A stretch of DNA of 64,000 nucleotides, taken from contig NC_088787.1 of NCBI RefSeq assembly GCF_949628265.1, positions 29,564,501 to 29,628,500 on the forward strand, written 5' to 3'. This stretch comes from Cloeon dipterum (lineage: Eukaryota > Arthropoda > Insecta > Ephemeroptera > Baetidae). Each line of letters starts with the position of its first letter. The stretch's first letter is position 1. The position numbers and the translations under genes are program-made. Below the pieces are notes generated by a model. That model made no database searches. It was given only the letters and a program-made list of their open reading frames with translations, and had not been told where the DNA came from. Shown one piece after another: positions 1 to 64,000 of the stretch.

Positions 1-629
1 TTTCAGCCTGAGATTCGGAGTGGAGTTCCAAGAAACTATTTAATCATAACTTTGTAATGCAGTTATTATCAACTTATATAGAAAAAATAACCGGTTATTG
101 AGAAGAGCAAATAGCAACGGACTTGGCTTTTTTTCCCTTCGACCAGGTATTAGTCAATTAATTTTCTCCCTTGTCCCTTTCGTGCGACACATTTGGCTCC
201 TGAAACTCTACATTTTTTTACTGGAAATAAGAGCAAGTCCGTTTTCCTAGACACGTTTGTACCGTTTAGTGTCACCTTTCCAACTAATATGAAGCCGGGC
301 ATTGTGGTGATTCTCATTAGCTCAATGTGCTTCAATGGAGGTCGAGGTTTTGATCTCGCTTTCAGTGGCTGCTGCCGGGCAGCAAGCAGCAGCCGCTAAG
401 TGCGTGCGATAACACACAACTGACAAAGGTGATAACAAAAACATGCTGCGCAATACACCAGACCGAGCAAAACTCATTCACTTTTAGGCGGAACCAACGA
501 ACAATAGTGATTTTTTTTGCATTATGCAATTGTCTTGTTTTTTTGGAGAGAAATTGATATGGATTGACTAAATTGAAGTAAATTGCTCAAAATAAGGTGT
601 CTTGATTATTTTTCCAACTATTTTCACAG
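1..629. other. Sequence upstream of first visible AGMO exon
   Basis: No coding exon could be supported here. The AGMO protein should have about 40 more N-terminal residues than are visible, but no stretch in these bases encodes an AGMO-like N-terminus followed by a phase-compatible splice donor. The missing exon(s) are therefore probably upstream of the window. The short open frames present are composition-driven. Confidence 0.5.
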
Positions 630-3600
630 TCATGGCCGTACTTTTTGGTGTTCATGGCGTTGGAGAACCTGCTGCTCTATTTGGAGGGCAGGCCGACTGT
701 CCGGCTCAACGACAGCATTACGTCCTTGTCGCATGGACTCATTCAACACTGCGGAAAGTAAGTTATAAACCATTTACGTATATCCTTCTTTCAACTTAAT
801 AAAGATGGGTGTATGCAACGGTCGTCAACTTTGAGTGGACAGCAGCACAAAACAATTGAGGCATAATTTGAACAACTCAAAGAATATATTTCCAGAATTT
901 GAAACACTGTCTAACTATATTATTCAATATTTTAATATATTTATTTGTCTTACATAACGAATTTGAACCTCCATTTCAATTATGTTGCCACAGCGCATTT
1001 CCAAGTCTGTCTAATTAACTTCTTAAGATGATCCTCTTTCTTTAAAGTCAGGTGACGTGCTGTGTAAAATAATTAAATGTCTAATTGATAAAATGATTAC
1101 TGGCTGGATTTCAGTCAGTGCCGCCTTGTCCTAATTTTGTGGTGAATTTTCACGTGAGCACGTGAGGAATACTCTCACTTATGCTCGCGATCCAAGACAA
1201 GACAAGTTTTTACAACTATAAAATATATTTTATTTAATAGTGTCTTGGAGATAGTGTTGCTAAAAATAAACTTTCATACGAAGCGAAAGTTGCTACATTT
1301 GGCAGTCACTAGACATATGCTGAAGAAAGTTGTATTTTTAGTAATACTGGTTTATTTTTAACCAATCTGGTATTTTCGCAATGATTAAATTTAGACTGGT
1401 ATAAGTTTGCATAAGGAAGTAAATATACTGTGTGCTGTGTGTTTTTTTCAGCAATAAAAAAGATAAAAGAATTGAAAGAAAATTTAGCTAACTGGGCTCC
1501 ATGTTCATGAATTTTTAATTATATCAATCCAGCCCGTTGGCTCACATTGTTAAGGCATTCTCAGTAATATCAAAACAAAGGGAGATATTTGAGCAGTTCA
1601 GGGATCTAATATACTGGCCGCCCAATGTCAGAGAAGGCAAAATGTGGCAAAAAGGTCTATTGACTCGAAATGCTCCAACGGACTGGGAGGCGCATCGACG
1701 CCGACTCGCCACTTGCTGGTTTTCGCACCTTTCCAGCGGCTTTATGGACAAATGTCTGGCGTTTCAATAAAAGACCTCAGTTTGGGGAGCCGAAAAGATG
1801 GCCACATTGGGCACAAGCTCTGTGGCCACTCGTCGGACTCATGTTATTGGGACCCGGTGAGCTCATATAGCCCACGGAATGTGCGGAGCAGAGGTTAAAA
1901 AATCCTTTTAATCGATAGTACAAAATAGTCTCAACTATAGATGCACTTTATAAATCAAAATGATTAAACAACTATCGTCGAATCTCTTAAATTTGCAAAT
2001 TCCATATTAAAAAAGCGATCACTTGCTTGTATTATTTTAATACTGTTTTTTGTATTGCTATACAAACTTGAAGCAGCAGAAAAATCCTGCGCAATGAACA
2101 TCATAAGTGCATAATATCTCCAATCTTCATCCTCGCACGTGTTCGATATTTGTTATTTATTACTCTGCTTTTAGCGTCTTGCTGTGTCAAAATAAAAAAA
2201 TCTTGGAGGCAATGTTCAAAACTAGTTTGCAGCTCACTCACTCAATAAATTTTACCATATGACCATTCCCAACGGAAAGAATGTTGATTTACAGGATATA
2301 AAGTCATCTTTGACTATATATAAACTCACACATATGTGTTCTCATCTTCATTTTCTCTCTTTTAATCGTTAGGATGCAAATCAAATCAATCGCATATAAC
2401 CAACTTTCAACTTAATACCTTGAAAAAAAAATAAATATCGCAGATTATTGTGTCTTACAAATCCTGTTCTGTGTCGGTTTGCAGGCTCATTTTTAGAGGT
2501 GCCGAGAGTGCTGCTTACATCTTCATCTATCAAAAGTTCCGGCTGGTCGACCTGGCGTGGGACAATGCCGTGACCTGGTACCTGGCCGCTTTGGGCGTCG
2601 ATTTTTGCTACTACTGGGTCCACAGAGCCAGTCACGGTGAGTTGCTTACGCTAGTCCAGTCGAGTTGTTGCACTCTCCGTCATTGTTGTTATTGTTGCGC
2701 ACTCTCTTCCCTCTCACCCTCTTCCGCGTGCCGCGTTTATGATTAAACTTTCTAATTCGATCTGTCGCAAATCGGCATATCTGCTTTGGTACACGCTGCT
2801 TGTGCAACAAAAGCCGTTGCGGCGAATTACTATCGCAACTGTGAACTGCTTATGAAATTGGCGGCTTGTTTTTGCAGAGGTGCACGTGCTATGGGCGCAA
2901 CATCAAGTGCACCACAGCTCAGAAGACTACAACGTCGCCGTCGGCCTCCGTCAGTCCATCTTGCAGGGATGGTGTGGATTTGTAAGTATTTTTTTATGTG
3001 AATTTTTGGTTATTTTATTGTACATGGAGGTAAATAATTGTAACTAGTAAGTTTTTGGAAAAAGTTTTGAATTTGAACTAATTTTACTCGAAGAATGAGA
3101 TCTGTCAGATGCAGAACAGATCGCTAAAGATTTTTATGAGAGTATTTATTTTAAACGTTGAATTACGAAGTCATTTAATATCTATTAATATATTCACTGG
3201 CTCATTAATTTTCTCCGTTTTGCTCATTTTAACAGCGCTGTCGTGTTTGCCTTCCGTTTTTCTTCATTAATTGCCAAGGAAGTCTCGCTTTGCGCTTCCA
3301 GTTGCGCGAGCACATTTAACGATATTCACATGACTGCAAGCAATCCAAATAAGAAAAACGGCTGAAATGGAGAAACGCGTTTGTTGGTCTCCTTGACGCT
3401 CTTCTTCAAGAAGACAAATTTTTTTCTCGGCAGGCTTTTTTCGTATTTTCAGCAAAGAATTTTTTGCCACTTGAAGGCATGCTTCTAGACATGCAGTAAA
3501 GGATAAGAACCTGTTGCCTAAAGTGATTCAGTGTGGAAGCACCGGTTTTTTATCTTTTTTATATAGCCAAGCGGAGTCAAGCGACTTTTGCAGCTAAGCC

Positions 3601-6600
3601 AGGCACTCCAAGCACGTGAGCATCAACGTGACAAAACGGCTATATATTATTTTAATTAACAGAGAAGCAAATTTTCACCAGATTCCATGCTATTGATTAA
3701 TTTTGAAAATTACACCATAGATTGGCAGACCAATGTTAAATTTTTAATAAAAAATTTCATAAATTTTTGCCAAGATCTAGAAGCTTTGCCCCATAAATTA
3801 CCGTAAAAAGACCAAATTCAGAATCAATAATAAAGGAAAATTAAATTTTCTGTAGTAGCTTTTCTACGCTATCAACCGTCTTGTAGACAAGTGCAGTCTG
3901 GATACCAACCGGCATTGCTGATTTAATGCGCAAAAGTCAATTATTGGCATCGAAAAACAAACACTCTCGACTTCTATGTTGAAAAACTGAATACCATCCA
4001 CGTTGCAACTCGTCATTCGTTTTCTAACGAATGAAATAAAAAATGTTATATTACAAAAAAATACGAACAGAAAATACAAGGTTCAATTATGGTTTTCAAT
4101 TTCTTAACAAAAAATAGCCTGAGGTGGAACGTGTCACGTGTCTTATTAAATTAATTCATCTCAGTTATAAACAACAAAAATTCATTTTTCTTGCAGCATA
4201 ATTTCCCATTTTGGTGAATCTCTTTCTGAGTTGAATTTTCTTGGCGTATATATATTAGTGCTTCATGTTACGATTTCATTATTATTATTAATATTGAATA
4301 AAATCTAGTTTAATGTGCCTTTGAGGGTAATTCAAATAGAGGCACAAAAAGTGTCAACTCCAAGAGAAAATTAACGATTTCCTCATCATTTGCATTGCAG
4401 ATTTTCTACTTGCCATTGGCCTTTTTCATTCCGCCAGCGCACTTCTTGACACACCAGCAGTTCAGTCTGCTTTTCCAGTTCTGGTTGCACACAGAGGCCA
4501 TCAGGCATCTCGGCCCGCTCGAGTGGATCTTCAACACACCAAGGCACCACAGAGTGCATCACGGTAAGAAGTCGCTTCATACTCACAGCATTTTGAAATC
4601 ACGATCTTCCTGCTGATTATTTTCTCATCAAATTTTCTAATTACAAAACGGAAAAAATTAATAATTATAGATGATAACGCGCACAAAGTGTCTGTTTAAA
4701 TACCAAAACCGGTTCAAAAGTCACTTGCATCTTTCCAAACGAGTTATGCAATCCTTGTGCGTCCGTGTTGGGATTTTGCATAACTTGTTCTATCTTGTTG
4801 GGGGCTTAATCGTGTAAATTAAAAGGAATAATTGATTGAAAAACAAGAGACGTAATTGGTACTTGAGTAAATGCGTGAACGCTAATAAATCTTCTTAAAA
4901 GGAGTAATTATGTTGTCTGGAGTATAACATTCTTTTCTTTGGTTTGCTTTGAAATCTATAGGTGCGAACTTATATTGCCTGGACAAGAACTACGGTGGCG
5001 TTCTCATCATCTGGGACCGACTCTTCGGAACTTTTGCGCCTGAAAAGGAGGGCGAGGAAATTGTGTACGGACTGGTCTTCAATCAACCTTCATTTAACCC
5101 CGTCTGGCTTCAGGTAACTTTTAAATATATCAAATTAATTTTTTACCTAACATATCTAGGCCAACAATTATTTTTGTTGAATTTACTGACGAGTAATTAA
5201 GACTCATATGGTCAACCCAATAATTGAAAAAATAATATAAAATTACTTTTATTGGCAGGGAGTTATATTTTTTCAATTAAAATTTGAAGTATAGCTTCCT
5301 CATTAAAGCAAAATGTTTTTTCCGTATTTCTACAGAGCAGGAAGTTTCTGCAGCAAAACGGGAAAACAAACCACACAATATATCTTTGGCGTTTAATAAA
5401 GATTTTTCATATATGAGGTACTATAATTACAACTTAAAAAGAAAAGAAATATATTTATTTTGAAAGCTACAGAAGTCCAGCCAATTCCGGAGAATTAACG
5501 GCTGGTGCTTATTCTGCTACACAAGGCAGCATAATATTAGTACATTAGTGTGCAATTACATCAATCAAATATTTTTAAATGCAGTGTCATCATTGAGAGT
5601 CCATTCGATTTTTAATAAGCCACTTTTTGATGTTTCGCTTCACAACACATTTGTCAGTTAGATTTTTAAGCTCACTTGGTAACATGTTCCAAAGTCTTGG
5701 CAAGATACATTCAGATGTTCGGTTAAAAAAGAAGAAGGATTTTGATTTAAAGATTTGTTTTGAATGCTCTTTTTGCTCTTAAAAATGCGAATTTTGTTAA
5801 AATATTTTATATTTTTATACATGCATAAGACAATTTTAAAATAAAGAATATGTTACTTTTAAATATTTAAATGAGATTGAATTTTCAACATTTTGTTTCC
5901 ATTTTGCAGTATTTCTACTCTGCACATGTGGTCCACAAATGGCAGACTATGGAGGGCTGGAAAAACAAACTGTCAGCCGTCTTCAAAGGCCCCTCGTGGG
6001 CCCCAGGGGCACCGTGGACCGGACGCGAGGAAGATAAGATCAAGGTGGGCCCGCGGCCCAAATACGACGTCTCCATTCCCACGTGGTGCAATATTTACCT
6101 GCTCATCCACTTTGTGGTCGTCGTCCTTCTCTTCCAGGAGCTCTACGTGAGACACCTGGTAAGTTTAAGTTGTTACTTCATAACCATAAAATAAAAATTG
6201 GAGTGAATATTGATTTATAATTCACGAGCCTTGTACTCATCGAGTTCTAGGAAAAGAGGCTTATCTGCGGCCATGCTAAAAAATGGTGCGCTTAAGAAGA
6301 ATTCTAATTAAGTCAATGCCAGCCATGTATTGATATTGACCCACATCATTTTTGCACTACATTTACAATCTAATCTTAAAATTCAATAAAAAATGCAGCG
6401 GCTAAAACTAAATTCCTAAAAAAACCTTAACACATTTTTGGTATTGAATTTTTGTCCCCATTAGTTTAATTTGTGTTCTTCTGTTCTCTCATTCTCTGCC
6501 ATGGTTAGTTTGACTTGATCTGGTCATAAAAATATGGAATAATTCTTAGATCAGTAATTTAATTAAATCATTATGGTGTGGCTGATTGAAACCATAATTT

Positions 6601-6950
6601 ATATGTAATGTTTTTATTGATGTAGTTAAAAAGACAGCCAATAGCCAATTGTTTGTCTTGTTAAAAGTGTATTATTTATTGGTTCACAGGCAATGTCTCA
6701 GATCTTAGTGATTGTGTTCGTCGGCTATATCTTCGTATCGCTGACCACAATTGGACTACTCTTTGAAAATAAGAGCCAGGCGCGTGCTTTCGAGCTGTTC
6801 AGATGCATCATGTTCGCCACACTGCTGCAAAGAGGCCACGCCAGCATGCTGCCGCAGTACATGGTGCAGGCGCTGCAGACCTTCTTCGCAATCTCAGCCT
6901 TTTTCTGGGCCTTCCAGAAGATGATCTTCAGCAAAGGGAAGTACGCGTGA
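630..6950 (+). CDS. AGMO: Alkylglycerol monooxygenase (TMEM195), 5' partial
   Basis: AGMO is a tetrahydrobiopterin-dependent, di-iron membrane enzyme of the ER. It cleaves the ether bond of alkylglycerols and belongs to the fatty-acid-hydroxylase superfamily. Seven exons join in phase: 630-757, 2485-2636, 2878-2981, 4401-4563, 4962-5113, 5910-6158 and 6690-6950 (TGA at 6948). They give 402 residues, against 445 in human. The three family histidine boxes are visible: HRASHE across the exon 2/3 junction, HQVHHSSED in exon 3 and HRVHHG at the end of exon 4. Further matches are LGPLEWIFNTPRHH and KNYGGVLIIWDRLFGTF. Hydrophobic segments occur at the start (WPYFLVFMALENLLL), in exon 4 and in the last two exons, as expected of a multi-pass protein. 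All introns are GT-AG. The N-terminal exon(s) are not in the window. The histidine boxes appear intact, so an active enzyme is inferred. The family call is very secure. Confidence 0.95.
758..2484 (+). other. AGMO intron
   Basis: AT-rich intron between the first and second visible AGMO exons. It contains one copy of a dispersed repeat (core 1791-1896). Short open frames at 1537-1898 lie in or beside that repeat and are not part of AGMO. I see nothing else in it. Confidence 0.7.
1791..1896 (+). repeat. Dispersed repeat, copy 1 (intronic)
   Basis: This segment matches the reverse complement of 31761-31878 at roughly 80 percent by eye, with a few small gaps. Shared blocks include GGCCACATT, GGCCACTC, GGTGAGCTCA and GAGCAGAGGTT. 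Similarity extends weakly leftward to about 1753, where both copies share GTCTGGCGT. The repeat is likely a remnant of an interspersed element. No terminal repeats or recognisable protein were found, so its class is unknown. Confidence 0.6.
2982..4400 (+). other. AGMO intron
   Basis: AT-rich intron in AGMO. I see no coding, RNA or repeat feature that can be supported. Confidence 0.6.
5590..5779 (-). mobile_element. LINE (non-LTR retrotransposon) RT C-terminal remnant
   Basis: The minus strand of this AGMO intron stays open for about 60 codons, ending with a stop at 5592-5590. It reads as a typical C-terminus of a LINE reverse-transcriptase polyprotein, with the signature RLWNMLPSELKNL followed by a basic tail (VVKRNIKKWLIKN). 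The same frame upstream contains FFFNRTSECILP. It is stopped again just above 5779, so only a 5'-truncated piece remains. The element's 3' untranslated part may extend down to about 5450. The clade (CR1, Jockey or a relative) cannot be fixed from this fragment. It lies antisense to AGMO and should be inert. Confidence 0.7.
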
Positions 6951-7481
6951 CCCCCTTCGAGGCGTCTCAAATATATGGACTGCAATTTTGGCTCTTGGCG
7001 GGTTGTACATAAATTCTTGCGCTTGCCTTGCCAATGATTCAGATAACTAGTTTGCATGCTCCATTTTCAACTCTTGGGCATTCCAAGACACGTGTTCTTA
7101 GATTTTAAGGCTATTTTTTTTACCTAATTGTAGACGTTGTTAAAATGCATTTTAAAATTAGTGTTTAACTTATTGTTTGAAACTCTAAATTTAGCCTATT
7201 TTTTGCGTATCTGACAAGCCGCTTTGATTCTGATGTAAACACTGCATAGTGATAAGAGTGTTAAATTTACAACTTTGTTATTGACCGCAAGGTACGCGGC
7301 TTCGTTGCAATGTTATTGTTGATATTCCGTCCTCTTTGTGCTGGATAGTATTACATCTTACGAAAAAGTTCTGAATTGGGCTACAAAGTGGAAAACGCGA
7401 GCCTGGTCCAAATCTTAAAACAATTAGATTCAATGAAATTAATCTGTGAGACCTGTGCCATGAAAGTGTTATTAATGTTTA

Positions 7482-7487
7482 AATAAA
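7482..7487 (+). terminator. AGMO polyadenylation signal (AATAAA)
   Basis: Canonical AATAAA about 530 nt after the AGMO stop codon, followed by an AT-rich stretch. It is the most downstream good signal before the neighbouring convergent gene. Confidence 0.5.
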
Positions 7488-7518
7488 AACTCATTAAATT
7501 ATGTATATATCTCAAGAG

Positions 7519-7524
7519 TTTAAT
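7519..7524 (-). terminator. Possible SMARCE1 polyadenylation signal (ATTAAA)
   Basis: The minus strand carries the common variant ATTAAA about 170 nt after the SMARCE1 stop. No canonical AATAAA was seen on that strand between the stop and this point. Confidence 0.3.
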
Positions 7525-7696
7525 TTACACCATTAGCAAAACAAGCAAATAATAAAATTTAGATACTTTGTAGAGGTCATATTTAAATCCTAATCACGTA
7601 AATTTTACAAGATTTAAGAGGATTCCTTCCAAACAGACTCAAGTATTTAGCAAGAGAAAAATGCAAGGACTGGATTGTAGAGCGTTACAAAAGAAA

Positions 7697-10600
7697 TCAT
7701 CCTAGGGGCGGTCCACCACCCATCTGAGGGTGGGGAGGCCCTGATTGGGGCGGTGGTCCCTGTTGCTGCGGACTCCCTGGTTGCCCTGCTGGTGAAGACG
7801 CTTTGGAAGAGCTCCTGGCACCCCTAGCGCCGCGAGAGCCACGGCCGCCGCCTCCGCGGCCCCTCTTGCCGCTTCCAGTGCCTCCAGCTCCACCGCCTAG
7901 CCCGTAATTTCAATTTTAATTGAAACATTTTTCGTCATATCAATAACCAGGTGGCCTACCTTGGCTCGGCGGTTGGCTGCCCTCAGTAGGAAGCTTAGGG
8001 CCTTCACCCTGGTACATCATATCATCGTGCTGAGGGGAAATGCCTGGCATCGGACCAGGCCGCTCTGCGCCAATTTCCTGCGGCGGGGGCCCAGCATACA
8101 TTTCGTGATGGGGAGGAATACCGACCTGAAACAAATAATTTTGTTGGTGTTTTCATACTAACATAACATACAAGTTCTCAGTTTTAACAAATTAGGTTTT
8201 TGACAATTCAAATATACAGAGCTTGCAAACTTGAAGTGAAATTTCATCCAATTAAATAATAATAAAATGTACTATCGCCTTTTTGCATCAGCACTATCAG
8301 CAGTCAAGAACACATTGCGTAAAAACTGTTGTCAAACTTTTAATCTGAAGTTTTTTTAACAGGGTCAATTAATGTATTCTAACGTTCATGCTGAACATCA
8401 ACAAGTCACTATAAATAAAAAGCAATAGCTACAAGTTAAATTGCAGATTTTCAAGTAGCATTTCATTGATATTTAATTATGGAATGAATTATATTGTTGC
8501 CAGAAATTATTGTTCAAACAACTATTTTTCATCTAACAGATGGCTTTCAGAAAAGTTACACAAGATATATATGTTATTGAAGAAAGAAAGGTTGGTCGAC
8601 AAACTCTTGATTTATCAGGGTTTTGGCAAAATATGTCTAGTTATGGATCTTAACCTTGTAAAACCTCAATAATTAACTAACCTCATGCTGCATTTGAGGG
8701 GGATAATGGTGGGGCGGCATGCCCGGCCGTGGGCCCATGGGGTGTGGTGGCATGCCCTGAGGGTGCGCCTGTGGGTGCGCCTGTGGGTGCGCCTGCGGGT
8801 GTGGGGGCATTCCTGGATACTGCTGTTGCTGCTGGGGGCCCTGCTGCGGCGGGGGCGGGTAGCCAGCCTGGCCGTAGTAGGCCATGTGCGGAGGTGGCGG
8901 CGGGTACTGCGAGTATTGTTGGTACGCCCCTGGTGGGAACTGGGGGTACTGCTGAGGGGGCGGTCGCGGGGGCAGCTGCTGAGACATCATGTATTGGTTC
9001 TGTGGAGGAGCCACAGGCGGTTGCGGTTGGCCCGGGGGAGGGCCTTGCTGAGCATGCGGAGGACCCTGGGCCCCAGGCGGCCCTTGGGGCGGCAGAGCGG
9101 CAGGCGGCGGGCCCTGCGGCTGCATTGGCGGCGCAGGACGCGGAGGGAAGGGCGGCACGTCGGTGGCCGACTCGTCAATAGTAGCTGGCGGGGGTGGTGG
9201 GACAACAGCAGGCGTCGGAGGCAGCGACGGGGGCCCAGACGAAGAGTTGTCCGCCTCTGGCTCACTGCTTGCCTCTTCCATGGGCTGAAACCAAGTTTGT
9301 TGGTAAATAAGTCGCTCTTGCTCTGACCAATGCTCTAGTTACCAGGGTGTAATATTTACAAGTGTCTAAAAAGTCCTGTAGTTTGAAATTACGCACATTT
9401 AAGAGCTTTTAAAATTGTTACCCTTCCAAGTGGTAAAAAATAACTTAAGGTTTAATCATACCTCTGGCTGTGAAGCAGAGTCTTCACTACCACCTGGTAG
9501 AGGGACTGCTGCTGTTGCTGAAGGAGCAGCCGGGGCTGCAGGCTGAGAGTCTTCCGAGGACTCTGCTCCAGATCTCTCTTGGACAGCTGGCTCGTCAATT
9601 GGCACCTTAAAAGAGACAGAATAAAACGATGGCACAGCAAATAGAGTAATTAGCTCGTACAGCTGCAGCCACAGGAGCTGGTGCAACAGGCTGCATTTCC
9701 TGTGGGGCTGACACCGACTCAACTTCTGGCACAGTTTGCTCGTCAGTAAGCAGCTGTTTGGTTTCTCCTTCAGGTGCTGGCTGAGGAGTGGCTTCTGCAA
9801 TGGTCGCGGCTGGCTGGGCGACTGGTTCTGGCTCCTCAGACACAGGGGCCGGGCTTGGAGCGGCCGCTGGCGGCACGACGGCCCTCTGGGCGCGCTCCTC
9901 ACGCTCCTTCTTCAGCAGCTCTATCTGACGCTCCACCATCTTGTTGAAAGTATCTTCATCAACAGCTCTTTGACAGTGCTGAAGTATTGAAATGAGAGCG
10001 TGATACACTAAATCCTGAAAAATTTTCATACCTTTTTCAGCTCCTCTTGGAACACTTCGCTGCTCTCCTGGAATTTCCTCTTCTTGGCGTCAAACTTTTC
10101 TTCGATCTGCTGCAACTCAGCCTCCAGCTTCTTCTGGTGCATCGTCAGAGACTGCACTTGCCTTTTGAGCACCTGCATCCTGGCGGTGGTGACCACCGAG
10201 CGCACATCAGGCACAACGGCGTCAGAGAAAATTTCATTGATGAGCCGGTGGTTTCGCAGATAACGGGAGTAAGCTACGTGCTTCACAGAGAGACCGTCAT
10301 CTTGGTCTGGAATAATTAATCCAATGACAAAACAGGCCAATAACACCGAATAAGAATTAAAGTTAATATAATATGCGATGTAGAATTGATAAAAACAGAA
10401 CGAGAATTACCATCTTCGTCTTCAGCAGGCTGGATGTCAATTCTCCGATCAACTCCCTTGCTCGAAGAAGAGCGATCTTCGTCAGCGATTTGCTGGCCTA
10501 AATTGAGCAAAAGCAATCTGAGTAAGAGAGCGGAGAAGACTAACTAAAGCGGTGTGAGTGGTTTGTGTTGGTTTAGTTTGCGATTATCGTCATCGACTGT

Positions 10601-13600
10601 TGTCGTGGATTGAAAAGCAGTCTACTACTGAATCGATCTGGTTTTAAAAGCTGCACTATGGTCTGGAGAAACTAGCAGCACAAACTCAAGTCAAAAAGAT
10701 GGGAAAGCGTTTGAATGTGTTATGACGACAGGGGACTCTCATGCGGGGTTCAGCACAAGAAGCTTTGCATCGCGCTCAATGGAATTCATCTTTGTGGGGA
10801 CGGCAAAAGAGCGGGAGGGTCTTTGCTTAATCTCTGCGTGTTTGTGTGAGGAAGAAGTCTTACCAGATTTGCCACGGTTTTTTGCAGTAATGTAGGCCAT
10901 GTAGGATGGGGAATTGTGATACGCTTTCAGGGACTTTTCATACTCGGACTGCAAGCAAGCAGAGAGAAATAAAAATAACAATCAGTTAAAGCGGATGGGT
11001 CGAAAGAGAGAGTGAGAGAGAGAAAGAGAGAGATAGAATAGAGAGATGCAGTGATGATTCATTCAATCCTCAGTCAGGCCTGCTACGACAAGCGGGTTAG
11101 AAGTAGTTTTTCTTTTCTGCCCATGTTTGTGTGTTTTTCTGTGGATGTGGAAGCTACAGGCTGGGGATGCGTCCTCTCGGGGCCCTACCTTTCGCCTTCG
11201 AGGACATCCACTGCACATACGCTGGGCTATTTTGATAAGTCTTCAACGCCTCTGAATATTCGGCCTGCAATCGAGCACGTCAAGAAAAACAAGACAACCA
11301 TAACACTTTAAAACCCAGACAGAGTGACATTAAAATTCAGAAAAAACGTGTTTCTTTTCGAAAACATCTCGTCTGATTGATTTGATTGATTTGGAAGACG
11401 CCAGAAATTACAACATGCGGTTCTGATTATTGGAAAAACACAGATTAATCCTCAAAGCTTCAAATGCTTTATAAAATGCTTCTGTGAAGCACAAAAATGT
11501 GTTTCCCCGCAAGAACAAATTTCCACCAGTACGTTCGCCAAAGAGTTGAGTGAAATTGAATAAGTGAGAAAATGAACACCACATTGAAATAAAAAACCCT
11601 CAAAAACTGAAACACTCTGGGTGCTGGTGAAACCAGGAAAGGTGAGCGAGGGTTGGCCAAAACACGCCAACCCGACCGGCCGAAGGTAAGATGGATTCGT
11701 GGGGGGCGAGGGGTGGAGGGGGTCGTTTTGGGGGAGAGTTGCCCACCTTTTCAGCCTCGTACTCCTCGACGTACTCGGTTTTGTCCTCCTCGGGCAGGTC
11801 CCTCCACATCTGGCCAATAATCTTGCCGATCTCCCAGAGTTTGAGCTCAGGGTTCTGCGCCTTGACCGTGTCCCACACTTTACGGCTGTACCGCATGTAT
11901 GGCATCAACGGCTTCTCGGGCGGCTTGGGGGGTTTGGGAGCGCGCGGGTCCACCTGTGGCCATTGGAGCAGATAGAGCAAATGTACCCCCGTGCATGCAC
12001 CACTCGGACAGCCCACATTCAACAAGGCTACAGAGTATGTATAATATATATAATATAAATGTCTAGAGTGGAAAATGATGCGGACAGAACGGAGAGCGGA
12101 AAGACAGAAATCAGGAAAATAACAAATCGAACAAAACAACCGGTCGACATCAGAGTCTAGAAAAAGGTTGTTTTGACACGCCTTCAATACTCACAGCCGA
12201 GGATTTGCCAACTTTCTGCGGAGTGAAGCCTGGGTGACTGTGAACGGTCTGCACGAAAGGGCTCTGGAAATATTCGAGGAGGTCCATGAAAAACAGTTTA
12301 ATTTATATCTAAGTAGCACATTAAAATAACACCTGAATTTTTGGAGTTTCTTTGTTACAAAATTTTATTTCAAAAAATATCATATTAAAAAGGAATATAA
12401 TTAAAAAATGAATCAGGTTTGTGCTTTGTGCGTTTAAAAAAATGAATTACCCCTGAACTCGTGGCCATGGTGGAAGTTGAAGCTCGCAGCCTCTCTGCAA
12501 GGAAGAAAAATACTCATGAGCAATTTAGTTCAGAGCTGCCGAGGCAGAAATATACCTCCTGGTGTGGTTGCACAATCCAATGAAAGCATCGGAAGAAACG
12601 TGTGTGGTTATTAATATGGCAAAAGCAATAAACAGGTGAAAAAATCTACATACGGGTGAAGATTATTCAAGTAAAAGCGCGCGTCGCATGCCCAAACTAA
12701 GTGAGTGGGGCTCGAAATTGTCTCACTTTGGCTGCGTAGTCCTTACCTTTGAGGATGTTGAAGCTGAGCGGCGCTCCAGCCGTTAGCAGAGCTGCAGTCA
12801 AACCAAACACAAGCCACAACATCAAAATTTGGAAAATAATAAATTAAATCATCAGACAAATTATGATATTAGCGATACACATTCGTCTTCTGAAGCTTAA
12901 CTAATTTAAACGATTTAAACGTTGAATATCAACAAAAAAGTCGGTTCATGCTGAGCTTTTTGAAAAAGCCAACATGCATTTCTTTATTTTAAATGGCAAC
13001 ATTATTTGAGTTATTTTCTTTTCTTTCGTATCATTATAAACGTTTAACACGAATTTCATGCTTATCAGAGCCTTTAATTAACATATTTTCAAAGCTATGA
13101 TAACATTAGTGTTAAGCATTCCGCAATAGAAAGAAACCAAATTAAGCATGAAATTATTGATTTTTTATTCATACAATACCTTCCAAGTTTAATAGCCACA
13201 CTCTTTATCAGATTCCAAAGGAGAAATTGTTGGGGAATTTTAATTTGTCTAATTTTCACAACTAATCACCTGCTCTTATTACCTTTCCTGTGATAACTTT
13301 TCATTGACCACTGGGTCAGATTAGAAACGAAATTTTAACACATAATGCATGACAAAATGACAAACTTCGGACGCCGATTTATTGTTCAGAATTTTCATGG
13401 TAAAAACAAGCTATCTACATAATTGATGTGTCCGGCTTTGTGATTTTCTCACACGTCATAATATTAAATAGCAATGGGTTTGTTACGAATAGGGGTCCTT
13501 GAATTAATAGCAAAGCAAACGGAAAAATTAGAGGGAGACAGTTTGCAATTAAAATTTAAAGTTCAATGGAAAAAGAACTCACGGTTCGCAGCCGGCAACA

Positions 13601-13643
13601 GGGGCGAGGCCGCGATTTGCTTGTAATTTGAGGGCAGCGACAT
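7697..13643 (-). CDS. SMARCE1: SWI/SNF (BAP) subunit SMARCE1/BAF57, dalao orthologue
   Basis: HMG-box subunit of the ATP-dependent Brahma/SWI-SNF remodelling complex in the nucleus, where it binds DNA and influences target choice. Exons in transcript order: 13643-13583 (ATG at 13643), 12791-12747, 12494-12451, 12263-12195, 11953-11747, then either 11264-11189 or 10948-10864, then 10497-10411, 10306-10032, 9978-9661, 9605-9462, 9284-8682, 8125-7960 and 7896-7697. Every junction keeps phase, giving 767 residues with the 10864 exon or 764 with the other. N-terminus: [12 protein letters not shown] box from about residue 83: [38 protein letters not shown] conserved segment, [20 protein letters not shown], leads into a coiled coil at about 200-291. 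The C-terminal half is a long acidic, then Pro/Gln-rich, then Gly/Arg-rich tail absent from the 411-residue human protein. The call is very secure; the first noncoding exon was not placed. Confidence 0.95.
8126..8681 (-). other. SMARCE1 intron
   Basis: Intron between the Pro/Gln-rich exon and the next exon of the SMARCE1 orthologue. The plus-strand open frame at 8466-8672 has no supporting features. I see nothing else. Confidence 0.6.
8682..9284 (-). other. SMARCE1 Pro/Gln-rich exon (201 codons)
   Basis: This single large exon encodes a nearly continuous proline/glutamine/glycine-rich tract, with runs of prolines, YPPPP and PQQ motifs and Tyr-rich stretches such as YQQYSQYPP. Such composition is typical of intrinsically disordered, prion-like regions of chromatin proteins. 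It is GC-rich compared with its surroundings. The antisense strand is also fully open, as a by-product of this composition. Confidence 0.85.
8761..8799 (-). repeat. 12-bp tandem repeat encoding His-Pro-Gln-Ala
   Basis: About three consecutive near-identical 12-bp units (plus strand GGGTGCGCCTGT) lie within the Pro/Gln-rich SMARCE1 exon. They encode (HPQA)n on the minus strand, a coding minisatellite that is probably length-variable. Confidence 0.8.
10864..10948 (-). other. SMARCE1 alternative exon B (HMG helix 3 end)
   Basis: 85-nt exon with CAG acceptor and GTAAG donor, phase 0 in and phase 1 out. It encodes [19 protein letters not shown] and ends in TAKNRGKSG. It aligns directly with the human SMARCE1 segment that follows EAEK, completing HMG helix 3. 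It is homologous to the exon at 11189-11264. Joined after that exon, its frame would hit a stop at the fourth codon. Confidence 0.85.
11002..11046 (-). repeat. CU-rich tract between the two alternative exons
   Basis: A (GA)n-like run on the plus strand, which is a UCUCU-rich polypyrimidine tract in the SMARCE1 transcript. It lies about 53-98 nt upstream of the acceptor of exon B. Such tracts are typical binding sites for PTB-family splicing repressors; a regulatory role here is inferred. It is otherwise a simple microsatellite. Confidence 0.6.
11189..11264 (-). other. SMARCE1 alternative exon A (HMG helix 3 end)
   Basis: 76-nt exon with CAG acceptor and GTAGG donor, phase 0 in and phase 1 out. 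It encodes [19 protein letters not shown] and ends in MSSKAK. It is homologous to the exon at 10864-10948: the E-Y, L-K-x-Y, NSP-x-Y and K positions are shared, about 10 of 25 residues. The open frame, consensus splice sites and protein homology together make it a real coding exon. Its Gln-Trp-Met segment replaces Ala-Tyr-Ile of exon B. Confidence 0.8.
12792..13582 (-). other. SMARCE1 first coding intron
   Basis: AT-rich intron after the first coding exon of the SMARCE1 orthologue. I see no further feature. Confidence 0.6.
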
Positions 13644-15744
13644 TGTACCTTTGTTTCTCCTGAAAGATGAACAGACACGATTAATATATTGTTTCTATGT
13701 ACAAAAATTAAATATGTAATTCCTTTACAAAAATTTGAAACTCTACAATATCAGTTAAGTTGACTTCGTAGAACAAAATTTAACATTTTGTATAATCATA
13801 GATTTCGAAGTCAATATTTGTTTTTGTAAAATAAAACTGAAACAATTATTAGCGAAAAAAAGGTGCGAAATTCGAATTTGAAATGAGATTAAAAGAAATG
13901 AGATATCCGTACCTCCTAAAGAAGGAAAAATTGTCAGGAAATCGGAAAACTCGATGAGGCCGAATTTAGTTTGCTGATGCTGTAAACAAATGAAAAGATG
14001 GACGCCAGGCCGGCAAATTTGCCGACAGAGGCGCCTCCACCGAACACGCATGTAACCACGCTGTGAGATAGAGTGGTTGGCGGCTACTGGCGCGGGGAAA
14101 TCTTGTCTTTTTGTAGCAGGGATAGGGACTAGGGACAGTAACGTCAGTCGCCACTCTTATAATAAAATAAGAATAGGATACTGGATTTCTCTACAAGAAA
14201 CCGACGTGATGGCTCATGGAAAAAATGCAATTTTCGCCAGGACTTTTAGTTTTCGCCATAATACTTGTTTATAATGTGATTCTCATAGAAACAGGCGAAA
14301 TGTGAAACCTGGCAAAAACTGTAACCGCAAAAAAATATAATAATCTGTATTAAAAATATTTTGCTATTTCTAATCGATACCTCTGCTTTGGCTCTGTTAA
14401 AAAGTTTATTATTTTGTTTTAAGACGTTGAAAAGGAAAAATTATTGCGCGGGTTTTAATAAAAACAAATTAGTACAAAATGGTGCTTCCTAGTATTTTTA
14501 TCATTCAACACTTCAACTTAATGATTGAATTGAAGAAGCAAAACTAGTGACTTGTGAGTCCAGTTAGTCAATGAGGTAATCAAAATATTGTTTAATTAAT
14601 GGTTTTATATATAATTGCTTACTTCAATGACATTGCGCCTAATATATGGCATCCAAGTGTAAAATAGCTGATGTTTACATTGGCTTACAACTCTATGCCT
14701 TGAACCAAGCTAGATAATATAATAATACAATAGAAGATTAAAATTAGTTAAATATATTATACGATTATGCTGTGCATATGACTTTCATAATTTACGTCAG
14801 TCACGCGCTTCTTTGTGCAATCACTCTTTTTGATCAAGCTTTTGCACGCAAATAGCGCATTAATGTGCGGCGGTTTACTTAAAGCAACGCTAGGCCGAAA
14901 CTGCACAGCATTTTCACCTAGTCACATAGCTGAGTCTTTTATGTTATCGGATGATTACATCACATTTCTCAACTTGCTGCGTGAAAAACCAACAAATAAA
15001 ATTCGTGTTTGCTGGTCATCATGGCAAACAAAAGATCCTTGATTTGCTATTCAGTCTTGTCATCTGTCAACAAATAATAGGGATAATCAACCGCAGAGGT
15101 TACAAAAACACACATTTTGTTCAAATATGACATTCATGAGAGAGTTTCCTATAACTTTCATTTAGATTATTTATATTAAATGAACAAAACTTTATCAAAA
15201 CGTCGAGAACTCCATCTAAAAAATAAACTGTGAGACAGAACCATGAGTGTATAATTTCGGGGTAGATTTTTTTAGGTGTAAATTAAAAAAATAACCCCCT
15301 TCAACCGACGAGGAGAGAAAATTGTTGATACAATTTCAGTTTGTGTATTGAACTACTCCTATTTCTATCATATTCATATTAAAACGGCAGTAAAGTTTCC
15401 GATTTTATTAGATGAGCAATCTGATTGGTTCACCTGCATATTAGTCATCATCGAATTTTCCATAATTTTGTGTGATTCACAACTGTCAAAAATAATTTAT
15501 CAGCCACGCCTATGTCCCGCACATTTTAGATCGAGTGCTGACGTTGCGACTGTGTGGGCGAGACTTCATTTGCCAATCTCATTCGGGATGTTTGCGTTGG
15601 TGTTTGCGGGTAAGATTAGATGGATTACTCACTTCTTGTTATCGCTTGCCTGGAATTGTATTTAAAGAGTTGCGTCGTTCTCTGAAAGATTAGATCGTTT
15701 TTAAACTACCTGTGGGTTGTTGTGGATTTGTGCAAGTTATAACA
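13644..15744. other. Divergent intergenic region, SMARCE1 and orphan gene
   Basis: The region separates the divergently transcribed SMARCE1 orthologue and the proline-rich orphan gene. A minus-strand acceptor (CTTTCAG on the transcript) lies about 22 nt upstream of the SMARCE1 ATG, so there is at least one 5' noncoding exon. The CG-richer patch at about 13990-14100 is a reasonable place for its promoter. The rest is AT-rich with no supported gene. Confidence 0.5.
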
Positions 15745-16321
15745 ATGGCTGCTCCTGCAAAAGAAGAAAGCATCATGGAGGTACTTAAAAGTTGATAACA
15801 TTTATTACAATTTCTTGCCCTGATTTAATTCAGTCCAAGAAAATTTACATAAACTAGAATAGAAATGTTCAAACAATACATATATATCACGGTGGGAAAT
15901 GTTAGTATAGCAAAAGTAAAATACGCCCAACAGAGAGTTACAAAAGTTGAAGTTAAATTAAATTCGAGAAAATAATGAATTCCAATTCCAGCCAGTGCGA
16001 GATTTCGCCGCGCCGCCTCGTTTCCTCGGCCCCCCTGTGAGGGCAGGAGAGCCCATTCCGAGTCCAGCACCGCCGCACGCTTACGAGCGCATGGTAGCGG
16101 CCCAAGCTCAGACCCAGGAGGGGCAACCAGACCCCAATGGCCCCGCCGTTTGCGGAATGGCCCTGCATGATCCGGCACACTTACCCCTTGGGGCTGGAGG
16201 TCCCGCTCCACCTGTGCTGGAAGAGGCAGTGTGCCCTCCCAGGTTGCCCTTGGGAGCTGGAGGACCAGCGCCACGCAAACAAGCACCCGTGATTCAGGAC
16301 GACGTAAAAGAGAAGGCGTGA
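15745..16321 (+). CDS. Proline-rich orphan protein, two exons
   Basis: I do not recognise this gene. Exon 1 (15745-15780) starts with ATG in the context AACAATGG and encodes MAAPAKEESIME before a GTACTT donor. Exon 2 (15992-16321) follows a CCAG acceptor in phase and ends with TGA at 16319. The product is 121 residues, rich in Pro, Ala and Gly, with no signal peptide or membrane segment. It contains a near-perfect internal repeat, LPLGAGGPAP, twice, and a charged C-terminus ending VKEKA. The exon is far more GC-rich than its surroundings, and a canonical polyadenylation signal follows 66 nt after the stop. These points support a real gene. The protein is probably disordered; function is unknown. 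The minus-strand frame over the same bases has no such support. Confidence 0.6.
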
Positions 16322-16386
16322 TGTTTGTAAATGAAGATCGTAAAAGTGTTCTGTTTGCTTTGAAAATCTCTCAGTCTAGTCTACAA

Positions 16387-16392
16387 AATAAA
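16387..16392 (+). terminator. Orphan gene polyadenylation signal (AATAAA)
   Basis: Canonical AATAAA, 66 nt after the stop codon of the proline-rich orphan gene and followed by a T-rich stretch. Confidence 0.6.
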
Positions 16393-17769
16393 TTTTTACG
16401 AATTTGACGGTTTTTAATCACGCTTATTTTATTGTTTGAACCATACCAACGGATTAGGTAAATTAAACGTTTTAATTTATCTATAATAACGCTGTCAGTG
16501 AGTTTCATCAAAAGTAATTATTTTTGTTAGCTAGGATTCCTATAGTATGGACAAAAATAATTAGGCCCATGAATACTTTTTATCATCTGAATTTAAAAAT
16601 GAAGCATAATGGACTTGTCAAAAATACCCACTTTGCAATTTGCGACGCAAGCATGAACCTTAGTTATAGCTCACGGAACCGTGAAAACAAACGTGAGCAA
16701 ATTTCGTAGGAAACATCAACAGCCGTTTACGCTAGCCTTGATTACAATAATCAGCGTAGGGAAGAGAAATTGAGAACTTAAGTGCTTGTAATTTTTGCGC
16801 ACAGAGAGCACAAGCGACGGAGAGAGAGATCCCGCTGTGCAAAATGTGATGGCTACGCGGGGTCAAGTGAAAATAGCTTATACGCCGAGATAAATTATCT
16901 ACAAACTTAAATAGGAATATATTATTAGAAGAGTGAGAGTTCTATAAAAAATTTATATATTCTTTTTAAATGTTAATTTAACAAACCTTATGACCATTAT
17001 GAAAATAATTTCTTTAACAATTTTTTTTAGCTCGTCTTAAACATTGGTATAAGCCTTTTGCATAGTTACAATATTGGTTAAAGTTTGAGATCACTCGCCT
17101 CTTCTTACAGCGTAGTAAATTTTCAAGGTGTCTTAAAACCTGTTTAACCTTCAGACGAGGGCTGCTTTCAAAAATTCAGGTTTGCCGATAAAAAGAGAAG
17201 TCTTCGTGCATTGGTATTTAACATCGCAACAATCGCATTATTAGTTCCATGTACTTATCGATTTACATGCTCGTAAATTGTAGAAAATGCCCGTTATTTT
17301 TATTGAGCTCACTTAGAACGTTAACGTGTGTTTTTCTTCCTTAAGTTTTATAATTATTATTGCAGACCTAATTATAAGAACTTCAGTCGCGTGAAAATTA
17401 ACTCGCAGCACGTATTTATATTTTGCTGAATTTGTTGTGTGGATATTCTCCTCCACAGAGATTTTCTTCATTTCAGCCGCGAAACAGGACAAGACTCAAG
17501 ACCTTTACCGCTTTTAGCTGCTTGGCTTTCATTTGTACAATCCCCAGCAATTAAAATTATCCATCAAAACAATTAAAAATCCGTAATAATTTATGTCAAT
17601 ATTATCATCTAAAAAGATGCATTAAAAGACGGCGCAATGACCCAAAGAGCTTGTATTTAGAATTCAGTTTAATGAAGATTAATTTACCCATTTCTTTTGT
17701 CTAAGCTGCAGTGAAGCTAGATAATTTCTCTTTACTCGACTTAATTTTTCTTGCGAGTAGTGGGGCCGC

Positions 17770-18100
17770 TTGGTTGTATACTGAAAATGCCAGCCGTGCA
17801 ACGCGCCTCACAGGAGCTGTGTATTCAATTTCTTTCCCCGCCGCCTCATTGTGAGCGAGACGAGTAAATATCCAGCCTTCAGTACGAAAATTCCGCCGCG
17901 TGTATCATTTCGCGAGAGCTACGTGGAAACGCGCGTCTGCAATACGCACACTCGTATTCTCTAAAAGTGCCGGCCGCCGATATCCCTGGTCCAGTTGAAG
18001 TTCGCACGTGATTTCTGCCGGTTCAGCCTTTTGAAATCAAAGGAACACGAGACGAAATTATGTTTTGGATAAGGAGTTTGCCGTGGACTAAAGTGAGAAG
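17770..18100 (+). promoter_or_regulatory. Candidate promoter and first noncoding exon
   Basis: A CG-richer island in AT-rich surroundings. It contains an initiator-like TTCAGTAC near 17880 and ends at a possible splice donor (AGAAG followed by GTGCGTG) at 18100. An ATG at 18060 opens a short frame. If spliced to 25816 that frame stops at once, so this would be 5' UTR, plausibly of the phospholipase B gene 8.5 kb downstream. No transcript evidence was available. Confidence 0.3.
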
Positions 18101-21100
18101 GTGCGTGATGGGGTTGATTTAATCAGCAACCAAAATTTTTTATTCCTCTTATTTAGTCACTGTTTATATGTAAGGCCTGTGTTTTATTAGGAATTGCACG
18201 TGGATCGGTCAAACCAGTTAACTTCCTGAGAGATAAAAATCAAAATAGTGTTTAAAAAAATGATATAATAAGAAATGTGAAATTGCACAAACAGGGTACA
18301 TTGTCCAAAGGCAATAAAAATTAAAAATCATTCTTTTTGTGATTTTGAACAGAATTTTCTCTTTCAACTGTTTTTCTCGAGTACAAAACCTTTCTCCATT
18401 ATTCAAAATTGTGAACAATAAAATCTATTTGGGTTAAAAATTTCCATTTCTATATTTTTAATTTTTACCCTTTACGAAATTGCGCAAGTAATCTTTGCAT
18501 CTGGAATCATAAATCATGGCGTGTGTAAAATTTGAAATTTAGCATTGTGTGACCTTTTATGAGAGCAAGGTGAAAAGCCGCCACGTGCAAACTCAAACGA
18601 TTGGTATCATTGGTATTTTGAAATATATTTTTTTCATTACACGTCGCTTACCGTTGAGAATATTCTATGCACGAACCTAATTTTTATATAACATTTTAAA
18701 TTTTATTAATTTAACATAAAATTAAATTTCTTTAATGTTTCGCAACACCATTCAGTACAAATTACCATCTTGAAGTCACCCATTCCGCTTCCTTTGTTGA
18801 GAAAAGTTTGAATTATTTGTGCAATTGAAGCAAAATAAACCGTCAGGCTAGGTCCAGACGTAAACTATGATGCTGCGTTGAATGAAGATCACGCAGTTAT
18901 TTAACGAGTGATTTAAGAGCTAACTGTCACATGAAACGTGCAATTTGGAACAAAGAAACTTTATTGTCAGCTATAGGCTGTCGGCCTATTCAATTTTACG
19001 ATAATAGATGCGGACAGAGCACCGCCCACTTTTTGGCCCAAATTTCGCTGGAAAATTAAAATTCAAGACCACGCTTGCTAGTGGAAACGAAAATAATGGT
19101 TTCGGCGGCCACACAAAGCGCCGGTGAATTAAAGCAGGGTTTTGCGTTGCACGCGTCGTGAGCAAATGTGGGCTTTGTGCACATGTACATTCATGGGTTT
19201 TTTTAATCTCGCGTGCGCACTATGCGTGGGTGCCACCCAAAATTTTCATATATCCTATTAGCCAGCCGGCGGTCCTTTTTAATGCGCCACGTGAAAATAA
19301 TAATGAACAAACACAAATAAATTATGCCGGACTGAATATCCACTTTTACTTTTGGTTCGGCCGCGTGGGATACGCGCTCACATCCTGCTAACCGTTATTG
19401 CTTTTTGAGGTTTGAACCGCGTGTGTGATGCTTTTTTACTCGCTGCCCTTCTTTTTATCGTGTGTCTTTCTACTCCAAGCATGAAGTGATTAATTAAAAG
19501 GAGTGCGCTTTTTCTATTGCGTGCACTTTGCATCGGATTCGCACGAGCATCAGACCTTGAGCTTTTTAGATCTAATGTTCATTTAATTATTCTTATCTTT
19601 GTGTAATTGGACGGAATGAATTAAAGAAAGCAAATCAGACAACATTGTTTTTGGAAAGAATATGTTTGTCTGACGAAGAATGGAAATGACGACTTCACGT
19701 AAAATGAAGTTCAAAGAAGGAATTCTATAAAAAGAACAAATCCCTCGGTGGAAAAATCTCAAAATTAGGTTAAAGGATTTTACCATTATCCTCTAATTTT
19801 AGATTTACCAGCGATGACTGAAATTTCTTTAATTTTGTGATTGGAATGCGAACTGTCGCATAAATAAATTCTAAATAAAAAAGAATATATACTCATCCTC
19901 CATCTCGTGTAAAATCGTTTTTTGTTTGGGAAATTTTTAAAGCGTTTTCGACTTTCAAAACTAAGCATTAAAGCTTTTACGCATAACTTTCGTCTAAGCC
20001 AATTTGAGAGAGATTCACAAAGCTCCATGTGGCCTGAGGTTTAAGGAGTGTCTAAAAAAACGATAATGCGTGTATCCATAACTCACTCTCGAGTGACAAA
20101 TTAATGTTGGTATTAGTTATGGCAAAATCCAATTGGTGTCCAGATTTGTCACGAGTTGAGATTTCAAGCAATTATCAGTTAGGCAACTGACACATTATTG
20201 GATGAGACTCATTCCATGTGCCATTTTTGATCAGCCAGACGAGTTTTATCTAAATTTTATGCACTCACACAAATAGCCAGGTTGCGGAACAGCACGTGCG
20301 ACTCAACTTGGAAGGTAGTTTTACCTTACGTCATGTTAGGATGTGACCAAAAGTGTCGGTTTGTGTGTGCGGCAACGGTGCTATGCGTCCGAATAATTGT
20401 CACACAGGTGGCGCAAAACCCGCTTGGTAAATAATTGCAATCAAGATTTGAATATTTGTGCGGAAGAAAAAGCGATGCCGCAAAAAGGACACGGAGGGAA
20501 AAGTTGTTTTCCTTGTTCGGCGCGCTTTTGACGCCGAAAGTATTGAGTGGAATTTTTTTAACTCTTTTCTCGGCGTGTTCCGCACCTTGTTGTTCTTATG
20601 CAGCGAGAGAGAAAATCGTTGATTAATTGGTTTGCGAGGTATGTTCGACGAGCTCGAGCTCGAGGAGAAATAGGACGCGCGCGCGGTGGCAGACGCTCCG
20701 GTATGTGGACTAATGACTCGCCCCTGGCTTTTTCTCTTGCATTCCGGAATTCGCGTGTGCGTATAGCCACACCAACCCACCGAACGGCAAATTCTTTGAA
20801 CACGTAGTTTCTAATTGTTTCTTAACAAGCGTGACCAAATTTCACAAAATTTGCCAAACTATATAGTAATATTGATGTTCGAAATATTGGTTGAAAATTT
20901 CCGCTCCTGGACAGGTGCAGTGAGCAAAATTTGTAATACGGACATTATTTTTCTCTCAATTTAAGTAGCTGAATTTTGAAGAAAAAATTGACGTACTCTC
21001 GTTGTTTTTTTTTTTTTCAAAATGTTGAATTTTATTTCATCTCGAACAGGTTTTGGTCTCTCCTGTAGCCCTAATCGTGAGACAAAAATTACAGAATTTA

Positions 21101-24100
21101 ACATACCATATACCAACAAAAATGTAAGCTTATTTTTTTTTAGATTCAAAGCAGTTTGTTCTGAATTTGTTCATGCAAAATTTTCTATTTCACTATAAAC
21201 TGGAAAAATTCCCCACACCTAGTAATGAGTAGAGGTATCGTCAACTTCGGCTCACAAGTACAAAATATGCCTATTTTCTTCTCTGTATCTTCTTTCATCT
21301 ATCCTCCTGGAGCATTTTACGTTTTCTTCCAATATATCTGACCACATATTTCTTCTTCAACATATTGTATACGCAAATTATTCCCATTAGAGCCTATAAA
21401 TTCATAGAAAAAGGGTTAAAATCAACGCTGTAGTTAAATTGCACATTGCATAACCTTCATGAAACTCCACAGTTATACGTTTCACTTGGAAATTTTGCAA
21501 CATAAACTCTAAAGTGGATTAACACGACTCCAATCCCACAATCCTCAATATTATAGAGATAATTGGCGAAAAGCAACGTAGCATTTTATATTTCAATTAG
21601 TTCAAAACCACTGACCACGGAACGAGCTTAAAACAGTATTATTTCTTACTGGAGAATTCCAATGGTACAAGCTTAATCAAGTGGTTTCTGTAGCAATTTT
21701 TTCCCTGCCCTAATTATTATCAATTAAGAGTATAACATATTTAATTTTCTTCATAAATTCCACAGTTTTTTTTCTAAGGATATTAATGTACAAAGAATTA
21801 CAAAACACAAAAATGTTTGAATAAGAGCAGTAAGTTGTTAATTGGCGGGGAAAAATATTTTGTTCCGGAACTGTTTCACAATTAATTAACCTCTTTGTTC
21901 AATCTATATCCTGATTTTGGTGCAAAAGATTTATGAGATATGCCTAGAATAATTTTTCTCTTCTGAAATCTGTCAAGATTTGACTTCTTTAGTAAAAATT
22001 GTCGCCCACAACGAATGTATTCTCGAATGAACCTCCGGCTTCACTTTCCTTCATTCCCCAGCTTTAACATTTAAATAATACAGCAACTGTCGACACGATG
22101 GCTGTCTGCGTGAATCGTATTTCCCCAAGGGACGGGCGGTGCTTATTCAGGAGCGAGGAATGTGTGATTTTCACCTTCGATTTTGGGCTAGGTCAGGCAC
22201 TGATTGATCGCACACTAAGGCTTGAAAGAAAGCGAAAATGCACGCAACTTCTTCTTAACTGATCAGCAGTTGCAAATTGTCCAGTAGGAATGAATATAAA
22301 TTAAGTGGCATTTCTTTGAAAAAGTGAAACAGTCGCTGCTAACTCGTTTTAAATGACGATAAGAAGAATTGCACACCAGGAAAAGGAAAATAAATGTAAT
22401 TGAGAGCGCTGTTTTATTATAATTAATACATTATTCTGAAACGGTCTATAAAATTGAAACCTTGAAGAAAAATTACAATGTTTCTACGAGAGTCAGTTGT
22501 TAATTAATAATAATGGTTAAAGAGGTCACTAATTTTTTCAAATAATTATGATATTTAGACAGTTTAAACTAATTCAACTTCAATTTGACCTTGCTGACGA
22601 TCTTGAAGCTTTGGTTTTCTTTTCTATTTTCCCATATTATCTTCGCAATCCTGCACTGATTACCTTTCAATGAAGGTTACGCTTACACACAAACGCATAT
22701 ACACATGTCAAGAGTAATATCTCATTTGATTCTGTGGTATCAAGTTAATAAACAGTGCATCTCTTTAGCTGGCAAAAAAGGGGAACGCGCTCTTGTTTCG
22801 CAATAAAAGTATATTACCGTGCTTTTTGTGTGTGAACGTGAACAGGTGGCATTGAAGAACTCTTTTTGCGTAAAACAACAATAAATCTGGATATTTTCAC
22901 CTGTCATTGAATGGCTCTTTGGCACTTGTCAAGCATTAAAAATTATGCAATGAGCACAAGTTAATAGCGGGTAATTTTCCCGCGCGGATCGGCGGCAACA
23001 AACAACTTTCTTCTACTGGAAACACCATGTTCATTTTTATAATTTGCAAACGAGCTCAAGCCAAACGGTGTCCACCTGGCCGCCGGCAGTTAAGCTATTT
23101 TGCACGCACATAGTTGAATCAAATATGCAAGAAAATATGTGGAGTTAAGTAATTGTCACTTAGAACTCTTTCCTAAATTATTTGCTTCTTAGAATTATTT
23201 CCCAAAATAAGGTGATATTTCCATACAGTCAAAATGAGCACAGATTGCGACTTTAGGAGTTGAGAAAAAAGATTTCCTTTCGATATAGATTAATATAGCT
23301 GCGTACATTCTTTAAATTGTTCACCAGAGTATTAAAAGTCAAACAAGATTTTGCGCCTAAAAAAAAGTCCAAAAAATTATGTCAAGTGAGACCCAATGAG
23401 TTAGATCATGTAAACAATCCATTTAAGAGAGATAGTAAAGAAATTTGCAATAAAAGTTGAAAAGGTCAAGTCTTATATTTAATGGTCGATTGTGAAATCC
23501 ATAGAAGACACCTAACGCAAAAAGCTGTTTCATAAAATCTGTCCCAATAATCACACGTTTCATAAGTTAGACAAATGATAATCCCAGTCAAGAATTGTTG
23601 TTTTCCTTGGGACCTTAAGTGTTCAAGGCGCGATGTTTGTCTATTATTCGTTTAATTGTCAATGGGAGACGGGCCATAAATATAGCAAGAGAGTCGCGTT
23701 TTAATAAGTTGCACGCAGCAATGAGACGCGGAATGAGGCTTAGAAGCAGCTTTTGATATTGCTTCTTTTTCCAAGGCTTCAGCCTCCTTAGCAAGAATCA
23801 AAGGGAAGCCAGCTTGTCCAAGTTCAGCGAATTAAGTAACAATGAATGATGAGGTTGATGATGAAAGACAAATATGTACACACTCCACTCGTTTCTTTGC
23901 TAAAGAATAATTTTATAGTGTCAAGTGAACATGTTTCATTGGTTGATTTTTTTATAAAATTGTGGGGGTGAGATTATTTGGCTGCGTATGAAAATAAAAA
24001 CAAAATTCCAGCAATTTCCACTTATTAAAACCACCGTGCAGGTTCCCTTGAAATTAAAGCTATTTTAAAGATCGGAAATTGTTGGAAAATTTCAAAAGGA

Positions 24101-25815
24101 TTAATTAAAAAAGGATTTTTAATTAGATGTAAGTTTTTTTTGCGTTTAAACATTTTGAAAAAAAGCTCAGATAAATACACATCCAATTTTAATTTTGTCA
24201 AGAGACTGATATACTTCCGCATCGTGTAATATAAAGCAGGCGAAATCAGCTTGACAGCGCGCAGTCCCATTGTGACTGATGCATGGAGCCAAGGTTGTGG
24301 GAACAATTGGAATGAGGAACGTGCCCTGAAGAATAAACCTAGTTAGAGTAAAATAATGGCACTCGTAATTCACAGAAATTTTCTATTTGGACGGGTGATG
24401 GTTGAAAGGAAACGCAGATAAATCTCTGAACGCACCATAAATCCTAAAATTGACGTGCTGCATACGCAGCGCACACATTATTATATCATTTTCCAATTCT
24501 CAAGGACCGCTCTTAAACAATCCAATGAAAAACACATCTGAAACAAAAATCCAGAGTGAAAGTTAATGTATCTATCAGCACCGAGATTGTTTATTATCAC
24601 GTTAGCGCATAGATGGGTAATCAATCCGAGAGAGAAAGAGAGAGAGAGACACGATTTTTTAATTTGATGCCGGCCACGACCGCACCTTAATTATTTAACC
24701 AGCAGCAGCATCTTCATCTCTGCGATGCCGCTCGTCATTATTTCCTTCTGCTCTCTTGAGCACACGACGATCAAAGCGCTCAGTGTCAAGGTGAATGAAT
24801 CCCCCTCTCTACCTCCGTGCCTGTAGTGTAGTAAAACTCGACGGAACCTTCTCGTTAATTGGCCCTTAACGCGCATCGCTAAAATATAAATAAATGCGGA
24901 AATATTGGTTTTGCGTGTGCACATACGAAAAATAATCATGATATAGAGGACAATAAATATTTTTTGTTTTAAGCATGCCGTTTTGTTTGTTCATTAATTT
25001 ACCAAAGTCTTTACCGGATCTTTCCAAAGTCCTGACTTTTGCTAGCATAACGGCGGTGTTTCTAAAAAAGTTAATTTGAAAAATGCGCAAATTTGTGTCC
25101 TTTTAGGGCACATAACCACCAGTCTGGATCGATATGAAAACATCTAATGGCTGCATGATAATTTTATCTGTCGTTCTTTGAGATATTAGAAGGAAATATG
25201 TTCCAAAGAAATGTTTAACCAGTCGATTATTAAAAACGATTTCAATAAACTCAAATGCGTTCTATGTTATAAAAAGTATGGATAATTTGAACACTTAAAA
25301 CAATGGGAAAATTATCAAACCAAATCTAAAGACGCAAATTCTGCTTAATAAATGCTACTTGATTATATGCTTATCAACAAAATCAAGAAACTATATAGCA
25401 AGATATATTATTATGAGCTAAATGAGAATTTACCCCAAATTGTATTGCTCTAAATTGAATTAAAATTATGTCAAAACTGGCAGTAAACTTCGAAAACTTT
25501 TCTCAGTCCATGAAGAAATTTTTTCCCATCAAAAATTGTCAATATATTATTTGTATGTTAATATAATTTTTGTACAAAAATAGCATCTGGGTAATGAGGT
25601 GTGAATTTAATTCTCCTCTAGCTAAAAATTTCAAAATTAACCGACACTGATTTGATTGAATTGAGAAATGCAGTGGTGTTGCGGTTGAGGCCCCTAGTTT
25701 AAAGACGGCCTCGGTTGACTCCCAGCACAGCGTTGAAGTTTTTTTTATCTCACACTCTGGATTTATGTAACATAATTGAGTGGAGTGTTTATGTACTTTA
25801 CTTCCCTGCTCACAG

Positions 25816-25907
25816 TTAAGGCCGAGGTTAGCAGCATCCTGATGGACGAGCCTCACTTGCGGCTGTGATCCTGCGGACGACGCACCATCGCCCTCGCCAC
25901 GCGCGTG
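25816..25907 (+). other. Candidate 5' noncoding exon of phospholipase B gene
   Basis: A GC-rich segment with a CCCTGCTCACAG acceptor and a consensus GTGAGT donor. It carries an 8-codon upstream frame (MDEPHLRL then stop) and is not open through its length. The first coding exon of the lipase also begins after an acceptor (GTTTTAG, ending at 26595), so at least one upstream noncoding exon must exist, and this is the best candidate. Confidence 0.4.
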
Positions 25908-26601
25908 GTGAGTACACAAACGATTCTTTTCCGCTTCACTATATACTATTCTTTGTTTCCAAAAACCACTTGTTTTGTTCAGCATCCGTCTTTGAAAATA
26001 GCCTAATATTTCAAGCGGCTATTTATTTCTATGAGTTATTTACTATTTCAGTTTAGATCAAACCATGAGATGACATTTTGTGCATTGAGATAAAATCTTG
26101 TTGAAATTTGTTTTGCGAATTGTTTGGAATGAAACACATAGGATTTTTAATGAATTTTTGGTATTCTAAATTGAATTTAAACCTATTCGACTTTTTCATG
26201 CTCGTATTGCGTCACTAGGCATATCAGACAATGAGATAAAGACCAGCAGCAATATTCAAAAGTCATCATGAACTCATAAAATCATTTGTCTGATTTTTTT
26301 ATTCGATTTTTTTTCAAAAAATGAAGGCCAATGACGTAAATACCTTTCGTGTTTCTTACGTCAAGCAATGTATTTTTTACTACCAGAAATTAATTCGAGA
26401 TGTTCACAAAGATCAAGGCAAAAAATGATTTATTTTCCTAGTGTGGCGCGCCTTTGGTGTACAATAAATCCCATTATTAACAAATATTGTATTAGCATAT
26501 ATATGGCCTTGCAGAGTGGCAAAGTTTACCCGCATGATAGCAAAATGTTATGATTGATTTTTTCCTCTTGAACGTGAAATTTTGGTTTGTTTTAGACTTG
26601 A

Positions 26602-29600
26602 ATGAAGAGAATGCCTCTGGATGGTCTTGCAAAAAGAGGCAGCGGTTTCCAAAGGACCGTCTTTCTGCACAGATTTTGGACTGTGCTTTTCTTCGTTCTG
26701 TGTTTGCAGCAACTGGCTGAGGCACAATGGTGGCCGTTCAATACGAATTTCAGTATATTTACAAACCAGGTAATTCTTTGTTGTCAGTGAGGAGGGGTAT
26801 TTTTAGACTCATTAGCATCTATTAAGTGGAAGCAAGTGTAGTGTGTTTTTTTCAATGCTCGTTCGTGATGATAAGTGGCGGTGTGATAACATATTTTTAA
26901 TTGAATTTGGTTTTAATTTAAAGCAATATTTAATTTCACCTGAATTCGAAAAATGTACCATTGAAAAATTCACAAAAATTCCTTCCACCAGGCAATTAAT
27001 CATGACTTTAAAAATTCCCACCATGCTCTTGTATTTTGCAATAAAGTTCATTGCAAATAGTTTCTTTTTCACAATTATTAGATTTTTTGCTGTGAATGCA
27101 TTCCACATTTCGGGGGGGGGGGGGAAGGGATCTAAATATTTAAATTTTATTTAGGTTTTCAACAGGTAATTAAATTTGAAAATTGAAATTTAACATTCTG
27201 TGGCTGATTACATTGTTTTTGTTGATTTGGTAACCAGGATATTGTTATCTTTTCTGGTGACTCACAATGGGCGAGCTCCCTGGAGATTTCTGGACAGTAG
27301 AAGGAAATACCGGTTGAATGACTCAAACAACTACATTTACATAATGTTGAATTCAAGATGAATACCAATTTAAAAATTTACCAGAAAACTAATTGAATAT
27401 GGCTGCCTGATTAAATGTTATGATTCAGCCTAGACTACCTTATTTTTTATTTTCATTTCAAGGTTTGGTTAATATTCATTGTTATTTAGGGGAATGAGGG
27501 GGCAAATGATATTATATTTAACCCTCGCCAGCACACTGTAATGAGACTGAGCAAGTACGTGCTCTTTTTCTTCTCAACAACGTCACTGTTATCCTGTTTT
27601 AACTTTCTTCTTTTGCCGCCCTAAAAAGGAATTTTAGACCTAAACTGGTATCACTCAAATTCGCAGATCGAGCCAGGCTTCCGCTATCCGAAGATCGTGA
27701 GCGCCGCGCGCACACAGCAGCGCTTTCCAAAGAGCATGCACTTGCCTTGCGACAATGTGCAGATGCGTTCCGACACGGTACCGACTTCGGTGCACCAACT
27801 GCGGCCAGGTGACATCGACGTGGTTGCTGCCCTCGGCGACAGTCTGATCGCGGGCAACGGCGCCATGGAAGAGTTCGCCATGGGCACCCTCTTCGAACAC
27901 AGAGGCGTCTCCTGGTGTGCAGGTGCGAGTTCGCCCCCAAATTTTTACAGAAAAGATATTTTCCCAATCAGATTTTGCCAGTTGTTCCGCTAAAAAAGGA
28001 ATTATATGTCAATAATTCTTAAAATTTGGCATCAAAAATATTTTTATCGATGGAATAAGTAAGCCGGAGTCACGTTTGTTCTCTAATAAATAAAAGAACA
28101 GCAGTGTGTATGTACTTAAAAATTTATTTTTCACTTGGCTGACTGAAAAACTGACTCAACTGTGCAGTGAACATTAAGAGGACCATGGCTTTAAGAAACG
28201 ATAAATTTAATTTTTATTTGTTCAAATATAGTTGCTCTCTGTCAAAAATTCGCCTGACTAATAATAATAGTTACGCTTATTTACACTCAATCATTTGAAA
28301 ATTGCATTTAAACTGAATTCTCTCTCTAAATGAAGTTTTATGCAAAAATTAAGTATCATAATTTGCCGTCATTTTATGAAATGAACTTAAAAATCGTAAT
28401 GATCTCAATTTTAATTATAAAAAGCGTCTTTTTTCCTTGCCCGTGCGTTGATTTGGTTTTTGCAATTCTCATTACCACTGCATGCGGTCTGATATGATCA
28501 CAAATGACAATAATTAACATTTTGCTTTGAAAAAACTAGGGGAATGATTTAAAATAGAAAAATTTTAGGTGGTGATGGCACGTGGCACCAGTTTCTGACA
28601 GTGCCAAACATAATAAAAGAGTTCAACCCTCGGCTCAGAGGCTATTCGACTGGCAAGGGCGAGTTCCATTCGCCCAACTCAAGACTTAACGTTGCCATCC
28701 CCGTCTCGGCGGACGAGAATCTATTGCAGCAAGCTAGAATTTTGGTCGCCAGAATGAGAAAAGATTCTCAAATCAACATCCAAAAGCATTGGAAGGTTAT
28801 CATTGATTTCACCTCTCGGAGTTTTATTATTTCTCTTTTGTTTAACATCTGGATCGTTTTTTAGTTGATAACCATTTTGATTGGTGCCAATGACCTGTGC
28901 TCAAGCCAGTGCTACAAACCAGAAGAAAACACTGGCGAGCAGCATCGGCGTCAAATCGAAAGGGCACTAGACTACTTGCAAAAACATTTACCTCGCACTT
29001 TTGTCAGCCTCGTCTCGGTTGTTGGTAAGTTGAGAGCATCTCAAGATGATACAGGAACATTATTTATAATTAAACTATTTTTTTCCAGACGTTTTATCCA
29101 GCAAGAGGGTGCCATCCACCTACACGTGCCAGTTTCTGCACAGGCTCTTCTGTACCTGCTACCACAGGGGACAAAAAGCCGAAGATATGTGGAAGGTGGT
29201 GCGCGAATACCAAAAGGCGGAAGAAATGCTGGCAAGTGTTTCGCACAGAATGATGTTTAATTAGAGTCCTGTCTTATCTACACCTTTTTGTAGACTTTGA
29301 GCGGGAAGTATGACAGCAAACCCGACTTCACTGTTGTTTTCCAGCCCTTCTTGAAGGTTCTAGACGCGCCTTGGTCGGAAATCAAGTCTGGAAAGTTTGA
29401 AATGGCAGTCGACGCGAGCTACATCACCTACGACTGCTTCCACTTCAGCCAGAAAGGCCATGCAATGAGTAATAAATCATTAGTTCATGATACAGACTAC
29501 ATAAAATCCAATTGTAGTTCTTGTGTTAAAAATAGCCAGTACAAAAACGTTAATTTTTTGCATTTGAAGGCCTAATCTGTAGGAGCCACCGACAACACAT

Positions 29601-30040
29601 GCAACTTTGTAGACATGCAAGTTGCGCGGGTTGCATAAAACAGAAACTAAATATTTAGATCCTCATAAAAGATAATCGCATTTTTTTAATTAACGATCGC
29701 AAATTTTTAATTTGCATTGGAAAGTTTGTAGGTATTTATTCAATTTTTTGGATTTTCATTTAAATAAATTCAACCACAATACAATTTTCTTTATCATGGC
29801 TTCTAACATATGGTGATTAAAAACTTTGCCATGGGAAATGTGAGAGTGGTATCTTGCTTATATGTATTTTTTTCAGTGGCCAACATGTACTGGAACAATT
29901 TGTTAGAACCAGTGGGGAACAAAACGCAGAGCCATCTTCCCAACAGTCTGATGCACCCGTTCAAGTGTCCATCACCGAAAGCGCCATTCCTCTTCACCAA
30001 ACAAAATTCTGAAAACTTTTACAAGTTTGGACGCCAATAG
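26602..30040 (+). CDS. PLB1: Phospholipase B1-like GDSL lipase
   Basis: GDSL/SGNH-family lipase of the PLB1 type, which removes acyl chains from phospholipids at the cell surface or extracellularly. Exons: 26602-26769, 27667-27922, 28569-28795, 28865-29024, 29089-29231, 29294-29468 and 29877-30040 (TAG at 30038), all in phase, giving 430 residues. The N-terminus has a hydrophobic signal sequence, WTVLFFVLCLQQLAEA, preceded by a basic stretch; initiation at the second Met (26611) is also possible. The catalytic blocks are visible: the nucleophile Ser in ALGDSLIAGNG (exon 2), IGANDLC (block III) in exon 4, and the D-x-x-H pair in YDCFHFSQKGH (exon 6). Near the end comes MYWNNLLEPVG, typical of PLB1 repeats. 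Vertebrate PLB1 has four tandem catalytic repeats; this protein has one, as is usual in insects. The fifth intron has a GC donor. No C-terminal membrane anchor is seen, so secretion is likely. Confidence 0.92.
26770..27666 (+). other. Phospholipase B gene first coding intron
   Basis: Intron holding a run of 13 consecutive G at 27112-27124. The plus-strand frame at 26843-27154 reads through that run and is not supported as coding. Nothing else recognised. Confidence 0.6.
27112..27124 (+). repeat. Poly-G run, 13 nt
   Basis: A homopolymer G tract in an AT-rich intron. Tracts of this length can form G-quadruplex-like structures and are prone to sequencing length error. Confidence 0.8.
27923..28568 (+). 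other. Phospholipase B gene intron
   Basis: AT-rich intron between the exon with the catalytic Ser and the next. I see nothing further in it. Confidence 0.6.
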
Positions 30041-30372
30041 GATTCAGTGCCTGTGCGATCTATTTATTGAGTGTGAACTCCTATATCATGATCAAATTTA
30101 CTCTCAACTGAATTTGAACGAAACCCATTTTGTTTTAAAGCATCCATTGAATTTTACCGGATAAAAATCAAGAACGATTATTTCGTATCACTATACTGCA
30201 TATTTTGTCCGAGTTATTTGAACATATTTCTTTATCAGATATGTGTACCAGAATTATGAAATTGATGCTGCTGTGATTTATTTATAGAAATAAGAACAAT
30301 TCATAGCAGGAAATTTAAATTAAATTTAGACCAAAACAAAAAGATGCGATTTTAAAATTTTTAATGCGTCAA

Positions 30373-30378
30373 AATAAA
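30373..30378 (+). terminator. Possible lipase polyadenylation signal (AATAAA)
   Basis: First canonical AATAAA found after the lipase stop codon, about 330 nt downstream. Other candidates follow (for example near 30446), so the actual site is uncertain. Confidence 0.35.
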
Positions 30379-31760
30379 TTTTATATGACTTGTCAAAAAC
30401 TATACACAGTCTTGTCAAATTAAATCCAACTGTGAAAAACTTGACAATAAACACTTGTGAGAAAATTAAATGTTTTTGATTCTTCATGTTTCCCAACTTT
30501 ACCACGCATTTTTTGCTGAACCATAAAAGAGGAAATATCAATTTAATTAACAATTATCAAGATCAAGAACTGCAGATTTCTATTTTTAGTGCAAAGTGAG
30601 TGCAGTTGAAAAGTGTTTCATGCACATTGAGAGTGCATCCATGGAGAGAAAGTCGGACGAGTGCGCGAGGAAAAGCAGTCGGTCACCTTACTCATGTGCA
30701 CTTTAGATCTCCTACACTTGCAGGAAACTAGATTTCTTGCGCTAAACCTGAAATATTAACTCTCCGCCAACACATCGAACATTAATCTCTCTTACTAAGG
30801 AGAAGGGTAAACGTAAACTGGTAATGGAATAATGAATTAGGTGCTTGCTAACAAAACCTTCCATTTCTGGACGACCGAATGCAAAGGAGTTATCGCAAGA
30901 GCTGCTGTCTGCTTACAAACCTGCGGCCTTTCCAAGAGACTAGAAACTATAGAGTCTATATGAATATAGTTTGCGACTCGTAAAATGTCTGGCATTCCAT
31001 TCAAACACGAAAAAAGGACCTCGTTATAGGATTCTGCACGACAATTTATGAAAATCATAAAAAAAACTAATCGCCCTTATCAAATGGAATGCAGTTGAGT
31101 GTAACGATTTGCCAAGCTGTTGGGACTGCTGATAATGCCGATAAGTTATACACATGCAAAAAGGAATAAATACCAAGTTGCTATAATCATTACAATGTAA
31201 GATAATGTTTTAACTTTATTTAATGTTTAAAATGCAGATAACCCTTTAAATTTTTTGTCAGTTCTCGATTAATATTCAACTCAAAATTTAAAAAAAGCTC
31301 TTCGTCGCCTGTTCAATCCTGATTAACTGCAACCTTGCCTTCTCGCTGCTGTACCAGAGCAGAGAGATGTGTTAGCGCAAAAAGCTATAGGATATTACTT
31401 AGCATCCTTGCAGGCTGAAAACAGGTTCATGATGTCCGCAATGAAGGTCGAAAATAATTATTTCACTTGTTAGAAGAAAGAAAGCCTAATATCGCAAGAA
31501 ATTAAAAAAATTGCCTTTCAAGGCATAATTTAACCAGTCACTTGAGCTTTTCAAATCGATCATAGTTTAAATTAAGAATCGCGTATTTTATGTATCAAAA
31601 CTAACGCACATTTATATAAAGAAAAGCAATTTCCTCTACACTTGTAAACAATGCTGGACCCTGCTGGCCTTCATAACAAAATGATTAGTAACACATTTCA
31701 AATGAAAGGATAACAGGAAGAACAATTGATTGCCATCAACATAATCTCTTTTTCTTCTAG

Positions 31761-31878
31761 AACCTCTGCTCAGCACTTCCTTGGGCTTTGAGCTCACCAG
31801 GTCCCATTAACACAACCGAGTGGCCGCAGAGGAGCTCGGGCCAAATGTGGCCGTCTTTTCGCGTTTAAGACGCCAGAC
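31761..31878 (-). repeat. Dispersed repeat, copy 2 (intergenic)
   Basis: Reverse-complement partner of 1791-1896. It shares GAGCAGAGGTT, GGTGAGCTCA, GGCCACTC, GGCCACATT and GTCTGGCG in the same order when read on the minus strand. Small indels and roughly 80 percent identity suggest an old interspersed element. Class unknown. Confidence 0.6.
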
Positions 31879-33418
31879 AAAAACCAGACCGTTGAGCCTT
31901 TTTTGCTCCAAAGAAAAACATATTTATCACAAGCACAACAAAATCTTACTGAAATTTAAAGTCATAGAATTTGAATAACGTTTAAATTATGCGCAAGTCA
32001 TCTTGTAAACGGACGTGGAAAGTGTACTCCTTTGCAGTCCTTCTTCTTAATTCGAATTGCAAATAATATTTTTCATACCATTTGGGTGTTGGGCGCACCA
32101 AATTTTGCAAACATTTTTCATAATTCGATTGAGCTTTGCGGTGTTAAAATTCATGTTGCGGTATAAAAGATCCACAAATGTTTTACTATTGAAATTTTAG
32201 CTTTTTTTCTAGAAAAATCGATTGTGACTTATCTATTTCAAAATTGACTTTAAATAATTATTTTAATTAACTGTTGAATTCCTTTTCCAATTAATTGATG
32301 TTACAATATGCTGTAAACTCTGACAGTAAATATGAACCTAATTTAATCCCAATTGATCATATAAAGAAATAAATATTGTTCAAATAAAATTCGACTCGTG
32401 ACGTTAAGTTCGAACATCAGATTTCAAGACCCCCTGATGATTATGTTGAATAGAGTTAATTAGTAGGTAGGATTATTTGAGCCATTTCATTCATCCGACT
32501 TCAACTTAAATCTACAGATTTGACTGCTCATTAATTGATTCGATCATGATCATACAAATAAATTGTGTTTATAGTTAAAAGCGCAGCAAGGAAACCCTTG
32601 GATCAAGATTGCATCCTGCACTGAAATTATATATATGCCCTTGAAAATTATCGCACAAGCTGTAGCACCAATAACAATCACAATTATTTTATTATTCATA
32701 CATTGTCCTACTCGGCTCTTCCCTTCTTGAAGTGGGATTGAAAACGGGCCAGTGGAGTGTTAAACAGTAAAATTGGATTGTGATCGAAATTACGAGTTGG
32801 CAACCGTGTGGTTGACGAACAATTAAATTGAACAGAAATAAGATTATTTGGATTCGCTGTGGCTCATCTTTGTGCGATAATATAATTAAGCGAAATCAAG
32901 CCATATAGCTATCTCTTGTGAATTCAAAGACATTACAACCGGCGATAAGAAATAAGTATCACCGGTCAGATAAAGAGGCTTTTATATTTTCATTTTCCTT
33001 CGACAAAGAGCCATCTAGTGCGTGCGTGCCCCGAAATTTAGGAGAAAGTAGTGATTTAAGAATTTCGAATTGAACTGAGCTGCAGGTGAGAAAATTTCGA
33101 TCATTTTTTTCAGATTGCGTGGGCAAATCTTTCAATGCATTTATTAATGTCGTGAAAGTACATTTCCAAGGTTGAGGAAATGATTTCGAAAAAATTTTAT
33201 GCAATGGAAAAAAGTCAAACCATATAATTCATGAATTGATTTGTTTCCCATCAGATTCAATCCAATTAAATTCAAATTTAAGTGATCATAAATCAAGTTT
33301 TTCTTAACTCTGTTGATTATTTCTGCTGTTATAAAAATTAAGTTGTGTATAAGATAAAATAAATACTAAGTCCGCTTACGTTTATGTTCAACTCTAGATT
33401 TTGCAAACAAGAAAAAAG

Positions 33419-34700
33419 ATGAAGTTCCCACCTCTTCGCAAATCCGTCAAAACTATCCCTTTGGATGACTACAGTTCTTCTAAGCTTGTGTTTTTTGACT
33501 TGGAAACAACTGGCTTGGGGGTGGACAGCGAGGAAATCGTCCAGCTGTCAGCTGAAACAGACAGTGAGGCGCTGAACTTCTATGTTAAACCTCGATTCCA
33601 CGGAAGAAATAAACCTGAACATAATTCAACAAATGGTCTCGTCTTCTGTAACGGAAATGTCTATAAGGGCTATTCGGGATTAAATGCAGGCGAAGAGTTG
33701 CCAGCAGTTAATCAATCGGACGCTCTGGAAGAATTTGTTACTTTTTGCGAATCCTTTGAAACTAAGGTGAGTACCTGTCATTTTTACCTTATCAAATAAT
33801 TACTTTAACTACAATTAATGCATTTAATTTTATTAAGCCTATGCAATTCTATATTTATCTAGAATCTCTTCAAAAAAAGTAAAAATAATGTACTTAAATG
33901 ATGAAAAATATGTTCAATAGAATATTAATGAATTTTCCCTTTAGGTAACAATTGTGGCACACAACGCACATTTTGACATGGGATTCCTACGGCACGCCTT
34001 ATTAGAAGATGCACCGCTTCTTGAGCGCTTTGCAAACGCATGCATTGGTTTTTTGGATACCGTCTCAGCCGCCCGCAAATTGTTGCCAAAGTCGGCTCCA
34101 GATGGTCCAAAAAACCATAAACTTTCAACCCTTTTAGAGCATTTCTTAGGAAGTGTGCAGGTAGAGCTGCACGACTCAGCCGTCGACGTTTCGTCACTTC
34201 GTGTGATCTTCCGCGACATGGGCAAAAAAAGTGATTACCAACCGTACACCTTCTTCCTCTCTGATTACTTGCGATACAAGGCTGTATATTCCAATGCAAA
34301 AGGTGTGTATTTGCCTCAGTACAAATTTATAATACCGTTTCTTATTGTTCCACGTTTCAGAATAGTTCAATACTGAAATATTTGATTGCTCTCAATTGAG
34401 CTATTTATCGTGTTTTGAATGCTCTGAATTTATTTACTTTTTGTTTGATTGTAAACATAAAAATCATATTTATCTGTTTTAGAATTGGACCGCGCTTTTA
34501 CTCATTATCAGCTTACATTGCGACCGAACCAGTTTATGCAGTTGGCCAGTGAATTTGACCTCCAGAATCTTGTAGCCTTGGCTAAAAATATGAGCAAGCA
34601 GGAATTTGCAGATGAGGTTAGATCCAAATGTGATCTTCTTTTAGAAAAGACCGTTGTCTCAATATTCGTGGGAATAAATTCAGGCCTCCCCTTACAATAA
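33419..34700 (+). CDS. DEDDh-family 3'-5' exonuclease
   Basis: Small exonuclease of the RNase T/DnaQ superfamily. Exons: 33419-33766, 33945-34302 and 34483-34700 (TAA at 34698), in phase, 307 residues. Motif I FFDLETTG supplies Asp27 and Glu29; motif II AHNAHFDMGFL supplies Asp127; motif III HDSAVD supplies His192 and Asp197, so all five DEDDh residues are present. Such proteins degrade single- or double-stranded nucleic acid from the 3' end using two metal ions. The fold resembles TREX, PolC-epsilon-like and PML-isoform-I exonuclease domains. The C-terminal third (about residues 237-307) is helical-looking and unfamiliar. No signal peptide or membrane segment. The ATG at 33419 follows AAAAAAG and is the first in-frame Met; no upstream acceptor is needed. 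A specific orthologue name cannot be given. Substrate is unknown. Confidence 0.88.
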
Positions 34701-34710
34701 GATCACCATT

Positions 34711-34716
34711 AATAAA
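34711..34716 (+). terminator. Exonuclease gene polyadenylation signal, proximal
   Basis: AATAAA 10 nt after the stop codon. A second AATAAA lies at 34853-34858. Either or both could be used, the proximal one giving a very short 3' UTR. Confidence 0.4.
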
Positions 34717-35652
34717 ACTTTCGGTTGATCGCCTTCTTAGAAGCAATTTATGTTTCGTTCAAATCGATTGACCCTTCCCAAGTGGAATGAACCTTATGTA
34801 TTTTAAATATATCGTTTTTGTTGACAAATTAATTTTGCTTGTTGTTAGCTTAAATAAAAAATGCACCGTTTTCAATTTTGAAGCATTGAAATTTAGGAAG
34901 ATAAATTATAATATTATATGCCATTTTATTTGTTGAAGGGTTGGAGATGAGCTAAATTATGGTAAATATGTGAATTAATTTTTCTTTGAAAATTGAGATG
35001 AAATGGCAATGCTTTATTATATTTTGTGATTTAAGTTTTGGTATAAGGAGCACTATATTATAATTAATTTTTTGTGTGTAACTAAATTTGTAAATATGCG
35101 GGCAGGAATGAAGGAGCTTCACTTTTTGTACCGTTGTATATATACAAATAAATATATGAATGTAAACAATAAATCTGCGTTTTCTTAGACTATTTTGTTT
35201 ATCATTGAACAGCTCCATCTTATTATTGGTGTACGATTGGAGAGGGTAAACATGATTATATTAACAACTCTACTTAATTATTGAAACAAGCGAAACGAAT
35301 GAATCAAAGTCAAGTTTATATTTTGACAGCAATGTAAATAGTGTTTTCAAGCCACACACGTGTACCAAACTGGTCCAGCGGGAGCCAAATAAATTTAACA
35401 TTTCATCAGGTGGAATCGAGTTGTCCGCCTCAACGACGCACGCTTGAGGCCTCTCACATTGAGACGCACAGGCAGCAACTCGATTTGCCCACCTCACTCA
35501 ATTTATCAAAACATTACGAGCGAGAGTGGTAGTGGAATTGATTTAGCCGCAGCGCGAGGAGAGGAAGGGAGCGAGAGCAAGGTGCCGCGCTGCTCCGGCG
35601 CTCGAATGCTCTCAGGTGCATTTTCGCAGGCAGTCACCCATCAGCAGCCAAC
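34717..35652. other. Intergenic and 5' region of CRAL-TRIO gene
   Basis: AT-rich 3' flank of the exonuclease gene, then a GC-richer section (about 35400-35652). The latter leads into the CRAL-TRIO start codon and is its likely promoter and 5' UTR. Open frames overlapping 35341-35656 lack support. Confidence 0.5.
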
Positions 35653-38600
35653 ATGAGCGCTTCCCCGGTGAGTACGAAACGCGATTAGAGTTCGCTGCAC
35701 TTCTCCAGGAGAGAGCGCAGTGTGTGTGTGATTCCGAGTAAAAGGTGCAAGAGTGCAGCGTCCTTTGTTGCTCCGGATGACCTGATTCTTACTGACCACC
35801 GGTGACGTCGCTTGCAAGGTCGGAACCTGCTCTCGACTTTGCAGGCGTCGTCACAGCGTGAATGATAAAATTTTTTATAAAAATTCATGCCTCCTGAGCG
35901 GCTAACGGGTTCTTGCAATTGGCCTACATCTTAATTAATCCCAGTTTTCTTGCCAGTAGCAATCTGCAAATATTTATATCTTAATTAATACTAAATCAAA
36001 ACGTTATTATGACACCTGCTAGAAAAATACCATCACAATTAGTGTAATAGGTCATACTTTCATATATTGTGCGTGAATCATAGAGAGAGCATAATGGCTC
36101 ATTAATCTTGTGTGAAAACAAAGGCGCAGCGAAATTAATTGCCTCTCAAGTGACGGCTTGCCGTTATCATAACTTCCTTTCTTGAATTCGGAAGTACGAA
36201 TAGTTTTGTGTGTTCCTCGATCGCTCCATTAGCGTGCTGCCGCAAAAGAGCAAATTTGCCCTCGTTAAAATCTTCTGTTTGAACGTCAACTCTTTTTACG
36301 ACGCCGCGTAAATATTTATTTGGCATCTCTATAATGAAGTGTGTTTGTTTTGAGAAATGACTATTCTTGCGAAAAATATGCTGATGCGGTCCATCGTCTG
36401 CCGGCCAGAGAGAAAAGCGAAAGTTTCTCGCGGCTGAAGAGGCGAAAGGCAACTGAAAGTCCACGTGCACGTACGCGCCGCGGCGACACTGCGAATTATC
36501 CGCATTAAGGCGCGCTAACGAAGCTCGATTTCTCGACTTTTTGCCGCCGAGAATACGTTGAATAACACTGACGTTCATTTTTATTTCGCTCTGAATATAG
36601 CAGCCCAATAACTATACCTTTCAAAAGAGTCATGGCGAAGTTTATTGCTTTTTTATGACTGAGAAAATTTGTGGGCCAATCCATATCCATAACCACCGAG
36701 TGAAACAGATACATTCTAAAAATTAGATCTGATTAAAGTTGCATTTTAAGCCACTGCCACTTATTTCGCCAATTCAATTACCCTAATTTGTCAACTGCCC
36801 GGAATGCACAGAACCATTTCTATAAAGTTCTGATTATAAATATGAACTAGAAATATTTTATTTAAAGATTTGAGAAAAATTCTTCTCTTCTGTTTTTACA
36901 AAAGAAGACTTTCCCTTCAGGTACTTAGCATAAAAAATTGAAAATTTTAACAATAAATAGAAAAATTGCTTCTGCCTATCCAAAACTAACAATTAAAAAA
37001 ATAGCTTCGCGTGTTTGGATCGTGTGACTCTGTCTTGTTGCGTTATGCCTAAATTGGAATGCATTTAAAATCTCATTTAAAAGATTTTTTTTCCCTTGAC
37101 ACAATAGAAACTTACACACAATATCAGCTGAACTTTCATATCCAGCACGGATTTAAATTCGTTTCAAAGAGTCACTTCGTCATGTCTGCAATCAAAGGTT
37201 TTTGATGCGATGACTTGCAGATCGCGAAAGGATAAATAACTTGCAATTGTGCTGCTGCATCTTGATTTAGAAACTCGACTGCGATTGACACAATAGAATG
37301 CATAAAATAATTTTCACACTTTTAATTAGCAAGTGAGACATCTTTCGAAACGCACGTACATTTTGTAACCGGCGCAGAAAACACTTATTCACCTTGCAGA
37401 AAATTCATGCTTATAATTAAAGCTGTTTGGTTAGTAAATTGGACCACGTGCAATTTTAATGGTTGTTTAGTTTCTAATTCGGCGCTCTCCTAATTTCATG
37501 AGAGTTTCCTTGAAAATTACCACTGAGTAAAAGCTGTGTATTTTGGATAATAACTTCATCTTGACGTAAATCATTAAACAATTGACGGCACTTTTAATAA
37601 TACATATTTTGGACTGTAGCTTGAACCCTTCAGGAAATAATAAAATTACTTGTGTGATGCAATTTATTTTATTTGTGTGATTCAACTATTCGATTGCAAC
37701 AACTTCACCGTAGTACACTTCAATAGAGCTCATTGTAAGTCATAACACAACTTTTGATTCCAGGCGCAGCGTGCAAATAATAATCCATAATAAATGGATA
37801 CGCTAAACATGCGTTGCAATGCTTTCTCTTGACTCTTTTTGAGCAGGGAGCAAGTAAACTTTGATGACAATCCATTTATACCAATCTAACACTCCGCACG
37901 AAATCTTAACACTAGGTTGATTGCCATTGTTGAGCTTCTGCTGTATAATTAAATTTCGTAAGACGGTTTTCTCGGCGGCGGTCACGCTGGTATAACTTCT
38001 AAAAGTTTTATTGCTTCTTCTCAAGAATTAACTGCGTTAACTATATAACCAGAAGCTTTTGTTGGTAGAAACGATTTTTCTTTACGCAAACGCAGCGAAA
38101 AACGCATTCCCAAGTCAAATATTACGTGAAATGATATGTCATTTCAACAGAAGCAACGTTTTTTGTCATTATAACATTTTATATAAGATCTGAACAAAAA
38201 AATACCGATTTATTAATTAAACCTTGGTGTAAAGTTGAAACATCAGCTTGTTAGAATAGAACGTCATTGAATGAGAAAGCTATGAGAAATGACATTTGTG
38301 CAATCAATTAAGCAACACCGTGAATTATAGTAGATGCCGCGTCGAATCACATATACATACTTCCTATGATAATAAATAGTTAATTTATGTTTTGTCATAT
38401 TGATTGTCTACACCCTTGTATCTACTCGAAAAAAAATCAATCTGGATAAAGGCAAGTGAAAAAGACAGAGTTTTATTTTATCCGCACTGGTGAACATTTT
38501 TCTTGATGTCTAAAGCAACATTATAGCGACCAAAATATTTATCATAAACAAATAAATTCCGTATGCGTTTTAAAACAATGTCTAGGAAATTTTAAGCAAC

Positions 38601-41451
38601 ATAATGAGCTCGAAATAATTTAAATAAAGAGATTCACGATACAAAACACCGTCCCTTTCATTTGCTTTTGAGAAAAATGTTCATGAAATATATTGAAATT
38701 TGTTACAAATATTGAAATTCCGGAAATTCCAAAGCTGGAGCCAACTTTTTCATTTTGAGGTGAAGGACATATATTTACTGTATGCTAAAATCCAGTTGAA
38801 AGTTTTCCACGTGTCAGTGTATGCAAGGACGCGAAACCAGTTCGCCATAAGTAGAAGTGTAAAAAATGCAGTCCCGCAAATCTGTTTCACGTGCGGTCGC
38901 TTTAATAATTTTCGGCGCTCACGCCGCTCACGGGCCGCGGTCGCGCGCCTCTGGCTAGACCTAGAAAGTTTTCCTGGCCTGCTTGCTGACTCGACCGCCG
39001 CTGTAATATTACGCGTGTTATCAAATAGCTTGCTCACGTTTCACAACCGAATCAACCAACGCGTTACGCATTTTTGGATCCGTGTGGTGAGCAAGCCAGA
39101 GCGCGGAACCAGCCTTTTTTGCTTAAGTGACAGAATGTGTAATTATATGTGGTTTCCGCAGCAGAAATTGCTGCTTGAATGTTGCAAACACCGGTCTTCA
39201 AATATTTATTGATTTTGTGTAAATAAAAAATGGTGTTATTGTTTTTGCAGGGGAAGCAGAGTCAGAAAATTATACCCTTTCTCCGGGGTCTCAGCAACGA
39301 GTTCCAGCTTGTGCTCAAGAAACACAAGGAAGATGTCCAACATATCCAGAAGTGGATGACCCACCAGAAACACCTACCTACCATATCAGGTGAGTGTCTT
39401 TCAGAGTGGAAAATACATATTAAAAAGTTGATAAGCTATTTTAATTTCAATGTGGCTCTTTTTTATTAATTAATGTTAAGAAAATAAATTGAATAAGAAA
39501 AACTAAAGCAGAATGTTGCAAAAGTGAAGGATTGAAGAAAATAATTATACATATAAGAGATTACTCTGAATAGAGTATCCACCGTTAGAAACGACAGATT
39601 GCGCTCCTTGCTGAGCACATTAAAAAAAATGCAAAAGTGACAAACTCTTTGAACCCCGTTACTCCCCAACCAAAAATTGTGCTAATTTTTCTCAGTTAAA
39701 TGTGCGTAATTTTTATTGCTTATATGCTTTCAAAATAAACATGTCAAATTCAGCTGTTTTGAGCACCAAGGACCATAAAATGTAATTAAAATACGCTTTG
39801 GGATTCTTATATGTATATATGGACAGGAAACAATAAAGCATGCGAAGTTCAATCTAAAAAAAAATTAATTTTGGAATTTCATAAAATTGACTTATTTAAT
39901 TTTCCAGATGAATTTGTGCTGTTGTTTCTGCACAGTTGCGAGTACAGTTTGGAGCGCGCGAAGAACACGATAGAGACTTACTTCACAATAAGGGCTGGAG
40001 TCCCGGAATTCTTTGCCCGAAGAGACCCAAAGACTGCAGACATCAAAAACTCATTAAATGTCGCGTAAGTTCTAAAACTACGTGATTTATAAATATTAAC
40101 ATTTGCAAAAAATACAGGATTTGGTCTAATAATTTTAAACCATCTACAGGGAAATGATCGCGGTACCAAAGTCAACTCCCAGTGGCAACCGGGTGTTGCT
40201 ATATCGGCTCAAGGAGACAGAGCCCAGCAAGGCCAATTTCGTCGAGCTGATGAAAGCCTTCTTCGTGTTCGCCGACTTCAGAATCAGCGAGGATGGCCTC
40301 GCACCTGGCTACATCGTTGTTTTTGACATGAAGGGAGTCTCCATTGGACACCTTACCAGGGTGTCACTGCCGGCGCTAAAAAAGTTCATGGTCTACATTC
40401 AGGTAATTGTTTTTAAGAGTATTTCTGTTGCATTTCAAAAGCTTTGCTTTACAAATCACTGAACCACAATTCCACCTATGCAAATAAGCTTTACATCTAA
40501 AATATCAGTCATGCAATGTTACTGATCAGTGATTGTTCATTAAAACCCAATATCAGAACTTAATACTCTGATAAAAACCTTGAATAACATATTTCTGCAA
40601 CTACTGCCATAGTAAAAATCTTGTGGTATGGAGTTTGTTTGTTAAAAATAAGCAGACAACCTTAAAATTTAAAATTATACATTTCAAATTGCAGGAGGCC
40701 CACCCTGCTCGGTTGAAGGCCATCCACGTTATCCACTGCGTGTCCTTCATGGACAGAGTGATGGCTCTGGTCAAACCCCTCATGAAGAACGAACTGATGG
40801 GACTGGTAAGTTTGTTTTCCCCAAACGCTCATTTGATGAATATTAAAATGTCTCAATCACAGCTTCATCTGCACACGGGTGGTGCTGACAGCATCAAGGA
40901 CATTCCTCAGGAGATTCTGCCTGAAGACTACGGCGGTTCCGCGCCTCCTACTCCTAAGATTCACGGTAAAATCACTCAAAATCCTTTTTTACTTGCTTTT
41001 TTATCATTTTATTGACAACAAATTTCTCCTGCAATATGAAAATGAATAACCAAATTTATCATTGAAAAATCAACAGAACAAAGTTATGATGATGATTTTT
41101 TTGCGGGTATTTAATTGCAATCCTTTTAAGATGTTATAAAATAATTCTTATATTCTATATTTTAGTTTTTAATAGAAAACATGTTTTGGTAAAATTGCAA
41201 TAGGTATTATAAAATTCAGTAGAAAAAGGAATGCCAGCTTGTTTATTCTTTTTCAAATAACGTATTTTTAATTCAGTATATTTGAAATTTTAGAAATGAA
41301 CCGTCTCACCATGGAAAAGGATTACGCTGAGTGGATGAATGCAGAGGAGGCTTTCAGGGCGGATGAGAGCCGCCGAGCCCCTGGAAGCGGAAAAAGCAGC
41401 AGTCAGCTCTTCGGGATGGAAGGTTCCTTCCGGAAACTCTCCATAGATTGA
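35653..41451 (+). CDS. CRAL-TRIO domain protein (alpha-TTP/clavesin-like)
   Basis: Sec14-like lipid-transfer protein of the alpha-tocopherol transfer/retinaldehyde-binding family, which carries small hydrophobic ligands between membranes in the cytosol. Exons: 35653-35667 (five codons, MSASP), 39251-39389, 39908-40064, 40150-40402, 40695-40805, 40863-40965 and 41294-41451 (TGA at 41449). All junctions keep phase; 311 residues. An N-terminal helical CRAL-TRIO-N segment includes FVLLFLHSCEYSLERAKNTI, the familiar helix with R-A-K. The CRAL-TRIO lipid-binding domain spans about 105-260. It contains GYIVVFDMKGVSIGHLTR, then AHPARLKAIHVIH, and ends with the hallmark ILPEDYGG. The C-terminal tail is Ser/Gly-rich and ends FRKLSID. 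No signal peptide. Insects have many paralogues, so the ligand and exact orthologue are not assignable. The first intron is 3.6 kb, large for this window. Confidence 0.93.
35668..39250 (+). other. CRAL-TRIO gene first intron
   Basis: 3.6-kb intron. Two GC-richer patches stand out: about 36180-36560, where the minus strand is open for 157 codons without supporting features, and 38880-39110, which is CG-dense. Either could be an enhancer or alternative promoter. Otherwise AT-rich with nothing recognised. Confidence 0.5.
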
Positions 41452-44275
41452 CTGCCAACGTCAACCAAAACGCATTCACTCTAGATGATACTCCAAAAAT
41501 AGACTCCTATCTACCTTTATAACAGACTGTTAACAGCACTCCAATATGTTTATCTACAAGTCTGCAATTCGTTGTATTTTAATTATTTTTAGCTCAATTT
41601 AAAGATTGTTACGTATTCTAACTGTGTGCTTTTTTAATGTTTTTATGCAGCATTTCTCATTTTCATATTTTATACACCACCAGATAGCATTAGATGGATT
41701 TAATTTTTGTTGATACGTTTACTACCTGAAGTTTCTGTGAAGCAAGCTAAAATTTGTCACAACGGTTCCAAAATAAATTTTCAAGAAGCAAAAGCACACA
41801 ACCTCTTTCAAGTGATTTTAAATAACGGTATTGTTGATATATGCATGTGAATTTAATGCAGCTAATGTATTTTCTGTGTCCATTTTACAATCGATCGTCT
41901 GAGCGCGCGCAGCAGGTTTTTGTGTTTTGTCTCGTGCGATGGAAAATAAAATCAAGCGTGTGTGTGCATACAGCAAAAGAGATTGACTCGTAGACGCGTT
42001 ATTTCCACTCCAATTAATGACACATAAACAAGAGGCGGGCGCGAGCAGACGACCTATTTGTGCTAATGTTCGCGCCGGACAACAACCATGGGCTGTAGGC
42101 TCGGGCAAACTAATAATAATACAAAAGGGCGGACGCGCCACTGCTGCTCACGCGGCGCAACACTCACGACAGTTTTCCTGCGTCGTCAGCCACCGGGAAA
42201 ACACGACCGGCGACAACAGCTGGCGTGCTGCGTCGTTTTCCCCTTCAAACTCGCATTTCTACCTGCCAAGAACACAAAACGATAAAATATTGCTCTACAG
42301 GGTGCGAAAGGCTTAATCATTTTTTTCTGTCCCCTCAAGTTTATTTCTCAAACGCCCAAATTAAAAATAAAAAAATCCTTGACCATGAATTAATTTAGTG
42401 GATTGGTTTGGGCTGAAAGTTTGCCATTCTAAAATCAATTTTTGCTTTAAATGCTATTTAGAAGAAACTAAATAAATAATTTTCGATGTGACATCTGTCA
42501 CGCGTCCAAATTAAAGTGCGTTTTGTCTTTTTACTGTTGCTCTTAGAGGATGAGTACAATAAACCATTTGGCCAAAATGCTCATCTTATCTAAAACACCA
42601 CTCATGTAGAGAGCCAAAGATTATATTTTTGTACCCACTTATTACAGGAAACAAGAGTTTTAACTTATCAACTGTCTAGTCATCACAATCACCCCAGAAG
42701 TTTAGCAAATTATTGCCGCGCTATTTTGCTGCATGAAGTCATCGTCATCAGCTCCTGAAGGTGAAACTACCTAATTAGCACATTGCAGATATTTTGAAGT
42801 AAATATAATCGAGTCTTGCCAAAGTCCCATGAGATTTCTGCAACCTTTTAAATATCTTCATTTGTTGTTACGAAAAAGCATTTTCTGCAAACAAGGACAT
42901 TTAAACGCTAACACTTTATTCAAATAGTATTATAAACCAGGTAAGTACATATATTCCCTCTCATTTTTAAAATAATGATATCGGCAGGAAGTGCTTTATT
43001 TGCCGTGTAAGAAATTAGTGAAAAAATATCAAATAATGTGTAAAATATCTTCATCTGTAAAGAAGGTTTGAACATTTTTCTTATTCTGGAACTAATAACT
43101 AGGGAATTTTAGTCATTTCTTGGAATTCTGATTAAAAAACAGCATGTTAAAATTGACTCTTTGGACCAAAAGCCTTCTGCAGCCGACTATTTTTTGCCGA
43201 AAGTAACAACTTAATCACTAAATGCGGGAGAAACATTGTCTGTTAAAATATCAAAATTTCTCTGTATGTCAATAATCTAACTCTGGTAAAAAATTTTGAC
43301 ACATCAAATTGATCGTGTTTAAAACGGAGAGAACCAAAATACCCTTTGTTTAATTGAAGCAAAATTTCTGCAAAAATTCATGTTTAATCGAATTGATGAT
43401 TTTACGAAATTCAAACTGTCATAATAATCTTTTACATCGAATTTTTGTCAGCAAAAATGACAATTTTTTTCAAAGACCCAGACTATTTTGATAAAAATTG
43501 ACTTACAATTAGGGTTTAATTTTCGCCTGCAAAATAAACTAAGTAAGTTCTTATAAGTCTATCCTCACATCGGCATGTATCTAATTAATGGGTTCGGAAC
43601 ACCTTAATACCTTTTTTTTATCAATTTTTTATATAAGTGAAATCTGGATAACCATTTCAGACATGTAGCCGACACTCTCGAAATATCCGAAATTTATAAT
43701 AAAACCAATATCTCCATGTAAGCTAAACTTGCTTATTTTTGTTTCTCCCGTATACTATATATGCTCTAATTGCCTTTTAAAAAATTGTTTTAAATCGCCA
43801 GAAATTATAAGATTATTATTATTAATAATTTTAAAAATTAAAACCAATTGATTTTGACGTTCGACCTTCCTTAAATTTTAGAACTTTCTGAAAAGCACTC
43901 ACCATGGTGCTGCAGCGGCGTTAAAATAAACCGAGCTGGCGATCTGCACGTCACCGATGCCTCCTCAAGATTGAGCCGCTCGCATTACAGAGGACAGATT
44001 CAATCATCGTCAGCAAACAGGTCACATGAGAGAATAAGAGCGCAAATATAGGGGTCAGCGTAGTTGCGGGTCAGGTAGTACATTGAGGTCGCAGGTGCAA
44101 AGGACTGCAGTCCGTGCGGCCAATGAGAGGTAGCTGAGGCTCTTTGTTGTTGTCGTGTGCTTATCTGACGGACGACACGTTGCTCAACGGCCCATGTCGA
44201 GTACGCGACGGAGCTCTCGCGGCGGCGACGACTCTGTTCGTTCCCTCTTTTCGTCGTCGGCCTTGCCACTGAACT
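41452..44275. other. Intergenic, CRAL-TRIO gene to RIM-BP
   Basis: Contains the CRAL-TRIO 3' UTR, a CG-richer patch at 41880-42250 of unknown role, about 1.6 kb of AT-rich sequence, and then the CG-rich probable promoter of RIM-BP from about 43900. Open frames at 41818-42316 are not supported as genes. Confidence 0.5.
41772..41777 (+). terminator. CRAL-TRIO gene polyadenylation signal (AATAAA)
   Basis: Canonical AATAAA about 320 nt downstream of the CRAL-TRIO stop codon. Confidence 0.5.
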
Positions 44276-44365
44276 ATGCGCCTCAACGCCAGCCTCAGTC
44301 AGCAATCGGACGCTGGACAAAAGACACACGCGCGTCGACACCAAACCGAACCGAAACGAACGCAC
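43900..44365 (+). promoter_or_regulatory. Probable RIM-BP promoter and 5' UTR
   Basis: CG-rich sequence in an AT-rich setting, directly upstream of the first coding exon. An in-frame ATG at 44276 would add 30 residues to the N-terminus, but the composition there (many Gln, His, Arg, Thr) looks like UTR, so the ATG at 44366 is preferred. Confidence 0.45.
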
Positions 44366-47300
44366 ATGGCGCCGACGACGGCGCCCCCGGCAGCCACCGC
44401 CCCCAAGAGGCCGTCCAACGCCACCTCCACCAGCTCCAAGGGCAAAATGGTGAGCGTAAAAATTATCGACACCCACGGATGACAATGTCGCGTTAGATTT
44501 GATCCAGTTGAATGACGACTTAAATAATTGACATCCCTTGGAAATATTACAATAAAATCAGATTTTAATTTGCGGCGCAACATGACAAGACAAACAAAGC
44601 GAATGATCACAATTTTTCAAATTTTGGCAAGCCATATTTTAATTTAAATCGAGCGCTTCTATGTTAGTTCGCGGCCGAAAAAGAAACGTGATTCTCGCAT
44701 GCAAGAGCGCTTTATGCTTGATATCGAGTACCAAGAGGTTTCTCGAAGAAGAAAAGAATCAAATTTCAGCTAAATCATCAACTATGTTTCAAATGTGAAT
44801 CATTTGATGTCCTTAAAATAAAATTTAATCATCAATCCAGAGGAAAGAGAAACAAATTTTCGGTTTATAAAAGGTCAAGTTTTGGATGAATTGTTGGACG
44901 GTTTAGACGTTTTGGGTCAATTCGTAGTGTTTGCTTCCGTAAAAATCTCACGTTTTATTGGCTATTTCAGGATGAGATTTGACAATAAAAAATATTAAAT
45001 TTCAAGGTGTTTTATTTTCTTGAAAATTATCACACCAGAGGCGAATTTTGCAATACAGCTAATCCATCTAAAACTTACATTTTTGATAGTTTATCAAAAT
45101 TTGAATTTGTTTTTATACAGAATCGGAATGGGAAATCAGCGTTATTTCTCTTACCATATTTAATTGCAATTTGAATACTACTTACTGTTCTGTGGGCTAA
45201 GGAAGCTTATGAATTTGGGCCACAACTAGTTAAGCAGGAAATTTCTGTACAAACACGGTAAAGTAAACAGCTCGTTATAAACCGAGGAAGCTACATTTAC
45301 TTTCAAATGAAAAATTATGGCATCCTCAAGTGCATCTACCTTCATTGACAACACTGTTAAACAATTTATTGATTATTTTTATTTGGAGTGTTGTTTTTTG
45401 AAAAAATATAATGTGCTAAATTTTCAATCAAAGAATTATTTATCCTAGTAAACAAAACATCAAGTTCAAGCCAAAAGTTGGATATGCCAAGAATTTAAAG
45501 CTGATTTAGACGCTCTAAGGTGGCTGATTTGGTTATTTACGTGGCGATTTTTTTAGTTTGGTTGGATTGTATTGCAAAATTGGTGCTCATTTTATAGTCC
45601 CATTCCGTATCGTTCATGCCGCGGAGAATTGGTCGATCTATATTATGTCATATTGAAAAAGAAGTCCGCAGGACATTTTTGACAAAATTTGCCGCATTAA
45701 ATATTTTACATCACGAGTCTCAAAGAGAGGCTGACGTCAACCTGAATACTTTACTATTGTCAGAATGGAGTGATGCTACAATAGGAAATTTTTCTTTGCA
45801 ATGCAACGAAGCCAATTCGCTGCGGTCAGAACGATATGATGATTGGAAAAATGATCAGTCAAAGTCTCTGTTAATCCAGATAGCAATCTAAAAATGAGAA
45901 CCTTTCAAATAAATTTTAGTATTAATCCTCTTAAATATATGCAAACGAAATTCGATTAGCTACGGCATCCGGCGAGTGCGATCTAGCCCAGTGATTGTAT
46001 AAAAAGCAGGCGTGGCAATTTGCATATTAAAAGCGCGCGCGATAACACTCAGAGAGTAGAGAGAGAGACGACGACAATTGACAATGGGCCCTCGCGGATA
46101 AAAAGCGGCAGAAGCAAACGAAGAATAATGAGCCCTATGAATTCAGCCAGCCGACCTTGTCTGTTGCAATCCGCCATCACCATATAATGCATGCCACACG
46201 GCGATAACAAACACTATTTAATGCACCAATCGAACTTCATATAGCTGTGACACGAGATTTTGTCCAATAGGTTCGCCAGGGTCAGGAGCGACCCTGCGCA
46301 GAGGCCACGATGCTCATCCGAAAACTAGCTCAGCTGGGACGCGAAAGGAACGCGTGCGAATTGCGCCTCTTCGCCCTCCTCTCGCTCAAGGTTTGTATCA
46401 TCACACAATTGCCGGCATCGGCCAAAAGCTCATGCAAATCGAGCCATTCTTCTTTTCATTATATACAGCACACACCACGTGCAATGGGAACCAATTTGCC
46501 AAGTTCAAGATCGGCTCCTTGAATATCCGCCAGGGTGATTTAGATTTGATGCCCGATTTCATTGCTAAAAGGAAGGAATAGATGCCCGGAACACCTTTCA
46601 GCCGGTCGATTAAATACTTTTTCGTTCTCAGAAGTTCGAAATGACGTCAAATTGTTTGAGTTTATATTTATACAAGTTGCTAAACCGATTGCTGTACCAT
46701 TATAGTGCTCCACACAATAATTATTGAACATTATTATTGTTGCATATCGCTAATGATTTAAAATAATGCAGTCGAAAATATATTATTATTGAAACAACAT
46801 GAACAAAAGCAGAAACTGCAGAGTACGAAACGAAATATTTAGTCGGTGTTGTCTTGTGCCAACATTGTTGAAGTGTTTTATCTTCAAATTCAAATCAATA
46901 TTTTTAAGGAGAGTTTCAAAATTTCTTAAAAATTGTTTAGTTAGCAAAATTAAGTGAATTTTTCCCCTGGCACTTCGCGATGACTCAATCTGCATAAATC
47001 GGTCTTCCTCTAGCCTTGTTATCCATGCTCATCTCTTAAATTTTCTTTTACATAATGACAATTCACCACCTAGCAATAAAATTCTAGATTTGATTAGAAT
47101 AAAAAGTGATAGTAAAAATTCATCGCAATTTCGGTCAATTTGTTGTTGATCTTGAAAAGTTTAGTTAAAAAGCACAAAAAAAACATGAAAATAGCAGATG
47201 GGGATTAACCCGATTATTCTTTTTAAACTCGATCCTTAACATTAGATATGCAAGAGAATTATTGTAAATCCTACTCAAAATAAGTTAACGTTAAGATCAG

Positions 47301-50300
47301 AAATCTGTGTCGAAATTGGAACAAATGAAAAAAACTAATTATTTGCATTTTTCCATTGGATTAAAAAGGAAAATGATTTGTTGAATTATTTCAATAAACT
47401 ATATTAACCATTTTCGAAATTCGTGAAAATTGCCTGAACATTCAAATTCTGTATTTATTATCTGTACATGAGGAAGGACACCACATGTGACTAAATTTAA
47501 ATAAGTAAATTAAAAAAAGAACACCCGGAGGAACTTTAATATAAATAAGGTTAATTTGAAACTGCCTTTTCCAGTAATTAAATTATGCGAAAACTGTTTT
47601 CTCGCGTACTCTAGTACTGGACAGAAACTATTTTGGTCCCTACGTCCTTATCAGCAGTACATTACTTTCAAAACAAAATTAACTGCAAGAAATATTTGAC
47701 GGGTGTCGAAAACGATAACCTATTAAGAAATCTTGAGAAAAATTCTGAGAACAGAAATATGCAACTCACCCTCCTTGTTATACCTGCGATTCAATCTTAT
47801 ACAATAAAAGCCACAAATTCCATCCATTATTTGCTACACATTGTAGGTTTTGTAATTTTCTATTTTCAGCTCAATTAATTCGCAATGTGTACGATTTACT
47901 TGTAAATTTTCATTGCCATCCTATACCAAAGTGAACGTGTAGACAGATGATTGCATCTACTAGTAGGAAATGACAATGAAAAAGTGTGCGACAAAAGCAT
48001 AAATCTCTTCTGAGAAGCGTCGTATATATGATATTACATAATCCTCCTTTCCAATACATGTATTTATTTATGCGCGGCATCCTCTAAAAAACAAGTCAGT
48101 GCTCTGTAATGACTTTTATTGTTTGCTTCTGGAGAAGCAGCAGCAGTGCAAACAATAAATTTCGAGCAGAATTGTCACCCAAGGCGAGCGCTATCTGATT
48201 TTAATGCCACGGCTGCCGTCCATACAAATACATGAGTATAAAAGTCGAGTATATAATGTGCAATATCATCTCTCGATTTTATTTTCCCTGCTTGCGTCAT
48301 AGCGCGCAGCCTGGCTATCAGCACATTTGCATTTTGCTTCATTGTCAGCCAGTCTCTTGTTGCACACCACACAAATTCAATCTCTTTTGCATCTAATTCG
48401 AGAGACCGAATATATGCTCAACCGCGAGGTCTGAATGCAGATGATAGTTGAAGAAAACCTGCTACCGTTTGTGCACGTCTATTACTGGCGATGATTGCGA
48501 TCCGATTGTAATTACAAGATGTTGTTTAGCTTTAAAAGGAGCTCGTTTAGCACCGATTGTATAAATATTTCTCTAATTGATTTCCTGACTGCGTGTTATT
48601 AATTGCTCTATTAAAATGGTGAAACTTTTAAAATACTGTTCCCTTCCTGAAATTTCACACAAACATAGAACCTCAAGGAAGAAAATGTTGGAGATAGCCG
48701 AGAAAATCGATTCGCTTTAATATTTGAGCACATATAGGATGGCGAAATGGACTCTAGAACACACGTTCCACGTCCGCTTTTACGTTTCAGGTAGTGAATT
48801 TCTACATGTGTATCTGTAACGCATGGTGAGATAAAAACATTTGGTTCGATCCATGGAACACATTCACGTCAAGCCAGGGATGTGAAAAAAATTTAGAATA
48901 ATAAAACACTATATATTAAATCATGGCTCTCGTTCGTTAAATCGCTATGATTTTACAGTTTTTTTTTTTCATTTTTCAAAATATTTTCAAGTGAAAATAT
49001 TTGAAATATTTGGCTTACTTTGATGTAGAAACGTGAAGTATGAAATATTTGCAAACAAGAATGAGCTGAAAACGTTATCGAGCCATTGATAAATCTCGCT
49101 AACCTTTTATACAATCAATGCCAATAATTATTTTTTATGCGTGGGAGTTTTGTCCTTTTAAAACACAAAAAATCAAGGAAGGTCATATTTGGTTAAAATT
49201 GGCTTAACGCGTTAGATTTTTTTAGTGGTGAAATTTTTGTAGTACTCGAGGATTTTTTCAAATAAGGAATGTCTAAATATTTCTCCCAGAAAATGTTGAA
49301 TTTTGCACTTTCAAACGATTAAACCAGGATCAACCGGTGACAATTATTATCCATTTGAAAGTGTTAGCGTGTTATGGAGTTCCATAAAGGAGTAATATAC
49401 TTGTTAGGTTATTAGATTCAACGTGGGAATGGTTGTAATAATTTGTTTGATTCAATCATAATAATTTATGGGCAGAGTTACTATGATAGGATGGTGAATC
49501 GATCGATGTGTCGTGTCATTTTCCAGTCTCTGAAAAAATCCATTTTTGGCTCGTATATTTTTCAAAATGAACCCTCCAATTTTTTTAATCAATCTCCATT
49601 TTGTTTAAGTAAAAATATCTTAACTGTTTCGAACAGCATAAAATTCTTCAAACATGATTGGCGTTTGTGCTACAATCAAGTGTAAAGGATTAGATCCCAT
49701 AGATCAAAACCTTAATAGAAAATTTTAATTTTTTTCTGAATTATTTGAACAATGATCTATGGATTTGTCTCAATCAAAATTTTTTGTGCATTACATTTTC
49801 CCTAAATTAAACAAAAAATTAAATTTAAGCCCAATTGGAAAAAAATTTATTTTTCAGCGCTAAAATTGTCAAGTCTAAATATTGTTAAAATAATTTATCG
49901 ATTTTATTTCTAAAGTGAATAATCTGAATTGCATCTCGCTTTATTTATTGCGTGGTATGATGTGGTGTGCATGAATAACGTAAAGAAAACAGTCAGACTC
50001 TAACTGACGACCAGTTAAGAAAAATAGTGAGAGGATAGAATGAGCGCTAGGAAGATTTTTCAATCCATATATGTGACACAGAAAAATCTTAAGAGGTGAA
50101 ATTGTTTCAATTTACTGACACAATTTATAAATTTTTTATTTCGTATCGATTTTTTTACGCGGATTGCTTGGTTATCAAAAGCAGCGAGTGGCACTTTAAT
50201 CGAATCAGAAGGGCGGCGCAGCGGATAAATTTGTCCTGTCCTCTTTAAAGATCGTTGACAGGCGTGGGTTGACCCAATTGGGTCGGGTGCCGATCGGGAA

Positions 50301-53300
50301 AGGAAAAGGGATTATTTTTCACGCCCCCGGCGGCATACGTACACGACACACGTGGCTGGTGTGTGGTGCGGTGCGGCGCGCAACCCTCGGGCATGAATGG
50401 GGGCGAACGGAACGCGCGGCTCGTGTGCGTGGAGTGCATGGAGTGGCGTGGAGGCGCCAGTGGTGCTCGGCTGCTCGGGGGGCGGTGGTGTGTATTGATC
50501 AGGGGTGCGCGCAGTCTCGCCGGCCCGAGTCTATTGATCCCGCAAAGTGGGCCGCCATTTAGACTGCAGCCAGAACCACACTTAGGTGAGCCCTTTTCCG
50601 CCCTCGACGCTCGCGACGCGCGCCCCAGGCCCACGATAAGGCTCGCCCGAGGCCCGACAGCCGCCCCCGACCCCCGGGGGGCCCCGCCACCCCTAGCCCC
50701 CGCCCCGGCCGATTGTGTGTCAGTGGGTCTGCCCAGCAGCGGGTCACTCAGGCCCGGGACTGCCCTGCAGCCACCGCACCGCGTCCGCCCCGGGCCCCGT
50801 CGGGGCCCAGCCGGCCCTTGCACGCCGACCGAGCCTTGTTTTGGGCTCCTTCGGCCTGCACAAAGGCTGACGGGGTGGTTTCTAACGCGGTCGTCGCCTG
50901 CAGTGCCGTCCACTCGCCCCCCAAACTGTTGAATTTTGTTAATTGATTTTCGAGGAGGAAACTGCTGTTTCATTTTTGCTCCTCCAGCCTTTCCTTTCCG
51001 CAATGCATGTGCTTCCCTCACGCTGACTCAACCGAAATTTCCAATTTTTTGGTGCAACACAATGCATGCCATGTGCTTACTGAGGCAATGTAGTGGGAAA
51101 TATAAATTTAATTTTAATTGTTTTTAACAAACATATACCAAAAAAATTTTAAATTTTATTTGTGAGATATGATGCTGCTTTTATAAAAAATAAACCAACT
51201 TCATTTGATTCAGTCACATATTTACTAACTGCACTTTTTTCCCTTTTCAATAGAATAAATCTCTAGATAAATATATACTTTAGAAAGCACAAATCATTCG
51301 TGTAATTTTTACATCATAGTCTCCGTAAGCACGATAAAAACTAATTAATATTTACAATACATTATCTTATCGCATAGAATCGCTTCAAATTAACCGGTAC
51401 GCATGCTGTCCCAAATATTGATTTCCCGGGGGACGCAAAGACTCAACTCAGATCTCATTGAATGCCCCCATTCTTGACAGACTTGTTGTAGGCATGGCAC
51501 GCTAGCCGTCGCTCTGGATCTAGAAAGGGAGACACTGGGACAGCGGCTCCGCATGAAGAGCTCGCTGTGCGACGACCTCGTGAGTGCTAACCCTTTGTTG
51601 GTCGCTTCTGCTCTTTCTTATAATGATCCTCTCTTGGCCCGAAGGAGAACCAGCTTGTGCAGGTTCTCGAGAAAAACACAGAGCTGGCTATACAAAACAC
51701 GGACCTGCAGAAGCAAGTGCAGAAGTTGCAGTTTCATGGCGATCAGAAGACTGCTACAGCAAACCCTATCAACTTCAACACTTCCAGCATGTCCGAGTCG
51801 GAGAGACTCGATTCTATACTTAAGGTAACAACACCTCTGTTTCTCGATCCAGTTTTTTTTTAATTGATATACACGAGTTAAAAATATAGTTTTTTTTGCT
51901 AACTCAAAAAACTGCAATAATACGTTTTTACTGCTCTACCTGCCGTATCAGTCCTATGAGCGGAAATCTCTGCGACAAAATATTACTCAAATCTTCTCAT
52001 CAGGATCGTTTTTTCTGTCATAATCTTTTATGAGTGGATTACAGTTCGTAGTCATATGTTTGTTGTGGAGCTTCGATGTTGAGATGGAATCTGTATAGCC
52101 TTTTAAATTGAACAAAGAGTGTTAAGAGCAGCCTACAAAATTGTATTATGGTTGAGCGAATTCATTGTCAGTCACTCGTTGTTTTTTCTTTTGAGACTGA
52201 CGCCACTGCTCTCTGCAGTTTTTCAAGTGCTATATATATTGATAAGACTCTAGGAGCCAAGACGTAAAAAAGACGTAAAAAGCGATTCAATTTTCAACTG
52301 TCCATATAATAAGTACTAAAATTCTTCTAATTTAACGGGGCAGATTATTATATTTTTACTCTCTGAAGCAATATAAATATTGGCCTCCTCCAGTATCTCT
52401 TCGGGGCTTTAATTTTAAATAGCTCTACTCCGTGCATTTTTAAGGACTTTAATCATATTCCTCTTCAAATTCTCGATTGAACGTGTGTTGAACGGTAGTA
52501 CAACGATCGCCAACTTGTTGAAAGCAAAAACACACGTCGTTGAATGTTTAACAGCAGACACGCTAATTGTATTTGATATCTTTGTTGTTTTTGCCCGTTG
52601 CGGCGGCAACAAGTGCTCGAATTATCGTTTTTCGCCTTCTCGAAATGCACACAGCAAATGCGCGAGGCCGCCGAAAGACGGAAGGAGCTAGAACGGGAAC
52701 ACGCCGATGCGCTTGCACAACTCCGCGATAAACAGGCTGAGGTAAATTCGAGGCAAAAAATGCAAGGAAGCCTCATCTTTTGTGTCCGCGATAAATGACA
52801 GGTTCTCTTATCAGACCATTTTTCACTGTCAGGTACAAAGACAACAAATGCCTGTGAGACATGTGACGGCCGAGCCGACGGCCGACTCCTCCAAAAAGGG
52901 ATACGAGACTGTGGAGGCACTTCAGGTGAGAATTTTTACTCAACCATTTTCTTTAACACACTCCTCCAAACTTACGTGTAGTAATTAATTAATGTTTTTA
53001 TAAGAAAAAGACCGAAATTTTTCTTAGTCTTTACTTAAAAAAAATTTAAGTTAGCGCGCTGCACATATTAAAAGCACAATTTTTCATTGTCACTCCTGAT
53101 CAAAGTGGATTTCTGCTAAGATTTCCGAATATTTTTAAATTTTGCTCATTTTAAATGGATAAAAGCTGATTGAATATTGTAAATTTACAAGAAAAGTGGC
53201 TCAAACGTTTTTTTAGCTTTGTATTGAACTGTTGTGCGTCTTCGTAATGAAAACCATTTTATTGGGGATATAATTTCAATTAGTGGAAAAATATTTATAT

Positions 53301-54288
53301 CATTTGATTGATCGCTGCGTGAAGAATTTCTGACAACCAAAAAAGTACAGTGAATTTGTTTAATTTTCGAGGAAACTGGTAAAATCTGAATTTGTACATA
53401 TTATTCATTGATCTAATTATTGCTATACACATATAGAATTTGCTGTTAAATTAAAGAGTTACCACAATTTGTCTTGCTAGACGCGCGTTACAAACTATAA
53501 ATTTTAAAATTGAAAATTTTCTTTTATGTGATTAAACGGAAAAAATAATTTTCACTTAATTTGAAAAACCAATTGGCAAAAATCACTGCTTTCAAAAGTA
53601 ATTATTCTACATCATGGTTAAACAGTCTTTTTTAATTTTGCAATAATTTTTTAAACCGATCAAACGCTGCTTAATTTGTCGTTGAGCCAAGATCCAGATT
53701 AAAATACAGCAAATTTTACTTTCGTGAGTTAGATAGCATTGATCCACTTTAAAAGCGCCTAAATATCCTTGTTGTATTTTCACCCTAAGAAATTAAAATA
53801 AACTAATTTTGATTTTCTAGTCAAAGATCCGCGAGCTGGAGAAAAAGGCGGAACTGCAGAACGTGCGGCACGAGGAGCTGCTGCTAGAGATGGCCGCGAT
53901 CAAGCGCACAAACCAACAGGCGCAGGGCGGCGTCGGGGCGCCGCCGTCGGCGCCGCTGACGCCGACCTCGCCGTGGAAGACGAAACTGGGTCAGGTGACG
54001 TGCGAGTTGTCGCCGTCCGAGTCGGCGTCCAGCGTTGGTGAGTTCAAGCGGGCGGAACTGGCGGCCCTGTTCCAGCACAATGGCGGCAGCACTCCCAGTA
54101 GCACCACCACCCACCATCCCACCACTACCCTCAACAGCACGGCGCTGCAAGCAGCAGGTTTGCCCCCGCGGCCCCCCTGACACAACACATGAGCTCGAAA
54201 GAACTCACGTTTGTTTCTCTGTCTCTCTTTCTCTCAGTCTTTCGAGGCTCACACACACACTCGCTCGCTAACCGACACACTCTTTGAT

Positions 54289-54340
<52 letters not shown>

Positions 54341-56550
54341 TCGTTCTTCGTTATATTATGTACTTTTCCCAGGCTCTTCCGCGCGCCGTTTTTTGTTCTC
54401 CGTCCTCTCACTGGACTTCTCGTCACCTTGTTTTTGAAGAAAGTGGCCCTCTGATTTGCAGGGATGCGCTTTCGCGGTCTTTTTTTACAATTTTTTTAAC
54501 TTTTCCATCAAAGGCTTGCAGGAGATGCAGTTTAATCCCCCTGTGTTGAGATTGCATTTTTTAATATTATTTCGTGGATTTTTGAGCAGCTGACGCGTTA
54601 ACAAAATAAAAGTTGCTGTAAAATTCTGGATAAATGGTTCAATTTAATTTAGCTCAAATTTTCCTCTATAAAAAGCTACAAAAAACAATAATTATTCCCT
54701 CTCCGCAAATCACATTAAAAAATAAAAAAAAAAAAACAGTGAAAGATCAACTATGTCAGCAATCTAATTTGAGTGTAAATATAAAATTAATTTTCTAGTT
54801 TAATTATTGTTAATCGTCAGCTTGAACTACACGTTACACCCCCAGAAATAGAATACTATGCATAGTTTGCAGTTTTAATGACGAAAATTCCAGGCATTGT
54901 TATATCAAAATACAGAGGTTAAATTTAGCGAGTGCAAAATTGCCAAAACCTTTTAAACTTAGTACAAACCATTTAAAATCCAAGGAACTAAAACACACTC
55001 TTTCAACCCTACGCCCTGGTTACTCGCAGATGAACCGCAACCAGGTAGTATATCTCACTGATAAGTTACTATTTTATTATTATTCCATATTAAGTAACTT
55101 ACTTGATGCTCGACCTCCCATTTTCCACACTTTTGCTAAGGAAATACTTGATCGCATTATTTTCTCCAGCTTCTCGCGCCGCATAAATATTTTCTCCAGA
55201 CGAAAATATGATGACATGTTGTATTTGCGCTCGATTTTAGTTTTGGCATGCATTATGTCTTATTTTTCTGCGGCAGCCTGGTCGGCTTGGCCTCAATCCA
55301 AGATTTGACACACACTGCTCATTTCGCCTCTTTTTTCTCTCCTTCTGTCTGTCCACTAGACTACTACATTTCCCGTCTTCTCTCTTTCTCACTATCTCTT
55401 TTCATCTTTGCCTGCTGCTGTTTGAAAGAATAATTTCAGATTTGTCTTTCCTCTCCCTTGTTTTGCATAAAACCGAATGTTGAAACTAAAGACCATCCAA
55501 CCATTTTGATGAATGCACATTTTTAATTCAAAACGACTCTGAATCAGTTCCTATATATTGACCTATTTACTTTTATTTTGAGTAAATGCATCTTAAGGTT
55601 TTTGAATTATTTTATTTTCTTGTAAAGAATAATAGTTTATTTTAATGTTGGGTATGAAAGAAAGCTTCAAACAGCAGCAAAAAAAATTATTTTTGTATAT
55701 AATTAGAATTGATCACTTGACAATCAGATAAAAATATTCCTAGGAATATAGCAAATATAGTGTTCACAAATTAAGACCCAAAATTAAAAATTTCTGGAAA
55801 GCTTCATCTATAGTCTTCTTTTGTGTAGTATTAAACACAGAGTTTGTAAGTATAAATTCAACGGCAGAAAAGTTGACACCAATATATACAAACCTGTAAT
55901 GAAAAAACTTAAACTATTAAAAAAAATTCCAAAACATGTTGCATATTTCAAACTTTTTCTATTCGCCTTATATTGATAATTAAAATTCCAACATTTTTGA
56001 AGTTCTTTAAAACAAAGCTATATGCTTATAAAATAGATAACGTAGGCCCTTCTATTGTTAGTGTGCAGAAATCTTTAATTTTGGTTTTAAGTGGAACCTA
56101 TCTTTGTATTGTAAATCTGATGTATTTTACATTAAAAGCATTTGCATATAGAATTGAGAAGCTTTGAGGCCTCAAACTCAAGCCTTTTTTGGTCCGAGTC
56201 TCTGTTCTGGCCAAAAATCGTGTGTGTTGATCGCAACTTGAGAGAGCAGCCCCAAAACCGACACCCGTGTGTATTTCGCTTTTGCAGCTCTGTACCAAGC
56301 GGCTGAGGCTTCAAGACTGCATGACGAGTCGCATTGCTTTGCCTACCACTCAGCATGCCTCAGGCCACTTAGCAGTAAGCATCATCAATCCCCATTTGCA
56401 GCCCCCGCGGTCGCTCCCGCCGCCTCCGCCGCGCCCACCCGGCCCCCGCAGCAGCACGACACCGAAATTGACCGCATTATGGCTAAAATAGAGCAGGATA
56501 ACCGTATATTGGCCGAGCTAGATAAGTCTAGGTCCACGGTCCAGCACCAA

Positions 56551-56589
<39 letters not shown>

Positions 56590-59500
56590 ACCTCAGCCGG
56601 TAAGAAACTTTTCCACACCAACAACATCAACCGCGGTGTCCTTTCAATTATTATTCTGATGATAATGTGGCAGCACGAGATTCTCGTTGCGTGGCTTTCT
56701 TGATCGAGTGTTTTTTAAACGGAGCTATACTGTGACGGAAATTCTCTGGGAATGCGAATCTGTGGAATTTCAGTTTTGAATAAATGGTATACAGAGACGA
56801 AAAGTATTCAACCAAACAGTGTCCGAAATCAATTTCTAACGCAGAGTTTTAAAACATGGTCTCATTTTTATCTGTTACAAATCATAAAAATATGGTGGGT
56901 ATATTCTTAAAAAAATTCTGACAGTTGAAGCTATAAAACTTTCTTTTGCTATAAAAACTTGAAGAAAAAGTCCAGACTCGCATTTTCAAAGAAAGGAGTG
57001 AGAAGCTGGAAGGAAATTAATTGCGAAGCCGCCGCCGCGTCGGAAGCGTAAACAAAAGTGCTGCCTGCAAACCGCTCTGCGAAAACACGAAAACAAACAC
57101 CTCCTGCTCACCTACACGCCACACTCCACTTCTGACATCTGTCCCATGATATCCGCCCCCGTTCACTGGCACACGCTTGGATGAAAAAACCCGCCACGTC
57201 CCCGCATTCTGTCCACCAGCCCTGCTGTCACTGTCTCTTTGAAACTATTATGATGTGTAACCTTTTTGATTTGATTATACATCTATTTTTGATATAATTA
57301 TAAACAATTATTATAATCTCTGTGTCACACACACTGCTCTGATTGCGTTTTGGTCTCTTCTCCTTGTTTGTTTGCATACGTTTTCTTGTGTTTGCTGGGT
57401 CGCGTGTCGATCGATTCGCGCGTAAAAAGGCGATTTGGCGTACGTGATGCTGGAGCCACCCCCGCGGAGGCACGCTCTGCTGCCTCCGACGCCGTCCAGA
57501 AGGAGGCGGCACCACTCGAGGGTGCCGAGGGTCACCTTCGCGAACGGAGCTGAGTCTGCGGCGTGCAGGGCGGCTCGTAAGTCCACCTCGCTCAAATCCA
57601 TCACTCACCACATTTAATTTTGACTAGAATGCTCAAACTGTCTCTCTCACTAACACTCACACCACCACCACTACCACCACCAGCATCAACCAGCTCGCTC
57701 TGTTCGTTCTCCCCTGTGACAACAATTTACATATTTTGAGAATGCGATACAAATAAATCAAAATGAAACGTCTGTACTAAAACAGAGCAGATCGTAGTAA
57801 CTGTCTTGGAAAGGGTTAAAGGGACATGGCCGTACAAATATTTTAATCACGTTAAAAAATCTGAAAATGAAGGTGCAGCTGGATTTTGTTTTTTAAAGCA
57901 ATCACTGCGTCTGCGGCCAGTGCATCATAACGTCATCAGTAACGATAAGGTCTCGTGACTTTTATCTCTCTGATTGTTGATCTTTATCGATCGTTTGATA
58001 TAAATTGCATAATTAAGCGATATCATACAATCTATTAAATTAATGAAACAGTTAACGCATCCTCATCTTCGCCACCCTTTAAATGACGTGACCTTTTTCC
58101 AGCGCTTGCGGCCGGTTTAAAAAATTCAACAGTGCTTTTACTTTTGATTTTTTGGAGGACATAAATACAAATTGTTTTTCGACGTTCATGTCCTTTAACC
58201 TTTTGGTGGAAATGCGTTTGATTAGTTAAAACTGAGAATATATCGTCTGATGTAAATTTTCAACTTGTATTAGAGTGCATTTTGGACAGTGCCAAATATC
58301 TAGTATCTTGTGCAAGGTATTGCCGCGATAGCAATGAATTATAGAATCTGGTGATTGTGTCGAGGTTGACAAACATACTGTTATATCGCTGCTTTTGCCT
58401 GATTATCACATGTGTATTCGACCGTTCATAACTCATATTGGCGTAGTTCAGTAGAAGATTGGTTGGTTCTTGAAAATCAGCGTGTGTGGAATCATTAATT
58501 AATTGGTGGTTACGAATTATCAGTGGCTTTAGAATTAATTATACTGTGGTCTCTAGCAATGTTCGTCAGTGGTTGACATGCGTTCGAAAAAAGAAATTGG
58601 GCTTATGATTTTTTAGCAAAACTTAGTTCTTCTCTTATTTGCTTTTGACTTGGTTTGTTGCTTTTATCTGTTACGTTTGGTTAATAAGTGTGCTACGTTC
58701 TATTTTGAGTTTGCTCTGACTATCACCTCCCACGCCCTCCAACTTTTACTGACAACTCTTGCGCTCTCTAAAATTTCATTTCAACAAACTGCCGCAAGCA
58801 TTTTGTTGAGTGAAACCCTGGACGGCTTGCCCTCCTGCCTCCCCGGCGCGGCACCGGCCCCACCTGCGCCCCTCTAACGCTCTCCCCTTCTTGCAGCCTA
58901 CCCCCCTGGCGTGAATCCCTCGGCCGTCGAGTACCAGCCGGCGCTCAGCGCCCAAATGATGATCCTCAACCCGCAGACGGGCACCCTGGTGCCCCAGGGG
59001 CCTCTGACTGCCGCACAAAGCCACATGCTGTCAAACCCTGCCGCCGGCCTCCTTTCCCAGGCCGGACCCGCCGGCCTAATGGGCCAGCAGTCGACGGCCG
59101 GCCTCCTGCCCAACACGGCGTCCGCCGGCCCCTTCCACCAGCAGCAGGGGCTCCTCGGCACGCAGCTGGGCGGGCCCGCGTCGGCGCCCCTCTCCATTTC
59201 GAGAATCATGCCCAAAGTGCCGGCCATGGCCACCCTGCCGCCAATCTTCAGCACGCCGCAGTTCGCGATTCACGACGGTCAGTGACTCAATATTTTATTA
59301 ATTGAGATACAAGTTTTTCATCAATTATTTTAACAAAGAACAAAAAATTTAAAAAATCACATCTCTGGCATTTGCTCAGATAGCAATTTGGAACAATTGC
59401 TTTACAGGGAAATCAAACTATTTGGAAAAGTTGTTGAATGTCTTAAGTTAAATCCTACATTTACAATTCAGCCATTCCTGCAAGCGCGGAAAGGATTTGA

Positions 59501-62500
59501 AAATTTTAATACTTTGTTTTTGCTATGCACCTGAACGAGGACAAGCCTGTTTTCTGTCAAGCTTTTTTATCTAACGCAAGCCACCGTCATAAAACCCGTT
59601 AAGTTAATGTTGGAAAAGTGAGTGTATCCGCATTCGAACCGAGACTAGCTACCAAAGGTTGAATTTCCCGTAACAATCTTTCCTATCCGAGGTGCTCTGG
59701 CAAAAAATGAACTCGTTTTTTAGTTTCCTTTTTTTTTCAACGCATGTTGCATATGGAATATGTTTTCAAAATATGTTAAAATTTTTAATGAAATTATTTT
59801 CCGTGTTTTAATGGAATTGAAATGAATCCAATTGTAAAATTTATATTTAAAATCGTACAAAATTTTGTACATTTTACGCCTTTTTCTGTGTGGGAAGCTA
59901 TATCTGATGTTGAAAAATGTGTTAATATCTAGTAATTCTGCTTAACAGGCACAGGTTTGATGAATGGTGGCATTTTGGGCCCAGCTGGGATGCTGACTGA
60001 CCAAATGATCACTGACAACAAACTCCTGGACATGCTGGACATTCCAGGAAAAGGCAGATGTTACGTCTTCATGGCAAAGTGAGTGTAAAAATCCAGTATT
60101 AGGTATTTTATAAAATCCAAATAATTAAAACTTACACAATAATGTGATAAAAGGCTGCTTCCATATAATATAAGTTGATGATGACACGAACATTCTCCAT
60201 TTTTCCCCAATGCAGATATACGTACGACCCGTTCACCCAATCGCCGAACGACCACCCTGAGGCTGAATTGGCGGTGAACGCTGGCGACTACCTGCTCGTC
60301 TGGGGCAACATGGACGAGGACGGCTTCTTCGATGGCGAGACGCTGGACGGCCGACGCGGCCTCGTGCCTTCAAATTTTGTGCATAAGCTGATCGGTGACG
60401 AGCTGCTTGAGTTCCACCAAATGGCCGTCTTGGGGATTGCAGGGGGCCCTGAGGAGCCCCACTCGACCTCCATCCCCCACGGCATTGAAAGTGCAGAATT
60501 CGACGCTGTTGGTAAGTATTAATGTAATGTTGATGCGCATGATAAAACTCACAATCAGTTGGAAATATGCTAATTTATTTGTTTGAAACTGTGTCATTTC
60601 CTTTTTTCTTCAAAAGTACATCAAATATCTAAATGTTTTATTGAAATTTGGTTCAAATATTGACATAATGAAGTTTTGAGTTTTTTTTAAACAATTTGTA
60701 AATTTTATGAATTATTTTTCCAAAATGTGCTTCATTGATATTTTCCCTATATAGCTAAAATAAATGTTGTTTTGACGTGGTAGTCACATTAACATCCAGA
60801 ACAACTACTTAAAAGTTGTGATCATTAATTTTCCCATTCACTTCAACTGTGAATTTTGAGTATTGCGTGTGTTACGACGTTGTTTTTTGACCGAAAGAAG
60901 ATATGCAACTGTACAGGCAAGCGAGTCCGGCGGGCAGCCTACGCGCCAAATTCCCCAACAAAATGCAAAATGCGTTCGACAGGGCGAAGCGCGTGCTGTC
61001 AGGCTCACACGGCGACCTGCCGCTCATCACTTTGCAGGCGCCGTCACCTGAGCACGTTCCCTCGCCGGCACCACCCGACCCTTCAGGTACTCACGCTGCA
61101 GGCGGAGCACTCACACGCAGCTAGCAGCCTAGATAACCCAACTAACTAACCTTTCAGCTGCTCGACTAACCTGCTGTAAATTTTGCTGATCGCCCCAATA
61201 ATAACTTTTAATTGCAGATCATCATTTAAAAATGCATCAATTTTTCCATGCTTATTTAGATATTCGTAGAGTTCAACTTTCCCTCGCAAGTTTGGATTTT
61301 CCTCCTTTCAAAGCTTACAAAAAACTCCTCTGCATGGTGAACAAAGGTAGATTGAATTATTGCTTTTTACCTCGGAGCGTGGACAATTATTTTAGTTTCA
61401 AGATTTTCATAGAGATCAAGATGAATTCCAAAAATTAAACCATGCAAAAGATTCGAAATTCGATAATTATAAATTTAGATGTAAGTCAGGGTTAGAATGA
61501 ACTCGAATTTGAAAAAAAAAATGTTGAATCTCCTGGCAACGTTTGGAGCTTTACAGGTTCAAGGACTAGGTTTAAGGATTAGCTTAACAAACATTTATTT
61601 ATGACATGATACTCCAAAGGCTGGAAAAGACGAAAAACTAGTTTCTCAATTTCAATTTTGACATTTTCATTTAAGAATAATCAGTTGCTTGGAACAGTGC
61701 ACAAAATTGTTTCTTTTGCGAAAGCAAAGGTAAAATTTTTGTATTATTATTTTATTCGCTTGTAAAAGAAGTGTGAATTACACTTCTGCAAATTCTAAAT
61801 GAAAATAACGGATTGAGATCTGTGATTATCGTCTTTCCCAATTCATATAAAACATGGCACTTGAATTTCCTCTTTTTAAAGGCCGTTGGTACAGCATCTC
61901 CGATCTAATCGTATTTTCACTTTTTCAACTCCTTGTAGTCTTCTACACAGTCTAACGATTAATAGTATTTTGAAGAGTAATGTATTGATGATATCAGCAC
62001 TTAATCTCTGCTAAAATTAAAATGCTAGAATAATATTTGAAGCACGCATCAAGCTGTTCAAATCTAAATTTTTCGCAATACTTTTTTTCACAGATGGAAC
62101 GTACGTGAAACGCCTTGGCCCCGAGTACAGTTACCTGGAGCTACAGGACATCATGGAGGACGAAGAAGAAATGCCTCTGGGCGAGGGTCCAGGTAAGCGT
62201 CCTGAGCAATGATACACTTGTGAAAAGGTTCCACACTTGGTTTTCAAACACTTTTCACCGACAATCACTATTTTTATATTATCTGATTTTAACTTGTTCC
62301 TTCACAATTCCATTTATGCACTTAATGAGCACATTTGCCTCCGTTTTTTTATACACATCTCAATGTTAATATCTTCTTACCAAGTTAACATTATTTTTAT
62401 ATAGAAAAGGGAGCTTCTGTACGTATTTGACACGCCTGAGAGCAGTTTTCCTTATGATATTTACACTTTTGCACTTTTAGTCAATTGCTGATCATGAGCA

Positions 62501-64000
62501 GAAAATGCGAATAGTAGATTATTGAGCATCAGAGGTTTCTAATTTGAGGACATAATCCCGCGGCAAGAGTGAGACTTAGTGAGAAGCAGTGCGAATATTG
62601 TAGAATAATTATCAGTTAGAATTTAGAGTTATGGTATTTCTATTCATTTTTTGTGCATTTTTCGATAGAAAAAAAGCAAATTAGTGTTACTTAGCGAATT
62701 TTATAAAATTTTCTGCATTGAAACGATTCGCAAGAAATAAATAGCTAACAGAGAACTAAGAGGAAAATATGCCCTCAAATGACCAGCTCAAATTTTGCTA
62801 TGATTTCCCAATCGCACTTATTTCTGCATGAATTAACTTTTTTCAATTTCTATTATAAAGTTTACATTTCAATTTTGCGTTCAAACTATTTAATTTTCCT
62901 GCCAACTATCTCTCTTCCTGATTTTTGATACTCTATAACCAAACATGGAACTTGTAGGCACGTGTTGCTTCATAGCTAATAGAGCTTATTGAACCGATTT
63001 TGATACGATTTGTCTTGTGCTTGTGCATGTCGCTAAATGGGTCCATCATTCTCTCACACGGACATCCCAGACGTATCTCTCTATCTACTTTTGACCAGAT
63101 TTTTCTATTTACTCATTTATACATAACATTTTTTCCTATATTTACATCAATTGTGTACTTTTAAGCGTAGTTACCACTTTTTATTCGTGTTTTTCTCACA
63201 CACCAGTGCAATAATTAAAACCTGCTATAAAAACTATTATTCTAAATAGTCCAAAGTAGTTGACGTTATGTAATTTTTTTAAAAAAAAGTCGAAACGAGA
63301 GTCGAGCGGTGCAAATGCCGTGGTGAGTTGGTTGGTGGGGCCCTAGACTAGAATTGAGCAGCCAACTGACCAGGGCCTTGACCACAGACGCGCTTTTCTT
63401 CTCGGTGCTAGTGCCTCCCCCGAAACAACTCACCCTCGAGAGGCAGCTCAACAAGTCCATCCTGATCGGCTGGAACGCGCCCGACTGTCCGCCGGGCACC
63501 ATCGACTGCTACCACGTTTACGTCAACGGCGTGCTCAAGACCACCGTCAAGGCTTCCGAGAGGACCAGGGCCCTCGTAGAGGGCGTCGACTCAAACAGGG
63601 TCAGTCAAACGAGTGGTCAAAAGATTCTGCGATGCCCTATAGCAAAGTTTGCGCCTGTAGTTCGTAGAGAAAAAAAAACACGCACACACCGATGAAATTT
63701 GGTTATTTTTTAAAGTTTAAAATTTTCCTAGAAAACTTATAGTTCAATAAACTCGTAAGACACACAATAATTAATATTTTTTTCATCATTGATTTCTTAG
63801 AAACTATTGTTCTTGTGTCTTACTTAGTGAAAGGAACTAAAAGTAGCTCTAGTTGTAAACTCATTTTAATTCCTGTTCATCATGATTCATAATGTGTTAG
63901 TTGGTTCATAATTTTTAACAAATACATTGTTGCATCAGCCGCACAGAATCAGCGTGCGGTCAGTGACCCCAAACCGGCGGACGTCGCGGGACGCTGCCTG
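44366..64000 (+). CDS. Rbp: RIM-binding protein (RIM-BP), 3' partial
   Basis: Presynaptic active-zone scaffold linking RIM to voltage-gated calcium channels. Exons read in phase: 51492-51579, 51645-51824, 52655-52741, 52833-52925, 53821-54157 (or -54037), optional 55030-55044, 56288-56599, 57430-57576, 58897-59277, 59949-60078, 60216-60511, 60901-61086, 62094-62192, 63412-63599 and 63939 onward. Probable 5' exons are 44366-44449 and 46271-46390. Coiled coils: [18 protein letters not shown], then [20 protein letters not shown], very like vertebrate RIM-BP. Then come polyQ, a Pro/Gly/Ala-rich linker and [20 protein letters not shown]. The first SH3 domain (59949-60511) has [19 protein letters not shown] and GLVPSNFV. 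The first FN3 domain begins [20 protein letters not shown] (63412) and is cut by the window end. The remaining FN3 and SH3 domains lie beyond. Family call very secure; the N-terminal exon set is less so, because 46271-46390 does not join 51492 in phase. Confidence 0.92.
44450..46270 (+). other. RIM-BP 5' intron
   Basis: AT-rich intron with a promoter-like segment at its 3' end (TATA at 45998). The open frame at 45616-45891 (91 codons) lacks recognisable features. Nothing else is supported. Confidence 0.5.
45998..46060 (+). promoter_or_regulatory. TATA-containing candidate internal promoter of RIM-BP
   Basis: A good TATA box (TATAAAAA at 45998-46005) lies about 270 nt upstream of the 46271 exon. 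An ACTCAG initiator-like motif follows near 46047. This could start a shorter transcript. Alternatively it is chance, as the region is AT-rich. Confidence 0.3.
46271..46390 (+). other. Probable RIM-BP N-terminal coiled-coil exon
   Basis: 120-nt exon with acceptor TTTTGTCCAATAG and donor GTTTGT, open in phase 0, matching the phase at the end of 44366-44449. It encodes a leucine- and charge-rich stretch, [20 protein letters not shown], followed by FALLSLK, helical in character. Its exit phase (0) does not fit the entry phase (2) of the next recognised exon at 51492. Confidence 0.5.
46391..51491 (+). other. RIM-BP large intron region
   Basis: 5.1 kb, AT-rich except for a striking GC-rich island at about 50200-50940. 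By reading phase at least one more coding exon should lie here if the 44366 and 46271 exons join the downstream gene. I could not identify it. The segment just after 46468 (atatacag acceptor, frame containing [15 protein letters not shown]) is a weak candidate. Confidence 0.4.
50200..50940 (+). promoter_or_regulatory. GC-rich island, candidate internal RIM-BP promoter
   Basis: About 740 bp of strongly GC- and CpG-rich DNA in an AT-rich intron. It ends about 550 bp before a coiled-coil exon of RIM-BP. A consensus donor (CTTAG followed by GTGAGC) lies at 50586, and the frame before it is stopped, as expected of a 5' UTR exon. Splicing to 51492 would place the first good in-frame ATG at 51553. 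Open frames on both strands, up to 258 codons, follow from the composition and resemble no family. Confidence 0.45.
51825..52654 (+). other. RIM-BP intron
   Basis: Intron between the two coiled-coil exons. Overlapping open frames near its 3' end, on both strands, have no support. Nothing else recognised. Confidence 0.6.
52926..53820 (+). other. RIM-BP intron
   Basis: AT-rich intron. I see nothing in it beyond its splice sites. Confidence 0.6.
54291..54339 (+). repeat. (TC)n microsatellite
   Basis: About 24 uninterrupted TC units, transcribed as a CU tract in the RIM-BP pre-mRNA. It lies 130-250 nt downstream of two alternative donor sites. Likely polymorphic in length. Confidence 0.95.
55030..55044 (+). 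other. Candidate RIM-BP microexon (15 nt)
   Basis: ATGAACCGCAACCAG sits between a pyrimidine-rich acceptor ending CTCGCAG and a GTAGTA donor. Its length keeps frame. Read in phase 1 between the flanking exons it encodes Asp-Glu-Pro-Gln-Pro. Neuronal scaffold genes commonly carry such microexons, but only the sequence suggests this one. Confidence 0.4.
56548..56589 (+). repeat. PolyQ-encoding CAG/CAA repeat
   Basis: Fourteen glutamine codons, mixed CAG and CAA, in the RIM-BP linker exon. Likely a length-variable disordered tract. Confidence 0.9.
56600..57429 (+). other. RIM-BP intron
   Basis: Intron between the polyQ exon and the Arg-rich exon. A GC-richer segment near 57000-57200 is unexplained. 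No exon could be supported in it. Confidence 0.5.
57577..58896 (+). other. RIM-BP intron
   Basis: Intron with a CAC/CCA-rich simple stretch near 57655-57690. A plus-strand frame at 58650-58877 ends just before the next acceptor and is unsupported. Nothing else recognised. Confidence 0.5.
58897..59277 (+). other. RIM-BP Pro/Gly/Ala-rich linker exon
   Basis: Large GC-rich exon, in phase on both sides, encoding a disordered linker. It includes [18 protein letters not shown], repeated AGLL motifs and [13 protein letters not shown] sequence before the SH3 domain. The composition suggests flexible spacing between the coiled-coil and SH3 regions. Confidence 0.8.
59278..59948 (+). other. RIM-BP intron
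   Basis: AT-rich intron just upstream of the SH3-coding exons. Nothing recognised. Confidence 0.6.
61087..62093 (+). other. RIM-BP intron
   Basis: AT-rich intron between the post-SH3 linker exon and a short acidic exon. The open frame at 61232-61438 is unsupported. Confidence 0.6.
62193..63411 (+). other. RIM-BP intron before first FN3 exon
   Basis: AT-rich intron separating the acidic linker exon (ending MPLGEGP) from the exon that starts the first fibronectin type III domain. Nothing recognised. Confidence 0.6.
63600..63938 (+). other. RIM-BP intron within the first FN3 domain
   Basis: Short AT-rich intron splitting the FN3 domain. The next exon (63939 onward) encodes [14 protein letters not shown] and is cut by the window edge. 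Confidence 0.7.

Follow-up and report, generated by a model that had tools for sequence, protein, structure and literature searches.

The 64-kb window analyzed here, a 64,000-nucleotide stretch of the Cloeon dipterum genome, contains a SMARCE1/BAF57/dalao gene on the minus strand, from position 13643 to position 7697, with 13 coding exons per isoform. In our gene model, all exons of which lie on that strand, the first coding exon (13583..13643, 20 aa) encodes an N-terminus resembling that of other insect SMARCE1 proteins (e.g., P0116). Two short exons of the extended model, n2 (12747..12791, 14 aa) and n3 (12451..12494, 15 aa), come next, followed by e2 (12195..12263) and by the constitutive exon e3 (11747..11953). 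The latter encodes the bulk of the HMG box, recognized by Pfam HMG_box, and ends in phase 0 on the peptide EYEAEK, with GAG GCT GAA AAG as its last codons and gtgggc as its donor. Downstream of the two alternative exons A and B, described below, the model continues with e5 (10411..10497), which is joined in phase 1 by either A or B, and with e6 (10032..10306), where the conserved C-terminal BAF57 region begins and which could be aligned to human SMARCE1 (chain 6lth_Q). Exons e7 (9661..9978), e8 (9462..9605), the proline-rich e9 (8682..9284), and e10 (7960..8125) follow, and the last coding exon, e11 (7697..7896), includes the stop codon.

The identification of this gene as the BAF57/dalao orthologue, made in a preliminary description of the locus, was supported by structural, domain, and phylogenetic comparisons. 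Human SMARCE1 (6lth_Q) was the best solved relative (E 4.5e-90; query residues 17-275 against chain residues 45-305), and the Pfam HMG_box family (PF00505) matched the A and B forms with 68.6 and 68.8 bits, respectively, against a cut-off of 25.4. In a tree of the constant part of the protein (36 rows and 255 columns, five chosen rows having been dropped as unparsable), the mayfly gene was sister to that of Ephemera danica with support of 91/84, the two being 95% identical over 200 columns. A search of 7987 scored proteins yielded 1252 homologues at E ≤ 0.001. The B-type segment of the mayfly is close to the standard SMARCE1 form, in line with the earlier view of exon B as the ordinary SMARCE1 sequence. 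The mayfly protein resembles known SMARCE1/BAF57 (dalao, BAP111) of SWI/SNF in both its HMG box and its conserved C-terminal region, but in the mayfly gene the segment that follows EYEAEK also exists in an A-type version.

Exon A (11189..11264; 76 nt, 25 aa plus 1 nt) and exon B (10864..10948; 85 nt, 28 aa plus 1 nt) both have AG/GT borders and are separated by an intron of 240 nt. Each is entered in phase 0 after e3 and leaves one base that joins e5, and re-reading of the exon borders and frames returned the same coordinates, splice sites, and phases as had been proposed for the pair. A message with A only encodes 764 aa and one with B only encodes 767 aa, with a single terminal stop in each case. 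When A and B are joined, translation reads V-R-V-stop, that is, it ends at the fourth codon of B, whereas skipping of both exons shifts the frame and leads to a stop in e6; the computed frames thus agreed with the consequences previously claimed for double inclusion and double skipping. Given that either event brings an early stop, truncated protein and message degradation would be expected. The further claim that the reading frame enforces a one-of-two choice held, with one qualification: full-length protein would come only from messages carrying exactly one of the two exons, but the frame by itself leaves the selection made by the spliceosome unexplained.

The proposed homology of A and B was confirmed, with 10 of 25 residues common to the two peptides and a BLOSUM62 score of 66 that was never attained in 200,000 shuffles of A. 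When both strands of the window were scanned, scores of at least 40 against B came only from A and from B itself. At the nucleotide level, 40 of 75 positions are identical, and different codons are used at six of the ten shared residues, indicating that the duplication is old and that neither exon is a recent copy of the other.

The preliminary description had suggested that exon A be sought in other insects to date the duplication, a search that we ran at the protein level. As a query, the mayfly exon A region alone found 10 proteins, all of them B-type and the named ones from cockroaches; for this reason a composite query was used, which gave 36 matches at E ≤ 10, including 28 A-type sequences. 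The best 120 of the 1252 homologues contained four A-type segments with Gln-Trp and two sand-fly-like variants. Altogether, 153 homologues were sorted into 30 A-type and 116 B-type rows, with seven rows set aside as not insect-like, judging by their look. Among the A-type rows, 28 are lepidopteran, recognized by species name (13) or by a lepidopteran linker after the exon (15), and the other two, P0095 (Phlebotomus argentipes isoform X2) and P0117, are sand-fly-like, more divergent, and carry Thr-Trp. This distribution favors the duplicated-exon reading, and the idea that A is unique to the mayfly genome was rejected. No A-type segment was seen among the bee, beetle, bug, cockroach, and stick-insect proteins fetched, from a collection in which clustering at 90% identity can hide isoforms; dating by the absence of A from other orders was dropped on that account.

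Four positions of the segment distinguish the two types. Given that A rows were selected by Gln-Trp at positions 18-19 (28 rows) or by hand (the two sand-fly-like rows), the presence of Trp-19 in 30/30 A rows and 0/116 B rows is partly a product of construction. Glu-5, which was outside the selection criteria, nevertheless divides the 146 insect-like rows identically (30/30 A, 0/116 B). Gln-11 occurs in 27 of the 30 A rows and in none of the 116 B rows, and Ala-1 in all 30 A rows and in four B rows. Mayfly exon A has Ala-1, Glu-5, Gln-11, Gln-18, and Trp-19. Three of the seven rows that are not insect-like have Glu-5 and two have Trp-19, so that the signature is partly present outside the A/B pair. 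Five of these SMARCE1 forms (P0147, P0149, P0151, P0152, and P0153) mix A-type and B-type residues within the segment, and they may represent either a pre-duplication state or an A form outside insects.

Protein records from Lepidoptera also bear on whether both versions come from one gene. In five lepidopteran-looking cases, the A and B proteins derive from contigs of equal length, which we took to be the same contig, and the seven A/B protein pairs compared differ at 0-2 of the 441-509 positions that could be aligned beyond the exon. A partial and mispredicted Choristoneura protein (P0123) contains A followed by B, the order found in the mayfly. The A-type protein P0138 corresponds to a 540-aa frame in a contig of 2,847 bases, which suggests that this contig is a spliced transcript. 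In sand flies, A and B were found in separate records, with 545 and 516 of 658 positions outside the exon identical, and the sequences thus make a pair within one gene likely there, rather than established.

A tree of 17 distinct A peptides (mayfly, Lepidoptera, and sand-fly-like) against 77 B peptides and the human sequence placed all A peptides in one clade with support of 100/95. This tree rests on 25 columns with a bootstrap that had not settled; identical peptides entered once, and the seven not-insect-like rows, P0122 (mis-joined), P0050 (odd make-up), and P0113 and P0123 (both unparsed) were omitted. A single duplication that would have given rise to A and B, most simply before mayflies diverged from other winged insects, is the reading that these comparisons favor. 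The alternative is that the exons form a real mutually exclusive pair, but that mayflies, Lepidoptera, and sand flies each duplicated the exon on their own and have Glu-5 and Trp-19 in common through convergence or retention of ancestral residues. We consider this improbable, given that the best tree unites all A rows, and that the tree with a separate mayfly duplication is 27.6 log units worse, although on 25 columns the AU test did not reject that topology (p 0.137, and p 0.059 when the not-insect-like rows were included). Mayfly A matches lepidopteran A peptides at 14-16 of 25 residues and its own B at 10 of 25, which also speaks against separate events; six distinct insect B peptides reach 14/25 with mayfly A as well, so this raw identity is not decisive. 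The occurrence of A before B in the mispredicted Choristoneura protein, as in the mayfly, is a further point against independent origins.

Several details of the trees and sequences count against a single duplication. A group of mayfly and lepidopteran A that left out the sand flies had support of only 68/0, and the long sand-fly branch drew a warning from the program about long branches coming together at that point. When the not-insect-like rows were included, P0149 and P0151 stood beside mayfly A in an unstarred group (80/69), mayfly A fell in a starred set of 17 rows also holding P0149 and P0151, and a tree in which mayfly A grouped solely with lepidopteran A scored 11 log units below the best one (p 0.27). 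Parts of the signature appear in the not-insect-like P0147 (TE...QAW), P0149 (GE...RQW), and P0152 (VE), and Glu-5 is found in the human protein. Human SMARCE1 and P0152 combine this A-like Glu-5 with His-11 and Tyr-19 as in B, from which it seems that each copy kept some ancestral residues and altered others.

To see what the exchange would alter in the protein, we compared two AlphaFold models, made for the A form (P0134) and the B form (P0076) found in one lepidopteran case. The two models had identical helices and the same fold; given that the model alignments mixed A and B rows, a common fold was favored in these models. In both models the exon supplies the final twelve residues of HMG helix 3, which is interrupted immediately ahead of the Pro of S-P, and then a fourth helix, about 20 residues long, that continues beyond the exon. 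Model confidence was 87-95 block-wise through most of the exon, but the models as a whole were poor, with a mean pLDDT of 54.6 and 57.5. The B-form model had its best fold match in the human BAF57 HMG domain (PDB 7CYU; 76% identity over 62 columns). The chain of that structure, 71 residues long, reaches about eleven residues into the alternative segment, so that most of this segment is absent from it. At position 5, 115 of 116 B rows have Lys or Arg and all 30 A rows have Glu, so that the charge is reversed close to where helix 3 ends. The earlier proposal of two forms with different DNA-contact regions went beyond this evidence: what the exon encodes is the final part of helix 3, the kink, and the next helix, and the fold is the same in the models of both forms.

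We infer that exon A is used in the mayfly and that some mechanism selects between it and B. The donors of the two exons each match 7 of 9 consensus bases, and pyrimidines occupy 16 of the 20 positions from -23 to -4 at the B acceptor and 13 of 20 at the A acceptor. A pyrimidine-rich tract with CT repeats (10951..11050, minus strand) lies upstream of the exon B acceptor and may be a regulatory element. Direct repeats at 11002-11047, GA-type on the plus strand and CT-rich on the gene strand, sit in the intron just upstream of exon B and are a possible splicing-repressor site; if we may guess, the tract of B would suit control by a polypyrimidine-tract-binding repressor. Pairing between introns gave no signal in this one species: duplexes of equal strength arose in 96, 43, and 48 of 100 shuffles, and the best continuous helices were matched in 21, 40, and 33 of 60 shuffles. 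Repeats likewise did not exceed chance; the one inverted pair of 16 nt that brackets the two exons (10709-10724 with 11299-11314, 88%) was probably due to chance, and Rfam returned 0 matches at gathering scores in 7000-13500.

The weaker pyrimidine tract at its acceptor would fit a view of exon A as a decaying relic, or as a poison exon, that is rarely used in the mayfly and mainly lowers the output of the gene. We regard this as very unlikely. A message with A alone leaves the frame of 764 aa open, so exon A is not a poison exon, and a relic is at odds with intact splice sites, a donor as close to consensus as that of B, and a peptide that retains all five residues listed above for mayfly A. 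An artefact of assembly or gene modeling, e.g., a misplaced pseudogene fragment, can be dismissed, given that exon A keeps the reading frame of a single gene whose flanking exons are conserved, that it has A-type relatives in other orders, and that its peptide found a single place in the 190-Mb assembly of 10 contigs, the two matches being exon A and, weakly, exon B in a search with scoring confined to the best candidates.

Taken together, we put at about 85% the probability that mayfly SMARCE1 has in A and B a mutually exclusive exon pair, which stems from one old tandem duplication and yields two forms of the HMG-box region. After that duplication, B would have retained the usual SMARCE1 look, and A carries a conserved signature of Ala-1, Glu-5, mostly Gln-11, and Trp-19. 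The resulting proteins would have the same predicted HMG-box fold and would differ at the end of helix 3, the kink, and the following helix. The likely outcome would be two SWI/SNF forms, presumably differing in function, whether in how strongly they bind DNA or in the docking surface that they present beside the HMG box. On sequence grounds, the pair is real, old, and mutually exclusive, has A-type relatives in two further insect orders, and occurs in an unexpected gene.

Tandem mutually exclusive pairs are known from Cacophony in insects and crustaceans (in the accessible portions of PMC9741552) and, in the literature as far as it was available, from insect Dscam and nAChR alpha6. These likewise consist of homologous neighboring exons, and they share with A and B the same phases, a length that is not a multiple of three, great age, and a fold-preserving substitution, the last being predicted for A/B. 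In contrast, Cacophony, Dscam, and nAChR alpha6 are channels or receptors, whereas A and B belong to an HMG-box subunit of a chromatin remodeler, and competing intron pairing of the kind known from Dscam-type docking-selector control did not exceed that of shuffles in the one species considered. The literature searched, as far as its text was accessible and with supplementary files and most subscription journals outside the search, held no description of such exons in SMARCE1, dalao, or BAP111, in line with the earlier remark that the pair is undescribed for SMARCE1. Four papers that deal with mutually exclusive or tandemly duplicated exons (PMC3303723, PMC5740500, PMC9741552, and PMC6071210) do not mention SMARCE1 in their main text, and PMC3303723 and PMC6071210 do not mention dalao or BAP111 there either.

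SWI/SNF diversity is usually ascribed to subunit swaps from gene families. According to the accessible portions of the sources, BAF57 is present in all BAF and PBAF complexes (PMC6862534) and GBAF lacks it (PMC9839376). The latter source, in the same portions, reports splicing isoforms of human SMARCE1, with the importance of such variants largely unexplored, and cites work on N-terminally truncated forms in neurons (Kazantseva 2009, as cited in PMC9839376). If our reading is correct, splicing would let one BAF57 gene supply the region next to its DNA-binding box in two versions, and the frame would forbid mixtures. Retention of both forms in mayflies, Lepidoptera, and sand flies, if it holds, would imply that each is under selection. 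We lean, with some reserve, toward a broader reading, in which the exons act as a binary splicing switch in the HMG box of a predicted core SWI/SNF subunit, yielding two functionally distinct remodelers, kept since early winged insects and overlooked because the change amounts to only about 25 residues. The history of winged insects spans about 400 million years. Both forms are already in public lepidopteran protein records, where the switch apparently went unremarked, and the silkworm and other moths offer a direct testing ground for it.

Elsewhere in the window, three groups of plus-strand frames were noticed by eye. Frames at 27600-29300 carry GDSL/phospholipase-B-like motifs (ALGDSLIAGNGA and GANDLCSSQC), those at 33398-34376 are similar to a DEDDh exonuclease (FFDLETTGLG and AHNAHFDMGFL), and those at 53800-63700 resemble exons of a RIM-binding protein, with SH3 and fibronectin type III pieces.
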